Shown here piece by piece: positions 1-64,000 of a stretch of 64,000 nucleotides of DNA. Numbering within the stretch: the stretch's first letter is position 1; every line of letters begins with the position of its first letter. The position numbers and the translations under genes are program-made. The stretch spans positions 434,001-498,000 of the forward strand of contig NZ_CP113056.1 of NCBI RefSeq assembly GCF_026625645.1, in the 5' to 3' direction. Below the pieces are notes generated by a model. It saw only the letters and a list, made by a program, of their open reading frames with translations, ran no database searches and was not told the DNA's origin. The stretch is from Ancylobacter sp. SL191 (GTDB lineage Bacteria; Pseudomonadota; Alphaproteobacteria; Rhizobiales; Xanthobacteraceae).

Positions 1-245
1 GAAGAAACGGATGTAGCCCCGGCTGATCTGCTGCGGCTGCGCCGACAGCGGATTACTCGACCACGCGGCTGGAAGCCGTTTCATGATGGGGATGATGGGA
101 CACATCACACCGCCCCACATTGTTGTCGCCATGCGCATCACGCTCCGAATCGATGCGATGTCGCGGGGATCGACGAGAAAGCCGAGCCGGATCGGGCGGA
201 GGGCAATATCGGCGGTAACTGGCTCCAGGCTGTCTTTCATTCTCA
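1..245 (-). CDS. Conserved hypothetical protein, N-terminal part, cut by window edge
   Basis: An open frame reads leftwards from an ATG at 245 (a second in-frame ATG is at 240) and runs off the window without a stop, giving about 81 residues. The reading is protein-like: it contains 'RPIRLGFLVDPRD' followed by 'MWGGVMCPIIPIMKR', a basic-hydrophobic pattern with a Trp-Gly-Gly and a Pro-Ile-Ile-Pro block. I do not recognise the family. It lies downstream of, and in the same direction as, the HEPN protein gene, 157 bases away, so the two may be partners in one defence locus. No clear Shine-Dalgarno is visible. The opposite-strand frame here has no protein-like features. Confidence 0.6.
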
Positions 246-319
246 TTACGCGTCAGCCTGCCACATTCGGCGCCCCCTATTTTCGCGCTGCGTTAGAGCA
301 TCGGTTGAGGTTTTCCTGC

Positions 320-357
320 AATTAAATAATCTTCGTCTTATCGCCCGTTATTTAATT
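320..357. promoter_or_regulatory. AT-rich inverted repeat between two genes
   Basis: Two perfect 10-base arms, AATTAAATAA and TTATTTAATT, are separated by 18 bases. The repeat lies between the HEPN gene and the truncated left-edge gene. The arms are A/T only, so it is a weak terminator candidate. It looks more like an operator or promoter-region element for the left-edge gene. Function is inferred from position only. Confidence 0.35.
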
Positions 358-402
358 TAGAGGGAGTGATCAACGGGAGAACGTAGAAGATCTTGCCGCG
401 AT

Positions 403-1881
403 CTATGTAGCAAGACACTTCCCCCTACCCTTGACCTTCATGTCCTTAGGCCAGATGCCTTTGATTTCCAACCTGTAGTATTCCACCATCGCGCTTGACG
501 TCGCCCTCTTCCTTCCACGCTCACACATTGGGAGTTCACGGATGAGCATGAGGTAGGCAAAGCACTCGGCCGCGTAGACCGCCTTGGCGAACAGCTCATA
601 CTCCTCGTCGGTCTGGCTGATGATCGGACGATGGGCGGCCTTGCCGCGTAGGGTGAACGCCTCGGCAACCCAGGCCGCGAGGTCATCCCCCACTACCTTG
701 TCGCCAAACGTGGCCTTCAACTCCGCCACGAGCCTCACGAATCTGTCCGCATTCTGCTCCTCGGCTATACGCCTCAGAGAGTTCTTAAGCCTCCCCAGCA
801 GCTTTTCATAACCCAGCCTGATGGCGTGGCGGGAGAGCAGGCTGGCGAGCGCGACCACATGTCTCTCCTCCATTGCTTGCTTTGCAGCGGCTCCAGGCGT
901 GCTCTCGATCCACTTGGTAGCGTTGAGCAGACGATTGGGAGACATGACATCATCAAGAGAGAACGCGTCCATCATTGCGGACGCTGCACCCTCCCACCTG
1001 TCATTGCGCGCGAACCATTCAACAAGACAATCTACGAAGGCTGTCCTCTCGTCATCATCGTGCAGAAGCGCGTAAGAGCCATGAAGTCGAGCATCCGTTA
1101 CGGGCGCTCGCTTGCGGCCCTCGTAGTAATAGACCGAGAAGTCTGGAGGGTTGTTGCCCTCGTGGGCCTCCTTGATCCACTCATCATGCGACAGGTGCGA
1201 CACGATTTGCTCGCCCGCTGTGAAGACATTCAAGGATAGGCTTGATAAGAAGCGCAGAAAGGTAATGACCCGACGGCGCATCTCCTGAAGCGGCTGCAAC
1301 TCGTCAAACTCCAACTCAACGACAGGCCAGACCTCCTTGGCATAGTCACTGTCCATTGAACCAGATGCATTGTAGTAGATGCGAACGCGCCCGCCCATGA
1401 CGGTGGCATCCACCGCCATGTGATCCTGTTCAGCACCAAACTTGTTGTTCGCCATACCATCAAACGTAGAACGGTGGCGCATTAAGTAATCCGCACCCGG
1501 CACGCGAAAGACCGTCCGTCTCGTCCGATACTCGGGAAGCCAGGGTTCCCAGCCAACAAGTGCGGTGTTGACGAGAATCGTTTGATGGTAGGTGGTTAGG
1601 TCGGTGTGGCCAAGCTGACCACTCCCACCGGGAACAAGGTCATAGAGCGATGCCGTCCAGTTCTTCTCTGTTCGCGCGATCAGGTGTGTCTCGTCGGCGA
1701 CGTGGAAAAACTCATCGAAGCGCACGAGGCTGAGACGAATGTCGCCATCTTTAATCATGAAGGTGCCACCCACCCGAAGGGGCAGCTTCGGCTCTTCGAC
1801 GCCCTCGACAACAACGACTGGCTGCTCGACCGTCACTTCCGCGTAAAGCGCGCGACCCTCTTCGACCTCAATGTAGCTCAC
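403..1881 (-). CDS. HEPN-domain protein, ApeA-like, candidate anti-phage RNase
   Basis: A 492-residue soluble protein. The N-terminal two thirds is a beta-rich region resembling the ApeA N-terminal domain type. The C-terminal part is helical and carries 'RGKAAH' at residues 412-417, which matches the Rx4H signature of HEPN ribonucleases; the following helix (AECFAYLMLIREL) fits the last HEPN helix. ApeA-type HEPN proteins are single-gene abortive-infection factors, and their HEPN RNase activity is triggered by phage. That role is known for the family and inferred here. The start ATG at 1881 is the first in frame. Downstream, 157 bases away, is the left-edge gene. Base composition is slightly below the core half of the window, consistent with transfer. 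Alternative: a HEPN protein outside the ApeA family. Confidence 0.65.
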   Translation of the reverse strand: MSYIEVEEGRALYAEVTVEQPVVVVEGVEEPKLPLRVGGTFMIKDGDIRLSLVRFDEFFHVADETHLIARTEKNWTASLYDLVPGGSGQLGHTDLTTYHQTILVNTALVGWEPWLPEYRTRRTVFRVPGADYLMRHRSTFDGMANNKFGAEQDHMAVDATVMGGRVRIYYNASGSMDSDYAKEVWPVVELEFDELQPLQEMRRRVITFLRFLSSLSLNVFTAGEQIVSHLSHDEWIKEAHEGNNPPDFSVYYYEGRKRAPVTDARLHGSYALLHDDDERTAFVDCLVEWFARNDRWEGAASAMMDAFSLDDVMSPNRLLNATKWIESTPGAAAKQAMEERHVVALASLLSRHAIRLGYEKLLGRLKNSLRRIAEEQNADRFVRLVAELKATFGDKVVGDDLAAWVAEAFTLRGKAAHRPIISQTDEEYELFAKAVYAAECFAYLMLIRELPMCERGRKRATSSAMVEYYRLEIKGIWPKDMKVKGRGKCLAT

Positions 1882-2030
1882 GCCTTAACGGTTCTCTCTG
1901 GGCACAAATTGGGGGCTGGCACAGAGAAATCCGACCAACACCGACGAATGCTAGCCGATTAACGAGGGGCAGAAAACATGTCATCGCGGAGCGAGCGCTT
2001 ATGGTAGCAACTGGGGCGTTTTCGGCCGCC

Positions 2031-2207
2031 TGTTCATTTCCGTCGAGATTTGACCCTGGATTCCCACTGAGAACTGACCCGGGCTGATGGCCGCCGCCGG
2101 TCAGATTACACCCACATTCCATGCCCTCCCCTGACCAGAGGCAATGAGAACATCGGCCAATTCTCGATGGAAAAACTCCCGTTTAAAAGATCAAATCTCG
2201 ATGTAAT
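2031..2207. mobile_element. MITE-like palindromic element, copy 1 (IS21-type ends)
   Basis: The left arm reads TTCCGTCGAGATTTGACCC followed by an inner GAACTGACCCGG. The right arm is the approximate reverse complement, containing CGATGGAAAAACTCCC and AAATCTCGATG. About 175 bases in all, with no coding capacity. The same layout recurs at 25909-26067. Repeated CTGACCC-like subterminal motifs resemble the multiple terminal repeats of IS21-family elements, so this may be a non-autonomous or internally deleted relative. The family assignment is inference. It fills the gap between the HEPN gene and the HNH-like gene. Confidence 0.5.
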
Positions 2208-2220
2208 TCGATAGTCATCC

Positions 2221-3234
2221 TCATGCCGCAGCAACATCTTCCGCATCAACTTGTGCAGCTATGGGCAGCCCAACTGCAACATAGTACGATGGCATCCCAA
2301 GACTCGCGAAGAGGCAAACACGAGCTGCATGAAATACTTCGCCATTCCAACTTATTTTACCGACCTCAATCTCATGAAGGTTCGTTGATGCAGGCGTCTG
2401 CTGCTTCCATAAGCACCCGACATGATTGAAATGCCCTGTTACAGGTGTCTCCGGAGCATAATCGGTCCGCACAAAATCCGCCACGGTCGGGATGAAGGGA
2501 TCACTTCTAAAATGATGCATCGCATATACGTGCGCTATCTTAGCAATCATCTGGGAAAAACGTACCATATCCACAGATTGTGTCGAAAAACTTTCCACTG
2601 CGTACTTTTCAAGCACATCTCGTTTCGCATTAATATTGTACAGTCTAAAATTAAAAGGTTTATCAACGTTTATAGGAGTATTACTGAACACCGGAGCAGG
2701 GAATAAAAACGGCATCACCAGAATAGTCGGATGGTGAACAGTCGAAAAAAATTCCTCTTCGGTCTTTACGGTTCCAAGATCGACAGGAAACACGTTTCTC
2801 TCTATCACCCCCTTTTTACCTGATATCGAGAACGCCTTGCGTATAGGATCAAACATTTCTGTCGCGATAGAACTTTCGTAAACTGCAGTAACATGTTGGC
2901 AATCGGGACACGAAGAATCTGGCAACTCGAGACCAGCACCAAGAAATTCAGGAATAACGTGCTCGCTAGACAGCTTAATGGCAGCTCCATCAGTATCTCT
3001 ATCACGACCGCAATATACACACCGCTTAAACGGATCGAGTTTTCGTCTTTTTTTGACTACAGGAAACGCCTCTAGGTACTCTCCTACAAATTGGCCTTCC
3101 CCATACATGCGGAACGCGCCACCCTGTTTGGGCTCATAGTCAGTCGTTCCGACGGTCGGTAGACCCTTCAAATTAAACCAAGCGAACTTTACGTATCTTC
3201 CTTGATTTTCAGGGGTAGAAGGGTCTCCGCGCAT
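2221..3234 (-). CDS. HNH-like endonuclease domain protein
   Basis: A 337-residue protein with a zinc-finger/HNH-type core. C72 and C75 (CVYCG) are followed by 'SEHVIPEFLG' around residues 90-99 and by C109 and C112 (SCPDC). The C-x2-C, [D/E]-H-x-I-P, C-x2-C arrangement is typical of HNH-like nucleases found in defence and mobile loci. The usual D-H pair is E91-H92 here. The C-terminal 200 residues are unrecognised. The start is supported by AAGGTGAG just upstream of the ATG. GC is clearly lower than in the core half, and the gene sits beside the palindromic element, suggesting recent transfer. Target and partners cannot be read from sequence; it may be a nuclease or a zinc-ribbon regulator. 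Confidence 0.65.
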   Translation of the reverse strand: MRGDPSTPENQGRYVKFAWFNLKGLPTVGTTDYEPKQGGAFRMYGEGQFVGEYLEAFPVVKKRRKLDPFKRCVYCGRDRDTDGAAIKLSSEHVIPEFLGAGLELPDSSCPDCQHVTAVYESSIATEMFDPIRKAFSISGKKGVIERNVFPVDLGTVKTEEEFFSTVHHPTILVMPFLFPAPVFSNTPINVDKPFNFRLYNINAKRDVLEKYAVESFSTQSVDMVRFSQMIAKIAHVYAMHHFRSDPFIPTVADFVRTDYAPETPVTGHFNHVGCLWKQQTPASTNLHEIEVGKISWNGEVFHAARVCLFASLGMPSYYVAVGLPIAAQVDAEDVAAA

Positions 3235-3235
3235 T

Positions 3236-3583
3236 TTATCTCACCTTGAAGCGACGCCGTGCGGGATGCGCCGGCCCATGTGCTGATATCCGCATCAAGA
3301 TCAGGCTACCATCTATGTCTGTATGGGACCAAGGGGCATCGGCATCTGACAGCTTTAATATGGAAACGATGGAGCCCGTAGCCGAGCCACATTGACCGCT
3401 AATTCTCACTAGAACAAAATGCGAACATTCGCATCCACGGGCATACAATACGGGCCGGGCATACCCTGTACGGGGTTGTTTGCGAGAACCGCCAGCATCG
3501 TTGGCCGCACGCGCCAAGCTGCCCGTAGATAGCCCTTTAGCGCCATCCTTAAGCGCATGCGCTGCGGCTACTGCGTAAAGCAC
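3236..3583 (-). CDS. Possible small protein upstream of the HNH-like gene
   Basis: A 115-codon frame starting with GTG and ending one base before the ATG of the downstream HNH-like gene. Such spacing would suit translational coupling. The second half of the product has ordinary protein composition, but the first half is Ala/Arg-rich as in chance frames, and no clear Shine-Dalgarno precedes the start. I see no known domain. If it is not real, 3235-3722 is a 490-base stretch without a gene. Confidence 0.25.
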   Translation of the reverse strand: MLYAVAAAHALKDGAKGLSTGSLARAANDAGGSRKQPRTGYARPVLYARGCECSHFVLVRISGQCGSATGSIVSILKLSDADAPWSHTDIDGSLILMRISAHGPAHPARRRFKVR

Positions 3584-3722
3584 AAGGCGTCAGGCCCGAT
3601 CCGCAGCGAAAGGCACGCGATGGAGTGGCGGCGGATAGCCCGCAATCGATGACCTGGCTCTCGTTGCCCTGCCCGGCTCATGGTACCGTTCCCATACGAC
3701 ATCAAATGGCGGCAGGGACCAT

Positions 3723-4103
3723 ATGCGAACCAAATGGTTTCGACGGAACATCGCCTGCCTAGTGGTCGCCCTTAGCGTGCTCGCGTTTAATCCGCCGCCC
3801 GCTTCTGCCGAAACCAAAGAGCAGTGGGCGGAGCTTGTGGAGATCGCCCAAACGCAACTCATGGAATGCGGCAAGGGCGAAGGTCTGAGACTTTATAATG
3901 CCAATATAACGAAGCAAGAATTCCTAAACTCCCTACTAATTACGTGCAACGATCAGGCTGCTAATTTTCACAACGAATATTTGAACGCACTTCGCCTGAG
4001 TTACTCCGATAGCGAAGCACGCAAGAAAGCCGCCGAACTCTTTAAGTTCATTTTTACGGGCATGGTCGATACGCGGGCCAATCGCCCTAGGTCGGCCAAC
4101 TAG
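3723..4103 (+). CDS. Small exported hypothetical protein
   Basis: A 126-residue protein with a clear signal peptide: positively charged start (MRTKWFRR), hydrophobic core to about residue 25, and cleavage after 'ASA'. The mature part is helical and acidic-to-neutral with two cysteines (in 'MECGKGEG' and 'ITCNDQ') that could form a disulphide in the periplasm. It resembles small Rap1a/Tai-type exported helical proteins in size and cysteine placement, but I cannot assign a family. It ends 7 bases before the next gene, an HNH-like protein on the same strand, so the two are probably cotranscribed. Confidence 0.6.
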   Translation: MRTKWFRRNIACLVVALSVLAFNPPPASAETKEQWAELVEIAQTQLMECGKGEGLRLYNANITKQEFLNSLLITCNDQAANFHNEYLNALRLSYSDSEARKKAAELFKFIFTGMVDTRANRPRSAN

Positions 4104-4110
4104 GCACGTC

Positions 4111-4851
4111 ATGACGGGAAAAATCGGCACGCGCTATGGCAAGCACCACGATCTGGCGAAGCGGCCTAAACCTGCGCCCATAACGACTTGCTACATTTGC
4201 GGTGAGCCGCTGGGGGACCGCCCCACTAACCGAGATCACATTCCGCCGGATCAAATCCTACCCGCATCGATACGGCGCAAGTACGCTATAAACTTCGTGA
4301 CGAGAAAGGTGCATCTGGCCTGCAATGACTCGTTCAAGCTAGACGAAGAATACTTCGTGCATTGCCTCATCCCCTTCGCCCCAGGTACCGAGGCTGGCGA
4401 TGCCATTTGGCGAAAAGCCGTCACCGAATACAGAGCGGGCAAGAACCGACCTCTGGTGAACCTCGTTTTGTCGCAGGCCAAAGAACGGGTCGGGGACGTT
4501 TATTTGCCGCCCGACAAAGTGGCGCTTGATTACGATCTTGATCGCTTTGAACGGGTCGTCTCCAAGATCGTGAGGGGGCTGTACTTTTGCGAGACCGAAA
4601 CTGTTATCGATCCGTCGACATCAATGACGGTGTTCGTAATTCCGCCCGGCAACGACCCACCGGATCATTACAAGGAAATGCTCAAGCACCCAGCCGAGAG
4701 CAAGGGCAATCATCAAGGGGTGTTTGCATATTGGTACGTGGCGTTCGATAGCGGGGTGCATTATTGGGCGCTGCTGCTATGGGACAAGGTCATCATAACG
4801 GCTATTTTCAAGGTCGACCCGCCCCCTGCCGCCGACGCAACCGAGCCGTGA
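4111..4851 (+). CDS. HNH-like zinc-finger protein
   Basis: A 246-residue protein with an N-terminal HNH-type module: C27-x2-C30 (CYICG), then 'NRDHIPPDQILP' with D42-H43, then 'VHLACNDSFKLDEEYF' with H68, C71 and N72. The C-x2-C / DH-x-P-P / H-x2-C-N pattern is that of HNH-like endonucleases. The C-terminal 150 residues are unrecognised. It differs in sequence from the minus-strand HNH-like protein about 0.9 kb away, so the two are separate family members, not duplicates. It follows the small exported protein by 7 bases. A cytoplasmic nuclease acting on foreign nucleic acid is plausible but inferred. Confidence 0.65.
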   Translation: MTGKIGTRYGKHHDLAKRPKPAPITTCYICGEPLGDRPTNRDHIPPDQILPASIRRKYAINFVTRKVHLACNDSFKLDEEYFVHCLIPFAPGTEAGDAIWRKAVTEYRAGKNRPLVNLVLSQAKERVGDVYLPPDKVALDYDLDRFERVVSKIVRGLYFCETETVIDPSTSMTVFVIPPGNDPPDHYKEMLKHPAESKGNHQGVFAYWYVAFDSGVHYWALLLWDKVIITAIFKVDPPPAADATEP

Positions 4852-5030
4852 GGGCCGCGTGATCCCCCGTGGCAATCAAGGCTGTCAGATAGCCCGCCGA
4901 CCGCCAATTGTGGGGCGCCGAGCGGACTCTGGGTGGGGTGCATCGTCAGACGGAAGCCACGTTGTGGTCGCGGAATTCGTGCCGTCTATGCAAGGATAAC
5001 ACGCGACTCGGCTGGTCAAGAAAGTGGTCA

Positions 5031-6518
5031 ATGTACCTGCATTACAAACCATTCCGAAACTTCCTACGAAAGTTCTCGCTAGAGTCGAGCATGCCGCTTA
5101 TATGGAACTACTACCAGCACTTAAGTGCAAAACTTCCGTTGCCAACTGGTGCACAAATTACAAACAGCATGGGCGTAGCTCTTCCTGTAGCGAATTTTAT
5201 ACATAAATGGGACTTAGCGCTCCTAGCAAGAGAGTGCATTCTCAATTCTCAGGGGTCATCAATTATGCGATGGCCTGATATCCATACATCCATAAATTTC
5301 ATTCGCGACATCGAGGATTCATCGACTAGGTTGTACGGCTTCGAGCAGACCGTTTTTCGTGACCTTCATCCTCTACTGCACAGTCAATTTCCTTGGCAAC
5401 ACCCCCCTAGTAGCCGCAGCTTCCACAGGTATCGTCGAATATTCGGAAACGAGGCGATGGATGCCATTGTCGAGCGCGAAACAGGTTTGCCGGTCTCGCA
5501 GCAGTATAAGCTAGGCTTAGCGATAGCGGGACATTTCCTCCGGGAATACGGCATGTCTACGGCGCAGGATTATACTCGTCTCGGCATATCAAAGGAATCG
5601 TCTGCGGCATTTTATCAGAGAATATCCGTCGATATCGCTCCACTAAGGCAACAGATAAAATCACTTCAATCATATGACGCGAGTTGGCGATATGCATTCA
5701 ATCCGCTGCAAGTTACCCCACTAATTCGATTTGACGCGACCCATCCCGAGCGGGTCATATGCCCTATTCCAGACTACCTATTGCGTCGAGTGTCAGAGTC
5801 ACTTTTCTACGATATTGCAGGAGCGCAGGACATCGGGAATGCTTACGGCGCCTCCTTTGAAACATATGTCGGGGAGGTGCTGCATGCTATATTCAGCGAT
5901 AATTCGTATATAATAGATGCGGAGCGAGAGTATTACGACGGCAAGAACCGGAAGGACGGGGTAGACTGGCGCCTATCGGACGCTTCTGCGACGATATTTA
6001 TCGAATGCAAGACTAAACGATTGAGACATGATGCGAAGTTCATGACCGCCCCGGCCGCTCTTGGCGAGGATCTGGACAACATGGCGAAATATATCGTCCA
6101 GCATTACAACAATATAATCGATGCCCTAGACGGTAAAACACATTGGATTCCGGATGGCAAACCGATATTTCCGTTGATTATAACGCTTGAGAACTGGTGG
6201 ATAATTTTACCAGACACTATCGCCGCACTGAAAACACGAATTCTAGCTCGACTCACTGAAGCACAAATCAATCCTAAGATATTGGATGACCTTCCGTGTA
6301 CGATCATGTCTATCGCCGAATTTGAAATTTCATCCCAAGTCATGAAGCAGACGGGACTTCTAGAATATTTCCGAAATAAGGTATCTAAGTATATCGATTA
6401 TGACATAACGGGCTTTCAGAATCACTGCTTTCCCGATCAGGTTCGCGCGGTGGACAAGCGGATATTCGCGGATGATTTTTCCGAGCTAATGAAACTATCC
6501 CCTAGGTCACCCCAATGA
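5031..6518 (+). CDS. Protein with PD-(D/E)XK nuclease motif
   Basis: The open frame extends back to 4908, but the first 41 codons are unlike a protein start. I prefer the ATG at 5031, giving 495 residues; no strong ribosome site marks either. In the C-terminal half, 'DGVDW' (D312) is followed by 'IFIECKTKR' (E325, K327), the D...ExK signature of restriction-endonuclease-fold nucleases, preceded by a Glu-rich helix. The N-terminal 300 residues are unrecognised. AT content is high for this window. Cytoplasmic; no membrane segment or signal peptide. Its position among HEPN and HNH-like genes suggests a defence nuclease. A DNA-repair or mobile-element role is possible. Confidence 0.65.
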   Translation: MYLHYKPFRNFLRKFSLESSMPLIWNYYQHLSAKLPLPTGAQITNSMGVALPVANFIHKWDLALLARECILNSQGSSIMRWPDIHTSINFIRDIEDSSTRLYGFEQTVFRDLHPLLHSQFPWQHPPSSRSFHRYRRIFGNEAMDAIVERETGLPVSQQYKLGLAIAGHFLREYGMSTAQDYTRLGISKESSAAFYQRISVDIAPLRQQIKSLQSYDASWRYAFNPLQVTPLIRFDATHPERVICPIPDYLLRRVSESLFYDIAGAQDIGNAYGASFETYVGEVLHAIFSDNSYIIDAEREYYDGKNRKDGVDWRLSDASATIFIECKTKRLRHDAKFMTAPAALGEDLDNMAKYIVQHYNNIIDALDGKTHWIPDGKPIFPLIITLENWWIILPDTIAALKTRILARLTEAQINPKILDDLPCTIMSIAEFEISSQVMKQTGLLEYFRNKVSKYIDYDITGFQNHCFPDQVRAVDKRIFADDFSELMKLSPRSPQ

Positions 6519-6635
6519 TGCCGGAGCGGGTAGAATCTCATCGCTCAATCACGGGCCCGCAACATCCTTTCGGAGGACACCCCGTGGTATCTTGCGACCA
6601 TGTTTGCGACCGCCAACCCAATTGTCGCGGTATCC

Positions 6636-7022
6636 CTAAAACGCGCTGGCGAGCGCCTGGAGTTGGGCTGCATTTGGCCCACCGAAGACGCGAGCCCCGT
6701 TTGGCGTCATCAACACTCCATAAGCCCGGGTGCTGTCGGGGCTGAATAGAACCTGCATATGGTTGTCACTGCAATTATGTGGCTGGCATATCGAAAACAC
6801 TTCGAACCGAAGGCCACGCGCGACAACTGTCACTGAGGGCGCGGTCACACCGTTGTCGAGCCAAGGCTCGGTCTTGCGCAGCGCGGCAATCATCCGATTG
6901 AAGGCGCTGCGGTACGGGTCTGTCTTAACGACATTGAAAAGATACCGCCCCTCTTCGGCCATCGCTGGCACTGCCGACAAAACGAAACTTGCGGCGCAAA
7001 GACCGGCGAGAATTAAGCGCAC
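6636..7022 (-). CDS. ivy: Ivy-family lysozyme inhibitor
   Basis: A 128-residue exported protein: signal peptide to about residue 22 (cut after AMA), then a compact domain with 'CQPHNC' at residues 79-84. The CxPHxC loop is the hallmark of Ivy, a periplasmic inhibitor of c-type lysozyme in which the loop enters the active site. Ivy homologues have also been reported to inhibit lytic transglycosylases. Length matches the family. The gene is on the same strand as, and just downstream of, the large peptidoglycan-hydrolase cluster that begins at 15.98 kb. It could protect the producer's own wall, especially against the transglycosylase domain encoded there; that link is inference. It is separated from the last cluster gene by about 190 bases. 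Confidence 0.8.
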   Translation of the reverse strand: MRLILAGLCAASFVLSAVPAMAEEGRYLFNVVKTDPYRSAFNRMIAALRKTEPWLDNGVTAPSVTVVARGLRFEVFSICQPHNCSDNHMQVLFSPDSTRAYGVLMTPNGARVFGGPNAAQLQALASAF

Positions 7023-7210
7023 GAAAAGCCCCTATCATCCGTTCCCCGGCGTCACGATTGAAAGCGCGCCGTTCAGTCTCAGCGTCTCTAGCCCGTATGG
7101 CAAGCCACAATGCCACTAGGCGGCAAAAAGCCCGCTGACCGCCATTTCCGGGGCCGCGTAAGCGTCTATCGCGCTCCAAGCTTGCTTTTCAGGAACGAAC
7201 GGACTGACCA

Positions 7211-7336
7211 TCAGATGATGCCGGCTCGTCCAAGCTCGCTTGCCAGCTTGGCGACGAACACCACGGCGAAAATCCAGAAGGTAAACGAGCGGCGACCACA
7301 AGAGACGCCTATGCAGCGCTCTCGGATTGAAATCAT
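7211..7336 (-). CDS. Membrane micropeptide 2 (41 residues)
   Basis: A short frame from ATG 7336 to TGA 7211. The product has a charged N-terminus (RERC, GRRS) followed by one transmembrane segment, 'FTFWIFAVVFVAKLA', and a short polar tail ending in GII. It follows a second, similar-sized membrane micropeptide frame by 44 bases on the same strand. Ribosome site is weak. Single-span peptides of this size can be holin-like, toxic, or subunit-stabilising; none of these is shown. Codons and hydrophobic pattern favour a real gene, but chance cannot be excluded at this length. Confidence 0.35.
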   Translation of the reverse strand: MISIRERCIGVSCGRRSFTFWIFAVVFVAKLASELGRAGII

Positions 7337-7380
7337 CGAAATTCTCGTACCGCTGAACGGTAAAATTCGGTTCATGGTCG

Positions 7381-7482
7381 TCATACTGCTTTGGAGAAAG
7401 AAAGACTATCTCCCAAAATTAGGACATATACAATCCAGATAATAGATCCGACGATCGAAACCATCCAAAACTGCCTCTCCAC
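7381..7482 (-). CDS. Membrane micropeptide 1 (33 residues)
   Basis: Starts at a GTG only 6 bases after the stop of the preceding small frame and ends at TGA 7381. After an N-terminal ERQF, the product is dominated by one long hydrophobic helix, 'MVSIVGSIIWIVYVLILG', with a short polar tail. Tight spacing suggests it is the next member of the minus-strand operon that carries the SGNH hydrolase and subtilase. Role unknown; a holin-like or anchoring function would fit neighbours that degrade cell walls but lack signal peptides. Confidence 0.4.
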   Translation of the reverse strand: MERQFWMVSIVGSIIWIVYVLILGDSLSFSKAV

Positions 7483-7488
7483 CTTGCT

Positions 7489-7770
7489 CTAAGACTTCAA
7501 GCCATACAACAGCTTCTCCATGCCATTTATCCTCAGAAATCGCTTCGCGATCGCGGAACCCAGCACGTCACGAGTCCGGTCCACGTAACGCGAAATCTCC
7601 TCGACCTCCTGTTCGGTCCCCAGGACGATGCAGCCCTCGGTGATGGCCTCCCCCGCATCGACGGAGTAGGCGACCTTTCGCAGCCATCGCCCACCCAGGC
7701 GAGACCCTCTCGGAGGTCGTTCCCCAATCGCTCCTCGCGGCAGTTGACGCACATCTGCCCCCCCGTTCAA
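7489..7770 (-). CDS. Small hypothetical protein overlapping the SGNH gene, possibly frameshifted
   Basis: A 93-codon frame starting with TTG that overlaps the stop of the SGNH hydrolase gene (TTGA). The C-terminal 60 residues look genuine (acidic helical stretch 'EQEVEEISRYVDRTRD'). The first 30 are Arg/Gly-rich and unconvincing. The neighbouring frame begins at ATG 7754 with the better-looking 'MCVNCREERLGNDLREGLAW', containing a CxxC. A single-base shift near 7675 would join the two good halves into one protein of about 88 residues. So this may be a frameshifted gene or a sequence error. No family recognised. Confidence 0.4.
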   Translation of the reverse strand: MNGGADVRQLPRGAIGERPPRGSRLGGRWLRKVAYSVDAGEAITEGCIVLGTEQEVEEISRYVDRTRDVLGSAIAKRFLRINGMEKLLYGLKS

Positions 7771-8825
7771 ACGAGCGCGGACAGGATTGGGGCGAACCGG
7801 GCCGCGACCTTCGCGAAACCCGCATCGGTGGGGTGGAGCTCATCCGCCCAGTCGTCGACGTTGGGCAGGGCGCCTCGAATGTCCGCATGATAGGCATGTC
7901 GGAACACGCCTCCGTCGTTGTTGCCGCCGCAAAGATGCTTCTGCATCTCGTTGAGGCGATCGATCATCCGCGCGACGATCTCCCTCTGCAGCACTGCATC
8001 GGCGATGCCCAGGCGCCCGAGGGGACCCGCCAGCCATTCGTCCCGATTCGCCCAAAGCGGATCCCTGGGATCGTCCTGGGCGAGCGCCGGAATCGCCCGA
8101 TCGTAGCCGTGGCACACGACCGAAATCCTGTCGCCGAACTCACGCCCGACCGTCTCGAAAAGCTGGCGATAGTTGCGCTCGACGGCGGCCAGGCGTTCGT
8201 TGAAGGCGTCCGTGGAGACGTACCAGCTTGCGGGACGACCCGGCTCGAAGCGGCGAACGACCTTCTCGATGACGGACCGACCGTCCGGATCCGAGCCGAC
8301 TATGTCGTTGCCGGCGCCCGAGAACATGAATATCTTCGGCACTGCGTTGCGACGGATCGCCTCCAGGTACTCCCGTTCGGTCGCGAGCATGTTCTGAACC
8401 GTGTCACCGGCGGCGGCGACGGACCAGACGAGATAGCGGTCGTCGACCTGGTCCACGACGTCCGACAGCATGATCGGGAACTCGAACCACGAGTCGCCTT
8501 CCGCCGTCACCAGCGGAAGCTTCTCCCCGAACGCGCGCCGCCTATCGAACCTCAACTGCCGCCTGAGCCGGGAGACGCCATTGGCCCAGTTCATCGCGAA
8601 CGCGCCCTGTACCCGGAACTCGTCGATGGGTTCTAGCACGACCTTGTCGCGATCGATCTGGAGAACCGGTGCGAAAGGTCGGGAACGCCTGCGATCGCCG
8701 ATGAAATAGCGCCGGAGCTCGACGTCGGGGATGGTCGGGTCCGCGAGCTTCTCTTCGAGTTCCCGAAACGTGATCGGGGTCGGCGCCTCGTCGGAAGCGG
8801 ACATCTGCGGGGTTCCCGTCGTCAT
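7767..8825 (-). CDS. SGNH/GDSL-type hydrolase
   Basis: A 352-residue protein with the blocks of the SGNH fold: 'AEGDSWFEFP' with nucleophile S112, a Gly in 'AAAGDT' (block II), 'GAGNDIVG' with N173, and 'DELHPTDAGF' with D328 and H331 completing the Ser-Asp-His set. SGNH enzymes are esterases, and some remove O-acetyl groups from peptidoglycan or other polysaccharides. Here the substrate is unknown. No signal peptide. Its ATG overlaps the stop of the upstream subtilase (ATGA), so the two are translationally coupled and probably function together. A 75-residue N-terminal extension before the catalytic core is unrecognised. Confidence 0.85.
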   Translation of the reverse strand: MTTGTPQMSASDEAPTPITFRELEEKLADPTIPDVELRRYFIGDRRRSRPFAPVLQIDRDKVVLEPIDEFRVQGAFAMNWANGVSRLRRQLRFDRRRAFGEKLPLVTAEGDSWFEFPIMLSDVVDQVDDRYLVWSVAAAGDTVQNMLATEREYLEAIRRNAVPKIFMFSGAGNDIVGSDPDGRSVIEKVVRRFEPGRPASWYVSTDAFNERLAAVERNYRQLFETVGREFGDRISVVCHGYDRAIPALAQDDPRDPLWANRDEWLAGPLGRLGIADAVLQREIVARMIDRLNEMQKHLCGGNNDGGVFRHAYHADIRGALPNVDDWADELHPTDAGFAKVAARFAPILSALV

Positions 8826-11077
8826 GTCGGGGCGAGTTCCGAATCGAGGTCGCCAGTGACGACCAAGGCGAAGTCTTGGGGCTGCTTGAGCAGGTTAGTG
8901 GCAACAATCTGGAAGAGCCAAGTGCCGGGCTTCGGATCGTCGACCCTCACGATCTCCACGTTGTTGTCCACATCCGGAAGCCCGATCGAGTGGCGCATTC
9001 GATCGTTGCCGATGAATTTGCGGCGATCCGGCGACTCGACGAACAGGTTCAGATTATTTTGAAGGCCGCGGCCGGGCGCGTCGGTGTAGGCTAGGCAGAT
9101 GCGCAGTTGGCGCTGGCCAGACTTGACTTCGAGGGCGTAGCGACGCCGCTCGCCTGTCCGTGTGAAGCGACCCTTTCCTTCTCCAAGGGTGTCGACGAAC
9201 GACAGCGCGAATGTCGGGGCGGTCGGGTGGGGGATCGTTGACGGCATATCCACGCAACCGAAGCCCTGGTCGAAGTTGGCAGGATGGAGCACGCCGGGAA
9301 GGTTACTCGCGTTGGCGTCCGCTCCAGACAGGCGCCGGGTCCCATTAACGATCGTTGCGCGCACCAGCGCCGATGAGGAACCGTGCTCGTGAGCCTCCCT
9401 GTAGAACTGGCGCGTTGCCGCTGCACAACCCGCCACCAGCGGTGCGGCCATGCTGGTCCCGCCCATGAATGCGTAGCGAGGGTTCGCCTGGTAGGCTCCC
9501 CAGAATGCGTTCAGAGGAGCCTTAGCCGATCGGCATGACAGAATGTCGGTGCCGGGCGCCACGACATCTGGCTTAATGCGGCGGTCGTCTGAGGGACCGC
9601 GACTTGAGAACGCGGCGAGGCATTCCGGGTTGCCTGAGATGCGTTCCTGCGCGATCGGCGGGTCGGGGAAATCCCGTCCCCATACATTTCCCCAGGTCAT
9701 TGCGCTGTAGCCGCCTGCCGTTCGGTCGCTTCGGCTTGCTCCGACGGTGAGCGCATTCTTGGCGGTTCCAGGCGCTCCGATCGACAACCAGTCGACGAAG
9801 CCGACCTCGGCGTTGAGCCGGCCTGCAGCCTGGCCTTCGTTGCCCGCGGCGAAGACCACGAGCATGTCGGGGCGCTTCGCGGCGAACTCGTCGACCTCGC
9901 TCGAACTGATCGTATACGTCGATGCGGTACTCGCCCCCCAGCTGTTATTGTGGACGCGGGCGCCGAGTTGATAGGCTTCTTCGAACAGGTCAGCGAGGTG
10001 GATTGGCAGGCCGCCCAGGCCGCCCCTAGAGTCGAGCAGGGACTGGAACACGATCTCGGCGCGCGGTGCCGTCCCGCACAGGGCACCACTGGACGCTTGG
10101 CCGTCGCCGGAACAGGAACCCGCGACGTGGGTGCCGTGCCCGTTGGGATCGTCCGCCGTAGACCGACCGCGTGCAATCACGTGCTTTAGGCGCCCGACGA
10201 AGTCCGGGTGCGTATCGTCAATGCCGGTGTCGGCAATGCCCACGATCTCCCCGCTACCGTCGTACGGCATCCGAACCGCGCCGCCCTGACCGGCCAGACC
10301 GATCAGTCGGCGGGCATGGTCATTCCATAGTTTCGGCGGGTGGAATTCCTCCAGCCGAGCCACGCCGACCAGGGCTGCGATCTCGCCCAGCAGCGGGGAG
10401 TTCTCAAGCGCGTAGAAGCGGATCTTCCGCTCTGCTGAACCGGCGATAGCAACCTTATGCTCATCCAGCCAATCGATCACCTCCGGAACATCGTCGGTTC
10501 GGTGCAGGAGCAAGTCGAAGGTGAGCATGCGCACCTCCGACGGCATAAACGGGGGCGGCGGTGCCAGCATGTCCGCCTGGGTGTCCTTGGTCGGGACCGT
10601 CTGCATGCCGTCGTACATAATCGCTTGGGCGACGAACGGCAGCGATCGAACGGACTTTACCTGCTCCGGCTGGAGCCGCGCCGTGTAGAAGCCGTTGCCT
10701 TGCGCCTCCAACAGTTCGACCTCGATCCCACCGAGCTGCTGCCGGTATTCCTCCAGGAATGGTCCGGGGATCTCGATCAGAAAGACATTGGGCTTGGAGA
10801 AATCGATTTCGCGGGATGGCGCGAAGGTGCGGTCCGAGAAGACTGTCGATCGGGGGCGCCCTTGGACGCGGGTCCCGAGGCCAGGGGTCTCCGGTTCACT
10901 ACGCGACTCCGCATCGATGGGCTGGACGATCAACCCCTGCGTCCGTAGCTCGACTATCTGGTTGTCGTCCGCTTCGCCTATAACGAAGCCCTCGGTGACG
11001 ACTGGTCGCGAGAGGATGCGCTCGGCCTCGTTCCGCTCCCCCTCATGCATGAAATGGGCAATGACGCGCTTGCGCAT
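8822..11077 (-). CDS. S8 subtilisin-like serine protease (KP-43-like)
   Basis: A 751-residue subtilase. Residues 1-240 are a novel N-terminal region (possibly a propeptide or targeting domain). The catalytic domain has D283 in 'IADTGIDDTHPDF', H314 in 'NGHGTHVAG', the oxyanion Asn in 'FAAGNEG', and S542 in 'GGTSMAAPLVAG'. A C-terminal beta-rich domain of about 130 residues resembles the P-domain-like jelly roll of KP-43 proteases. All catalytic residues are present. There is no Sec signal peptide (start MRKRVIAHFMHEGERNEAE), which is unusual for this class. The protein is either cytosolic, released by lysis, or exported by a non-Sec route. Coupled to the SGNH gene and 44 bases after the amidase gene. 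Confidence 0.9.
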   Translation of the reverse strand: MRKRVIAHFMHEGERNEAERILSRPVVTEGFVIGEADDNQIVELRTQGLIVQPIDAESRSEPETPGLGTRVQGRPRSTVFSDRTFAPSREIDFSKPNVFLIEIPGPFLEEYRQQLGGIEVELLEAQGNGFYTARLQPEQVKSVRSLPFVAQAIMYDGMQTVPTKDTQADMLAPPPPFMPSEVRMLTFDLLLHRTDDVPEVIDWLDEHKVAIAGSAERKIRFYALENSPLLGEIAALVGVARLEEFHPPKLWNDHARRLIGLAGQGGAVRMPYDGSGEIVGIADTGIDDTHPDFVGRLKHVIARGRSTADDPNGHGTHVAGSCSGDGQASSGALCGTAPRAEIVFQSLLDSRGGLGGLPIHLADLFEEAYQLGARVHNNSWGASTASTYTISSSEVDEFAAKRPDMLVVFAAGNEGQAAGRLNAEVGFVDWLSIGAPGTAKNALTVGASRSDRTAGGYSAMTWGNVWGRDFPDPPIAQERISGNPECLAAFSSRGPSDDRRIKPDVVAPGTDILSCRSAKAPLNAFWGAYQANPRYAFMGGTSMAAPLVAGCAAATRQFYREAHEHGSSSALVRATIVNGTRRLSGADANASNLPGVLHPANFDQGFGCVDMPSTIPHPTAPTFALSFVDTLGEGKGRFTRTGERRRYALEVKSGQRQLRICLAYTDAPGRGLQNNLNLFVESPDRRKFIGNDRMRHSIGLPDVDNNVEIVRVDDPKPGTWLFQIVATNLLKQPQDFALVVTGDLDSELAPT

Positions 11078-11121
11078 GGCTCAAACTCCAGTACCGGACC
11101 GGCGTTGGCGGTTTTCCGATG

Positions 11122-11811
11122 TCAACCCACGGGGACGGCAACGAATCGCTGGAATGCCGCGACGACCGCTTGCGCCAGGGCATCCTTGCGTTCGGCCCCG
11201 CGCTCGGCGTCCGCACGGTTGTCGCCGAAGAAGGGCTCGATCAGGACGCCGGGCATCCTCGGCGCGTTGACGCTCTCCCCGCCGCGTTCGCCGGGGCGCC
11301 TGAGCAGGATGCCCCGGTCACGCAAGCCAAGCGCATCCAGCATGGAGCGCTGCATGACGCGCGCAAAGGCCTCCGCCCGGGGGACCAGCCCATAAAGCGT
11401 TTCCGTGCCGTGACCGGCTCCGCCGGACGCGTTGAAGTGAAGTTCGCAGACGGCGTCGGCGCGCCAGTCGTTCACCTGCGCATAGGCGCCCGCGATGCCG
11501 ATGCCGTCCCGGAAGAACGTGCGGCTCGCGATGCCCGAGGCCTGGCAGATGGCCGCGATCCGCTGGGCGAGGTCCTTGTTCCAAGGATACTCCGACATGT
11601 TGATCGGAGGTCCCGCGACCGCACCCGCCGCGATCCGCGTGTGGCCGACGACAATAGCAAGCCGAGGCCCCGTCGCCAGGGGAGACATTTCCGGATCGGA
11701 ATGCGGCAAAGCCTCTCTTGGACTGGCGCGGTCGATCGCGTCGTCCGCCTCTTCCTGATGCGCCCGCAGCGCCTCGAAAGCCTCAAGTCGTTGCTCGTCC
11801 CCTTCGCTCAT
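11122..11811 (-). CDS. N-acetylmuramoyl-L-alanine amidase (Amidase_3)
   Basis: Starts at ATG 11811 behind GGGAGGGG; an ATG 9 codons upstream has no such site. The product is 229 residues. After about 40 helical residues comes a zinc amidase core: 'IVVGHTRIAAG' (first His), 'MSEYPWNKDLA' (Glu), 'CELHFNASGG' (second His) and 'GVLIEPFFGDN' (catalytic Glu). These match the AmiC-type Amidase_3 fold, which cuts the amide bond between MurNAc and the stem peptide. No signal peptide is visible, so access to the wall requires another route. It lies between the multidomain lysin and the subtilase on the same strand; a strong hairpin separates it from the lysin gene, so it may start a new transcript. Confidence 0.85.
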   Translation of the reverse strand: MSEGDEQRLEAFEALRAHQEEADDAIDRASPREALPHSDPEMSPLATGPRLAIVVGHTRIAAGAVAGPPINMSEYPWNKDLAQRIAAICQASGIASRTFFRDGIGIAGAYAQVNDWRADAVCELHFNASGGAGHGTETLYGLVPRAEAFARVMQRSMLDALGLRDRGILLRRPGERGGESVNAPRMPGVLIEPFFGDNRADAERGAERKDALAQAVVAAFQRFVAVPVG

Positions 11812-11868
11812 ACGCCCCTCCCGGATTGAGTGAAACACGGTTGCTTCGCGACTTCTCGCCGATTTCGA

Positions 11869-12225
11869 TCATTCCTTGTGATTCAGTTCAGTCAAGTTAA
11901 GCGGGGCTTCATACCGTGTCTCGACCGCAATCTTATTTTGCCGAACAAGCAACGGCGTCCTGAGTGTTAGGACGATCCGTAACTGGTCTGGCCCTCGCCT
12001 CAGTAAAGCGCGAAACGACGCAATCTGCACGCGAAATTTCCAGCTGACGTTGGGCGATCGAGAGCCGGCGTGCGCAGGCAGCACGAGGTGCTGCCTGCGG
12101 CCGGTTCGGCTTGCCCTGCGGAGCGCGCTGTCAGGACCAATGCTGTATCCTGAGCAGCGCCTCGGGGCGACGCACCTTGATGTTGCGCGCGGGCGCCGAG
12201 ATTGAAGAAATGGTAAGCCGCGCAT
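11869..12225 (-). other. Low-confidence frame in the 470-base gap between lysin and amidase genes
   Basis: The gap 11812-12309 holds a minus-strand frame of 118 codons. Its last 55 residues look protein-like (basic-hydrophobic alternation ending in TELNHKE), but its first half is Arg/Ser-rich and crosses the hairpin at 12072-12098. A plus-strand frame at 12111-12389 is likewise weak. I see no clear promoter. If coding, the minus frame would be a small member of the lysin/amidase operon. Confidence 0.2.
12072..12098. terminator. Strong hairpin downstream of the multidomain lysin gene
   Basis: A 12-base perfect stem (CGCAGGCAGCAC / GTGCTGCCTGCG) with a 3-base loop GAG. There is no T-run on either side, so it is either a Rho-independent-like terminator lacking the tract or an mRNA-stabilising stem. 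It lies between the lysin gene and the amidase gene. Confidence 0.45.
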
Positions 12226-12309
12226 GCGCGGACGCGCGCCGCTACCGGGACGGATCGCTTATCTCAGCAATGTCGGGCCTCGAGTTGGCGAAGACGCGGC
12301 GCCCCTACC

Positions 12310-15201
12310 TCAGACGACCCCCATCTCGATCAGCAGGGCGCAGGCGTCGCCATACCATTTGGCCGCCCGGTCGAGATGGTCGCCGGTGACCTTCAGCCCC
12401 CAGGGATTTGCGTCGGTCGAGCGTAGGCCCCCGGAGTTGTAGGCGGCGGCGACGAGGATCGGGTCGAAACCCGTCTTCCTCAGCCTCACGCGGATCTCGG
12501 CCGCGCCGATGTCGATGTTGGCGGGATACCCATAGAGCGGGTTGGCGGCCGGCGGGGGCATCGGCCGATCGCGATAATGCGGGGCCACGACGAACGGATC
12601 GTAGGCCAATCCGAACCTGGTCCCATGATCCCTGATGACCCATCGCGCGGTTGTGGCCAGCGTCTGCATGGGTCCGGCAGAGTAGTCCCCGTCGTCGGGC
12701 GGGTTCACGTCCCGGTTCTCGACGTGCGGTTCCCAGCGAAAGCTCCTCGGTCCGGTGAAGCCGTGCCTTGCGTGGACGTGGCTCTCCGTGGCGATCGTCG
12801 TCAGCACGAGGGCAGGTGGCAGCCCATGCTTGGCGCTCGCGTCGAGCACCTCGCGGCCCATCAGGTCCATGATCGATCGCATCGTCCTGAGGCTTTCCTC
12901 CCAGCGCGGCCGGGAGACGACGCCGGCGTCGCGGATCGCGATGCCGCGGGCGTCGAAGAGCCATTCCCTGCGTCCTCCCTCGAAGCGATGCCATTCGCTC
13001 GGCTCGATCTCGACGAAGGCCTCGGGCTGAAGCGCATCGCCGGCCCGCGCGGCGGTCGCGAGGGGGGACTGGGGGTAGTCGGCCGCGACGGCGACCCGTT
13101 CGTGGTCAAGACGGATCGCCGTCGCGGCCAGGTCGAGCAGCAATTGCGACGGGTTTCGAAGCGGCGCCGGTCTCGGATCGGCCTTCATCCAGCGCTTGTT
13201 CGCCGTCACGCCCGTCGCGTAGGCCTCGAAGTGCAGCATGTCGAGGCGGCCCACGAGCCCGATCTGCTGGCCGGCCCTCACGTTCGAGCCCAAGGCCAGT
13301 CCGAGTGTCCTGAGCGAATGGGGCTCCACCTCGCCGTAGTTCGCGACATAGCCTTCATGGGCAACGAGCAGCGCGTTGGTGCCCTCGTAGAAATCGTAGA
13401 AATTGACGATCCTGCCCTCCTCGATCGCAACGACGGGGTCGCCTTGCGAGCAGAAGAGATCGAGGCCGACGTGATACCGGCCACCGGCGCGATCAGCCAG
13501 GAAGCGGCGTCCGCTCCTCGCCCCGGAAACGCCGCCGTTCGCCAGCAGCGTGTTCACCTCCATCGCCTGCGGGTGACGCGTGATCAGCGGCCAGTATCTC
13601 GTCAAGGCGGCGGAGCGGGCGAACAGGACAGGGTCCGCCTCGGGGATCGGCCGCGCCTGCGCGGTCGCGGCCGCCTCCAGGGCGTGCGCCTCGAAGTGGC
13701 GATCTATTTCGAGCATGACGTCGTCGCGCGCCGCGGCTGCGATCCCCGAACCTGCGGAGGCGCTTGCCCGGGCGGGGCGGGCGGGCACGGCCATGCGCCT
13801 GCGGTGGGCGGCCACGAGTTCCGTGAACTCCCTCCAGCGGTCGGAGCCCGAACGGAGGACGCGGGGACAGTTCTTTCCCGTCCAGTCGAAATGCTGCTTC
13901 AGCCCGGCCGGCACGGCGATCCCGAGCTGGGTCGTCAGCTCCGCGCAGAGCTGGGCCGCCCGATCGTAGGCGAGCGCCTCGACCATATCCGGGTTCATGC
14001 AGATCTCGATGGCGACGCTGGAGGCGTTGGCCGGACCGGCGTGGTAGCCCATCTCGTTGACGGGAAGGTGCTGGTAGATCGACTGGTCGTCGACGGTGAA
14101 ATGCCAGGATACCTGCCGACGGACCGCATCTGCGCCGCGTATGTAGCGGTTATGGGCCTTGGCGCCTGCGCCCGGTGACGTGTTGTCGGTGTTGTGGATC
14201 GTGATGCTCGTCGCGCGGATGCGCGTACCGGGTCGCGTCGGGAAACCCACCGGGAGGAAATCCTGGATAACGGCCGGCCCGGTGGCGAGCGGCTCGGCGC
14301 GAACGTCCCGATCGGCGGCCATTGCCTCGAAAGCGAGCGCCGGGCCGCGGCGACGCTTCGCGCTGGCTCGCTTGCCGCGCGGAGCCTCCCCGTCACCGGA
14401 CGTGGCCCCGTCGAAGCGACGCTGGTCGGGCAGGGGCAACTCGGCGTCGCCGTCGCGGCCTCGCTCGCCGGACGTGCGCACCTGCGCGTCGGCAAGTCCG
14501 ACCCGCGCCGGCCACCGGGTCGGATGCAGCATGTATCCGCAGCAAAGCAGCGATTGCCTCGAACTCCGGATGACGCCGCGATCCGTCCGGCGCCCGCCGT
14601 CGAGCCTCGCGGGACCCTTCCCCGCGAAGAAGGCCCAGCGATAGCCGAGGCCCGCATCCGGCGAGTTCCGGCCCTGGGCGGAGAAGTACTTGAAGCCGAC
14701 CACCTTGGGGGAGAACGACGACAGGTCGTCCCCCTTCTCGTCCAGGTAGGAGAGGAAGACGCAGGCGTGCCCGCTGCCCGATTCCCGATTGAAGTTCATG
14801 AAGTCGCCGGGACGGAGGTCCGCGAACGGCACGACGCGCCCGATCCCGAAACGCTCCAGAGCGTGCGCCGTGCCGTTCGACCCGGTTCCGGCATACATGA
14901 AGACGTGGGCGCGGATGGAGGTAGGCGTCCCGCTCCGCCAGGAGGCGGCCGGCAGCTTCGTGAACGGGGCCTTGTCCCGGCTGGTACCGTACCAGCCCTG
15001 CATGGCCTCGACGATCACCTCCATCGCGGCGGCGACGCACATGGTCAGCGGAACGTGGTTCGCCGGGATCACCTCTCCGTCGCCGTAGACGAGGTCGTGG
15101 GTGAAATAGCTGCCGATGTCATACCCGCGCCCTCCATGGTCCCGGAAAAGCCGGTCGCCCGCGGCGAGGATGTCGTCGTTGAAGCCATCGCTGCGGATCA
15201 T
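12310..15201 (-). CDS. Four-domain peptidoglycan hydrolase (CHAP/NlpC-like, Amidase_2, M23, SLT)
   Basis: A 963-residue protein. (1) Residues 1-200 resemble a CHAP/NlpC cysteine hydrolase: C55 in 'PLTMCVAAAM', H145 in 'SGSGHACVFL' after 'LRPGDFMNF'. (2) Residues 310-465 are Amidase_2: H336 (TIHNTDN), E399, H437 and C445 (HFDWTGKNCP), all present. (3) Residues 555-690 are an M23 (LytM) domain: H577-x3-D581, but the H-x-H motif reads M655-L-H657, so a catalytic His is missing. (4) Residues 775-960 are a lytic-transglycosylase SLT domain: E806 (IATES), 'SAGPMQT', 'AAAYNSGG'. Together these could cut stem peptide, amide and glycan bonds. No signal peptide or membrane segment. Linkers are Ala/Arg/Gly-rich. 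Separated by 32 bases from the exported protein gene upstream. Confidence 0.85.
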   Translation of the reverse strand: MIRSDGFNDDILAAGDRLFRDHGGRGYDIGSYFTHDLVYGDGEVIPANHVPLTMCVAAAMEVIVEAMQGWYGTSRDKAPFTKLPAASWRSGTPTSIRAHVFMYAGTGSNGTAHALERFGIGRVVPFADLRPGDFMNFNRESGSGHACVFLSYLDEKGDDLSSFSPKVVGFKYFSAQGRNSPDAGLGYRWAFFAGKGPARLDGGRRTDRGVIRSSRQSLLCCGYMLHPTRWPARVGLADAQVRTSGERGRDGDAELPLPDQRRFDGATSGDGEAPRGKRASAKRRRGPALAFEAMAADRDVRAEPLATGPAVIQDFLPVGFPTRPGTRIRATSITIHNTDNTSPGAGAKAHNRYIRGADAVRRQVSWHFTVDDQSIYQHLPVNEMGYHAGPANASSVAIEICMNPDMVEALAYDRAAQLCAELTTQLGIAVPAGLKQHFDWTGKNCPRVLRSGSDRWREFTELVAAHRRRMAVPARPARASASAGSGIAAAARDDVMLEIDRHFEAHALEAAATAQARPIPEADPVLFARSAALTRYWPLITRHPQAMEVNTLLANGGVSGARSGRRFLADRAGGRYHVGLDLFCSQGDPVVAIEEGRIVNFYDFYEGTNALLVAHEGYVANYGEVEPHSLRTLGLALGSNVRAGQQIGLVGRLDMLHFEAYATGVTANKRWMKADPRPAPLRNPSQLLLDLAATAIRLDHERVAVAADYPQSPLATAARAGDALQPEAFVEIEPSEWHRFEGGRREWLFDARGIAIRDAGVVSRPRWEESLRTMRSIMDLMGREVLDASAKHGLPPALVLTTIATESHVHARHGFTGPRSFRWEPHVENRDVNPPDDGDYSAGPMQTLATTARWVIRDHGTRFGLAYDPFVVAPHYRDRPMPPPAANPLYGYPANIDIGAAEIRVRLRKTGFDPILVAAAYNSGGLRSTDANPWGLKVTGDHLDRAAKWYGDACALLIEMGVV

Positions 15202-15233
15202 GGAAATCTGCCCCCGGACGCGTCGACGCGCCT

Positions 15234-15980
15234 TCAGTTGAACCTGCCTCGTTCCTTGTCGGCAATGGCGGCGCCAGAGATCAGCCGATTGCGCTCGTTG
15301 CCCCAGGCCTGGATCATCTCCGTCCGAACCGCGTCCAGGAACGCCAGCCCCTGAAGGTCTCGCAACGCCGGCGCACCGGGAGCCTTCGCGAGTTCCTCGC
15401 GCGTTGTCGAGGCGATCCGGGCATACGTGAAGGCCCGGGTCGCGGCGTCGCTCTCAGCGCCCGGTGGCCCGCAAACGCCCCCGATGGGAGCGCGCGAGCT
15501 GACGGTGGCCGTGCGGATCGTGACCCCGTCCCGGAAAAGGAAGCAGTAGGGCTCCTGCGAGCTCCCGCCCAGGACGCTCTTGGGCTCGATGACGAAACCG
15601 GAGACGGCGAACTGGGCGTTTGAGGCTCTCCAGATCCTCGCCTCGACGTGACGAGCGCACGCGACCATCGAGGAGGCACGGGCATCCCTGCAGGCCGTGA
15701 CCGTCCAACGCGCGAGGCGGGCGGCGTCCGGCAGAAGCAGCGTGACGGCCGCCGACGCGCCGAGCTCGGTGTATCGACACCTGAGCGTATCGATACCGGT
15801 CCAGTTCGCCAGTGTCACGGGCGCACAGTCCCCTCTCATGTACTGGCCGCTCGCGAGGCGGGTGGCGAACCTCGCCTGGGTTTGCGCCAGCAGGGACGCG
15901 TCCGTCTGCGCAGCGGCGGCGGTGGTCAGGGCCAGCATGAGCGGCACGCCCATCAACCACCACTGCCTTGGCCGACGCAT
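15234..15980 (-). CDS. Exported hypothetical protein at head of lysin operon
   Basis: I place the start at ATG 15980, which follows GGAG at proper spacing; the frame extends 15 codons further but without a site. The product is 248 residues with a signal peptide (RRPRQWW..., hydrophobic to about residue 25, cut near AAAAQ). The mature part contains at least seven cysteines, suggesting disulphides and a periplasmic or extracellular location. No family recognised. It is the first gene of the minus-strand arsenal and ends 32 bases before the multidomain lysin, so it is a candidate chaperone, immunity protein or delivery factor for that enzyme. None of these is demonstrated. It is the only member of the core cluster with a clear Sec signal. 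Confidence 0.65.
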   Translation of the reverse strand: MRRPRQWWLMGVPLMLALTTAAAAQTDASLLAQTQARFATRLASGQYMRGDCAPVTLANWTGIDTLRCRYTELGASAAVTLLLPDAARLARWTVTACRDARASSMVACARHVEARIWRASNAQFAVSGFVIEPKSVLGGSSQEPYCFLFRDGVTIRTATVSSRAPIGGVCGPPGAESDAATRAFTYARIASTTREELAKAPGAPALRDLQGLAFLDAVRTEMIQAWGNERNRLISGAAIADKERGRFN

Positions 15981-16025
15981 GGGTAACTCCAAGTTGTAGC
16001 GGAAGTCGCAGGTGCAGGCTCTCAC

Positions 16026-16560
16026 AGCCCACTCGAAATATCAACAAGTCGAATCGGGGCGCAGAAGTGCGCGTGCGCGTTCGGAACTTTGGCGTCTACG
16101 CCAACGGTAAATGTTCCGGCCAGTCTAACGCAGAGGCAATAACACAACCTCATCGTTCGGGTGCTTGAGGATGGGCGCCGGCGGCGGCGTGTGCTGCCGG
16201 CTGCGGAGCGCGGGAACGCGGGAACGCGGGAACGCGGGAACGCGGAGTCAACCAACGCTGAGGGAAGCGGCCACAGGAAAAGAACTGCACCTTCCAAAAT
16301 GGATAGGGCATTGGCGTTATTAGTACATATAAATAATCATTAAATATAATTGAATGTTCCGGTAACAACGTATTATCGCTTTTTCTTGATCAATTTTATA
16401 TCAAATTTCTAATCGTCTCAATATCTATACTTTTTTCTCATTATAGATTTTATAAAAATCGATTATCCATAATTTATTTCACGATTTAAAATATTATATG
16501 ATGACTTAGACGCATAATTAGCTCGCCGCACTCAATCATCTCAAAGGTTGGAGAGGTATT
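16026..16560. other. Divergent intergenic region with extreme AT-rich core
   Basis: No convincing gene. Between about 16310 and 16530 the sequence is almost entirely A/T with many TATA- and AAAATTTT-like tracts, in sharp contrast to both flanks. It separates the minus-strand lysin cluster from the plus-strand protease/nuclease cluster and therefore probably carries the promoters for both. AT tracts of this kind attract nucleoid silencers of the H-NS/MucR type in proteobacteria; that role is inferred. Confidence 0.6.
16210..16245. repeat. Octamer tandem repeat
   Basis: Four tandem copies of GCGGGAAC and half of a fifth, in the intergenic region between the two enzyme clusters. Being 8 bases long, the unit could change copy number by slippage and alter promoter spacing. 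Function unknown. Confidence 0.75.
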
Positions 16561-16566
16561 GTGCGA

Positions 16567-16707
16567 ATGAACATGTTTGCGCCTGTGAGATATTCGAGGG
16601 CAGAAACACTGGCTCGCAAGGCGGACGAACAGGCCTTTACAACCGAGCAGCGGTTACGGTTTCATTCCGGCTTAAAGGCCGCCGGGTTTGAAGGATCCAT
16701 TCCGTAG
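16567..16707 (+). CDS. Small protein (46 residues)
   Basis: Starts at ATG 16567 behind a strong GGTTGGAGAGG site about 9 bases away (an in-frame GTG at 16561 is also possible). The product is hydrophilic, with 'AETLARKADEQAF' and 'TTEQRLRFHSGLKAAGF', consistent with two short helices. It is the first gene after the AT-rich spacer and precedes the lipoprotein by 82 bases, so it may lead the plus-strand cluster. Family unknown; a small regulator or structural peptide is possible. Confidence 0.5.
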   Translation: MNMFAPVRYSRAETLARKADEQAFTTEQRLRFHSGLKAAGFEGSIP

Positions 16708-16789
16708 GACTTTTGATCGGCAACCATTTGGCCTTGCACCAGTTGCGGTATCTCCATATTCTGCCCTAGTTTTCGGGGGAGAGGGTAAC

Positions 16790-17278
16790 ATGCGGCGTCA
16801 TGTTGTTTTACTTGGCTTTACGTCGTTATTTTTAAGTGCCTGCGCTTCGGTCGATGTCCGTCCCGTGACAAGCCCGAACCAGGCGGGCATCAGGTACTGG
16901 CGCCCCGAAGTGTTGCTAGCCCTGCAGGAAACGAAAGATAAAGAAGGCCGCGTCAGTTGCGACGTCAAAACGTTTACACTTCCTGACAAAAGCGAAGAAT
17001 ACGCCATAACGACCAACGCTGGCATGGGTACGGCTAAATCCACGCCGACTCTATACGAAGGATGGCGGCTGGACGGGCTGCAGTCCGACATCGATTCCAA
17101 AGCCGCCGATAATATTACTGCCGTGGCAAGTCTCCTGAAAGCCTTGCCTCTGTCTCCGACCGTCAGCAGCTCGGGAAACACGAAGACCGCGCCATCGTCA
17201 AAATGCGAAGGCGTCTTTCGTATCGAGTACGATTCCGCAGGTCAGGTTCTTCGATTCCGGCGGATCGAAATCATTTAG
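16790..17278 (+). CDS. Putative lipoprotein
   Basis: I place the start at ATG 16790, just after GGGGGAGAGGG; the frame extends to 16688 but that start lacks a signal peptide at its N-terminus. The product is 162 residues with a lipoprotein signal: MRRH, a hydrophobic stretch and the lipobox 'LSAC' giving a lipidated Cys near residue 18. The mature part has no family I recognise and contains two further cysteines. Probably anchored in the outer membrane. It precedes the trypsin-like protease by 49 bases on the same strand and may be an accessory or immunity protein for the secreted proteases. Confidence 0.65.
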   Translation: MRRHVVLLGFTSLFLSACASVDVRPVTSPNQAGIRYWRPEVLLALQETKDKEGRVSCDVKTFTLPDKSEEYAITTNAGMGTAKSTPTLYEGWRLDGLQSDIDSKAADNITAVASLLKALPLSPTVSSSGNTKTAPSSKCEGVFRIEYDSAGQVLRFRRIEII

Positions 17279-17327
17279 TCAAATCGCGCTATTTCTGTTC
17301 TATCTATAGCAATGATGGAGGACTGCC

Positions 17328-18107
17328 ATGCATTTCTCAAAGTGCGTTATAGGCATTGCGCTGGCCGCCGCGGCCGTGATGGGGCATTTCACTCCAGCGT
17401 TTGCATTCGAAATGATAGAGCCCGAAGATAAACCAGCATCCGTGCAGGTAATAGGCGGACAACCGGCATCCAACAGCGAATGGCCGGCGACACTCTACTT
17501 TACGACCCCAGACGGCGCCTGCACGAGTACGGTTGTCGGGCCACGAGCCGTGATCACGGCCGCGCACTGCGTGGACGACGGACAAACCGGGACAATCCGT
17601 TTGAATGGTAGAACCGCAGGCGTTCGCTGCGAACATCATCCGGGTTACGCCGCGAACCACCAACTCGATGTTGCGATGTGTCTGGCTGCGGAAGACCTGA
17701 CGCTGCCGAACGGGGCGCGGTTCGAGCGCCTCAATAATGATCCGCAACAGCCCGCAATTAGGAGCGGCGTCGTGCTGCTTGGTTATGGCTGCCGGCGTGT
17801 CGGAGGTGGAGGAGCCACCGGCTCCTTGTACGTTGGAGATACGACGGTCGACAACTTCTCCGCAGATTACATCGTAACGAAAGGCGTGGCAGCGCTTTGC
17901 TTTGGTGACAGCGGCGGAAGCGCCTATCTGAAGACGTCCTTGCGTAGGCGCATCATCGGGATCAATTCCCGCGGCGACATTTCGGAAACGTCGTATCTTA
18001 CCAATGTCGCGTCTCCGTCCGTCATCTCGTTTGTCGGAGATTGGTCGAAAGGCAAGAACGCGCCGGTATGTGGGGTGGGCGCGCAGGCGGGTATCTGCCG
18101 TGATTGA
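17328..18107 (+). CDS. Trypsin-like serine protease (S1)
   Basis: A 259-residue exported S1 peptidase: signal peptide to about residue 27, then 'VIGGQPASNSEWP' like the mature N-terminus of trypsins (x-I-G-G), suggesting zymogen activation. The triad is complete: H80 in 'ITAAHC', D114 in 'QLDVAMC', S195 in 'CFGDSGGS'. Six or more cysteines fit disulphides. The specificity pocket cannot be judged from sequence alone. Preceded by a GATGGAGGAC ribosome site. Its stop overlaps the GTG start of the downstream subtilase, implying joint expression. S1 proteases next to subtilases suggest a processing cascade, which is inference. Confidence 0.9.
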   Translation: MHFSKCVIGIALAAAAVMGHFTPAFAFEMIEPEDKPASVQVIGGQPASNSEWPATLYFTTPDGACTSTVVGPRAVITAAHCVDDGQTGTIRLNGRTAGVRCEHHPGYAANHQLDVAMCLAAEDLTLPNGARFERLNNDPQQPAIRSGVVLLGYGCRRVGGGGATGSLYVGDTTVDNFSADYIVTKGVAALCFGDSGGSAYLKTSLRRRIIGINSRGDISETSYLTNVASPSVISFVGDWSKGKNAPVCGVGAQAGICRD

Positions 18108-20262
18108 TAGCAAGCGATACCTATACGCGTTAATGGCCGTTTCGGCGGTCAATGCCATGGGGGATGCGCATGCCGACGTCCTGGTACGCAGAACCAAACA
18201 AGCATCGCCTGAGCTTGTGCGAACCATAGCGGAAGTCGGCCGCGAAGAACAAACCCTGCTGCCGGCGGGCGCGTCGATCCTCGAGGCCGTCAGGTCTCGC
18301 TGTAACACCATCGACACAACCTATCTTGGCATTTTGACCCAAAAAAATCCGACGTTGATCGGCAAGTCTCTGTCAAAGCCTATGGACGGAGACCTCACCC
18401 TCACCTTTCCGGCATGTGCACGAGCCCCCGAAGCAGGCCCTCAGCAAGTGCCTGAGGGAGCGACGCTCGGAAAACTCGCGCTAGACCACGGAATCTCGTT
18501 CCCCATATCCGGCCGGCCGGTATTCCTCTCCAATTTCATCTCGCTCGACCCCGCGGCCGAGGGAGGCGCCCTTGCCGTCGAGGCAAAAGCCCGCCCTGCT
18601 GGAGAGGGTCCGGCATTCGATTTTGTGTTGGTGCAAGCGGCAGACGGGATTGGCGCAAATGGTGAAAAGAGACCGGTCAATAAAAAGGACGTCCTATTAG
18701 GTGTCGATAATGCCATCTCTTTCGTCCAGCTGAACGATGGCGCCAACCCCGACCGGCTAAAGGCCGGGTCCGTAATCCAGCTTCCTGGGACTTTGCCGGT
18801 GTGGTCGGAGTTGCCGCTCGCAGCTGGAATTTCCAAAGAGGCGGCTCTCTCGCGGATCGCGATGGCATTGGCGAGCGATGGCTCCCCACCGAATAATGTG
18901 ACGGTATCCCCGGCCGCATCCCTGGTTACGCCGAACAACGACTATACCTGCGCTGTTGAATCCTCGTCGCAATGGCCGTTCGACAAGGAAGCAGTGCTTA
19001 ACCAGCTGGCTGTCAACAAGACCCGGTATCCGGACGGTCAATTCGTTTCGCAGACCATCCTCGTCGCCGATACGGGCTTCGACTTCGTCGACGGTACGGG
19101 AATTCAGTTTCCGAAGACGGCACTGAGGAAGCTGGTCCCCTTTCCGGCTGCCGCAGGAAGCGACCCAGGCGCCATGACCGGCCCGCTGTCCGTCGACGGG
19201 ATCAATCTCACGGCCAGAAGGAATTCGCCGCAGACGAGTACGGCCGATACCTACCGTTTCCACGGCGTCGGAGTAGCAGGCGTCGCCATCGGAGGGCGCA
19301 CGTTTGAGGCCGAACGGCAGTTGATGTCCTCTCCTATCGGCCTCGGCTTCGCTAGCGTTACCTCGCCAAGCGATGGCCATATCAGCCCGACTGTGCTTTC
19401 GGACGCGCTCAGCTACATAATAAAGGACCGTCAGATATCGGTCATGAACGCCAGTTTCACGATCAATGGCCGCATCCCAGGCGTCGAACAGCTTATAAAA
19501 GATGTGGCATCTCGCGTCGTTCTCGTCGTCGCGGCGGGGAACGCAAACAATGAGCTTGGAAGCACCGAGTCCTGGCCTGCGATGTTCGGCGGAGATCCCG
19601 GCAATGCAGCAGGCGGTATTGTAATTACCGTAGCAGCTCATGATCGCGACGGGACCAAATCGCCGTTCAGTTCTTGGAGCGCGGACCGCGTCGACCTTCT
19701 GGCTCCGGGCTGCGGTATCCCGTCCTATTCGTCCAACGGCACCGCCGTCATGGACTCCGATTGGGCCGGCACCTCATTTTCTGCGCCGCTCGTGAGCTTC
19801 GTCGCTGCCTGGCTGGGGGCCTACAACCTCAATACAAGAGAGATAAAGGCGCGGATGATCTCGTCGGTAGACGCCAGCGACGCATTGGACGACGTCTCTT
19901 ATTCGCGCGGGACGCTCAACATCCCTCGTGCCCTTGCATTTGGGTTCAACCGGTATGACGTGATTGTCGGCGGCAAAAAGAAGACCATCCTATCAAAGGA
20001 CAACAAAGAAAACGGCATTGTCAAATTATGTGGAAAGGAATTCTATCTCTCCTCTCTGAGCAAAGTCGCAAAAGGCACTGCGACACTCCATGTGTGGCCC
20101 AAGAATCCCGATAAAGAACATCCTGAGATGATGAAACGATTGCCTCTTTGCAATCGGAAAACCGACGATGCATTTTCTCTCAATGTAACCGACTTCCGCA
20201 CCGGCGAAATAGCAGAGGTGTCCCTCGACAATTTGATCGACTTCACATCGGCTTCCCGTTGA
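18100..20262 (+). CDS. Exported S8 subtilisin-like protease
   Basis: The frame opens at 18004, but the GTG at 18100 gives a proper signal peptide (IDSKRYLYALMAVSAVNAMG, cut near AHA) and overlaps the trypsin gene stop by 8 bases. Product 720 residues. Residues 30-290 include two segments with LysM-like spacing ('ILTQKNPTLIG' and 'GATLGKLALDHGISF'), perhaps wall binding or a propeptide. The catalytic residues are D324 (ADTGFDF), H388 (RFHGVGVAG), Asn in 'VAAGNAN', and S559 (GTSFSAP). The His motif is FHGVGVAG instead of GHGTHVAG, atypical but with the His kept. C-terminal 110 residues unrecognised. A different subfamily from the signal-less subtilase in the neighbouring cluster. Confidence 0.85.
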   Translation: MIDSKRYLYALMAVSAVNAMGDAHADVLVRRTKQASPELVRTIAEVGREEQTLLPAGASILEAVRSRCNTIDTTYLGILTQKNPTLIGKSLSKPMDGDLTLTFPACARAPEAGPQQVPEGATLGKLALDHGISFPISGRPVFLSNFISLDPAAEGGALAVEAKARPAGEGPAFDFVLVQAADGIGANGEKRPVNKKDVLLGVDNAISFVQLNDGANPDRLKAGSVIQLPGTLPVWSELPLAAGISKEAALSRIAMALASDGSPPNNVTVSPAASLVTPNNDYTCAVESSSQWPFDKEAVLNQLAVNKTRYPDGQFVSQTILVADTGFDFVDGTGIQFPKTALRKLVPFPAAAGSDPGAMTGPLSVDGINLTARRNSPQTSTADTYRFHGVGVAGVAIGGRTFEAERQLMSSPIGLGFASVTSPSDGHISPTVLSDALSYIIKDRQISVMNASFTINGRIPGVEQLIKDVASRVVLVVAAGNANNELGSTESWPAMFGGDPGNAAGGIVITVAAHDRDGTKSPFSSWSADRVDLLAPGCGIPSYSSNGTAVMDSDWAGTSFSAPLVSFVAAWLGAYNLNTREIKARMISSVDASDALDDVSYSRGTLNIPRALAFGFNRYDVIVGGKKKTILSKDNKENGIVKLCGKEFYLSSLSKVAKGTATLHVWPKNPDKEHPEMMKRLPLCNRKTDDAFSLNVTDFRTGEIAEVSLDNLIDFTSASR

Positions 20263-20433
20263 GGTGGCAATCGTATTTCGATTGACACAGAAATATGCTC
20301 GCCTGAAACAGGTAATTATTTTTCCTCTGGTGGTGAAATCGTATCTACTTGATTGCGAGAACCGGCGAGTCGGAAGTATCGTTCGACTGTAGGTGTTATC
20401 CTTGGCTTCAATCCGGAGCTGGAGTTGCGCGGT

Positions 20434-21702
20434 ATGTTTCGTTGGATCACTCGTTTTGCACTTGTGCTGCTCGGGGCGGCTTCCGCCGACGCGCGAGAGG
20501 CCACCGTCGCGACATGGAATCTCGGATGGCACTTGTCGCAGGATCAGGCGGCGACGTGGATCGCGAAGTGCAGTGCGCCCTTTGCGAAAAACGCTCAAAC
20601 GGGCCTTTGGGAACCCGCAGCGGCGGGAACGCCGGGATGGGAGCTCAAATGGGGCCGCGATGCCCCGATCTTATGGGATATCGGCAATTGGCCACCCTGC
20701 GATGTGTTTCAGTCCAATTTTGACGTGGTCCCCGTCACCGCAGCCGCCTATGAAAAACGCGCCGATCAGGTACGCTTGCTGCTTGCCGATAAAGTTAAGG
20801 CCGACATCATCGCGTTTCAGGAAGTCAGCGGCGAGCAGGCGATCCGCGATGTTTTGCCGGACGGCGGCAAGGATTATCTCGTCTGGTCGTTCGACGGCTT
20901 TAAAATTCAACGCCTTGGCTTCGCCTGGCGCAAGGAGCTCGGCCCTGCGAGCCTCTGCGCCGAAGAAACGACCATCAGCCTTCCGCAATTCGCTCCCAAG
21001 GATCAGGTGCGGCCAGGGCTTTCACTTGGGCTGACGATCGGCGGCAAAAAACTGCGGCTGCTGAACGTTCACTTGAAATCGTCCTGCGTCACGCCGGTCG
21101 AGGCTGAACCCGGAAATCCCCGCGGAGCTCTGGCCGGCGACGATCCGGCTTGCCAGGTACTGCAGCAGCAGGTCTCGCCGCTCGAAGCGTGGATAGAGAC
21201 GGCCGGCGACGAATCCGACTACTTGATCATTCTCGGCGATTTCAATCGCGCAATTTGGCACGAGCTCCATCGAGACGAGCAGGTGCGCACCGATGGCTCC
21301 GACCCGGTGGGGCCGCTCGCGTCACCGGTCAGTGTCAATAGCCTGATCGAAGAAATAAACGATGGAAAGCCGGTCAGCAGTAAATTGACCGTTCTTGAAG
21401 AGCATTGCCCGCTCGATGCCTCTACACAAGCCGCATGCGTCACGGCCGAGAATCCTGAAGACAAGGCAGCTTGGCGGGCTTCGACGAAAACCCTGGCGGG
21501 AGTCAACAGCCTCGGTTGCCGTAACCCCGTCGGGCTCGACCACATCGTGCTTGGCCCCGGCCTCACCGCCGGACAAGCCGCCGTCAAGGTGCCCTTGGGT
21601 CGCCAGGGCCGTACGTTGCCGGCAAACCAGACGCATCCAAATCCGCTGCTTGCTCTTTCGGACCACTGCCCGCTCGCAGCCGTTGTCCATTTTCCGGACT
21701 AG
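20434..21702 (+). CDS. Exported endonuclease/exonuclease/phosphatase family protein
   Basis: I place the start at ATG 20434 behind GGAG; the frame extends 27 codons upstream without a site. The 422-residue product has a signal peptide (MFRWITRFALVLLGAASADA) and the EEP (DNase I-like) motifs in order: 'ATWNLGWHL' (Asn), 'IIAFQEV' (catalytic Glu), 'LNVHLKSSC', 'IILGDFNR' (Asp, Asn), 'LDHIVLG' and 'LSDHCPLAAV' (Asp-His). All metal and catalytic residues appear intact. The protein probably acts outside the cytoplasm, as a DNase or a phosphodiesterase. It is the last gene of the plus-strand cluster, 171 bases after the subtilase; DNase plus proteases makes a coherent degradative set. Confidence 0.85.
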   Translation: MFRWITRFALVLLGAASADAREATVATWNLGWHLSQDQAATWIAKCSAPFAKNAQTGLWEPAAAGTPGWELKWGRDAPILWDIGNWPPCDVFQSNFDVVPVTAAAYEKRADQVRLLLADKVKADIIAFQEVSGEQAIRDVLPDGGKDYLVWSFDGFKIQRLGFAWRKELGPASLCAEETTISLPQFAPKDQVRPGLSLGLTIGGKKLRLLNVHLKSSCVTPVEAEPGNPRGALAGDDPACQVLQQQVSPLEAWIETAGDESDYLIILGDFNRAIWHELHRDEQVRTDGSDPVGPLASPVSVNSLIEEINDGKPVSSKLTVLEEHCPLDASTQAACVTAENPEDKAAWRASTKTLAGVNSLGCRNPVGLDHIVLGPGLTAGQAAVKVPLGRQGRTLPANQTHPNPLLALSDHCPLAAVVHFPD

Positions 21703-21808
21703 AGCGACGTGTCTTCCGCCTTTGGCGCGATTCTTGGCGCAGCGGCTGGCAAGAGTGCGCGTTAAATTCGGCGATGCTATGCAGCAAGCCACGTCGTCTC
21801 CGACGGCG

Positions 21809-21979
21809 TCACGACGCCTCCGCCATGCGAAGTATGTGAACGGCGCGCGTCTCGATGACAGCGCGTATGGTCTGGAGAATACTGTGCGCAATCCCCTCTT
21901 CGGCAAAGGTTGCCAGGAGGCCGTCCGCTTCGCTCCGGATGCGTTCCGCTAATTGCGTTAGGTCCCCAGTCAATAGCCG
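21809..21979 (-). pseudogene. C-terminal remnant of a helical protein
   Basis: A minus-strand frame without a good start reads as clean protein: '...LTQLAERIRSEADGLL', 'FAEEGIAHSILQTIRAVI', ending 'HILRMAEAS' at TGA 21809. It has no ATG and runs into the antisense of the ardC remnant, so only the C-terminal 50-60 residues of the original gene survive. It could alternatively start at an in-frame TTG. Family not recognised. It marks a rearrangement point at about 21980-22000. Confidence 0.45.
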
Positions 21980-22585
21980 TTGCGCGCCGCGCGTGTTGGC
22001 GAGCGGGCCATTCCGTTCCTGAAATCCTACACCCTGTTCAATGTCGCGCAGATTGAGGGACTACCCGACCGTGTCCAAACGCCTGCCGCACCGCCACCGA
22101 ACCTCTTTGAACGCATCGGCCACGCCGAAACCTTCTTCACGGCCTGGGGCTCGGCCATCCGCCACGGCGGCAACCAAGCCTATTATAGCGGCGCATCCGA
22201 TCATGTGCAGATGCCGCCCTTCGAAGCGTTCCGCGATGCCGAGAGCTATTACGCCACCCTCGCGCATGAACATATCCACTGGACCAAGCACGCCGACCGC
22301 CTTGACCGCGATTTCGGACGCAAGCGCTTTAGCGACGAATGCTACGCCCGCGAGGAACTGGTCGCCGAACTCGGCTCCGCCTTCCTCTACGCCGACCTGA
22401 ACCTCACGCCCGAGCCCCGTGAGGACCATGCCAGCTATATCGCGAGCTGGCTCAAGGTCTTGAAGAACGACTCCCGCTTCATCATCAACGCCGCTGCCCA
22501 TGCGCAGAAGGCCGCCGACTTCCTGCACCGTCTGCAGCCCGACGCCGCCAGCCCCGAGGCGGACGGGACCAGTTTAGCCGCGTGA
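21980..22585 (+). pseudogene. ArdC-like antirestriction protein, 5'-truncated
   Basis: The 201-codon frame begins inside a typical ArdC/TraC-type protein: 'AIPFLKSYTLFNVAQIEGLP' is normally internal, after an N-terminal single-stranded-DNA-binding domain that is missing here. The zincin-like C-terminal domain is present, with 'LAHEHIHWTKH' (HExxH: His-Glu-x-x-His) and 'EELVAELGSAF' (third ligand Glu). ArdC proteins protect incoming conjugative DNA from restriction. Without its N-terminal domain this copy is probably non-functional. It indicates that a conjugative element once occupied this stretch. Confidence 0.75.
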
Positions 22586-22635
22586 GCCCAACGCTTTCCC
22601 AAACTCGTTCTTTCACCCGCCAAAGGAGACTACCC

Positions 22636-22740
22636 ATGACCACCCAGACCATCACCATCCATCCGGTCCGCATTGAACTCGACATTCACGCATCGGGCAT
22701 CTGGACAGGTACGGTGGATTGGCCCAGCTTGATGCCGAGG
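22636..22740 (+). pseudogene. Truncated start of a gene that followed ardC
   Basis: ATG 22636 has a strong AAAGGAGAC site and about 30 good codons ('MTTQTITIHPVRIEL', 'GIWTGTVDW'). After that the frame turns Arg-rich and meaningless, while the MBL-fold gene begins in another frame at 22757. The original gene is therefore cut around 22730-22750 by the arrival of the MBL segment. Typical of small genes behind ardC in conjugative elements. Confidence 0.4.
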
Positions 22741-22756
22741 CGGGCGGGAAAAACGC

Positions 22757-24307
22757 ATGCGGATCCAGCTGGACATGTTCGCGGTGGAGCTGGGAGCGGC
22801 GATATTGCTGCAGTTCGAGACACCGGACGGAGCCGTCCGTGTCCTAGCAGACGGCGGCGAAGCCAAGTATCACATAGACACGAAACTTGCGGACGCCATG
22901 GCGTCGTTCGACGGAAAGATTCCGAAAACCCATATCGACCTGATTGTCGGCACCCACTACGACGCCGACCACCTGGCCGGGCTGGTCGACATTGTCCAGA
23001 ACAGCACGATCTCCATCGGCGAGGCCTGGCTACCACCAGTCGCCAACGACACCGAACCGAAGACAGGTCTCGCAGCGCCGGGCGACGCGCAACTGCTGGC
23101 GCTACAATTCGCCGGAGACGACGGCGAGAGGGTGCTGCGAGACTACCTCGCCAGCAAGGCCCGAACTTGCGCCCGGTTTGCGCAGGCGGAGCGGTGGGGC
23201 GACGAATTCCGTAGCCTGACAAGAGACGACGATGAAAGCGACATCGACAAGTTCGTTTCATGGACAATCGGACGCCCGGATGGCGACGTTCCGGACCTGG
23301 CTTTGTTCGAATGGCATCTCAGGGATGCGAGCCGAACCCTGGGCCGCGACACAGGCGACCACGCGGAAGCAGTATTCGACGATTTGCCCGAGCAGGAAGA
23401 AGACGCCGATCCCTTCTACCGCCGCCGGTGGGTGCAGAGCCCTGAAGCCTTGGCAAAGTCCTGGTCTGATTTCAGCGATCGCGCCGAAGTCGAGGCGCCA
23501 GCGCTGGCGCTGATCCGCGCTTCCGCCGCCAAGGATGCAATCAATGCGACCTCTCTTAAGGCCCTGGTGGACGCCCTGAAGAAAAGGCGCACGCCGATCG
23601 CCTGCCGTACCATTAAGGACGGGCAGCCCCGGCGATTCGTCTGGTCGAAGATTGACAGGCGCTTCCTGCCCGGAGCGCAGATCGCCTCGGACGGCCCGGA
23701 GCTGCTGCTACTGGGCCCATCCGACGGCCTCGTCAAAAAACACTGGAGGCGGCTCCCGATTGGCGACTATGTCATGAAGGTCGCCTACGCGGCGCTCCCA
23801 ATCGAGCCGATCACCCCAAGCAACCAGTTAAGCTACATTATGCGGATGGATTTCGGAGAGGCGCGGATCCTGATCTCCGGCGATGCCGGCTGCGTAGACT
23901 TCAAGCCCTCTCCTCGCGCGGACTATCATCCGGAGCTTATAGCGGCGCTCTCGCCGCTCCATGTTATCCAGGTCGCACATCACGGTGGTCACAACGCCCA
24001 CTTCTATCGCTGCCTCCTTGCGGCAGACTACCAGTCTCAGACCGCTCCATCCTACCTGCTGCTCTCCCACGGCACGTACGACAAGCACCGGCCATCAGCG
24101 GTCTTCGCCAAGTTCATTGAGACGGTTCGCAGGGACGGAGACGACGTGCAACTGCTCTTTACCTCTACCCCGGAAGCAGCGAAGGTGAAGGACTTCAAAG
24201 CGTTGTTCGCGCCCGTGGTAGGAACCGCCGCGCAGGCCGGCGATGTGAAACTGGTCTTCGATGGTAGCGCGTGGGCGGTCGCTGCTCACGCGGTCGAAGT
24301 TCCCTAA
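22757..24307 (+). CDS. MBL-fold metallohydrolase, ComEC-like motif type
   Basis: A 516-residue protein with a metallo-beta-lactamase fold. 'GTHYDADHLAGL' gives the metal motif H67-x-D69-x-D71-H72, the HxDxDH form seen in ComEC-related MBL domains. 'LISGDAGCVDF' (about residue 375) and 'VAHHGGHNAHF' (about residue 407) are the later metal-binding motifs. Between residues 80 and 330 lies a large insertion without recognised homology. No signal peptide or membrane segment, unlike ComEC. A nuclease or phosphodiesterase activity is plausible. Solo MBL proteins of this type recur in bacterial conflict loci with proteases and other effectors; here the gene sits as intact cargo between broken mobile-element genes. 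Confidence 0.75.
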   Translation: MRIQLDMFAVELGAAILLQFETPDGAVRVLADGGEAKYHIDTKLADAMASFDGKIPKTHIDLIVGTHYDADHLAGLVDIVQNSTISIGEAWLPPVANDTEPKTGLAAPGDAQLLALQFAGDDGERVLRDYLASKARTCARFAQAERWGDEFRSLTRDDDESDIDKFVSWTIGRPDGDVPDLALFEWHLRDASRTLGRDTGDHAEAVFDDLPEQEEDADPFYRRRWVQSPEALAKSWSDFSDRAEVEAPALALIRASAAKDAINATSLKALVDALKKRRTPIACRTIKDGQPRRFVWSKIDRRFLPGAQIASDGPELLLLGPSDGLVKKHWRRLPIGDYVMKVAYAALPIEPITPSNQLSYIMRMDFGEARILISGDAGCVDFKPSPRADYHPELIAALSPLHVIQVAHHGGHNAHFYRCLLAADYQSQTAPSYLLLSHGTYDKHRPSAVFAKFIETVRRDGDDVQLLFTSTPEAAKVKDFKALFAPVVGTAAQAGDVKLVFDGSAWAVAAHAVEVP

Positions 24308-24415
24308 GCTTTCAATCCGTCACACTTGACCAAGTCGAGATGTCCGTCGCGCCAAGCGCGCAGCGCGGCCGGCTGACTACAGCTCGGCCGCCAAAAGCGT
24401 CGGATAGAAGCGATA

Positions 24416-24480
24416 GTGTTGATTTCCAATGAGATTGGACCCGTCTCACGGGGATTTTTCCATCGCGAACTGACCCCTGC
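24416..24480. repeat. Half copy of the palindromic element
   Basis: Contains TGTTGATTTCC, GGACCCG, GGGGATTTTTCCATCG and GAACTGACCCC in the order of the reverse complement of the right arm at 26005-26075. Only one arm is present. It lies just downstream of the MBL gene, suggesting that the element's ends mark the edges of mobile cargo. Confidence 0.45.
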
Positions 24481-24564
24481 TTTCACTGTCTCTCGCCATC
24501 AGCGCGGGAGACGTGGAGTGATCTACATGGAGTTATTGCGTCTTGCGGCGCTGGCAATAAGGGC

Positions 24565-25620
24565 TCACTTGATAAAGTCGCTCGGATTGACGTTTACGTT
24601 AAGTTTGAAAGCGTTGATTAGCCGAGAGATGGCACCCTCGCGAGGGCGGTATTTTATCGTGGCCCTCTGAGTCGTTCCTGACTCCGAGATTTCGTAACCA
24701 AATTCACCCTCCGCCACATAACCGGCATCGCTTAGTTCTTGGAGCATGTGGGGTAGATCGCTCGCATCTGTTAGCTCCGGCACTCCAAACGGGTGACCAA
24801 TCACTGGGGCACGAGAAACGTGATTAAGAATGAGGTCTCGATCACCCACGCCTCGATCAATGACCGCGAGCGCTGTTTGATCAGGCGAAGGGTAAAAATA
24901 TTGATAGATGTTGAGCCGCTCAAGAAGTTGCTTGACATCACCGATATCGCGGCCAGAGGATAATAGGCCCCAATCATCCTCTTGAAGTTCGTATAGAGGA
25001 ATAGGGCAAACTCCCAAGGACCTGTCCGCAGCGATGTTATCGATCGCTAGTAGGTCTTGGAACGAAATGATGCCCTCTCCCTTGCCGGTGACGGCATTGA
25101 AGATTTTCTCCCAATCGAGTTGTGCGGACTGTTGCACAATCTCGAATATATGGGAAAGCGGCGGAATCTCGATGTGCTTGATGGCCTGAAAGATCGGTGC
25201 AAACGTTGGTCCCGCTACGCTCGCTATGTGCTCCTGCTGCTTCTCTGTAGGCTGAGATGCCATAGCAGACATGGTAGCCATCAAGCTTGGCACATCGACT
25301 TGGGCTTCCGCAGTAGTCTGAAACAGGCGCCGGGCAATATCTCCTAGATCAAACACCACAGGCCGCACGATCAGGACGTTGACATCGGGCATCGTCGCTT
25401 GGATGTCGACCTGCATCATCGCAGCGATGCGTGGATTGTGTTCGGCCGCAACGACGATGACCCTCTTTGCTGCGTCGTCGACGGCGATGACCAAGGCCGT
25501 GTGCTCCACACCAGAAACGCCTGTAATTGTTTGGTGTTCGCGAGGATCTGCGCCGAGCGCTCGGCTAAAGGACGACCAGATTGGAAAGTCGGCAGAGATG
25601 GCCAAGGCACGCTCCATCAT
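24565..25620 (-). CDS. Hypothetical protein, probable C-terminal winged-helix-like region
   Basis: A 351-residue protein (second codon also ATG). I recognise no family. Residues 30-130 alternate beta strands and helices ('HTALVIAVDDAAKRVIVVAAE', 'VNVLIVRPVVFDLGDIARRLF'), like an alpha/beta domain. Residues 130-230 are helical. The last 90 residues ('LPHMLQELSDAGYVAEGEFGYEIS' region) have the helix-helix-wing look of a DNA-binding domain, with 'QRATIKY' as a strand. No signal peptide or membrane span. Its start overlaps the stop of an upstream small frame (ATGA), suggesting a two-gene unit. Lower GC than the core half. Confidence 0.55.
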   Translation of the reverse strand: MMERALAISADFPIWSSFSRALGADPREHQTITGVSGVEHTALVIAVDDAAKRVIVVAAEHNPRIAAMMQVDIQATMPDVNVLIVRPVVFDLGDIARRLFQTTAEAQVDVPSLMATMSAMASQPTEKQQEHIASVAGPTFAPIFQAIKHIEIPPLSHIFEIVQQSAQLDWEKIFNAVTGKGEGIISFQDLLAIDNIAADRSLGVCPIPLYELQEDDWGLLSSGRDIGDVKQLLERLNIYQYFYPSPDQTALAVIDRGVGDRDLILNHVSRAPVIGHPFGVPELTDASDLPHMLQELSDAGYVAEGEFGYEISESGTTQRATIKYRPREGAISRLINAFKLNVNVNPSDFIK

Positions 25621-25904
25621 GCGGGAGTCCGCGCGAGATATTGTTCTTTCAACACGGTAATGTACAGATTCTCATGTGAACAAAACGGGTACTTTGCACA
25701 GGGCTTACGATGGATTGACACGGTGTTAAAGAAAAGGTCGTGGTTACGGTCATAGCAGGTGGGATTCTCGCCGGCCTTGGCTGGATAGGAAGCAGCCTCC
25801 TGGAAAAGGATGAAAACATTACTGCCGAGATGGAATGGACTAACGTCGCCAATCCGCTTTTTGGAGTGGGTTATTGAAGGAAGGCGTGTCGAAATTAATA
25901 GCAT
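25617..25904 (-). CDS. Possible small partner protein overlapping the 351-residue gene
   Basis: A frame of 95 codons from ATG 25904, ending TGA with a 4-base overlap onto the next start. The C-terminal 60 residues look like protein ('DLFFNTVSIHRKPCAKYPF', 'ENLYITVLKEQYLART'). The frame continues upstream into the palindromic element at 25909-26067, so the true start is unclear and the gene may be broken by that insertion. No domain recognised. Confidence 0.35.
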   Translation of the reverse strand: MLLISTRLPSITHSKKRIGDVSPFHLGSNVFILFQEAASYPAKAGENPTCYDRNHDLFFNTVSIHRKPCAKYPFCSHENLYITVLKEQYLARTPA

Positions 25905-25908
25905 AATG

Positions 25909-26067
25909 TTAATTTCCGTCGAGATCTGACCCAGACGTTCCATCGGCCAACGACCCAGGCTGGCTATTTGAAGAACGCTTACAATTAAGACGAGGGACAG
26001 TGCCAATATGGGTCAATACGCGATGGAAAAACCCTCACCTAAAGGGTCATATCTCGACGGAAATCAA
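25909..26067. mobile_element. MITE-like palindromic element, copy 2
   Basis: Left arm TTAATTTCCGTCGAGATCTG followed by ACCC and an inner ACGACCCAGGCTGG; right arm CGCGATGGAAAAACCCTCAC and GGTCATATCTCGACGGAAAT. The order and spacing match copy 1 at 2031-2207, with diverged middles. About 160 bases, no gene. The two arms are near reverse complements, as expected for the ends of one element brought close by internal deletion. Confidence 0.5.
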
Positions 26068-26456
26068 CAGCTACGCCATAAAGGCGTACATCGCTCCGGT
26101 CGCGCAGCGATCATTTCAGCCTATCGATGAGATCCGCTATAATTTCAAGCGGCCGGCTGAATTCAAGGATATGTTCGCCTGGACGCAGTATTTTGAACTC
26201 ATGCGGGATTCGTTGCGCGCCTCCAACTATCCGCCGTTCAGCGTGTCAAAGAGCTTTAAGTCGCAGTTTTAACGTCGCCAGCTCCGCCGCCGAGCACCAT
26301 GTTTACACTGCCGACTGAGACCTGATCCGTACCGTCAATCGATTGAGGCTCCACCCTGAGAGACGTTCGATAACCCGCAATTCGGTAATATAACCCCACT
26401 CTGAAACAATATTATGTACTGGTCTATTTCTAGGATCAAAATTGTTGGGGATGTGC
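26068..26456 (+). other. Gene-poor stretch after palindromic element copy 2
   Basis: A short plus-strand frame continuing out of the element to 26272 ends in 'FAWTQYFELMRDSLRASNYPPF', which looks like the tail of a protein whose start was lost. The rest to 26456 shows nothing I can name. GC falls through this stretch. Confidence 0.3.
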
Positions 26457-26888
26457 ATGATTAACCGGTTTTTAAATACCGTAATCAGTATTTCAGTTAT
26501 CATTGCCGCTACTCACGGGCCTGTAGCCGAAGCAGCATCGTGTACCGTTGCTGATTTTTCCGCTGATCTATTCGTAGAACGATGGAACCAAGAAATCGCA
26601 AGCCTGACCATCGGAACTTGGCGTCTCGAGAAATACGGAGGCTTGGGATTTATTCGCCAAAATCTTGATGGTCCGGATCTTACGCTTTCCGTTCAAATAG
26701 ACAAAAATCGATGTATAACCAAAATTCAAGTGACTTCGCGGCGAGACGGTGACGGCTTTGCTGCTCAAGTATCCTGGGTTAAAATAATTAAGATCACAAA
26801 CCCTACAATTACGAATGATATCCGTAAGAATATCTATAGGATTTTGAACATGGACGAAGTCAATGCCGGAGGAGCTCACACTCATTAA
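26457..26888 (+). CDS. Small exported hypothetical protein
   Basis: Start at ATG 26457 (an ATG 5 codons upstream is also in frame). The 143-residue product has a signal peptide ('MINRFLNTVISISVIIAATHG', cut near AEA) and a mature domain of about 115 residues with beta-strand character and two cysteines (SCTV, NRCI). Family unknown. AT-rich, unlike the core genome, and flanked by remnants, so probably acquired. Confidence 0.55.
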   Translation: MINRFLNTVISISVIIAATHGPVAEAASCTVADFSADLFVERWNQEIASLTIGTWRLEKYGGLGFIRQNLDGPDLTLSVQIDKNRCITKIQVTSRRDGDGFAAQVSWVKIIKITNPTITNDIRKNIYRILNMDEVNAGGAHTH

Positions 26889-26950
26889 AATATTACATAT
26901 GAATTTTGGGAAGATAATGAAATAAACAAATTTGTGATACGCCCTGTAGA

Positions 26951-27639
26951 TTAGTCGAATTTAGACATTATGAATGAAAATTCGTCGCTACGTATTTCGC
27001 CTGAGCTTGTATTGAATGATACGCTTAGAATCCAACACAACCCGATGCCTTCCGTTGCAGGTTTGAATACGAGCGTGAATGAGCCTGCCTCATCTCTAGG
27101 TATTTTATAAACAGGGCTGAAAGGAAACGTCTGCGTTCCAATTTTGTGATCAACATTTAATATATACTGATGGTTAGGTACGACGATGCCCGGCGTTCCC
27201 CCAGCGACCTGTTCGGCTGCAGTCACAACGAGATCGACTCCCTTGAAAATGGCGTCTGAATCTCCAGTATTTAAAAAAACAAAGTCGAGCGATAAAGCGC
27301 GATTCGTTTTGGATCCGGCAGGGGATGAAAAGTTCGCACCTTCCTCCCGTCAAATTTGCAGCTCATGGGGCTTTCGATAAAATAACCGTCGCTATCATTT
27401 GAGAGATTCAACGCAACAATTGTTGTCGTAGTAATTAAGTAGCCGCTGCAGCATAACATTATCTCTTTCCATAAACTTACTATGGCAGTTATTATTGTTA
27501 CAATAACTATTAGAACAGCCACGACGGGGTTGTTTTTAATGCGGGCAAGCCAAAGATCGCTTAGCGATTTTTCTTCTTTGTCCTTAACTTGCATCGACGG
27601 TCCTCTGGAGGGTTGGAAATGACACATTAGATCATACAA
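26951..27639 (-). pseudogene. Frameshifted single-span membrane protein
   Basis: Two minus-strand frames make one protein. The first (from 27639) gives a cytoplasmic N-terminus, 'KDKEEKSLSDLWLARIKNN', a transmembrane helix 'VVAVLIVIVTIITAIVSLW', and a domain running to 'SPMSCKFDGR'. The second frame continues sensibly with 'ANFSSPAGSKTNRALSLDFV' and on to 'FIMSKFD' at 26951. The switch lies near 27335-27352; upstream of it the second frame has a TGA, downstream the first ends in a TAA. A one-base change would restore about 229 residues. Family not recognised. Could be a true mutation or a sequencing error. Confidence 0.55.
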
Positions 27640-27792
27640 CCTACCTCAATCACGCCATTTACGTCACTGCGTTTCCATTCTCCCTTCCCTTATGGCTTTC
27701 GCCGACGCGTTCCAAGCCTCGATGGTTTTCCCAGAAAGGTGTTCAAATTCCGCGGCCGGGCCGCCTTCCTATCCCTGTAGGCGCGCGATCCG

Positions 27793-27984
27793 GCCGCAGT
27801 GCCACTGGTCGGCAGTTCCGCGCCCTGTGGCTTCCCCTCCCTGGCTAATGACCATCTGGACCGGCCGCTCGACTTTAACGAGCTGATGATCAAGCACCCC
27901 GCATTGACTGTTGCCGTGCGGATCGCTGGCGAAAGCATGATCAATGCCGGCCTGTTTACAGGCGACATCGCCATCTTCAGCTGA
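27793..27984 (+). pseudogene. UmuD-like fragment
   Basis: About 62 codons read as the N-terminal half of a UmuD/LexA-type S24 protein: 'VPLVGSSAPCGFPSLANDHL', then 'LDFNELMIKHPA', then 'RIAGESMINAGLFTGDIAIF'. The Ser of 'GESM' is the catalytic serine. The frame then stops, before the catalytic Lys region, and the following frame (ADRSLG) hints at the next few UmuD residues after a shift. The C-terminal half and any umuC are absent. Mobile elements often carry umuDC copies. Confidence 0.6.
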
Positions 27985-28442
27985 CCGATCTCTGGGGTAT
28001 CTCGCACAGGCTGACCATCCGGCTCGGGAAATTCGACGATCGGTTTTGGCTTGGGCCCTCGCTTTTGGACCGACTTCACCTTCAGACTATCAAGACCCCA
28101 TCGCGATGGGCTTGTGGGTGAGTTTGCCTCCAACTTTCACCAGGTCGCCAGAGGACTTTGCTCTGTCTTTGGCTGGCCCGCCTTGGCCACCTCACGGCCA
28201 AGCGCGTCCAATCCTGGTGCGAGCGCCCCAGCGGCTCCGCGTAGTCGGCGAAGCTCAATGCCACTCGCGATTGAGATACTGTCCCAATCATAATCGCGGT
28301 GGCCTTTCGGCGCCGGCTGCTGAACGGCCAACAGGTGGAGGAGATAGGATTGGAGACTTCCGACGTCATCGGCAGACAGCACAGCGGAGGCGCGCTGCTG
28401 GCAGAATTTCACCAACATGCGCGCGAAGTTGGAACGGGGCAT
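27985..28442 (-). pseudogene. Interrupted ORF, possible recombinase or DNA-binding N-terminus
   Basis: From ATG 28442 a helical protein reads 'PRSNFARMLVKFCQQRASAV' to 'PLATW', then meets an in-frame TGA at 28137-28139. Past the stop the same frame stays protein-like ('LEANSPTSPSRWGLDSLKVK', 'GPKPKPIVEFPEPDG') until about 27985, where it becomes the antisense of the umuD fragment. So one nonsense mutation and one rearrangement have broken the gene. The helical N-terminus and basic Pro-rich linker would suit a site-specific recombinase, but I cannot confirm this. Confidence 0.45.
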
Positions 28443-28682
28443 CGTGGATTACTCAGGCACGTTTGGAGGCCAGTCCTTAGAGGGGACGGCCGTTTGGCAA
28501 ATCCGGCTGCGCCGGAGAAGAAGCCAATGGTGGTGTCGCTCCCGACGGCTAACCTCTGCGCGTATCCTCCGCGACCACGAGTCGATGCAAGGCCTTGCGG
28601 GTAGAGAAATCGGAGGCCGCCATCCAAAGCTCGGGTCTGCTCGACGTCTTTGTGGACAGAGAAAAGGCGTGCACCATTAGCC

Positions 28683-29696
28683 CTATCGCGGCGCGGCATT
28701 AATCCGATCGATCCAATGGTCGACGAGGTGCTCTAGCGCTCCGTCAGGCTCAGCCCGACTGACTTGATCCACGTCGATCCGACCATCCTTGAAGGCCACT
28801 GTCAGATCGACCCCGAAGCCAAGGATCGCTCCGGCCCTATCGACGCTGTGGAATCGGTATCCGCGTGGCAGATTGTAGCCAAGGGATTGCCAGGCACGAT
28901 AAACCTCCTTGAGCAGTGCGCGTTTTGCGTATGTCTCGTAGCGGAACATCCGATTGGTAAACTCGGTGTCGCTAAGCCGGAAGCGCTTGGGCACAAGCTG
29001 ATCGAACGCGACGGCGAAGAGTAAGGCGCCGCCTGGTTGGCCTGAGGGGTTGCCAACCGTCGGCGCGAGCCGACGATCAAGTTCATCCTGCATGATGAGC
29101 ACATCACGGAAACGTAGGTGCTCCTCAAGCTTCTTCTGCTCATTCTCATCGACGGGGCCAACGACACGAAAACCGACGCGTTCGTCGATTACCACATCGT
29201 CGGGATGCGGCAGGAAGAACGGCGGCTCTTTGCCGGCGGCGAGCGCTGTTTGCATGGCGCTAGACGTCATCTCTTTATAGTTTTTCGCCTGTTCGATTTT
29301 TTCGCGGAGATAGATCGCCTCCTGTCGTTCGGTCGCCTGCGCCAGCTGGAGCGCGAGGCGTAGAGAGCGTGGATCGCCTTTGAGGGCCGACGCATTAAGC
29401 GCCCGAACCAAGGCCTGAGGCGTTGAAATCTCACTGACCGTATCGCCTTCGCGAATCCGGACGGTGCGCTGCATGCCTTCAAGGATTGCGCGATAGGTCG
29501 GCAGATCCGCTGGTGAAAGGTCCGTGCTCTTGGCGCGAGGACGTCCGCTAGGATTGCCGGATGTGCCCTTCTGGAAACGGCTATGCTCAGGCGGCTTGCC
29601 ATAACCTACTCCGTAAGCGACGTCCGCCTTCATGCGGCCGACGGCCTCGTTGGAAAGGGTCTTCGCTTTCTTCCCGCTCTCATCTCTGTCAGCCAT
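28683..29696 (-). CDS. DUF5681-domain protein
   Basis: A 337-residue protein. Near residue 33-55 is the DUF5681 signature 'YGKPPEHSRFQKGTSGNPSG' followed by RPR, a basic Gly/Pro-rich segment found in proteins beside phage terminase and methyltransferase genes. The next 100 residues are helical; the rest is unrecognised. No membrane span. Its start overlaps the stop of the methyltransferase gene by 8 bases, so the two are cotranscribed. In related loci a large terminase follows; here only remnants follow, so this is a stranded piece of a prophage or integrative element. Molecular function unknown. Confidence 0.8.
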   Translation of the reverse strand: MADRDESGKKAKTLSNEAVGRMKADVAYGVGYGKPPEHSRFQKGTSGNPSGRPRAKSTDLSPADLPTYRAILEGMQRTVRIREGDTVSEISTPQALVRALNASALKGDPRSLRLALQLAQATERQEAIYLREKIEQAKNYKEMTSSAMQTALAAGKEPPFFLPHPDDVVIDERVGFRVVGPVDENEQKKLEEHLRFRDVLIMQDELDRRLAPTVGNPSGQPGGALLFAVAFDQLVPKRFRLSDTEFTNRMFRYETYAKRALLKEVYRAWQSLGYNLPRGYRFHSVDRAGAILGFGVDLTVAFKDGRIDVDQVSRAEPDGALEHLVDHWIDRINAAPR

Positions 29697-31068
29697 GACG
29701 GGACCTCCGGCTGGAAGACCGGACAGGGCGCTTTGGTGCTTCCCCTTCTGGTTGCGCCGAGCTTGGCGCCCGCTCGAGGGCGATATCCTCGAAGGAATGT
29801 CCGGTACTATCGAGCGTGGCGCGCTTACCCGTGAAGGCTTCCCAACGAGCGATTATGGTGTCGCAATAGGCCGGATCAAACTCCAGGACACGGGCAACTC
29901 GGCCGCAAGTCTCGGCGGCCATGAGTGTCGAGCCAGAGCCAGCGAAGATATCGAGCACCGTTTCGCCACGGCGCGAGCAGTCTCGTATTGCATCTGCGAT
30001 GAGTGCGACCGGCTTCACGGTCGGGTGCATCGCCAGCTCCTCAGCCCTGTTTCCGCCGAGACTGCTGATGCCCGCATAATCCCAAACATTGGTGCGGTAG
30101 CGGCCCGTTTCCCCAAGCCCGAAGCTATTGGTGTGGGGACGACCACCTACCTTGAAGACGAAGATCAGCTCGTGCTTGGAACGGTAGAAGGTGCCCATGC
30201 CGCCATTGGTCTTGTTCCAGACGCACAGATTCTTCAGTTCCGAGAAAGCGACCTCGCCGGCATTCAGCATCTCGCGCATGTGGCGCCAGTCCATGCAGAC
30301 GAAAGCGATAGCGCCATCCTTGGCCACTGCGGCGGCATTCCCCAGCGTCGTCGTCAGGAAAGCGGTGAACTCAGGCGCCGTCATCTCTCCGGACGCGAAA
30401 GCGAATTCGCGATGGCGCACGGTGCCGAGCCCACTCACGTGACCATCGATCGGGACGTTGTAGGGAGGGTCGGTGAAGATCAGGTCGATCTTCGCACCAT
30501 TGACGAGCCGCTCGACATCGGGTCGCGACTGGGCGTCGCCGCACAGGAGGCGATGGCGGCCCAAGCACCAGAGATCCCCGGTTCGTGTAACCGCCGCGGA
30601 CGTTACAGGCGGCACGTCATCAGCCGCGTCCTGAGTATCGGTTGCGGACTCACGCGCACGGTCGAGCGTGAAATCCACTTCAGCCAGGGAGAAACCGGTG
30701 ATGGTGACGTCGAACTCAAGGTCGATCAGCGCCTGCAGTTCGATGGCGAGGATCTCCTCGTCCCACCCGGCATTCAGCGCGAGTTTATTGTCTGCCAGCA
30801 CATAGGCCCGGCGCTCCTCGGCGGACAGATGCGACAGTCGCACCACCGGTACGGTCCCAAGCCCAATCTGCCTGGCGGCAAGCACGCGTCCATGTCCGGC
30901 AACGATCTCATCGTCGTCGCCGACGAGCACGGGATTGGTGAAACCGAAGCGCCGAATGCTCTCGGCAATCTGAGCGATTTGCTTCTTGGAATGGGTCCGG
31001 GCATTGCCCGGGTAGGGACGCAAAACCCCGATGGGTCTCATCTCGATGGTGGGTGCAGAAGTGTTCAC
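29689..31068 (-). CDS. ParB-N / DNA methyltransferase fusion protein
   Basis: The frame extends to 31164, but GTG 31068 follows GGAG at 8 bases and gives 'NTSAPTIEMRPIGVLRPYPG', a usual start for this family. Product 459 residues. Residues 10-110 are a ParB/Srx nuclease-like domain ('NPVLVGDDDEIVAGHGRV', 'ADNKLALNAGWD'). The methyltransferase half has 'FTDPPYN' (about residue 199) before 'FAGSGST' (about residue 373), the motif IV before I order of beta-type N6-adenine/N4-cytosine enzymes. Such fused proteins are common in alphaproteobacterial prophages and probably methylate the element's own DNA. Recognition site unknown; no cognate restriction enzyme is adjacent. Confidence 0.85.
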   Translation of the reverse strand: MNTSAPTIEMRPIGVLRPYPGNARTHSKKQIAQIAESIRRFGFTNPVLVGDDDEIVAGHGRVLAARQIGLGTVPVVRLSHLSAEERRAYVLADNKLALNAGWDEEILAIELQALIDLEFDVTITGFSLAEVDFTLDRARESATDTQDAADDVPPVTSAAVTRTGDLWCLGRHRLLCGDAQSRPDVERLVNGAKIDLIFTDPPYNVPIDGHVSGLGTVRHREFAFASGEMTAPEFTAFLTTTLGNAAAVAKDGAIAFVCMDWRHMREMLNAGEVAFSELKNLCVWNKTNGGMGTFYRSKHELIFVFKVGGRPHTNSFGLGETGRYRTNVWDYAGISSLGGNRAEELAMHPTVKPVALIADAIRDCSRRGETVLDIFAGSGSTLMAAETCGRVARVLEFDPAYCDTIIARWEAFTGKRATLDSTGHSFEDIALERAPSSAQPEGEAPKRPVRSSSRRSRHG

Positions 31069-31211
31069 AAACGTCGCTCCAGCGCTGCTGCTTCGATCGT
31101 GCCAAGGGAAATCGAAGAGAACAGTGAGGGAACGCGAGGTGATTGCAAGTGCCCGCAAACCCATGACAGGGCTGGAAAAAGCCCTCGAAAACGGCTTTCA
31201 AATTCCGCCGG

Positions 31212-31262
31212 TTCTTAAAGGGCTCTTAAAGGCCTCTTACAGACCTCTTCAAAGCTCTTAGG
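31212..31262. repeat. Five direct repeats at helical spacing
   Basis: TCTTA-like cores start at 31213, 31224, 31235, 31246 and 31256 (for example TCTTAAAGGGC, TCTTAAAGGCC, TCTTACAGACC), four at exact 11-base and one at 10-base spacing. All would face the same side of the helix, as in binding arrays for a regulator. They lie in the 427-base gap between the methyltransferase start (minus strand) and the hypothetical gene at 31496 (plus strand). Nothing else was seen in that gap. Confidence 0.6.
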
Positions 31263-31495
31263 ACCAAACAGGCTTCCAAATCGTCGCCTTCGGCAGCGAT
31301 CACGAACGCGTGATATCTGCTCCCAGCTTCGCCAACGGGTCTGCTCCCAATGCGGGTCGCATGGAATCGCATCACACGGAAAACGAGTCGCCAGCCCAAT
31401 ACCTTTTTACCTCCAGGGACTCGGATATCGACTTCGACAGGAAATCGAGCATTGCTAGCCCTACGCGTTATCCACGAAGCGTCGGAAGCAATGCT

Positions 31496-32083
31496 ATGGC
31501 GACCCTTAACGTCGAAGGCCTCGCGCTCCAGGTGATATATGCCGCCATTGATGGGGGAGACATCCACTACGAGATTAGTCTCCAGTGGAACGGCCAATCC
31601 GTGCTCAACACCGATATATTGAAGCGAGAGGCATTCAGGGTCGGGCACCCGCTGGGGTGGGTTTCTGCCCTAAACGGAGAGCCGTGCTCCCTCCTTCCAT
31701 TTCTGCGGAAAGTCGTCGACGAGGATGAGGCCGACTATTTCGAGACCATGGACTTGAGTCTCATTATCGCCGCCTACCCCCGCTCGGATTTCCCATTTCT
31801 GCCATCCCACTGGCGTCTTATCCCTAAGGACACAGATGACGCGACAGGAGTCGACCAGGCGGCAGTTGTCGCGGCAGGACCCGCACCCGAAGACTTCATC
31901 GAACTGATGATCTTCGTGGATGCCTTTAATTTTAAAGGGGCGCCGTATCCATCGGGAATAGGGGCAGGCATCAGGATGTCGCCGACCCGCAAGGATCTGT
32001 CGACATTCCATGACGACTTGAAAACAGAGTACGACGCTTTCCTCACGTCCTACGATGCCGTGGACGTGCATCGCTATCTGTAA
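31496..32083 (+). CDS. Hypothetical protein
   Basis: I choose ATG 31496, which follows GGAAG, over ATG 31310, because the extra N-terminal residues look random. The product has 195 residues, is acidic, and has beta-rich segments at its start ('ATLNVEGLALQVIYAAIDGG', 'IHYEISLQWNGQ') and a Pro/Tyr-containing helical end. No signal peptide, membrane span or known motif. It is alone on the plus strand behind the 11-base-spaced repeats and is the last gene of the accessory island. Confidence 0.55.
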   Translation: MATLNVEGLALQVIYAAIDGGDIHYEISLQWNGQSVLNTDILKREAFRVGHPLGWVSALNGEPCSLLPFLRKVVDEDEADYFETMDLSLIIAAYPRSDFPFLPSHWRLIPKDTDDATGVDQAAVVAAGPAPEDFIELMIFVDAFNFKGAPYPSGIGAGIRMSPTRKDLSTFHDDLKTEYDAFLTSYDAVDVHRYL

Positions 32084-32609
32084 AGCAGCGCCGACGCGAG
32101 CGCAGCGGTGTTGCCAACATCAGCCGGCGCGATGAGATCACTCCCTGCGGCACGCTGCGCCCTCACCGCAAAGACGTCTCGTCAACCGGACCAGACCTCC
32201 TGCAAAAGCGCAACGGGGAACCGCTTCGCGACAGTCACTTGAACGGAAACGTCAATGCGGTCCCGGTGCGGCGCCGGCATGATCCGCGCTCAAGCAATTC
32301 CGTCCCGGATAATAACAATCGAATCCCGCACGGCGACAATGCGGCTTCCCTGTTTGGGTTGCGAATGGCTTTCAACCAAGGAACCGCGTGTCCGACGATT
32401 TAGACCCAACTCACTGAAAGAACGGGATTCTCTGCGCGCCGTGCCGTGCGGGCTGACGTTCCTTGTTTTCTCCCGTAACAGGGAACCTCGCAGAGACAGG
32501 TTCGCCGACGACTACTCCCTCCGCCAAATCAGCCCCACACCAGACACGCGCCGACGTGCATCCGGTGGCCGGCTATGCGGCGGCTGAATGACCGCCGGCG
32601 TTCCCCCCG
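32084..32609. other. Island-core boundary region without a gene
   Basis: About 525 bases with no convincing coding frame; a 110-codon frame at 32255-32587 is Arg-rich and lacks a ribosome site. No tRNA or attachment-site repeat was seen. Right of it the sequence becomes uniformly GC-rich and gene-dense, so the boundary of the accessory island probably falls here. Confidence 0.5.
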
Positions 32610-33380
32610 CTACAGCCACTCGCCCATCGGCCGTACCTCATAGCCCGCGCCGATCAGCCGGGCCTTGACCGCGCGCGCCATCGTGACCGCGTCGGCGGTG
32701 TCGCCGTGGACGCACACCGTGTCGGCGCGGACCTTGATGCGGGTGCCGTCGAGCGCGGTCACCTCGCCGCTCTCGACAATGGCGAGGATGCGCGCGGCCG
32801 CCGCCTCGGCATCGTGCAGCACGGCGCCGGGGAGCTTGCGGGAGGCGAGGTTGCCATTCGCGGCATAGGCGCGGTCGGCATAGATCTCGCGGGCGAGCTT
32901 CAACCCCATGTCCTCGCCGGCCCGCTCGGTCGGAAGGCCCGGCATCACCACGAAGATGAAGTCGCGGTCCACCGCGCGGATGGCGCGGGCGACGGCGCGG
33001 GCGAGATCGATGTCCTCATTGGCCATGTTGCCGAGCGAGCCATGGGTCTTCACATGGGTCAGCCGCTGGCCCTGCGCCGCCGCCAGCGCCTGCAGCGCGC
33101 CGATCTGATAGATGAGCTGCTTCTCGATGTCGGCCGGGCTCTGGCCGAGGATGGGCCGGCGGCCAAATCCCCACAGATCCATGAAGCTGGGATGGGCGCC
33201 GCAGCCAACGCCGCGCGCCTTGGCGCCGGCGAGCGTGTCGGCCATCACCAGCGGATCGCCGGCATGGAAGCCGCAGGCGATGTTGGCGGAGGTGACGATC
33301 TCCAGCATCGCGGCGTCGTCGCCGAGCGCATAGACGCCGAAGCCTTCGCCCATGTCGCAATTGAGGTCGATCTTGGTCAT
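32610..33380 (-). CDS. pxpA: 5-oxoprolinase subunit PxpA
   Basis: A 256-residue LamB/YcsF-family protein. The hallmark N-terminus 'KIDLNCDMGEGFGVYALGDD' and 'ANIACGFHAGDPLVM' are present, with 'KTHGSLGN' and 'HGDT' further on. With PxpB and PxpC it forms the ATP-dependent enzyme that opens 5-oxoproline (pyroglutamate) to glutamate in the cytoplasm. It is the third gene of the minus-strand unit pxpB-pxpC-pxpA, 12 bases after pxpC. Length is normal for the family. Confidence 0.95.
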   Translation of the reverse strand: MTKIDLNCDMGEGFGVYALGDDAAMLEIVTSANIACGFHAGDPLVMADTLAGAKARGVGCGAHPSFMDLWGFGRRPILGQSPADIEKQLIYQIGALQALAAAQGQRLTHVKTHGSLGNMANEDIDLARAVARAIRAVDRDFIFVVMPGLPTERAGEDMGLKLAREIYADRAYAANGNLASRKLPGAVLHDAEAAAARILAIVESGEVTALDGTRIKVRADTVCVHGDTADAVTMARAVKARLIGAGYEVRPMGEWL

Positions 33381-33392
33381 GGCAGGCTCCGG

Positions 33393-34427
33393 TCAGAAGG
33401 GCAGCGGATCGAGCGCCGAGCAGACGCCGCCGACGAGGTTGTGGGCGAGAAGACGTTCGCTGGAAAGCTCCGCGCCCGGCAGGGGCGGCTCGCTCATCGC
33501 TCGGGGGAGCCCGGCAATGAACCGCTCCTGTGCCTCAGCCGCGGCCTGTGCCTCCATGGCGCTGATGGCGGTGAAGCGCAGCGCATCGCCGGGGCGCGCC
33601 TGGCCGAGCCGCCAGAGGTCGGGGCCGATAACGGTGGCGATCTTCGGGTAGCCGCCGGTGCTCTGCCGGTCGGCCAGCAGCACCAGCGGGCGGCCATTGC
33701 CGGGCACCTGGATCGAGCCGTTCATGATGCCGTCGGAGACGATGTTAAAGCCGGCCGCGTGCTCGATGGAGGGCCCGTCGAGCTGCGCGCCCATGCGGTC
33801 GGCCTTGTCGGTGACGCGGTACTCCGAGGCGAGGAAGGTGGCGATGCCGGCGGGAGTGAAGAAATCGTCCTGCGGGCCGAGCACGACGCGGATCGGGCCA
33901 TGTGCGCGCGGGCGATGGGTCTCGGGCAGCCGAAGCCGCGGCCCGGCGGGCGTGCCGTTGAGCGGCAGGAGGTCGCCCGTGCGCAGCGCGCGCCCTTCGA
34001 GACCGCCGATAGCGGAACGTGAATGGGTGGAGAGGCTACCGAGCGTCGGAGCGATGGCAAAACCGCCGGCAATGGCAAGATAGGCACGCATTCCCGTGCG
34101 CGCGGCGCCGATGTCGAGCCGGTCGCCGGGGAACAGCGCGTGCGACTGCCAACCCTCCACCGGACGATCATTGATGCGCAAAGGCATGTCGGCACCTGTG
34201 AGGGCGAAGCGCGCTGGCCCCTCCTCCACCACGGCGGAGAGGCCGAGCATGGTGAGTTCCACCGCCGCCATGCCGCGCGGATTGCCCACGAGCAGGTTCG
34301 CCGCCTGCAGCGCGAGCGTGTCCATCGCCCCCGAGGCGGAAATGCCGAAGCGCTGGTAGCCGAAACGCCCCATGTCCTGAAGGCTGGAGAACAGGCCCGG
34401 CCGGTCGATGCGCAAAGCCGCCATCAC
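33393..34427 (-). CDS. pxpC: 5-oxoprolinase subunit PxpC
   Basis: A 344-residue biotin-dependent carboxyltransferase-like protein (KipA/urea-amidolyase-related). Characteristic stretches: 'GLFSSLQDMGRFGYQRFGIS', 'GAMD', 'ANLLVGNPRGMAAVE', 'GPQDDFF' and 'STGGYPKIATVI'. It partners PxpB to form the carboxyltransferase-like half of 5-oxoprolinase. Start overlaps the stop of pxpB by 4 bases (ATGA), so synthesis is coupled. Cytoplasmic. Confidence 0.95.
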   Translation of the reverse strand: MMAALRIDRPGLFSSLQDMGRFGYQRFGISASGAMDTLALQAANLLVGNPRGMAAVELTMLGLSAVVEEGPARFALTGADMPLRINDRPVEGWQSHALFPGDRLDIGAARTGMRAYLAIAGGFAIAPTLGSLSTHSRSAIGGLEGRALRTGDLLPLNGTPAGPRLRLPETHRPRAHGPIRVVLGPQDDFFTPAGIATFLASEYRVTDKADRMGAQLDGPSIEHAAGFNIVSDGIMNGSIQVPGNGRPLVLLADRQSTGGYPKIATVIGPDLWRLGQARPGDALRFTAISAMEAQAAAEAQERFIAGLPRAMSEPPLPGAELSSERLLAHNLVGGVCSALDPLPF

Positions 34428-35176
34428 GCCGCCTCCGGCTCGGCGATGAGCGCGCCCTGCTCCGCCGCGCGGCAGAGGGACTCGTACTCGGCCGCGGCAA
34501 TGGAGACGAAGCGGATCGTGTCACCGGCGGCGAAGAGGAAGGGGCGCTCCGCGCGGGCCGGGTCGTAGGAACGCACCGGCGTCTGGCCGAGCAGATGCCA
34601 GCCGCTGGGGATTTCCAGCGGCGGGGAGATCGCCGCCTGCCGCCCGCCAATGGAGATGCTGCGCGGCGGGGTCTTCAGGCGCGGATCGGTGCGCCGGCTG
34701 GTGTGGATGGGCTCGGGCAGGCCGCCGAGATAGGCGAAGCCGGGCGCGAAGCCGATCATATAGACGCGGTAGTTGGCGCCACTGTGCAGACCGATCACCT
34801 CATCGGTCGTGAGCCCGTGCAGCCGCGCCACCGCGTCGAGATCGACGCCATGGGCGCCGCCATAGAGCACCGGCACGCGCCACACCGTGCCGCCCGCCTC
34901 CTCCGCATCAGCATGAGGTGCGAGACCCAGCACCGCCGTGCGTAGTTCGTCGCGCGACAGAATGAGCGGGTCGAACAGCACCAGCGCCGAGCGATAGGTC
35001 GGCACCACCTCGCGCAGGCCCGGCAGGCCGAGCGCCTCGAGCGCCGCCGCCAGCGCGATGACCCGCCGGTTCACGTCCTCGTCGATGGCATCGCCGAACT
35101 CGATGACCAGCCCGCTCTCGCCGGCATCGAGCAGGCGGGGGGCCTCAGGGGCTAGAGAAGTGGCGGTCGTCATCAT
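34424..35176 (-). CDS. pxpB: 5-oxoprolinase subunit PxpB
   Basis: A KipI-family protein of 250 residues from ATG 35176, preceded by GGAAG; a longer frame reaches 35365 but its first 63 codons are not protein-like. Motifs: 'ESGLVIEFGDAIDEDVNRRV', 'VPVLYGG.HGVDLDAVA', 'YMIGFAPGFAYLGGLPE', 'SISIGGRQAAISPP' and 'GWHLLGQTP'. First gene of pxpBCA. The 320-base gap upstream is shared with the divergent catabolic operon, so both may answer to the same nitrogen or amino-acid signals. Confidence 0.93.
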   Translation of the reverse strand: MMTTATSLAPEAPRLLDAGESGLVIEFGDAIDEDVNRRVIALAAALEALGLPGLREVVPTYRSALVLFDPLILSRDELRTAVLGLAPHADAEEAGGTVWRVPVLYGGAHGVDLDAVARLHGLTTDEVIGLHSGANYRVYMIGFAPGFAYLGGLPEPIHTSRRTDPRLKTPPRSISIGGRQAAISPPLEIPSGWHLLGQTPVRSYDPARAERPFLFAAGDTIRFVSIAAAEYESLCRAAEQGALIAEPEAA

Positions 35177-35500
35177 GCACGTTCTTCCGTCAGCGGGCGG
35201 GAGTGAGCGCCCCTCTTTTCCAGATATGTGCCAAGCCGCCAAGGCCGGGCGGGAGGCGGGTCGGTGGAGGCCCTCAAATGGCAGCGGCGGCAGAAGGTTG
35301 CGGCTCCGTCGGCGGCCCGCTCGGGTGCGGCGGTACGCCGGCCCCACCCACGCAGGCGCCGCCACAGTGCTCAGCTTTCAGGCATCAGCTGACTAAAAAT
35401 GCCGCTTGCATTCCATCGGTATACCCAAAAATATCAATGTGTTAGATGACCATGACGGCACGACGTTGGGTCAAGGCGCGCCTGCCCCTCGGCGGCCGGC
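35177..35500. promoter_or_regulatory. Divergent promoter region between pxpB and the DUF1989 operon
   Basis: No gene. A possible plus-strand promoter is TTGCAT with AAATAT 17 bases downstream, at about 35406-35434. I searched by eye for a guanidine-I (ykkC) aptamer, which often precedes DUF1989/urea-carboxylase genes, and did not find its conserved blocks. Operators for the operon's GntR regulator may lie here but none is evident. Confidence 0.3.
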
Positions 35501-36145
35501 GTGAAGCGTGAGGATGCGATGGACTATCGGCTCGACGACTCCCTCGTCCTCGCCGCCGGCACCGGCAAGGCGGTGCGGATGCGCGCGGGGCAGCGGCTGA
35601 AGCTGACCAACCCCTTCGGCACGCAGGCCATCGACTTCTGGGCCTTCACCCAGGCCGACATCTACGAGTTCACCTCGATGGACAATTTCCGGTCCGTCCA
35701 TTCGACCGTGCATGTCACAAGCGACACGCCGCTGGTCAGCACGAAGCGCCGGCCGCTGGTGTCCATCGTCGAGGACACCTCTTCGGGCCGGCACGACACG
35801 CTGCTCTGCGCCTGCAATGCCGACATCTACCGCCAGCTTGGCGTCACCGGTTATCACCGCTCCTGCGCCGACAATCTGCATAAGGGGCTGGCGGAACTCG
35901 GCATCCGCTTCCCGGTCACCCCGGCACCGGCCAATTTCTTCATGTGCGTGGATGTGCGGGCGGACGGCTCGCTCGACCGGCTGCTGCCGGCCTCCAAGCC
36001 CGGCTCCTACCTCGTGCTTCAGGCCGAGGCCGACATCATCATGGCCTTCTCCTGCTGCCCGCAGGACATCACCCCGATCAATGGCGAGGACCGCACGCCG
36101 CGCGACTGCCTGATCGACATTTTCTCCCCGGCGGGGAGCGCCTGA
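35501..36145 (+). CDS. DUF1989 (urea-carboxylase-associated) protein
   Basis: A 214-residue DUF1989-family protein: '[20 protein letters not shown]', '[20 protein letters not shown]', '[17 protein letters not shown]' and '[12 protein letters not shown]' are family blocks, with conserved Cys and His residues that may bind metal. Members accompany urea carboxylase, guanidine-use and amino-acid catabolic genes; the reaction is not established. Here it leads a plus-strand operon with an amino-acid ABC transporter and an agmatinase-like enzyme, and its stop overlaps the next start. The start ATG 35519 is an alternative. Confidence 0.85.
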
Positions 36146-36954
36146 TGGCCGGCGAACCGCTCATCCGCATCCGCGACCTCACCAAGAGCTTCGGCGCGCA
36201 TCAGGTGCTGAAGGGCGTCTCGCTGGATGTCCATGCCGGCGAGGTGGTGTCGATCATCGGTGCCTCCGGCTCCGGCAAGAGCACCTTCCTGCGCTGCATC
36301 AACGTGCTGGAAACACCGAGCGGCGGCACGATGGATTTCGGCGACGTCCATTTCGACTATGAGGAGGGCGCCCGCCGCGCCCCCACGGCCGCGCAGCTGC
36401 GCGAGCTGCGGGCGCGCATCGGCATGGTGTTCCAGAGCTACAATCTCTGGCCGCATATGACGGTGCTGGAAAACGTCATCGAGGCGCCGATCCGGGTGAA
36501 GGGCGAGCCGCGCGGGGAAGCCATCGCCAAGGCGGAAGCTCTGCTCGCCCGCATCGGCCTCGCCGAGAAGCGCCACGCCTACCCCTCAAAACTCTCCGGC
36601 GGCCAGCAGCAGCGCGTCGCCATCGTCCGCGCGCTGGCCATGCAGCCACGCCTGATGCTGTTCGACGAGGTGACCTCCGCGCTCGACCCGGAGCTGGTCG
36701 GCGAAGTGCTGGCCTTGATGGCGAGCCTTGCCGGCGAGGGCATGACCATGCTGCTCGTCACCCACGAGATCGGCTTTGCCCGCGAGGTATCCAACCGCGT
36801 GATTTTCTTCGACCAGGGCGTGATCGCCGAGGACGGGGCCCCCCGCGAGGTGCTGCGCCAGCCCAAGAGCGAGCGGCTGCAGCAGTTCCTGCGCCGCGTG
36901 CTGCATGAGGATGCCTATGCCGCCCCGGCGGCGGTGCAGGGAGCCCGGCCATGA
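36145..36954 (+). CDS. Polar amino-acid ABC transporter, ATP-binding protein
   Basis: 269 residues from the ATG overlapping the DUF1989 stop (TGATG). Walker A '[10 protein letters not shown]', Q-loop '[11 protein letters not shown]', signature '[10 protein letters not shown]', Walker B '[11 protein letters not shown]' with '[13 protein letters not shown]', H-loop 'LLVTHEIG'. The pattern is of the GlnQ/HisP group that powers polar amino-acid uptake. Cytoplasmic face of the inner membrane. It pairs with the permease that overlaps its stop and the binding protein two genes on. Confidence 0.93.
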
Positions 36955-37610
36955 TCGCGACCTGGTGGGAAGGCTTCGCGCCCTATGTTCCCGGCTTCCT
37001 CAGCGCCAGCTGGATCGTGCTGGTGCTCTCCATTCTGGCGATCATGGTGAGCTGGCTGTGCGGCCTCCTCGCCGCGCTCGGCAAGGTCTCGCGCTTTCGG
37101 GCGCTGCGCGAGGCGAGCGGCTTCTACATCTGGTTCATTCGCGGCACGCCGACGCTGATCCAGATCTTCATCATCTATTTCGGCCTGCCGCAGCTCGGGC
37201 TGCGCCTCTCGCCCTTCAGCGCTGGCGTAATCGCGCTTGGCGTCAATGGCGGCGCCTATGTCGCGGAGATCGTCCGCGCCGGCCTGTCCGCCATCCCGAA
37301 GGGCCAGACAGAGTCCGCGCAGGCGCTCGGCATGGGCCGCTGGCAGATGATGAGCCGCATCATCCTGCCCCAGGTCTTCCGCGTGATCCTGCCGCCCGTG
37401 ACCAACGAGGCGATCACCATGGTGAAGAACACCTCGCTGCTCTCCACCATCACCGTCGTCGAGCTCACGCTCTACTCGCAGACGATCATCGCCACGACGT
37501 TCCGCCCGTTCGAGTTCTACATCGCCACCGCGGTCATCTACCTCGTGATGACCACCCTCATCTCGCAGGCCGCGGCCCAGCTCGAGCGGCATTACGCCCG
37601 CTCGCTGTGA
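36951..37610 (+). CDS. Polar amino-acid ABC transporter, permease
   Basis: 219 residues with about five membrane helices and the HisM/GlnP-type EAA loop ('[20 protein letters not shown]'). The N-terminal signature '[19 protein letters not shown]' is typical. ATGA overlap with the ATPase gene. Most importers of this group have two permeases; only one is in this operon, so it probably works as a homodimer. Confidence 0.92.
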
Positions 37611-37623
37611 AAGGACATTCAAG

Positions 37624-38574
37624 ATGAGCGTGCTGCCCATCGACTCGCTGGAAACCCCGCGCTTCTGCGGCGTGCCAACCTTCATGCGGCTGCCGCAGGC
37701 GACGACGCTGAAGGGTCTCGACGCGGCCATTCTCGGCCTGCCGTCGGATTCCGGCGCGCCGTTCCGCACCGGCGCGCGCTTCGCACCCAATGCGGTGCGG
37801 GCGATGTCGATCATGCTGCGCCCGATCAACCCCTATCGGAACATCAACGTGTTCGAGACGCTGGCCTGCGCCGACGCGGGGGATGCCGCCGTCGTGCCCG
37901 GCTATGAGGAAGAATCGCTCGAGCGGCTGGAGCTCGCCGTGCGCGCGGTGGTCGAGGCGGGCGTGACGCCCTTCGGCATTGGCGGCGACCATTCGGTGAC
38001 GCTGGCGGCGCTGCGTGCCGTGGCCGCCACCCACGGGCCGCTGGCGCTGATCCAGTTCGACTCGCATTCCGACACCTGGGACAAGTATTTCGCCGGCAAA
38101 AAGTATAGCGCCGGCACGCCGTTCCGCCGCGCGGTGGAGGAAGGCATCGTCGATCCCTCGCGCTCGATCCAGATCGGCATGCGCGGCTCGCTGTTCAAGG
38201 CGGATGACGTCAGCCAATCGGTCGAGCTCGGCTATGAGGTGGTCACCACCGACGAGATGTTCGCCATGGGCATCCCCGCGCTCGCCGCCCGCATCGCGGA
38301 GCGCACCGCCGGCGCGCCGGCCTATCTCACCTTCGATCTCGACTTCGTCGATCCCGCCTTCGCCCCGGCCGTGCAGACGCCGGAAGCGGGCGGCCCCAGC
38401 GCGCGCGAGGCGCTCGACCTGTTGCGCCGCATCGAGGGCGTGAACCTCGTCGGCGCCGACGTGGTGGAGCTGTGCCCGCCCTATGACCAGCCGGCCCAAA
38501 CCACCGCGCTGCTCGCGGCCACCGTCATGGCCGAGCTGCTGGCGCTGCGCGCGGCCGGTGTCGCCCGGACGTGA
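37624..38574 (+). CDS. Agmatinase/arginase-family ureohydrolase
   Basis: 316 residues of the ureohydrolase fold. The manganese ligands are visible: 'GGDHSVTLAAL' (His), 'QFDSHSDTWD' (D-x-H-x-D), and 'TFDLDFVDPAFAP' (D-x-D). Enzymes in this family hydrolyse agmatine, 4-guanidinobutyrate or 3-guanidinopropionate to urea and an amine. The true substrate is not evident. It lies between the transporter permease and the binding protein, so the imported compound is probably a guanidino acid. Conservation of motifs is complete. Confidence 0.88.
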   Translation: MSVLPIDSLETPRFCGVPTFMRLPQATTLKGLDAAILGLPSDSGAPFRTGARFAPNAVRAMSIMLRPINPYRNINVFETLACADAGDAAVVPGYEEESLERLELAVRAVVEAGVTPFGIGGDHSVTLAALRAVAATHGPLALIQFDSHSDTWDKYFAGKKYSAGTPFRRAVEEGIVDPSRSIQIGMRGSLFKADDVSQSVELGYEVVTTDEMFAMGIPALAARIAERTAGAPAYLTFDLDFVDPAFAPAVQTPEAGGPSAREALDLLRRIEGVNLVGADVVELCPPYDQPAQTTALLAATVMAELLALRAAGVART

Positions 38575-38675
38575 GGCTATGTGAAATCAGGCGGGCTCAC
38601 CCCCGCTTCGAGCGGACCGGCTGCGCACCCGCGCGCCGTTGACGACCGACAGCAGACGACAGAGGGGATAAAACA

Positions 38676-39476
38676 ATGCGTCTGACACTTCTTCCCGTGC
38701 TTGCCGCCGCTCTCGTCGGCGGCCTCCTTGCCGGCAGCCTCACCACGCCGGCCGGCGCGCAGGAGCTGGAGCTCATCAAGCCCGGCACGCTGCTCATCGC
38801 CACCGAAGGCACCTACCCGCCCTTCTCCATGCGCGCCCCCGACGGCGAGCTGGACGGGCTCGAAATCCGCGTCGGCAAGGAAATCGCCCGCCGGCTGAAC
38901 CTCAAATATGAGCCGGTCATCATCAAGTGGGAGGCGCTGCTCGTCGGCCTCGCCGCCGACCAGTACGACTTCGCCTCCGACGCGATGGACATCACCGCCG
39001 AGCGCCAGAAGCAGGTGATGTTCGCCGATGGCTGGCTGGAATCGGGCGGCCGTGTGGTGGTGAAGAAGGATTCCGCCATCAAGACGCCCGCCGACATCAA
39101 GGGCAAGACGGTGGGCGTGCTGGTCTCCTCCACCTGGCTGAAGCTGGCCGAGGAGCGCGGCGCCGTGGCCAAGAGCTACAAGGCCGAATCCGACGCCATC
39201 CAGGATCTGGTGAACGGCCAGATCGACGCGGTCATCACCGACTCCATCGCCGCCGCCTACGCCATCGAGGCGTCCAAGCTGCCGCTGGTGCTGGTGCCGG
39301 ACTATCTCAGCCACATCCAGAAGGGCTTCCCCTTCAAGAAGGGCAAGCCGAACCTCGTCAAGGCGGTGAACAAGGCGCTGGCGGACATGATCGCCGACGG
39401 TACTTATGCCAAGCTCACCACGCCCTTGATCGGCTATTCGCCTGCGCCGAAGGATCCGATCAAGACCCAGTTCTGA
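38676..39476 (+). CDS. Amino-acid ABC transporter substrate-binding protein
   Basis: 266 residues: signal peptide (MRLTLLPVLAAALVGGLLAG, cut after GAQ) then an SBP_bac_3 domain with 'LLIATEGTYPPFSMRAPDGE' and 'LDGLEIRVGKEIARRL', 'MDITAERQKQVMFA' and a hinge segment 'GKTVGVLVSSTW'. Periplasmic receptor for the ABC importer encoded just upstream. An unusual spacer of about 100 bases precedes it and may hold a processing or attenuation site allowing higher expression than the membrane parts. Confidence 0.92.
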   Translation: MRLTLLPVLAAALVGGLLAGSLTTPAGAQELELIKPGTLLIATEGTYPPFSMRAPDGELDGLEIRVGKEIARRLNLKYEPVIIKWEALLVGLAADQYDFASDAMDITAERQKQVMFADGWLESGGRVVVKKDSAIKTPADIKGKTVGVLVSSTWLKLAEERGAVAKSYKAESDAIQDLVNGQIDAVITDSIAAAYAIEASKLPLVLVPDYLSHIQKGFPFKKGKPNLVKAVNKALADMIADGTYAKLTTPLIGYSPAPKDPIKTQF

Positions 39477-39561
39477 TCGCCCTTCGTGCCTGCGCCCGGC
39501 CGGTCCCCTTCCCGGCCGGGCGCCCCCCGCCAAAGGCCCCGGCCGTGCCGCAGAGTCGTCC

Positions 39562-40233
39562 ATGCCCCTGACCGCCCGCCCGACGCCCGTCGCCGATCCG
39601 CGCGAGGAAAGCCTCGGCCAGAAAGCCTATAATGACCTCCTTGACCGGCTGATCCGCCGCGAGATTCCCGTCGGCTCGGTGCTGCAGGAGCGCCGCCTCG
39701 CCGAGGCGCTGGCGATCTCCCGCACCCCGGTGCGCGACGCGCTGAACCGGCTGGAGAGCGAAGGTTTCATCACCCGCAAGCCCGGCGGCGTGCTGGTGGT
39801 CAAGGAATTCTCCACCCGCGAGCTGATCGAGACGCTGCATGTGCGCCAGATCCTGGAGATGGAAGCGGTCGGCCTCGCCACCGGCCGCGTTCCCCTGGCG
39901 GAACTGGACATGCTGGAGGCCGACATCCGCGCGTTGCTCGACGATCCCACGCCGAGCGCGGAGGCGGACTGGGCGCTGGACAGCCGGCTGCACGGCCTGT
40001 TCGCCAGGCGCAGCGGCAATGCGGTGCTGGCCAAGCAGATCCACGACCTGCGCCTGAAGACGCACATGTTCAACATGGACCGCGTGCCCGAGCGCTTCGA
40101 GATCGGCCACCGCGAGCATCTCGCCATCATCGACGCGCTGCGCCGCGAGGACCGCGAGGCGGCCCGGGCTGGCGTTCATACCCACATCGAAAACGTGAAG
40201 CAGAGCATCATCGAGAAGCTCCGCGCCATCTGA
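39562..40233 (+). CDS. GntR-family regulator (FCD type)
   Basis: 223 residues: N-terminal winged helix ('VLQERRLAEALAISRTPVRD', 'LNRLESEGFITRKPGGVLVV') and a C-terminal all-helical FCD effector domain with Asp/His metal-type positions ('DSRLHGLFARRSGN', 'HREHLAIIDALRRED'). Placed in the middle of the catabolic operon, it is the likely repressor of this locus, with the transported compound or a product as inducer; that is inferred from position. Confidence 0.9.
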   Translation: MPLTARPTPVADPREESLGQKAYNDLLDRLIRREIPVGSVLQERRLAEALAISRTPVRDALNRLESEGFITRKPGGVLVVKEFSTRELIETLHVRQILEMEAVGLATGRVPLAELDMLEADIRALLDDPTPSAEADWALDSRLHGLFARRSGNAVLAKQIHDLRLKTHMFNMDRVPERFEIGHREHLAIIDALRREDREAARAGVHTHIENVKQSIIEKLRAI

Positions 40234-40242
40234 GGAACGATC

Positions 40243-41175
40243 ATGGCGGTCGACACGATCAACGAGACTACACGGGGCGTCTACATCATCGCCCCGACCC
40301 CGTTCACGCCAACGGGGGACATCGACTTCGACAGCACGGACTCGCTGATCGACTTCTATCTGGAATGCGGCGTCACCGGCATCACCATCCTCGGCGTGCT
40401 CGGCGAGGCGTTCAAGCTGGCGCCGACCGAGGCGAAAGCGTTCCTCACCCATGTCATGAAGCGCGTCGATGGCCGCAAGCCCATCGTGGTCGGCGCCTCG
40501 AACCCCGGCACCGACAATCTCGTGCGCTTCGCCAGGGAGGCGATGGACCTCGGCGCCGCCGGTCTGATGATCGCGCCGCAGCCCTTCCTCAAGACCGACG
40601 ATCAGGTCTTCGGCTATTGGGCGGAGGTGCTCACCCGCCTCGGGCCGGATGTGCCAGTCTGCTATCAGGACTACCCGCAGACCAGCAACACGGTGAGCGC
40701 GGTTTCCGTGCTGCACCGGCTGATCGACGCCTTCCCGAACTTCGTCATGCTCAAGCATGAAGAGGGCTCGGGCCTGTCCAAGATCACCAAGATGCGCGAG
40801 CGCTCCGACAAGGGCGAGGGCCGGCGCGTCTCCATCCTCGTCGGCAATGGCGGGCTGTACCTGCCGCAGGAGCTGCGCCGCGGCGCCGATGGCGCGATGA
40901 CGGGCTTCGCTTACCCCGAGATGCTGGTTGGCGTGGTCGAGAAGTTCCATGCCGGCGACGTGGAAGGCGCGGAAGACCTGTTCGACCTCTATTTGCCGAT
41001 CCTGCGCCATGAGCAGCAGCTCGGCTTCGGCCTCGCCGTGCGCAAGGAAGTGCTGAAGCGGCGCGGCATCATCGCCTGCTCCGACACCCGCCATCCCGGC
41101 CCGAAGCTGACGGCGCGCGACCATCAGGAGCTGGGCGAGCTGATGGCCCGCCTCCAGCGCAAGCTGCACGGCTGA
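40243..41175 (+). CDS. Dihydrodipicolinate-synthase family aldolase/lyase
   Basis: 310 residues, a (beta/alpha)8 class I aldolase of the DapA/NAL superfamily. '[16 protein letters not shown]' is the pyruvate/keto-acid loop, but GTTGE is replaced by GVLGE. '[11 protein letters not shown]' holds the catalytic Tyr, '[12 protein letters not shown]' the Schiff-base Lys. The altered loop and operon context argue against lysine biosynthesis and for catabolism of a keto acid. Follows the regulator by 9 bases. Substrate unknown. Confidence 0.88.
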
Positions 41176-41188
41176 TCGGGAGGGCATC

Positions 41189-41968
41189 ATGGATCTCGGA
41201 CTTCACGGACGCACCGCGCTGGTGCTCGGCGCCAGTCGGGGGCTTGGCCTTGCCAGCGCGCAGACGCTCGCCTCCGAGGGGGCGAGCGTCATCCTCGCCG
41301 GGCGCAATGTGGCGGCGCTGGAAGAGGCTGCCGCCGGCATTCGTGCGAGCGGCGGCAGCGCGCGGGTACAGGCGCTCGATCTTGCCGACCGGGCGGCGCT
41401 TGAAGCGGCGCTGGACCTTCTCGCCAGCGAGCCCATCGACATCCTCGTCAATAATTCCGGCGGCCCGCCGCCCGGCCCGGTCGCCAGCGTCGCGCCGCAG
41501 GTCTGGAGCGCGCAGTTCGAGACCATGGTGAACGCGATTTTCCTCGTCACCGCGCGGCTCTTGCCTGGGATGCGGGCGCGCGGCTTCGGGCGCATCGTCA
41601 ACATCGTCTCGTCCGGTGTGGCGCAGCCCATCCCCAATCTCGGTATTTCCAACGCGCTGCGCGCCTCCATCGTCGGCTGGGCCAAGACGCTCGCCGCCGA
41701 AGTCGCGGCCGACGGGGTGACGGTGAACTCCGTCCTGCCGGGCCGCATCCATACCCAGCGGGTGGATGAGCTCGACGCCGCCGCCGCCGGGCGCACCGGC
41801 AAAAGCGTCGACGAGGTCGCCGCCGCCTCGCGCGGCACCATCCCGATGGGCCGCTACGGCACGCCGCAGGAATTCGCCGATGTGGTGACCTTCCTCGCCA
41901 GCGCCCGCGCCAGCTACGTCACCGGCTCGACCGTGCGGGTCGATGGCGGCGCGATCCGCGGCATCTGA
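41189..41968 (+). CDS. SDR-family protein lacking the usual YxxxK
   Basis: 259 residues with a classical SDR Rossmann fold: cofactor motif '[15 protein letters not shown]', 'NNSGGPPPG', and end '[14 protein letters not shown]'. Where the catalytic Tyr-x3-Lys is expected, the sequence reads '[17 protein letters not shown]', so Tyr and Lys are not in place. This matches an SDR subgroup with the same 'SNALR' block. The protein may use other residues or be non-reductive. Follows the DapA-like gene by 13 bases. Confidence 0.87.
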
Positions 41969-41983
41969 GGCAACGCGAACCCG

Positions 41984-42982
41984 ATGAGCGCCTCGATGAG
42001 CGCCTCCTGCCTGATCCTCCAGCGCATCCATGCCGCTGGCCCCAACCTCGTGGCGGCGGCCGGCCACCCGGTGCGGCTCGCCACCTCGCTGGGGCGGGCG
42101 GCGCTCATGGAGGATGTGCGCGATGTGGCCGCCCTCATCACCCGCGACGCGCCGATCGACGCCGCGCTGATGGACGCGGCGTCGGGCCTCAAGGTCATCG
42201 GCGTGCATGGCGTCGGGGTGGATGGGATCGACCTTGCCGCCGCCACCGCGCGCGGCATCGCCGTGGTCAACACGCCCGGCGCCAATGCGCGCTCGGTGGC
42301 CGAGCACGCGCTGGCCCTCGCCTTCCACCTCGCCAAGCAGATCGGGCCGGGCGACCGAGCCGCTCGCGCCAGCGACGGCACGTTCAAATACCGCGCGAGC
42401 TTCATGGAGCTGGAAGGCGCCATTTTCGGCGTTGTCGGCTTCGGCGCCATCGGCCGCGAGACCGCACGCCTCGCGCGCGCGCTCGGCATGGAGGTGGTGG
42501 TCTGGACCCGGCGGGCGGACGATCCGGCGGTGGCGGAGGCGGGCTTCCTCCACGTGGCCGATCTCGGCCGGCTGCTGGAGCAGGCCGACATCGTCTCGCT
42601 GCACCTGCCCGGTGGTGCGGGCACGCGCGGGCTGATCGGCCGGGCCGAGCTCGCCCGCATGAAGCTCACCGCCTTCCTCATCAACACGGCGCGCGGCGCG
42701 GTGATCGACGAGGCGGCGCTGGCCGAAGCGCTGATCGCCCGCCGCATCGGCGGCGCCGGGCTCGACGTGTTCGCCCGCGAGCCCCTGCCACCTTCCTCAC
42801 CGCTGATCGGGCTCGACAATGTCGTGCTCACCCCGCATGTCGCCGGCTCGAGCGAGGCGGCGTTGCGGCGCACGGCTACCGCTCTGGCCCGTCAGGTGGT
42901 GGATGTGCTGGCCGGCCAGCGCCCGCCGCATCTGGTGAACCCCGAAGCGTGGCTGCGCGCCCCCGCCGGGCACGGCGCATGA
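41984..42982 (+). CDS. D-2-hydroxyacid dehydrogenase
   Basis: 332 residues of the phosphoglycerate-dehydrogenase-like family. NAD-binding 'VVGFGAIGRETARLARALGM' in the middle; active-site residues in 'LINTARGAVIDEAAL' (Arg), 'FAREPLPPSSPL' (Glu) and 'LTPHVAGSSEAALRR' (His) are present. No ACT domain, so not serA. It probably reduces or oxidises a keto/hydroxy acid made in this pathway. Fifteen bases after the SDR gene; its stop overlaps the next start. Confidence 0.9.
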   Translation: MSASMSASCLILQRIHAAGPNLVAAAGHPVRLATSLGRAALMEDVRDVAALITRDAPIDAALMDAASGLKVIGVHGVGVDGIDLAAATARGIAVVNTPGANARSVAEHALALAFHLAKQIGPGDRAARASDGTFKYRASFMELEGAIFGVVGFGAIGRETARLARALGMEVVVWTRRADDPAVAEAGFLHVADLGRLLEQADIVSLHLPGGAGTRGLIGRAELARMKLTAFLINTARGAVIDEAALAEALIARRIGGAGLDVFAREPLPPSSPLIGLDNVVLTPHVAGSSEAALRRTATALARQVVDVLAGQRPPHLVNPEAWLRAPAGHGA

Positions 42983-44229
42983 TCGCCCAGGCCATTTCCC
43001 TCGCCGAAACGCTGTTCGAGGAACTGCGCGCCCATACCACCGACGCACCCGGCATCACCCGCGCCGCCTATGGCGAGGGCGAGGAGTTTGCCCATGCGCT
43101 GGTCAGGCGCGTCGGCGCCGAGCTGGGCTTGAGCGAGGCAGTGGACGCTGCCGGCAATCTCTATCTGACGCTTCCTGGCACCGACCCGGCGCTGCCCGGC
43201 TGGATCATCGGCTCGCATATCGACAGCGTGCCGCATGGCGGCAATTACGATGGCGCCGCCGGGGTTCTGGCGGGCCTCGCCGTGGTGAAGGCGCTGCGCG
43301 ATACGGGCCGGACGCCGGCGCGCGATCTCACGGTGATGGTGATCCGCGCCGAGGAAAGCACCTGGTTTCCGGTTTCCTATCTCGGCAGCCGCGCCGCCTT
43401 CGGCCTGCTGCCGCCCGAGGCGCTTGAGACGACGCGCGCCGATACCGGCCAAACCTTGCGCGCCCATATGGCGGCACTCGGCTTCGATCCCGAGGCGGTC
43501 GCCGCCGGGGCGGCGCATCTCGATCCCGCGTATATCCACGGCTTCATCGAGGTGCATATCGAGCAGGGGCCGGTGCTGGAGCGGGCGAATGTGCCCCTCG
43601 GCCTCGTCACTGGCATTGCCGGCTCGTTCCGCTACCGCAAGGGGCGTTGCCTCGGTGCCTACGGCCATTCCGGCGCGGTGCCGCGCGCCTACCGGCAGGA
43701 CGCAGTGGTCGCCTTCGCCGATCTTGTCGCTGCGCTGGAGACGAGTTGGGACGGTCTGGAGCGCGACGGGCTGCGCGCCACCCTCACCTTTGGCGAGGTC
43801 GGCACCGATCCGGCGCAACACGCCTTCTCCAAGGTGCCCGGCGAGATCGGCTTCTGCCTCGACGTGCGCAGCGAGAGCCCCGCCGTGCTGGGGCGCCTTC
43901 ACGATGAGCTGATGGCCCATGCGGCGGTGATCGCACAGCGGCGCGGCGTGGTGTTCGATTTCGGCGAGAAAACGGGAAGCACGCCGGCCCTTCTCGACGC
44001 CGCGCTGCGGGGCCAGTTGGCGGCGGCCGCCGCCCGCGCGGGCATTGGCGCGGTGGAGATGCCGAGCGGGGCCGGGCACGACACCTCGGTCTTCGCCAAT
44101 CGCGGCGTGCCGGCCGCACTCATCTTCGTGCGCAACCAGAATGGCAGCCACAATCCCGAGGAGGCGATGCGGATCGAGGATTTCGCCCAGGCCGTCCGCC
44201 TTCTCCTCGCCGCGCTGCTGGCCGACTGA
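42979..44229 (+). CDS. Zn-dependent ureide/N-carbamoyl hydrolase (M20)
   Basis: 416 residues from the ATG that overlaps the preceding stop (ATGA). M20 metal motifs: 'IIGSHIDSVPHGGNYDGAAG' (His, Asp), 'VIRAEESTWFP' (Glu-Glu), 'EVHIEQGPVLE' and 'MPSGAGHDTSVFAN' (final His). This form is that of allantoate amidohydrolases and N-carbamoyl-L-amino-acid hydrolases (AllC/HyuC), which release ammonia and CO2 from a ureido group. With the agmatinase-like and DUF1989 proteins it implies complete nitrogen extraction from a guanidino or ureido compound. Last gene of the operon. Confidence 0.9.
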   Translation: MIAQAISLAETLFEELRAHTTDAPGITRAAYGEGEEFAHALVRRVGAELGLSEAVDAAGNLYLTLPGTDPALPGWIIGSHIDSVPHGGNYDGAAGVLAGLAVVKALRDTGRTPARDLTVMVIRAEESTWFPVSYLGSRAAFGLLPPEALETTRADTGQTLRAHMAALGFDPEAVAAGAAHLDPAYIHGFIEVHIEQGPVLERANVPLGLVTGIAGSFRYRKGRCLGAYGHSGAVPRAYRQDAVVAFADLVAALETSWDGLERDGLRATLTFGEVGTDPAQHAFSKVPGEIGFCLDVRSESPAVLGRLHDELMAHAAVIAQRRGVVFDFGEKTGSTPALLDAALRGQLAAAAARAGIGAVEMPSGAGHDTSVFANRGVPAALIFVRNQNGSHNPEEAMRIEDFAQAVRLLLAALLAD

Positions 44230-44247
44230 AGGCACGCCCGCCCAAGG

Positions 44248-44907
44248 TCAGACCGTCGCCCGCCCCTCAAGGCCGGCCTGCGCCTGCGCATCCGATCCGG
44301 GCACGCGCATCTCGAAAATGTCGCGCACCACCGTGTAGTCGAAATAGCCGAGCCGGGCGATCGGCTGGATCGAGGCGATGTCCAGCCGCCCGTCGGGCAG
44401 GATCACGCTATCGTCGATATGGATGGTCTCCACCTGCGCGAAGACGATGTCGATGCTGCCGGCGGGCGAATTGCCCTTCAGCCGGTGCGTGCTGAGATAG
44501 CGGCACTCGAACTTCACCGGGCTCTCCCGCACCATGGGAATCGGCGCGTTATCGGCATAGTCGCGGGTGACGCTGAGCCGGTCGAACTCGCTCTCCTCCG
44601 GCGGCAGCGCCATGGCGCTGATATTGACCGCCTCGCGCAGCGCGTAGGTCGCCATGTTCCAGACGAACCAGCCGGTCTCCTCGGCATTGACCACCGTGTC
44701 CTTGCGCCGGCCGTCCGGGTACTGGTTGGCCGAGAACATCACCATGGGCGGATCGAAGGTCAGGTTCTGCCACTGGCTATAGGGCGCGATGTTCTCGACG
44801 CCCGAGCGGCTGACGCTGGACAGCCAGCCGATGGGGCGCGGCACGGTGCAGCTCTTGAAGGGCGAGAAGGGGAGCGGGCTCGGCTCCCGCTGCGGGCAAT
44901 ATTTCAC
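44248..44907 (-). CDS. Flavin reductase family protein
   Basis: 219 residues with the flavin-reductase-like (split-barrel FMN-binding) fold: 'SCTVPRPIGWLSSVSRSGVE', 'NIAPYSQWQNLTFDPPMVMF', 'KDTVVNAEETGWFVWNMAT' and 'FECRYLSTHRL'. Members bind FMN and reduce it for partner monooxygenases, or act as unknown flavoproteins. Convergent with the catabolic operon (18 bases apart), so not part of it. No obvious partner oxygenase nearby. Confidence 0.88.
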   Translation of the reverse strand: MKYCPQREPSPLPFSPFKSCTVPRPIGWLSSVSRSGVENIAPYSQWQNLTFDPPMVMFSANQYPDGRRKDTVVNAEETGWFVWNMATYALREAVNISAMALPPEESEFDRLSVTRDYADNAPIPMVRESPVKFECRYLSTHRLKGNSPAGSIDIVFAQVETIHIDDSVILPDGRLDIASIQPIARLGYFDYTVVRDIFEMRVPGSDAQAQAGLEGRATV

Positions 44908-44964
44908 GCGTCAGCACTCCTGCGAGGGGGCCCACGCCTAGCAAGGATCGCACCGCTCATTGCC

Positions 44965-46326
44965 CTAGCGGTCGCTCTCATAGGCCGCGCGCGCGATGCC
45001 GTAACGGGCGAGCTTGTCGTAGAAGGTCTTGCGGGGGATGCCGAGCGCCTCGATCGTCGCGCGCACGTCGCCGCCATGGCGCTCCAGCGCCTCGCGGATG
45101 AGGTTCGCCTCGATCGTGCCGAGCCGCTCCGGCAGGCTCTGGCCGGGCCGACCGGTCGCAGCACTGGCGGGCGGGGTTGCTTCGTCGAGGCCCAGCGCCA
45201 CGCGCTCGGCGAAATGCACGAGTTCGCGCACATTGCCCCCCCAGTCGTTCTCGACCAGATGCCGTTCTACCGCCCGGCCGAGCTTTGGCACCTCGCGGCC
45301 ATATTTGCGCGCGGCACGGGCGAGGAACTGGGCAAAGAGCAGCGGCACGTCGCGCCGGCGCTCGCGCAAGGGCGGGATGCGCAACGTCACGACGTTCAGC
45401 CGGTAGAACAGGTCGGCGCGGAAATCGCCGCGCGCCTGCGGGTCGGCAAGGTCGATCTTGGTCGCCGCCACCACGCGCAGATCGACCGGGCGCAGCTCAT
45501 TGGAGCCGAGCGGGGCGATCTCGCGGGTCTCCAGCACGCGCAGCAGCTTCACCTGCGCGCTGACCGCCATGCTCTCCAGCTCGTCGAGAAAGAGCGTGCC
45601 GCCGCTGGAATGCTCAATCCGGCCGATGCGCTTCTTCTGCGCGCCGGTGAAGGCGCCGGCCTCATAGCCGAACAATTCGCTCTCGATCACCGTCTCCGGC
45701 AGGCCGCCGCAATTGAGCGCGACGAAGGGGCGGGTGCCGCGACGGCCGAGCCGGTGCAGCAAATTCGCCACCACCTCCTTGCCGGTGCCGGTCTCACCCA
45801 GGACGAGCACATCGACGTCGACATCGGCAAGGTCGCGGATCATCTGGCGCAGGCGCAGCATGGAAGGCGTCTCGCCGATCAGCGCGCTGTCGCCCTCGTC
45901 GGCAGCGGCGAGAGCCCGCAGGCGGCGGTTCTCCATCACCAGCGCCCGCTTTTCCAACGCCCGGCGCAGCGTCTCGGCGAGGCGCTCGCCGGCATAGGGC
46001 TTGGCGATGAAGTCGTAGGCGCCCTCGCTCATCGCCTCCACCGCCATGGCGATGTCGGCATGGCCGGAGATCAGCACGACGGGAATGTCGGCATCGAGCG
46101 CGCGGATATGGCGGAACAGCTCGATGCCGTTCATGCCGGGCATGCGCACATCAGTGACGACGACGCCGGGAAAATCCGGGCTGAGCCGGTCCAGCAGCTC
46201 GGCCGCGGCGGCGAAGGGCGCAGCGCGCAGGCCGGCGAGCTGCAGCGCCTGCACATTGGCGTCGCGCAGATCCTCGTCATCATCGACAAAAGCAACGTCG
46301 ACGGCGGACAGGTCGATCAGGCTCAT
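44965..46326 (-). CDS. dctD: C4-dicarboxylate response regulator DctD
   Basis: 453 residues: receiver domain with phospho-acceptor D59 ('[13 protein letters not shown]'), sigma-54 AAA+ domain with Walker A '[11 protein letters not shown]' and the sigma-54-contacting 'GAFTGA' loop, and a Fis-type helix-turn-helix at the C-terminus ('[20 protein letters not shown]'). Activates sigma-54 transcription of dctA in response to DctB. Start overlaps the stop of the kinase gene by one base. Confidence 0.93.
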
Positions 46327-48173
46327 CAGGGGGCCCTCCGCAGCACGATGGTGAAGACGCAGCCCTCACCGGGCCGGCAGGCCGCCGTGAGCGTGCCGCC
46401 GAACCGGGCGACGATGTCCTGACAGATGACGAGGCCGAGCCCGAGGCCCTTCGCCTTGGAGGAGCGGAACGGCGTGAACAGGCCCGCGACCTGTGCCTCG
46501 CTCATGCCCGGCCCATTGTCGGTGACGGTGATGACCACCGAGTCCCCCTCCGCCCGCACGCCGAGCGAGAGGGCCGGCGCGATCGAAGAGGCCGGCGGCG
46601 CGCCCGCCAGCGCCTCGATGGCATTGCGCATCAGATTCACCAACACCTGTTCCAGCTCCACCCGCCGGCCCATCACCCTCAGTTCCGCCGGGATCGCGGT
46701 GACGACCGGGCGGATGCCGGACTGGCGCAGCGGCGCGTCGAGGATCATCAGCGCGCCGGAAATGACATCCGCCAGCGGCGTCGGCTCGACCGCGCCGTCG
46801 CCGCGCCGGGCGAAGCCGCGCAGCGTGTCGGTGATGGCGCCGACCCGTTCGGTGAGGCCAACGATACGGACAAGCGCGCCCTCCGCCCCCTCCGGCGCGC
46901 CGCGCTGGAGGAAAGCGCGGGCATTCTCCGCATAGGTGCGGATGGCGGCGAGCGGCTGGTTGATCTCATGGGCGACGCCGGCGGAGACCTGACCGAGCGT
47001 CGCCAGACGGTTCGCCTTGCCGAGCTCCTCACGGGCATCCGACAGGCGTTCCTGGGCGCGGGCGCGCTCGGCCATTTCCTCCATTAGCCGCGCATTGGCA
47101 CCGGCGAGCTCCGCCGTGCGGGCCTCCACCCGCTGCTCCAGCTCGGCCTTGACGCGGGCATCGGCGAGGCGGCGCGCCAGCGCCCGGCGGCGGCGGCGCA
47201 TCAGCTCCGCGGCAAGGCCGAGGCTGGGCATCAGCAGCAGCGCGGCGATGAGCTGGAGCCCGGCCCGCTCCGTGCCGATGGCGCGGTCGACCGGCAGCAG
47301 CACATCGAGCGTCCACCCGGTGGTCGGCACGGCTGTGCGCGCCTCGACAAAGCGCCCGCCGAGGCCCCTCGCCTCCACGAGATCGCCGCGCCGGGTGAAG
47401 GGCAGCGGGGCGAGCGGGGCGGCGCCGAATTGCAGCGAGCGGCGGATCTCCGCGACCTCCGTCGGCGGGAGCGGCTGCTCGACATGGAAGCGCCAGGCCT
47501 CGACGGTCGAGAGCAGCACGACACCCCGGCGGTCGGTCACATAGATCTGCCCGCCCAGCGCCTTCCAGTCGGCCTCGACCTGGGGAAACTCGACCTTGAC
47601 CACGAGGACGCCGAGCGCGCCTGCCGCCCCATCGACGCGGCTGGTGATGTAGAGGCCGGGCCGGTTACTGACCGTGCCGAGCGCGAACTGCTCGGCCCCA
47701 CCCTCCGCCATCGCCTTTCGGTAATAGTCGCGGAAGGAATAATCGCTGCCGACGAAGCTCGACGGCTCGTCCCAGTTGGAGGCGGCGATGGCGACGCCGC
47801 GCGTGTCCAGCAGGTAGATGACGGAAGCGCGGGTCTCGCGGGCGATCGCGGAAAACTTGGTATCGAGCGCATGGGGATCGCCCCCCGCCAGCGCGCGCCG
47901 CACATCCGGGTCGCGGGCGAGGATGAGCGGGACGGCCCGCTGCTTCTCCAGCTCGCCGCGCAGCACGGCGATGGCCAGCGTCGCCGCATTCTCCGCCTGC
48001 GCGCGCACGCCGGCCACGGCGCGGCTGCGCCCGAGATTGGCCGCGCTCACCAGCGCCACCGCGACCAAAGCCAGGGCGATCGCCGCGAAGACCAGCCATG
48101 GCCAGCGCGCGGGCGGCTCGCTCGCGCCGGTCAGCGGGGCATCGGGATCGGCAGGCGGGAGGGCATCGGCCAT
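46326..48173 (-). CDS. dctB: C4-dicarboxylate sensor kinase DctB
   Basis: Start ATG 48173 chosen; the frame reaches 48233 but that would place the upstream activator sites inside the gene. 615 residues: a membrane helix near residues 25-45, a periplasmic PAS-like (PDC/dCache) sensor domain, a second membrane helix around 300, coiled coil, then histidine kinase with '[20 protein letters not shown]' (phospho-His), '[10 protein letters not shown]' and 'VTDNGPGM', 'GLGLGLVI'. Senses periplasmic dicarboxylates together with DctA. Operon dctBD, divergent from dctA. Confidence 0.92.
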
Positions 48174-48187
48174 GCCGCATCTTGCGC

Positions 48188-48230
48188 GAATTTCCGCATT
48201 GATCAAGCGGATCATGTGCGGATTTCCGCA
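48188..48230. promoter_or_regulatory. Probable DctD upstream activator sites
   Basis: Two related sites: GCGAATTTCCGCA at 48188-48200 and the dyad GTGCGGATTTCCGCAC at 48215-48230, the latter with 7-base perfect arms. Two tandem sites 27 bases apart and about 80-120 bases upstream of the -24/-12 promoter match the known dctA arrangement. Confidence 0.6.
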
Positions 48231-48306
48231 CAATTCCTCCTGAGACCACGGCTAGCAATCTCTTCAAATCATTGATTTAACTGAATTTTATTCTGCGGAA
48301 CCGGAC

Positions 48307-48321
48307 TGGCACGGGGGTTGC
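48307..48321 (+). promoter_or_regulatory. Sigma-54 promoter of dctA
   Basis: TGGCACGGGGGTTGC fits the -24/-12 consensus TGGCAC-N5-TTGC exactly. It lies 59 bases before the dctA start, downstream of the DctD sites. Confidence 0.85.
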
Positions 48322-48379
48322 GAACGGGGATGCGCATTTTCGCCAAAAGCAAAAACACACCCTGTCTTGGAGGACACCC

Positions 48380-49762
48380 ATGGCGCTCATTCTGCAGCCG
48401 GCTGCCGCCGGAACCCGTCCCGCACCCGCCGCCCCGAAGAAGTTCTACCAGCAGCTCTACTTCCAGGTGCTGCTCGCCATCGCGCTCGGCATGACGGTCG
48501 GGCATTTCTGGCCGGACACGGGCGCGGCGCTGAAGCCGCTCGGCGATGCCTTCATCAAGCTGGTGAAGATGATCATCGCCCCGGTGATCTTCCTCACCGT
48601 CGCCACCGGCATTGCCGGCATGAGCGACATGCACAAGGTCGGGCGCGTCGCCGGCAAGGCGATGCTGTACTTCCTGTGCTTCTCGACGCTGGCGCTCATC
48701 GTCGGCCTCATCATCGGCAATGCCATCCAGCCCGGCACGGGCCTGCATATCGACCCGGCGACGCTCGACACCAAGGCGGTGCAGAGCTACGCCGCCAAGG
48801 CGCATGATGCGAGCATTGTCGGCTTCCTGCAGAACATCATCCCGGACACGGTGGTCGGCGCCTTCGCCTCCGGCGACATCCTGCAGGTGCTGTTCTTCTC
48901 GGTGCTGTTCGGCACGTCCCTCGCCATGGTCGGCGAGCGCGGCAAGCCGGTCACCGACTTCCTGCAGAACCTCACCGCCCCGGTGTTCAAGCTGGTGGCG
49001 ATCCTGATGAAGGCGGCGCCCATCGGCGCCTTCGGCGCGATGGCCTTCACCATCGGCAAATACGGCATCGGCTCGGTGGCGAACCTCGCCATGCTGATCG
49101 CCACCTTCTATCTCACGGCAGCGGTGTTCATCCTCGTCGTGCTCGGCGCGGTGTGCCGCTACAACGGCTTCTCGATCCTCGCGCTGATCCGCTACATCAA
49201 GGAGGAAATCCTCCTCGTCATCGGCACCTCGTCTTCGGAAGCCGCGCTGCCGAGCCTGATGGAGAAGATGGAAGCGGCCGGCTGCAAGCGCTCGGTCGTC
49301 GGCCTCGTGGTGCCCACCGGCTATTCCTTCAACCTCGACGGCACCAACATCTATATGACGCTGGCGGCGCTGTTCATCGCGCAGGCGATGGACATCCACC
49401 TGTCGCTGCAGGATCAGGTGCTGCTGCTGCTGGTCGCCATGCTCTCCTCCAAGGGCGCGGCGGGCATCACCGGTGCCGGCTTCATCACGCTCGCCGCGAC
49501 GCTTTCCGTCGTCCCCGCCGTGCCGGTGGCCGGCATGGCGCTCATCCTCGGCATCGACCGCTTCATGTCGGAATGCCGCGCGGTGACCAACTTCATCGGC
49601 AACGCGGTCGCCACCGTCGTCGTCGCCCGCTGGGAAGGCGAGTTCGACGCGGCCCGCTTCAAGGCGGCGCTGGCCGGCAAGCTGCCGGAGGACGTGTCCG
49701 ACCTTGCGGCCGAGGATGAACGCGTCCTGCCCCCGCATGCGGCTCCCGCCCCGGCGGAGTGA
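48380..49762 (+). CDS. dctA: C4-dicarboxylate transporter DctA
   Basis: 460 residues of the DAACS (glutamate-transporter-fold) family with eight membrane helices and two re-entrant loops. '[13 protein letters not shown]' (serine-rich loop HP1) and '[20 protein letters not shown]' are diagnostic, as is '[13 protein letters not shown]'. Takes up succinate, fumarate and malate with protons or sodium. Preceded by a GGAG ribosome site and a sigma-54 promoter, and followed by a terminator. Confidence 0.95.
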
Positions 49763-49787
49763 CGCCTCTCCCTTAACTCACGCCATG

Positions 49788-49822
49788 AAAAACGGCCCGG
49801 CCCGCAAGGTCCGGGCCGTTTG
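49788..49822 (+). terminator. Rho-independent-type terminator after dctA
   Basis: An 11-base perfect stem AAACGGCCCGG / CCGGGCCGTTT around a 10-base loop, 27 bases after the dctA stop. A short T-run follows on the plus strand and an A-run precedes it, so it may work in both directions. Confidence 0.75.
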
Positions 49823-49968
49823 CGTTGGCGGGCCAGAGAGACCCAATAAGGTTTAATAGTACCTTTTTCTGAACGATCCGCGGACCGGGGTGTTGTCTCC
49901 ACCGATGCGCGCCCGACGCGGTACGGCTGTGCCGACGCTGGGCGCTCCCACAGGAGACCGAACCCAGC

Positions 49969-51744
49969 ATGTGTGGAATCGCCGGTGATATTCGCTTCGA
50001 TGGTGGCCCCGCCGACACGCGCGCCGTCGCGTCCATGATGGATGTGCTGGCCCCGCGCGGGCCGGATGGCGCGGGACTTCAGGCACGCGGCAGCATTGCC
50101 TTCGGCCATCGGCGGCTCAAGATCATCGACCTTTCCGACAAGGCCGCGCAGCCCATGGTGGATGAGGAGCTGGGTCTCACCCTCACCTTCAATGGCTGCA
50201 TCTATAATTACCCGGAACTGCGCGCCGAGCTGGAAGGGCGCGGCTACCGCTTCACCTCGTCGGGCGACACCGAGGTGATCCTCAAGGCGTTCCACGCCTG
50301 GGGCGAGGCCTGCGTGGAGCGCTTCCACGGCATGTTCGCCTTCGCCATTCTCGACCATGCGAGCGGGGCGGTGACGCTGGCGCGCGACCGTTTCGGCATC
50401 AAGCCGCTCTATTACGCGGAAGGCGACAGGCGGCTGCGCATCGCCTCAAGCCTGCCGGCGCTGCTGGCGGCCGGCGACATCGACAGCTCGATCGACCGGG
50501 CGGCGCTGCACAACTATATGAGCTTCCACGCCGTGGTGCCGCCGCCGCGCACCATTCTCAACGGCGTTCGCAAATTGCCGCCGGCCACGCTGCGGCGTTA
50601 CGCGCCGGACGGCGCCTTCACCGAGCGCGTCTATTGGCGCCCGCCGCATCAGCGGCGCGAGGGGGATTCCGATCTTTCCATGCAGGACTGGCGCGACCGC
50701 GTGCTGGACGCGCTGCGGACCGCCGTGCGCCGGCGCATGGTGGCGGATGTGCCGGTGGGCGTGCTGCTCTCGGGCGGGGTGGATTCCTCCATCATCGTCG
50801 GGCTGCTGGCGCAGGAAGGTCAGGCGAACCTTGCCACCTATTCCATCGGCTTCGAGGAGGCGAATGGCGAGAAGGGCGACGAGTTCGTCTATTCCGACCT
50901 GATCGCCAAGACCTTCGGCACCGACCACCACAAGATCTTCGTGCCCTCCTCGGATCTGATGGGCGCGCTGCCGGACACCATCCACGCCATGTCCGAGCCG
51001 ATGGTCTCCTACGACAATATCGGCTTCTACCTGCTCTCGCGCGAGGTCTCGAAGACCATCAAGGTGGTGCAGTCCGGCCAGGGCGCGGACGAGGTGTTCG
51101 CCGGCTATCACTGGTACCCGCCGCTGGCCGACAGCACCGATGTCGTTGGCGATTACGCCCGGCTGTTCTTCGACCGCAACCACGCGACGCTCGCCCGCCA
51201 GCTGTCGCCGGACTGGATGGCCGAGACCGACGCCAGCCGCGATCTCGTCGCCGCCCATCTGACGGCCGAGGGCGCCGCCACGCCCGTGGACCGCGCGCTG
51301 CGGCTCGACAGCCAGGTGATGCTGGTCGACGACCCCGTCAAGCGCGTCGACAACATGACCATGGCCTGGGGGCTGGAAGCGCGCGTGCCCTTTCTCGACC
51401 ATGAGCTGGCCGAGCTCGCCGCGACCATCCCGCCGGAATTCAAGCTGGCGCAGGGCGGCAAGGGCGTGCTGAAGGAAGCCGCCCGCCTGGTCGTGCCGCA
51501 TCAGGTGATCGACCGGCCCAAGGGCTATTTCCCGGTGCCACAGCTCAAATACATCTCCGGCCCCTATCTCGACATGGTCCGCGACGTGCTCGGCTCGCAG
51601 GCGGCGCGCGAGCGCGGCCTGTTCCGGGCGGACTATCTCGACACGCTGCTCGCCGATCCGGTCTCCCACATCACGCCGCTGCGCGGCTCCGAGCTCTGGC
51701 AGGTCTCCCTGCTGGAGATGTGGCTCCAGTCGCACGGGGTCTGA
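49969..51744 (+). CDS. asnO: N-acetylglutaminylglutamine amidotransferase
   Basis: 591 residues, asparagine-synthetase-like. N-terminal glutaminase domain with catalytic C2 ('MCGIAGDIRF'), then a synthetase domain with the PPi loop 'LLSGGVDSSIIVG' at about residue 265 and 'VVQSGQGADEVFAGYHWYPP'. In the NAGGN pathway it converts the C-terminal carboxyl of N-acetylglutaminylglutamine to the amide, making an osmoprotectant. The next two genes complete the NAGGN set, which supports this over asparagine synthesis. Good CAGGAG ribosome site. Confidence 0.93.
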   Translation: MCGIAGDIRFDGGPADTRAVASMMDVLAPRGPDGAGLQARGSIAFGHRRLKIIDLSDKAAQPMVDEELGLTLTFNGCIYNYPELRAELEGRGYRFTSSGDTEVILKAFHAWGEACVERFHGMFAFAILDHASGAVTLARDRFGIKPLYYAEGDRRLRIASSLPALLAAGDIDSSIDRAALHNYMSFHAVVPPPRTILNGVRKLPPATLRRYAPDGAFTERVYWRPPHQRREGDSDLSMQDWRDRVLDALRTAVRRRMVADVPVGVLLSGGVDSSIIVGLLAQEGQANLATYSIGFEEANGEKGDEFVYSDLIAKTFGTDHHKIFVPSSDLMGALPDTIHAMSEPMVSYDNIGFYLLSREVSKTIKVVQSGQGADEVFAGYHWYPPLADSTDVVGDYARLFFDRNHATLARQLSPDWMAETDASRDLVAAHLTAEGAATPVDRALRLDSQVMLVDDPVKRVDNMTMAWGLEARVPFLDHELAELAATIPPEFKLAQGGKGVLKEAARLVVPHQVIDRPKGYFPVPQLKYISGPYLDMVRDVLGSQAARERGLFRADYLDTLLADPVSHITPLRGSELWQVSLLEMWLQSHGV

Positions 51745-51748
51745 ACCG

Positions 51749-53518
51749 ATGCGCGATGAAACCATGACGGGTGCCTCCATGATGAACGCCACGCGCTCCG
51801 CCCCGCTGCCGGCTGACGCCGCCACCGGGACTCTCCCCGCCTGCGCCTTCGACATGGGCTGGGGCCGGCTGATCTTCGGCCAGACCTTCACCGAGATGCC
51901 CGAACTCATCGCCACGCTGCGCGAGGAAGGGCCGGACCGGCGCGACATCGCGGTCTATGTGCAGGATCCGCATGTGCTGCTGGCGCAGGCGCCGCAGGAG
52001 GTTTTCCTCGACCCCTCGCACACCTACCGGCTCGATCTCGCTGCGCAGCCATCCGCCGAGCGCGCCATCTCCGGCTTCACCATCCGCGCCCTCGCCTCCG
52101 ACATGGACGCGCAGGCGGTGAACCGCATCTATGCTGCGCGCGGCATGGTGACGGCGCCGCTGGAATTCTTCCGCGCCGCGCGCGATCCCGACCCGCTGAC
52201 CTATCTCGTCGCCGAGGACGAGGCGAGCGGGCGCATCATCGGCACGGTGACCGGCGTCGATCATGCTCGCGCCTTTGGCGATGCCGAGCGCGGCGCCTCG
52301 CTCTGGTGCCTTGCGGTCGATCCGCAGGCGCGCCAGCCCGGCATCGGCGAGGCGCTGGTGCGCCGGCTCGCCGCGCAGATGGCGGAGGAAGGCGCGACCT
52401 TTCTCGACCTCACCGTGATGCACGACAACGCGCAGGCCATTGCGCTCTATGAGAAGCTCGGCTTCGCGCGCGCGCCCTATTTCACGGTGAAGCGCAAGAA
52501 CCCGATCAATGAGCGGCTGTTCGCCGGGCCGGACCCGTCGGAGGGGTTCAATCCCTACGCCCAGATCATCATCAACGAGGCGCGCCGGCGCGGCATCCTC
52601 GTCGAGGCGACCGACCCGGCGACCGGCTTCTTCCGCCTGACCTTCGGCGCCCGTTCGGTGCGCTGCCGCGAGAGCCTGTCGGACCTCACCTCGGCGGTCG
52701 CCATGTCGATCTGCGACGACAAGAGCGTCACCCGCCGGGTGGTGGCGGAAGCGGGCGTGCGCGTGCCGGAGCAACTCAGCACGAGCGCGCCGATGGAGGA
52801 GATCGTCGCCTTCCTCAAGCGCCATGGGCGGCTGGTGGTGAAGCCCGCGCGCGGCGAGCAGGGGCGCGGCGTCAGCGTCGGCATCACCTCGCTCGATGCG
52901 ATGGAAGCCGCCATCGGCGAGGCCCGCAGCGTGTCCGACGAGGTGCTGATCGAGCAATGCGTCGAGGGCGAGGATCTGCGCCTCGTCGTCATCAATTACC
53001 GCGTGGTCGCCGCCGCCATCCGCCGCCCGGCTCTGGTGGTGGGCGATGGGCGCAGCACCATCCGCGCGCTGATCGAGACGCAGAGCCGGCGCCGCGCGGC
53101 CGCCACATCCGGGGAATCGCGCATTCCGCTCGATGCCGAGACCGAGCGCACCGTGCGCGACGCTGGCTACAGCTTCGACGCAGTGCTCGACGCCGGGCAG
53201 GAGCTGAAGGTGCGCCGCACCGCCAATCTGCACACCGGCGGCACCATCCATGACGTGACCGATAGGGTCCATCCCCAACTGGTGGAAACAGCCATCAAGG
53301 TCGCGCGGGCCATCGACATCCCCGTCGTCGGCGTCGACCTGATGGTCACGTCGCCCAGCGCGCCGGACTATGCCTTCATCGAGGCCAATGAACGGCCGGG
53401 CCTCGCCAATCACGAGCCGCAGCCGACCGCCGAGCGTTTCATCGACCTGTTGTTCCCGCTCGCCATTCCCGCCGGCGTGCGGCAGGTGCTGGAGGCGCCC
53501 ACGGGGCGAGCTGATTGA
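51749..53518 (+). CDS. ngg: N-acetylglutaminylglutamine synthetase
   Basis: 589 residues: an N-terminal GNAT acetyltransferase domain (residues 100-250; 'CLAVDPQARQPGIGEALVRR') fused to a C-terminal ATP-grasp domain ('GRLVVKPARGEQGRGVSVGI', 'DLRLVVINYRVVAAAIRRPA', 'VVGVDLMV', 'FIEANERPGLANHEPQP'). This fusion is specific to the NAGGN pathway: it joins and acetylates two glutamines. Four bases after asnO; the stop overlaps the M42 gene. Start may be a few codons later (MTGASMM). Confidence 0.93.
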   Translation: MRDETMTGASMMNATRSAPLPADAATGTLPACAFDMGWGRLIFGQTFTEMPELIATLREEGPDRRDIAVYVQDPHVLLAQAPQEVFLDPSHTYRLDLAAQPSAERAISGFTIRALASDMDAQAVNRIYAARGMVTAPLEFFRAARDPDPLTYLVAEDEASGRIIGTVTGVDHARAFGDAERGASLWCLAVDPQARQPGIGEALVRRLAAQMAEEGATFLDLTVMHDNAQAIALYEKLGFARAPYFTVKRKNPINERLFAGPDPSEGFNPYAQIIINEARRRGILVEATDPATGFFRLTFGARSVRCRESLSDLTSAVAMSICDDKSVTRRVVAEAGVRVPEQLSTSAPMEEIVAFLKRHGRLVVKPARGEQGRGVSVGITSLDAMEAAIGEARSVSDEVLIEQCVEGEDLRLVVINYRVVAAAIRRPALVVGDGRSTIRALIETQSRRRAAATSGESRIPLDAETERTVRDAGYSFDAVLDAGQELKVRRTANLHTGGTIHDVTDRVHPQLVETAIKVARAIDIPVVGVDLMVTSPSAPDYAFIEANERPGLANHEPQPTAERFIDLLFPLAIPAGVRQVLEAPTGRAD

Positions 53519-54678
53519 TGAGCCGGCTGAAGATCGACGCCGACTACCTCGCCAAGGTGCTGCGCAAGCTGCTGAGCATCCCGAGCCCCACCGGCTATAT
53601 CGACACCATCGCCCGCTTCGTGGCAAAGGAACTCGCCGGCTTCGGGCTTGAGGTCGAGCTCACCCGCCGCGGCGCCATCCGAGCGATCCGGCCGGGCGGC
53701 ACCCCGCTCGGCGCGCGGGCGCTGGTCGCCCATGTGGACACACTCGGCGCGCAGGTGAAGAACCTGAAGCCGAATGGCCGCCTCGCCGTGGTGCCCATCG
53801 GCACCTGGTCCGCCCGCTTCGCGGAGGGCGCGCGCGGCACGGTGTTCACCGAGAAGGGCGGCTATCGCGGCACCATCCTGCCGCTGAAAGCCTCCGGCCA
53901 CACCTTCAATGAGGAGGTGGACCAGCTTCCCATCGGCTGGGACTTTGTGGAAATGCGCGTCGACGCGCGCGCCCGCAATGAGGGCGATCTCGCCCGGCTC
54001 GGCTTCGAGGTCGGCGACATCATCGCCATCGACCCGCAGCCGGAATTCCTCGACAGCGGCTTCATCGTCTCGCGCCATCTCGACGACAAGGCAGGCGTGG
54101 CGGTGATGCTGGCGGCGCTGAAGGCGCTGACCGAGGAAGGCGCGCAGACGCCGGTGGACATTCACTGGCTGTTCTCGATTGCGGAAGAAGTCGGCGTCGG
54201 CGCCTCGGCGCTGCTGACGCCGGATGTCGCCTCCCTCGTCGTTCTCGACAATGGCACCACGGCGCCCGGCCAGAACTCGGACGAGTTCGGCGTCACCATC
54301 GCCGCCGCCGACCAGAGCGGGCCGTTCGACTATCACCTGACCCGCAAGCTCACCGAGCTCTGCCGCGCCAACGACATCCGCTACCAGAAGGACGTGTTCC
54401 GCTATTACCGCTCGGATTCGGCCAGCGCCGTGGTGGCGGGAGCGGATGTGCGCACGGCGCTCATCACCTTCGGCGTCGATGCCTCGCATGGCTATGAGCG
54501 CATCCACATGCACGCGCTGCGCTCGCTGGCCGAACTGGTGACCGCCTATGCGCAGAGCCCGGTGGAAATCACCCGCGACTTCCAGCCGACCGCGCCGATC
54601 CGCGGCTTCACCCACCAGCCGACGCGCGAAGCGGTGCAGGAAATCCCGCCGGAGATGGAGGACGAGGAGCCGGCGTGA
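53515..54678 (+). CDS. M42-family peptidase of the NAGGN system
   Basis: 387 residues of the M42 glutamyl-aminopeptidase fold. Metal residues appear in 'VAHVDTLGAQV' (His, Asp), 'RHLDDKAGVAVM' (bridging Asp), 'SIAEEVGVGASAL' (Glu-Glu) and 'HGYERIHM' (His). Always found with asnO and ngg in NAGGN operons; probably degrades or recycles the dipeptide when osmotic stress ends. Four-base overlap with ngg. Cytoplasmic. Confidence 0.9.
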   Translation: MMSRLKIDADYLAKVLRKLLSIPSPTGYIDTIARFVAKELAGFGLEVELTRRGAIRAIRPGGTPLGARALVAHVDTLGAQVKNLKPNGRLAVVPIGTWSARFAEGARGTVFTEKGGYRGTILPLKASGHTFNEEVDQLPIGWDFVEMRVDARARNEGDLARLGFEVGDIIAIDPQPEFLDSGFIVSRHLDDKAGVAVMLAALKALTEEGAQTPVDIHWLFSIAEEVGVGASALLTPDVASLVVLDNGTTAPGQNSDEFGVTIAAADQSGPFDYHLTRKLTELCRANDIRYQKDVFRYYRSDSASAVVAGADVRTALITFGVDASHGYERIHMHALRSLAELVTAYAQSPVEITRDFQPTAPIRGFTHQPTREAVQEIPPEMEDEEPA

Positions 54679-54686
54679 CCGGCTCC
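54666..54686. terminator. Hairpin between convergent genes
   Basis: GGAGCCGG and CCGGCTCC flank CGTGA, an 8-base perfect stem that includes the TGA of the M42 gene. It separates the NAGGN operon from the convergent autotransporter gene 15 bases away. No T-run. Confidence 0.45.
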
Positions 54687-54693
54687 TGTCACC

Positions 54694-57600
54694 TCAGAAG
54701 CGAATGGTCAGCGAGCCCTTGATAGCATTGTCGGTGGCGGAGGAGGCGAGCTGGCCGACATAGGACAGGCCGAGGCTGAAATTCTCGCTCGGCTTGTAGG
54801 CGACGCCGAGGTCGATCAGCGCCGCATTCTCCGCGATGGGCACGCCCGCCACCGTGAAGGCCTCGCTTCCCGCGAAGGCCGCCGTGGCCTCCGGGGTGAG
54901 GTCGCCAAAGGCGAGCTGCCAGCCGAGCGCCGCCGTCACCGCCAGCGGCTTGCCATTGGCGAGGGTGAACAGGTGGTTGAGCCGCAGGCCGAGCACGCCA
55001 TAGCTGGTGGCGAAGGTCTCCGACTCGCCCAGAAGTGCCGCCCCACCGCCGGTCTCGGTGAAGCTGTCCGTGTCGAGATGGACATAAGCGAGGCTGGCGA
55101 AAGGTTGCAGCGTCGTCGCGCCGAGATGGATGTCGTAGCCGACCTCGCCGAAGACCTGCGTGGTGGCGCCGTCATAATCGGCGGTGAGGCCGTTGACGAG
55201 ATTGCCGAAGGCGACGGTGCGGCTGGTCGCGATGTCGTGCCAGCTATAGCTCGCCCCGACGCGCAGGCCGAGGTCACCGAGCCGCGCGCCGCCATAGACG
55301 CCGATATCATAGCTGTCGACCGAGGCGGAGGAGGCCATGTCGTCCACGTCAATATCGGCGTTCTCATAGCCGCCGACCAGGCCGAGGCGCGTCTGCCAGC
55401 TGCCGAGATCCACCGGACGGTCGACACCGAAGATGAAGCCGTCGAGCGAGCGCGAGACGGGCGCGGCGTTGCCGTCGCCATCCGTGTCGCCCCAGGCCCC
55501 GAAGGCCTGGCCCCAGACGGTCGCCTGCGAGCCCGGCAGCAGCGGCTGCGCCGGGGCGGGCGTGCCGGCGGGCTCGCCCGGTACGGCGAAGCTCTGGCGC
55601 AGGCGCGAGAGCGCGGCATCGCGCAGATAGAAGGATTGCTGCTGCAGGCTCGATTGCAGCGAGGCGTGGATCTCGCCGGCGAGGCTGTTCAGCGCGGCGG
55701 GCGCGGTGGAGAGATCGAGGCCCGAGAGGGCGACGTTCACCGGGCTGTCGACGGAGAGCGCGTCGGCCACCGTCGCCACCGCCATTTCATTCGGCGTCAG
55801 CGCGGCGCTTGTGTAGCTCACCGCGCTGCGCGTGAGGTCGATGGCGAAGGAGGAGGCCGAGGTCGAGAGCGATGCCAGCAGGAACGGGAATTCCGCGCTG
55901 AGCGAGCCGAAGCTGGGGCCGGTGATGCTGCCGAACCCGCCGGTGACGGTGCCGGTGGCGGAGACGATGGTGTAGTTGCCAATGCCAAGGGTGGCGGTGT
56001 CGATCCGCGAAAAATTCAGGCTGATGTCCTCGAAGTTGATGTCGCCGAACACCACCAGCCGGTCGCTCACGCCCGGCGCGCCGAGCTCGACGGACAGGGT
56101 GGAGTTCGCCCGCATCGTCACATCGCCAATGACCGTCAGCGTGCCGATGGAATTGCCGGGGGCGACGATGGCCCCGTTCCCTACATCGAGGCTGCCAACG
56201 ATGATGCCGGTGCCGCCGAGCGTGGCGTGCTGGGCGACACTCAACGCGCCCGGCAGGATGCCGTTCACCGAAAGGGTCATGTCCTTCACCGTGATCGGCA
56301 GCGTGCTGCTGAACAGGTTCACGCCGTTGAGCGTCAGGTGATTGGTCTGGCCCTCGATCCCGTAGAAGCCGATCTGCGCCGTCTCGGTTGACGACAGCGA
56401 GCCATTCAGCGTCACCGAGCCGTCGACGATGAGTTCGGGCGAGCCGATGTCGAGATAGGTCGACTCGCCCAGATTAATGGCGCGGCTTGACACGAAGCTC
56501 GGCCCGAGCTGCATGGACCCGAACACGATGACGCCGGCGCCCGGCAGGCCGAGCTGGCTGTCATCGGTGAAGACGGTCTCGCCGGCCGCGATGCTGGACA
56601 CCGGCAGGAAGCCGATGCGCCCGTTCAGATAGTCATAGGCGACCGTGTAATAGAGGAAGATCTCATTGCCGGTGTTGTAACCGAGCGTGCTGCCATGCTG
56701 TGGGGCGTAGTCGTAGGATCCGAGGCTGGACGAGAAGGACATCACCCCGTCGACACCGATCGTCACCGGCCGGGGAGCCCGGCCAGTGGTCGACGAGTCC
56801 GGCCCGCCCGTCGCCTCGGTCTCGAAGGTCGCGTTGCCGGCGCCGGAATCAAACACGCTCTGCAGGCAGCCCGTCGAGTTCGCGGCGGTGAAGCAGGTCT
56901 GGATGCTCTTGGTGTTCCAGGCCAGCAGGCCGATATTGCCGCCCGTCGTTCCCTGCGAGGCAAAGTTCGCGAAGCTGTAGCCGGCGGTGTTCTCCGCCGT
57001 CAGGCCCACGACCAATACCGGCGAGCTTGTGCCCATCACCCGGTCGGCCTGAAAGATGAAGCCGTTGGCGTAGCTGCCGGAAAGCTGCGCGAGCGGGTTG
57101 AAGACATCCTGGCCGCCGGAATAGGCGACGCCCATCACGCCGGTCTGATCGACGTTCCAGCCATAATTGTTGGGATTGGTGTGCTGGGAGATGGCGCGAT
57201 AGCCCGCGCAATTGAGATTATAGCTGTTGCAGGTGAAGTCGGTGATGACGCCGAAGGCGATCTGCTGGGCCGTCCCGAGCGTGAGGACGTTGCCGTCGCT
57301 GTCCTTCGCGCCGGGAAAATAGACCGTCGCGTAGCCGACCTTGCCACTGATCTGGTTGCCGCTGGAATAGCCGTAGCTGAAGTTCATCGCGGACAAGCTG
57401 TAGCTGCCGGGCGTCAGGCTTTGTTCCAGCAGGTAGAGGCCGGTCGAGCCCGTATCGACGAGAACATGATTCACATCGTTGTTCGGATCGCCGATGGCCA
57501 CGTTCACAAAATAGAACGGGTTGTAATCGACCCCGCTATGGCCGGACTGGATGAAGGGATGAAGGGGGATCGTGGCGCTGTCCTGCGCCATCGCCACGCC

Positions 57601-57789
57601 ACCCGTCACCACGCTCAGAAAGACCCCGCACCCGCCGACAAGCCCCCAGCTCCGCACCCGCGACCTCCCCGCTTGCCGCCCACGCGGCCCCCCGGCCACA
57701 TTGTCTCCCAATATACCACCGGGTACCGTAACGGGAAGCCGCGCTATCAGGTTCGGCAATATCCGTTCACGGTCATTTACCGCCCTCAC
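54694..57789 (-). CDS. Autotransporter with aspartic-peptidase-like passenger
   Basis: Up to 1031 residues; the first 44 are uncertain, since GTG 57789 overlaps a gene remnant. Signal segment 'RSWGLVGGCGVFLSVVTGG' cut near AMAQ. Passenger residues 70-400 resemble a two-lobe aspartic peptidase or DUF3443-like domain: 'NHVLVDTGSTGLYLLE' (Asp-Thr-Gly-Ser) and 'QSVFDSGAGNATFE' (Asp-Ser-Gly), with four cysteines. A beta-helix-like segment with 'APGNSIGTLTV' and 'LSVELGAPGVSDRLVV' follows. The last 280 residues are an autotransporter barrel ending in '...SLTIRF' with C-terminal Phe. The barrel and class V secretion are firm; protease activity is inferred. Confidence 0.85.
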   Translation of the reverse strand: MRAVNDRERILPNLIARLPVTVPGGILGDNVAGGPRGRQAGRSRVRSWGLVGGCGVFLSVVTGGVAMAQDSATIPLHPFIQSGHSGVDYNPFYFVNVAIGDPNNDVNHVLVDTGSTGLYLLEQSLTPGSYSLSAMNFSYGYSSGNQISGKVGYATVYFPGAKDSDGNVLTLGTAQQIAFGVITDFTCNSYNLNCAGYRAISQHTNPNNYGWNVDQTGVMGVAYSGGQDVFNPLAQLSGSYANGFIFQADRVMGTSSPVLVVGLTAENTAGYSFANFASQGTTGGNIGLLAWNTKSIQTCFTAANSTGCLQSVFDSGAGNATFETEATGGPDSSTTGRAPRPVTIGVDGVMSFSSSLGSYDYAPQHGSTLGYNTGNEIFLYYTVAYDYLNGRIGFLPVSSIAAGETVFTDDSQLGLPGAGVIVFGSMQLGPSFVSSRAINLGESTYLDIGSPELIVDGSVTLNGSLSSTETAQIGFYGIEGQTNHLTLNGVNLFSSTLPITVKDMTLSVNGILPGALSVAQHATLGGTGIIVGSLDVGNGAIVAPGNSIGTLTVIGDVTMRANSTLSVELGAPGVSDRLVVFGDINFEDISLNFSRIDTATLGIGNYTIVSATGTVTGGFGSITGPSFGSLSAEFPFLLASLSTSASSFAIDLTRSAVSYTSAALTPNEMAVATVADALSVDSPVNVALSGLDLSTAPAALNSLAGEIHASLQSSLQQQSFYLRDAALSRLRQSFAVPGEPAGTPAPAQPLLPGSQATVWGQAFGAWGDTDGDGNAAPVSRSLDGFIFGVDRPVDLGSWQTRLGLVGGYENADIDVDDMASSASVDSYDIGVYGGARLGDLGLRVGASYSWHDIATSRTVAFGNLVNGLTADYDGATTQVFGEVGYDIHLGATTLQPFASLAYVHLDTDSFTETGGGAALLGESETFATSYGVLGLRLNHLFTLANGKPLAVTAALGWQLAFGDLTPEATAAFAGSEAFTVAGVPIAENAALIDLGVAYKPSENFSLGLSYVGQLASSATDNAIKGSLTIRF

Positions 57790-57980
57790 CCCACCTGGAA
57801 CGCCGCGTCCACCGGCACCTGAAGCGCGGTCACCAGCGCGTTGGTCTGCGCGGCCATGCCGATGATGGCGAGGAGATGCTGGTGCTGCGCGTCGCTCATG
57901 CCCTTGGCCCTGGCGGCGGCGGTGTGGGAGTGGGGGCAGGCACGTCGCTTCGCGGAGGGCGGGGGCGCCTGTCCAGCCGC
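57786..57980 (-). pseudogene. C-terminal remnant of an AhpD/carboxymuconolactone-decarboxylase-like protein
   Basis: A frame without a start reads 'ACPHSHTAAARAKGMSD', then 'HLLAIIGMAAQTNAL' and ends 'VDAAFQVG'. The Cys-x2-His block and following helix are typical of the AhpD-like fold. The N-terminal part is missing (a TGA precedes it). It lies just upstream of the autotransporter gene and overlaps its longest possible start. Confidence 0.5.
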
Positions 57981-58463
57981 TCAGCGCCCGAACCAGCTGC
58001 GCACGCGCTCACGCGCACGCTCCACCAGCCGGAAGATGGCGGTCGCCCGCGCCCAGGCGATAAGGGTGGCGCGGATGGCGATGAGACGCACCATCAGAAA
58101 GGCGAACCAGCCATAGGTCATCAGCTTGGCCTCGCCGGCGCGGTAGATGCGCTCGACGAGCACGAAGCTGGCGAGATAGGCGAGCACCAGCGTCACGAGC
58201 CCCGTGCGGGCGTGCCCTTCCGCCATCCAGAACAGCGCGACGAATTTCAGCGGCTCGGCGAAGCAAAAGGGAATGGCGAGCAGGATGAGGATGGCGAGGC
58301 GCGGCAGGCCCGCCACCCAGCGCTCGAAGCGCTGCATGACGCGCAGGCCCGCGACCCAGCGCAGCAGCGGGCGGTAGAGCGGACGCGCCGCCTCGTCGAC
58401 GAGGACGAGCACCGTCAACACAATGTCGAGCGGCAGGCGCAAAAGACGCAGCAGGCGGTTCAT
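57981..58463 (-). CDS. Membrane protein, hypothetical
   Basis: 160 residues from ATG 58463 (the frame goes to 58523 but without sense). Three or so hydrophobic segments ('LPLDIVLTVLVLVDEA', 'LPRLAILILLAIPFCFAEP', 'TGLVTLVLAYLASFVLVERI') separated by basic loops; the C-terminus is strongly positive and probably cytoplasmic. Inner-membrane protein of a family common in alphaproteobacteria; role unknown. Divergent from the ABC-F gene 86 bases away. Confidence 0.75.
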   Translation of the reverse strand: MNRLLRLLRLPLDIVLTVLVLVDEAARPLYRPLLRWVAGLRVMQRFERWVAGLPRLAILILLAIPFCFAEPLKFVALFWMAEGHARTGLVTLVLAYLASFVLVERIYRAGEAKLMTYGWFAFLMVRLIAIRATLIAWARATAIFRLVERARERVRSWFGR

Positions 58464-58549
58464 CCGCCTGCGATAGCACGGGCGCGCTTTCCTTGACGCG
58501 CCAAATGGCCTAATCGCCCCCAAGCACTTCTTCAGGACGCCCCCTCGAC

Positions 58550-60168
<1,619 letters not shown>

Positions 60169-60172
<4 letters not shown>

Positions 60173-61545
60173 CCGCCGCTGTCCGTTGCCGCGCCGGCTG
60201 CCTGGCCCTGCTGCGGGCGCAGGCGCCAGACGACATTGCCGACATCATCGGCGACCAGCAGCCCGCCGCGCCGGTCGAGACGGACGCCGACCGGGCGGCC
60301 CTGCGCCTCGCCATCGGCGTTGAGAAAGCCGGTCAGCAATTCCTGCGGCATGCCGGACGGCTTACCATCGGCGAAGGGCACGAAGATCACCCGGTAGCCG
60401 GCACGCTCGGAGCGGTTCCACGAGCCGTGCTGGCCGATGATGGCGCCGTTCTGGAAGCGCTCCCCGAAGGCCGGGTTGTCGACGAAGGTCAGACCCAGCG
60501 ACGCGGTGTGGGCGCCCAGCGCGTAATCCGGCTTCAGGGCGCTCGCCACCAGTTCGGGGCGCTGCGGCTGCACGCGCTCATCCACGTGCGGACCGTAATA
60601 GGAATAGGGCCAGCCATAGAAGCCGCCCTCGCGCACGCTGGTCATGTAGTCGGGCACGAGATGGTCGCCGATCTCGTCGCGTTCGTTTACCGACACCCAG
60701 AGCTGCCCGGTGGCGGGGTTCCAGTCGATGCCGACCGGGTTGCGCAGCCCCCCGGCGAAGACCCGGCTCTGACCGCTGGCGGTGTCGATCTCCAGCACGG
60801 CGGCCCGGTTCTCCTCCTCCGCCATGCCGTTCTCGGCAGCGTTGGAATTGGAGCCGACACCGACATAGAGCTTGGAGCCGTCCTCGCTGGCAATGAGGCT
60901 CTTGGTCCAGTGGTGGTTCCGCCCGGCCGGCAGGTCCGCGACCTTGGTGGCCGGCGCGGTGATCTCCGTCTCGCCTTCCCCGTAGGGGAAGCGCACCACC
61001 GCATCGGCATTGGCGACATAGAACTGGTCGCCGACCAGCGCCATGCCGAAGGGCGAGGTGAGACCGGAGAGGAAAGTCGTCTTCATCTCGGCCGTGCCGT
61101 CGCCATCGGCGTCGCGCAGCAGTGAGATGCGGTTGGCGCTCGGCACTTTCGCGCCGGCCCAGCCCATCACGATGCCCTGCACCCAGCCGCGAATGCCGCC
61201 GCTCTTGCCCTCGGGCTTGGGCGGGGCATTGCTCTCGGCCACCAGCACGTCGCCATTGGGCAGTTCATAGAGCCAGCGCGGATGATCAAGCCCGCGCGCG
61301 AAGGCGGTGATGGTGAAGCCTTGGGCGGGCGTCGGCGCCGCGCCCTCGGGCCAACCCACCGCATCGGCGACCTTCAGCGTCGGGATGAGCGAGGTGTGCG
61401 GCTCCGGCAGGGTGGGGTTCGGCCCGTATTCGGCGCTCTCGGACAGGCTGGGCGCCTCGCTGCAGGCGGCGAGGGCGAGCAGGCAGGCGCTGGCGAGCAG
61501 CGGCGGGGCGAAGCGGGACGGGATCGGACGCAGACGGGCGGGCAT
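60169..61545 (-). CDS. Sorbosone-dehydrogenase-like (PQQ-type) lipoprotein
   Basis: Start ATG 61545 follows GGAG at 7 bases; product 458 residues. Lipoprotein signal with lipobox 'LAAC' near residue 27. The rest is a six-bladed propeller of the glucose/sorbosone dehydrogenase family: '[20 protein letters not shown]', '[18 protein letters not shown]', '[20 protein letters not shown]', '[13 protein letters not shown]' and '[18 protein letters not shown]'. Family members oxidise sugars with PQQ. Periplasmic, membrane-anchored. Substrate unknown. Confidence 0.88.
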
Positions 61546-61775
61546 CGGGCACTCCGGGAAGGTCATGTGTCGTGGGTCAGGGGGTTAAGCCCCACTGCCG
61601 GTGGACGTTCCAAAATCGCCGGCCCGCGCCCGGCCGGCCGAGGGGTCTCCGCCAGCCCGCTACCACTACGGAACGGGCCTGCCCCGGTGCCGTTGTCCTC
61701 CCGCCGCGCACTGACGCGCGATGCCCATAAAGGCCGCGACGACCAGCCGGTCAGTCCATGCCCAGGAGGATCGCC

Positions 61776-62252
61776 ATGACCACCATGACCGCCATCACGA
61801 CCACCATCACCCTCCCGTCCCGCCTGCGCGCCGCCAGCGCCGGCCTACTCGCCCTCACCCTGCTCGGCGGCGCCACCGGCGCGCTCGCCGGCCCGTGCGC
61901 CGAGCGCATCGCCACGCTCGACAAGCAGCTCGCCACGACGGATGCCGGCTCGGGCCCGACCAACTCCCCCGCCGCCCCCACCACCGCGCCCGATGCCGGC
62001 GTGCCCAAGGCCGGCGAGGCGCCGGGCACTGGCGGCACCGCCGGCATGAACGAGGCGCTCGGCACCCGCGCCGCCTCCCCGGCCGATGTGCGGGCGCAGA
62101 CCGCCGGCAGCGGCACGGCGGCGCAGGGCCAGTCCTCCACCGCCGGCGCGCTCAGCGACGCGATGAGTCGCGCCAAGCAGGCCGACCAGTCCGGCGATAG
62201 CGCCGCCTGCACCAAGGCGCTGGACGAGGCCGAGGCGATGCTGCGCGGTTAG
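61776..62252 (+). CDS. Small exported Ala/Gly/Pro-rich protein
   Basis: Start ATG 61776, 6 bases after a perfect AGGAGG. 158 residues: signal peptide (LRAASAGLLALTLLGGATGALAG), a short helical start with 'CAERIATLDKQLA', a low-complexity Pro/Ala/Gly middle (residues 45-110), and a helical end with 'AMSRAKQADQSGDSAACTKA'. Two cysteines may pair. No known domain; probably a periplasmic structural or stress protein. Confidence 0.75.
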   Translation: MTTMTAITTTITLPSRLRAASAGLLALTLLGGATGALAGPCAERIATLDKQLATTDAGSGPTNSPAAPTTAPDAGVPKAGEAPGTGGTAGMNEALGTRAASPADVRAQTAGSGTAAQGQSSTAGALSDAMSRAKQADQSGDSAACTKALDEAEAMLRG

Positions 62253-62349
62253 AACCGCTCCAATCTTTCGTATGGAAATACCGCGCGTGACGTGTACCTA
62301 ATAGCCCCTGTCAACCGTGGCGCGCGGTTGGCAGGGGCAGGAGTATCGC

Positions 62350-64000
62350 GTGGTGGACGCGACGATCGAGCCGCCGGGCATGGCAGGCGGGATGGTGTCG
62401 GCGGGCGGGACAACCGCCAGCGGCCTGCTCTCGGTCATGAGCGGCTTCATTGCCGGCCTGTTCCATCAGCGCCCCTTCGCGGAGGATCTCGCCCCGCTCC
62501 TCGCCCGCCTCGGCGCCGACCTCGCGCTGAGCCGCGCCGCCCTGTTCGAGGTTCATAGCAGCGCGGCAGCCGGGCTCTGCGTCACCTGCCGGGTCGACTG
62601 GGCGCGCAAAGGGCTCCCCCTGCTCGCCGGCAATACCCACCCGCCCGTGCGACCGGACGAGGCCGACGCGCTCCAGCGCGACTGGGCGGAACGGCGCACG
62701 CGCGGCGAGGTGATCGAGGGCCGCACGGACGACCTGACCGGCTATTTGCGCGCCTTCTTCGAGGCGGCCGAGATCGTCAGCTTCTACACCCTGCCGGTGA
62801 TGGTGGACGGGCGCTGGTGGGGGCATTTCTGCGTCAGCTCGGACGAGCCCGCGCGCCTGTGGACGGGGGAGGAACGCGCCGGCCTGCAGGCGCTCACCGA
62901 ACTTATCGCCCTCGCCGTGGAACGCTCGCACGGGCGGCGCGCGCTCAGCGAGGCGACGCGCCTTGCCATGCTGGCGGCGGCGCTCGACGGCATCGTCACC
63001 ATCGACGAGGCCGGGCAGATCGTCGACTTCAACCCGGCGGCGGAAGCCATGTTCGGCTACAGCCGCGCGGACGTGACCGGCCGCTTCCTCGGCGACACCA
63101 TCATCCCCACCCATCTGCGCGACGCGCACCGCGCCGGCATGGCGCGCTATCTGGCCGGCGCGAACCCGCACATTCTCGGGCGCCGCATCGAGGTCGAGGG
63201 GGCGACGCGCGGCGGGCGCGTCTTCCCGATCGAACTCACCGTGACGGAAATCCGAACGGGCACGCGGCGGCTGTTCACCGCCTATCTGCGCGACATTTCC
63301 GACCGTCGGCGCGCGAAGGAGGCGCTGGAGACACTCGCCTATAGCGATACCGTGACCGGGCTGCCGAACCGCGCCGGTCTGGTGCGGCTGATGCGGCAGC
63401 AGGGCGAGACGGTCGGCGGGGCGCTGGTGATGCGGATGTCCGACCTCGCCATTCTCGGCGCCTCGCTGGGCGAGGCTTTCGCGCAGCAGATGATTGCCGC
63501 CATCGCCGCGCGGCTGAGCGGCCATCTGCCGGCGCAGGCGCATCTCGGCCGCACCGGCGAGAACGAGTTCGCCATCATCTTCCCGACGGGCATGGCCCCC
63601 GAACGTCTCGGCCGGCAGTTCGAGGCGCTGATGCACGCGCCGCTGGAGGTGGAGGGACGGCGCTTCTATCTCGACGCCAATCTCGGGCTCGCCGCGCGGG
63701 CCGGGCGCATCGAGCAGAGCCTGCGCGACGCGGAAATGGCCTGCCGGAGCGAGCGCGCCGGGCGCTGGCGGGTGTTCGACGATTCCCTGCGCGCCGACCA
63801 TCAGCAGCGCCTCGCCATGGAAATCGCGCTGCGCGAGGCGCTGGCGGCGGGCGGGGACGAGATCTACCCGGTGTTCCAGCCGGTGGTGGAAAGCCGGAGC
63901 GGCCGGGTGCTTGGCTTCGAGGCGCTGGCGCGCTGGCGCTCGCCGCGCCTCGGGCAGGTGACGCCCGGCGCGTTCATTGCGCTGGCGGAAACCGCCGGCC
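62350..64000 (+). CDS. GAF-PAS-GGDEF-EAL signalling protein, cut by right edge
   Basis: Starts at GTG 62350 behind CAGGAG; at least 550 residues, running past the window. An N-terminal GAF domain (residues 40-195), then PAS ('LDGIVTIDEAGQIVDFNPAA', 'AMFGYSRADVTGR'), then a GGDEF domain introduced by 'AYSDTVTGLPNRAGL' but with the active site written GENEF instead of GGDEF, and the start of an EAL domain ('VFQPVVESRSGRVLGFEALA'). The degenerate GGDEF suggests no cyclase activity, leaving a c-di-GMP phosphodiesterase or sensor. Cytosolic; upstream TAA-rich spacer of 97 bases. Confidence 0.88.
   Translation, partial: MVDATIEPPGMAGGMVSAGGTTASGLLSVMSGFIAGLFHQRPFAEDLAPLLARLGADLALSRAALFEVHSSAAAGLCVTCRVDWARKGLPLLAGNTHPPVRPDEADALQRDWAERRTRGEVIEGRTDDLTGYLRAFFEAAEIVSFYTLPVMVDGRWWGHFCVSSDEPARLWTGEERAGLQALTELIALAVERSHGRRALSEATRLAMLAAALDGIVTIDEAGQIVDFNPAAEAMFGYSRADVTGRFLGDTIIPTHLRDAHRAGMARYLAGANPHILGRRIEVEGATRGGRVFPIELTVTEIRTGTRRLFTAYLRDISDRRRAKEALETLAYSDTVTGLPNRAGLVRLMRQQGETVGGALVMRMSDLAILGASLGEAFAQQMIAAIAARLSGHLPAQAHLGRTGENEFAIIFPTGMAPERLGRQFEALMHAPLEVEGRRFYLDANLGLAARAGRIEQSLRDAEMACRSERAGRWRVFDDSLRADHQQRLAMEIALREALAAGGDEIYPVFQPVVESRSGRVLGFEALARWRSPRLGQVTPGAFIALAETAG

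Follow-up and report, generated by a model that had tools for sequence, protein, structure and literature searches.

Hydrolase genes at the locus and their surroundings

The window analysed here is the whole stretch of 64,000 nucleotides that spans bases 434001 to 498000 of the 4.65-Mb, single-contig genome of Ancylobacter sp. SL191. On its minus strand, from base 16025 down to 7211, lie all of the frames claimed in a preliminary description of this DNA, namely those for an exported protein, a cell wall hydrolase, an amidase, a subtilase, an SGNH hydrolase and a series of small frames (Table 1). The genes had been taken for a self-contained module. The enzyme genes do share the minus strand, but a 471-bp gap, within which the GC content shifts from 0.64 to 0.68, separates the gene for the 963-aa wall hydrolase from the Amidase_3 gene, so that the genes may or may not form a single operon.

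Table 1. Coordinates of the window features discussed in the text
Feature	Position	Strand	Basis and remarks
Exported 263-aa protein	15234..16025	-	Signal-like N terminus; no Pfam match
963-aa wall hydrolase: cysteine-peptidase-like N-terminal region, Amidase_2, M23 and lytic-transglycosylase-like C terminus	12310..15201	-	Pfam, XlyA homology, motifs
Amidase_3 N-acetylmuramoyl-L-alanine amidase	11122-11838	-	Pfam; no signal seen
KP-43-type S8 subtilase, ~270 residues before the catalytic domain	8822-11077	-	Pfam Peptidase_S8; no signal seen
SGNH hydrolase	7767..8825	-	Motifs, predicted fold; Pfam GDSL lipase match under cut-off
93-aa frame	7489..7770	-	Seemingly what is left of the N-terminal part of an M12 metallopeptidase gene
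27-aa hydrophobic frame	7381..7464	-	Gene status unsupported
57-aa single-span frame	7211..7384	-	Gene status unsupported
Ivy-family lysozyme inhibitor	6636-7022	-	PF08816, 3.2e-12; signal-like N terminus
Trypsin with signal-like start, apart from the cluster	17328-18107	+	Pfam, hydropathy

The amidase, described earlier as a zinc enzyme, is an Amidase_3 protein by Pfam. The KP-43-like character of the subtilase is borne out by matches to KP-43 itself (1wmd, 6.6e-71) and to SubHal (5fax, 5.3e-72); the KP-43 match spans residues 273 to 740, and the D/H/S motifs are present. Against PADLOC, the same protein hits the "subtilase" model at 2.7e-27 and the IetS models more weakly, and in sequence it resembles defence subtilases. 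The SGNH gene overlaps the S8 gene by 4 bp, in keeping with the ATGA coupling noted earlier, and its product carries the GDS, G, N and DxxH blocks, motifs that are invariant among its relatives. The motifs found in the S8, SGNH, Amidase_3 and Amidase_2 proteins of the window are those that we take to be catalytic.

The structure model of the SGNH protein is confident (pLDDT 92.8), and a Foldseek search with it against the PDB returned 21 matches at E ≤ 0.001, with TM-scores by query of 0.27 to 0.43. These are mostly esterases, lipases and acetyl-transfer enzymes, and they include a phospholipase A1, PatB and a putative platelet-activating-factor enzyme; a designed scaffold accounts for ranks 1 and 6. 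We place the frame in the SGNH hydrolase superfamily, with a predicted fold of the esterase/lipase kind. A separate docking tag was considered for its conserved N-terminal stretch of ~60 residues and set aside, since this stretch was never found apart from SGNH in the compared loci.

Four regions can be made out in the wall hydrolase, which had been described as a four-domain peptidoglycan hydrolase. Pfam finds Amidase_2 at residues 331 to 447, M23 at 576 to 666 and a weak SLT match at 894 to 928 (E 0.013, under cut-off); the fourth, N-terminal region contains conserved Cys and His motifs that it has in common with a Rhizobium lusitanum protein (44%), and from these motifs it appears to be cysteine-peptidase-like. 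A single-sequence structure model of this region reached a pLDDT of 33.8, and the label therefore rests on a reading of the sequence. The closest solved relative of the Amidase_2 domain is XlyA. The M23 site reads M-L-H, and as the usual motif is presumably H-x-H, one of its residues is unusual. A relative from S. mexicanum matches at 58.7% across residues 311 to 963, and among the plasmid matches (40 of 53 records) most are confined to the surroundings of the Amidase_2 domain.

Within the genus, the flanking DNA is matched most closely by genome G261 (92%). Over the 20 kb compared, the alignment does not begin until base 32515 and runs rightward from there, so that bases 1 to 32514 of the window form a variable stretch relative to that genome. 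In 2-kb steps, the GC content runs from 0.47 to 0.69 up to base 32000 and from 0.65 to 0.72 past it. The variable stretch that carries the cluster is probably mobile. A family-level search found SGNH in 9 of 296 genomes, its own included, and none of the 8 other carriers belongs to the same genus; the closest relative in that search (L003, genome G100) is identical across all 4,014 fetched bases to a locus of Rhodoplanes tepidamans (L038). In class-level samples of 385 genomes each, with its own genome counted, SGNH occurred in 10, the N-terminal region of the wall hydrolase in 2 and the 263-aa protein in 1; all three are thus rare and patchy, as for mobile cargo. One relative of the N-terminal region (G390:C2:371493-372189) lies in two overlapping pieces, as if its gene were broken. 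Also within the variable stretch, on the plus strand at 4908-6518, is a frame whose product resembles the GapS1 family (match below cut-off), which hints at a defence island.

Downstream of the SGNH gene, the small frame of the preliminary description is present as an ORF, but its similarity is limited to the front part of an M12 protease, and it lacks a catalytic domain. The match covers 33 aa at 55% in the N-terminal pre-region of a Pararhizobium gei M12 metallopeptidase (E 4e-5 in the window comparison, 0.2 in the plasmid search), and there is a weak match to LegP (E 0.044). The P. gei plasmid locus also holds SGNH, DUF3616, an L,D-transpeptidase, a chitosanase and a phospholipase-D-like gene, and from its sequence the 93-aa frame looks like the remnant of a further protease from the same gene pool.

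The two smallest frames, which overlap each other by 4 bp, had been proposed as pores for signal-less lysins, and the cluster would then be a cassette of the holin-endolysin type. Both frames are open and hydrophobic, a purine-rich stretch lies upstream of the 27-aa frame, the Amidase_2, M23 and Amidase_3 domains are similar to phage endolysin families, as is the S8 domain to the phage protease family phrog_3677 (5.5e-30). However, neither frame has a convincing homologue in 116 compared loci. The 57-aa frame was not called by codon usage (the 27-aa frame falls below the 50-aa minimum of the caller), and against 72,556 plasmids it gave only five matches, at E 0.6 to 0.9, one of which spans 95% of the frame at 40.7%; the 27-aa frame was compared with the fetched loci only. 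As no conservation was found, we set the pores aside as unsupported. A search of 50,697 phage records for SGNH gave no match, and a phage origin for it and a phage-type cassette around it are likewise without support. To our knowledge, neither S8 nor SGNH enzymes are parts of lysis cassettes. The window hydrolase resembles XlyA-type phage endolysins in its Amidase_2 homology and in showing no signal, but it differs from them in that no phage context was found for it, in its several catalytic regions and in its protease and esterase neighbours. Taken as a whole, a holin-endolysin-like cassette seems to us very improbable.

Recurrence of SGNH hydrolases beside proteases, wall hydrolases and nucleases

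Whatever the cluster means has to be drawn from one recurring domain, that of the SGNH hydrolase, and not from the peptides. The association of SGNH with proteases is the strongest claim of our analysis. A tblastn search against plasmids gave 32 records at 1e-5 and 34 at 0.01. Thirteen of the 34, picked by hand, partly for their annotation and so not at random, were examined as loci, and 12 of these 13 carry an annotated protease, wall hydrolase or nuclease, either fused to SGNH or no more than ~10 kb from it; the sole exception is a Pseudomonas aeruginosa plasmid (L025). A genome scan yielded 469 SGNH relatives, the best 80 of which were analysed and come from Alpha-, Beta- and Gammaproteobacteria, Cyanobium/Synechococcus and others. 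Among these best 80 of 469, the SGNH frame exceeds 450 aa in 32. By profiles of the partner families, a protease (caspase, trypsin, S8 or papain-like), wall hydrolase or nuclease is fused to SGNH in 29 of the 80 and is either fused or less than 3.5 kb away in 61, or in 57 if DUF3616 and the papain-like family are left out; at 19 of the 80 loci there is no such partner enzyme.

Pfam was run on 40 SGNH proteins, made up of that of the window, 7 of the 8 plasmid frames longer than 450 aa (L024 was left out) and all 32 genome frames of that size. It found caspase in 21, Trypsin_2 in 11, M15_3 in 8, Amidase_3 and Exo_endo_phos in 4 each, and S8, Endonuclease_NS and M74 in one each. PADLOC gave caspase for 19 of the same 40 proteins, two RT-Protease_XI models for 7 and 4, NACHT for 3 and subtilase for 1.

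Across 92 loci, 68 partner-family genes lie in the 598.2 kb near SGNH versus 2 in the 479.5 kb farther out, a contrast that was not blind, as the families tested were picked after the neighbours had been seen. Gene calls on the compared loci were anchored on the SGNH frame. The NucA and M74 profiles came from trypsin-containing proteins and mostly hit trypsin, and both labels were excluded from the partner counts. In a Pfam control on 85 distal ORFs, none of the partner families appeared among the best 25 of 121 hits, versus Trypsin_2 in 13 of 169 operon neighbours. Many of the 169 operon neighbours have ordinary functions in metabolism or transport, and members of cobalamin and transport families are often seen next to standalone SGNH genes.

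Two arrangements recur close to SGNH. In 15 of the 80 loci (again the best 80 of 469), a trypsin of 341 to 393 aa is encoded head-to-head with SGNH at a distance of at most 132 bp. All ten trypsin-called proteins that were checked by Pfam, six of them from head-to-head loci, proved to be Trypsin_2; one is fused to Endonuclease_NS and two to a TPR-S sensor domain. TPR-S-trypsin proteins adjoin SGNH in L059 and L116, and in R. johnstonii a trypsin-NucA fusion lies 31 bp past SGNH. The second arrangement involves a papain-like family of ~700 aa, found at 15 loci, 14 of which have it no more than 150 bp from SGNH; the label comes from a reading of motifs and from 4 Peptidase_C1 matches among 84 neighbours that were not traced to the family, and two members scanned alone had no Pfam match. 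Four SGNH relatives (L083, L095, L105 and L111) lie in a shared Pseudovibrio chromosomal neighbourhood, and L083 and L095 have the head-to-head trypsin.

The gene order of the window was also sought elsewhere. The full set was seen only in the window, which leaves a fixed gene set unsupported, but part of the order was recovered: two MAGs, one of Mesorhizobium (L057) and one of Phyllobacteriaceae (L067), have Amidase_3, S8 and SGNH in succession on the same strand, and there the Amidase_3 protein carries glucosaminidase and ankyrin domains. One possibility is that the window shows a loose accretion of degradative genes, gathered in a variable region, of which only S8 and SGNH, and perhaps Amidase_3, cooperate. 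The restriction of the full set to this window, the 471-bp gap with its change in GC and the broken M12 gene all point that way, as does the presence of wall hydrolase and 263-aa protein relatives among loci in which SGNH was not detected (L018-L020). However, wall hydrolase relatives in S. mexicanum, R. lusitanum and R. leguminosarum lie less than 10 kb from caspase, DNA/RNA endonuclease or DUF3616 genes, and the presence of such genes at L018-L020 places these loci in the gene pool that also surrounds SGNH relatives; the recurrence of the Amidase_3-S8-SGNH order is a further argument against mere accretion. We regard this explanation as a minority possibility.

Export signals and candidate protective proteins

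The four large enzymes had been said to lack a Sec signal, and hydropathy finds no signal in any of them. To cover other starts, the sequence upstream of each was read in frame as far as a stop (84, 10, 1 and 23 residues), and hydropathy found no signal there either. KP-43 and SubHal subtilases are exported enzymes; the window S8 differs from them in showing no signal and in the overlap of its gene with that of SGNH. The N terminus of the 263-aa protein is signal-like by hydropathy, in agreement with its earlier description as an exported protein.

The same pattern extends to the relatives. Only 5 of 92 SGNH relatives have a hydrophobic stretch near the start of the longest frame, and we judged these to be start-site artefacts that precede the conserved region; a hydrophobic N terminus was found in 4 of the 68 protease, wall hydrolase and nuclease neighbours of SGNH, versus 65 of 312 distal ORFs. 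Given how few these are, the SGNH family looks cytoplasmic. An exception is found in R. lusitanum, where a relative of the N-terminal region of the wall hydrolase, a caspase and a relative of the 263-aa protein form a trio (L019:9926-13764) in which all three have signal-like N termini. We read this trio as part of the window's kit in exported form.

The R. lusitanum protein (32%) is the sole relative of the 263-aa protein that was found, and its gene lies two genes from that for the relative of the N-terminal region. In the window, 32 bp separate the 263-aa gene from the wall hydrolase gene, and it is possible that the 263-aa protein is a periplasmic partner or inhibitor of the wall hydrolase. 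Ivy proteins inhibit lytic transglycosylases, and the Ivy-family inhibitor, whose gene lies beyond the range first described and is putatively linked to the cluster, could possibly serve in self-protection.

Taken further, these neighbours would suit an effector-immunity arrangement, in which rivals would receive the signal-less wall hydrolases and the proteases, and the periplasm of the producer would be shielded by the exported 263-aa protein and by Ivy. The short distance between the 263-aa and wall hydrolase genes, the nearness of their relatives to each other in R. lusitanum and the position of the Ivy gene after the cluster favour it; what opposes it is that no T6SS VipB was found in the genome, that no delivery domain was noticed and that the R. 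lusitanum protein related to the N-terminal region itself begins with a signal-like stretch. We hold such an arrangement to be unlikely. Delivery by a T6SS was rejected for want of VipB in the genome, and a contractile injection system was also dismissed: the only sheath match, below cut-off, is in L119 (G000:C1:3398001-3418000), which we read as an ordinary prophage with terminase-like and portal-like frames.

Comparison with known systems and a possible role for the cluster

The preliminary description stated that no described system has this gene set. This was too strong. As presented by Kaur, Burroughs, Iyer and Aravind (2020), System 3 already couples NucA and trypsin, sometimes with S8, to lysozyme-like or papain-like peptidoglycan effectors, mostly in alphaproteobacteria and with an EAD1 adaptor in a subset (PMC7159879). 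System 3 and the window have in common several peptidases, including S8, together with domains that attack peptidoglycan (S8, Amidase_2, Amidase_3 and M23 in the window), and one SGNH relative adjoins a trypsin-NucA fusion. Unlike System 3, the window cluster has neither NucA nor trypsin: Pfam scans of 20 window proteins found no NucA-type Endonuclease_NS, and Pfam found no trypsin in the minus-strand cluster. We therefore do not file the cluster as a member of System 3; by analogy, it may work in a similar manner.

Protease-activated nuclease pairs offer a second comparison. According to Tuck et al. (2025), proteases activate pro-nucleases, and an MBL-fold nuclease occurs with trypsin or caspase in Hachiman/AVAST and canu loci (PMC12799240). 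The likeness is that a protease gene is paired with a gene for a hydrolase that the protease possibly activates; the difference is that the pair in the window is SGNH and S8, and Pfam found no MBL protein in the minus-strand cluster. LypABC of Caulobacter is reported to be a trypsin-containing lysis hub, in which LypC joins trypsin to an endonuclease and the lytic effectors are unknown (PMC13236601). It resembles what we propose below in that lysis is driven by a peptidase, unlike that by holin and endolysin. It differs in its CARD-NLR core, which is not seen in the window cluster, where Pfam found no NTPase/ATPase domain in the proteins. The word SGNH is absent from the main texts of PMC7159879, PMC8195603 and PMC13236601 and was not found in PMC12799240, and no description of an SGNH-protease pairing was seen among the listed titles and abstract openings of the open-access literature.

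Our preferred reading, to which we assign a probability of roughly 0.45, is that the cluster is a cytoplasmically stored, protease-controlled kit of hydrolases for suicide or lysis. We infer zymogen control, a trigger, a breach of the membrane and a purpose along the following lines. The S8 protease would be made with its long N-terminal extension, which probably holds it inactive, and the amidases and the four-region wall hydrolase would be made without signals and would be harmless behind an intact inner membrane. Infection, damage to the envelope or attack by a neighbour would then act as the trigger for the activation of S8; the membrane would be breached, possibly by SGNH itself, and the wall hydrolases would go on to lyse the cell, either as suicide defence or with release of its contents onto neighbours.

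The earlier proposal of a lysis or suicide-defence module thus survives in part. The signal-less hydrolase kit on a variable stretch near a GapS1-like frame, the company of proteases, wall hydrolases and nucleases that SGNH relatives keep and the defence-like S8 are in its favour, whereas the pores, the phage-type SGNH cassette and the fixed gene set are not supported. In favour of a stored kit we count the presumed catalytic motifs, the recurring partners of SGNH and their few hydrophobic N termini, the PADLOC matches and, as precedents in print, the activation of pro-nucleases by proteases and the lysis hub LypABC. Against it we count that no NTPase, trypsin or NucA was found in the cluster, that the full set was seen only here, the 19 partnerless loci among the 80, the frequency of cobalamin and transport families beside standalone SGNH genes, the choice of partner families after the neighbours had been seen, the broken M12 gene, the unusual M23 residue and the signal-like starts of the R. 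lusitanum relatives and of the caspase between them.

A bolder version, which we consider distinctly unlikely, is that of a widespread and so far undescribed protease-SGNH pair, in which a signal-less protease (trypsin, caspase, papain-like or S8) would activate a dedicated SGNH lipase. Acting from inside the cell, the lipase would breach the inner membrane as an enzymatic substitute for a holin, and co-stored wall hydrolases and nucleases would finish the cell. If this were true, enzymes of this sort could be put forward as the lytic effectors sought in systems where a protease drives lysis. If SGNH were the shared executor of protease-triggered suicide, a membrane or ester target would be added to the known nuclease outputs, and these hydrolases would be candidate agents by which, in the absence of a holin, protease-driven lysis opens cells.

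The same variable stretch holds a second array, on the plus strand at 17328-24307. It consists of the trypsin of Table 1, another S8 and an Exo_endo_phos nuclease, followed by an MPTase-PolyVal metallopeptidase (21980-22585) and an MBL-fold protein (22757-24307) that has no trypsin or caspase beside it. Hydrophobic, signal-like stretches lie near the starts of the trypsin, the S8 and the nuclease (the starts of the latter two are uncertain). In the two plasmids examined, relatives of the nuclease have PLD, S8 or patatin genes close by, and for the MPTase-PolyVal protein there is a 46% relative at L011:19728-20372, a locus on an R. johnstonii plasmid where SGNH and trypsin-NucA are also encoded.
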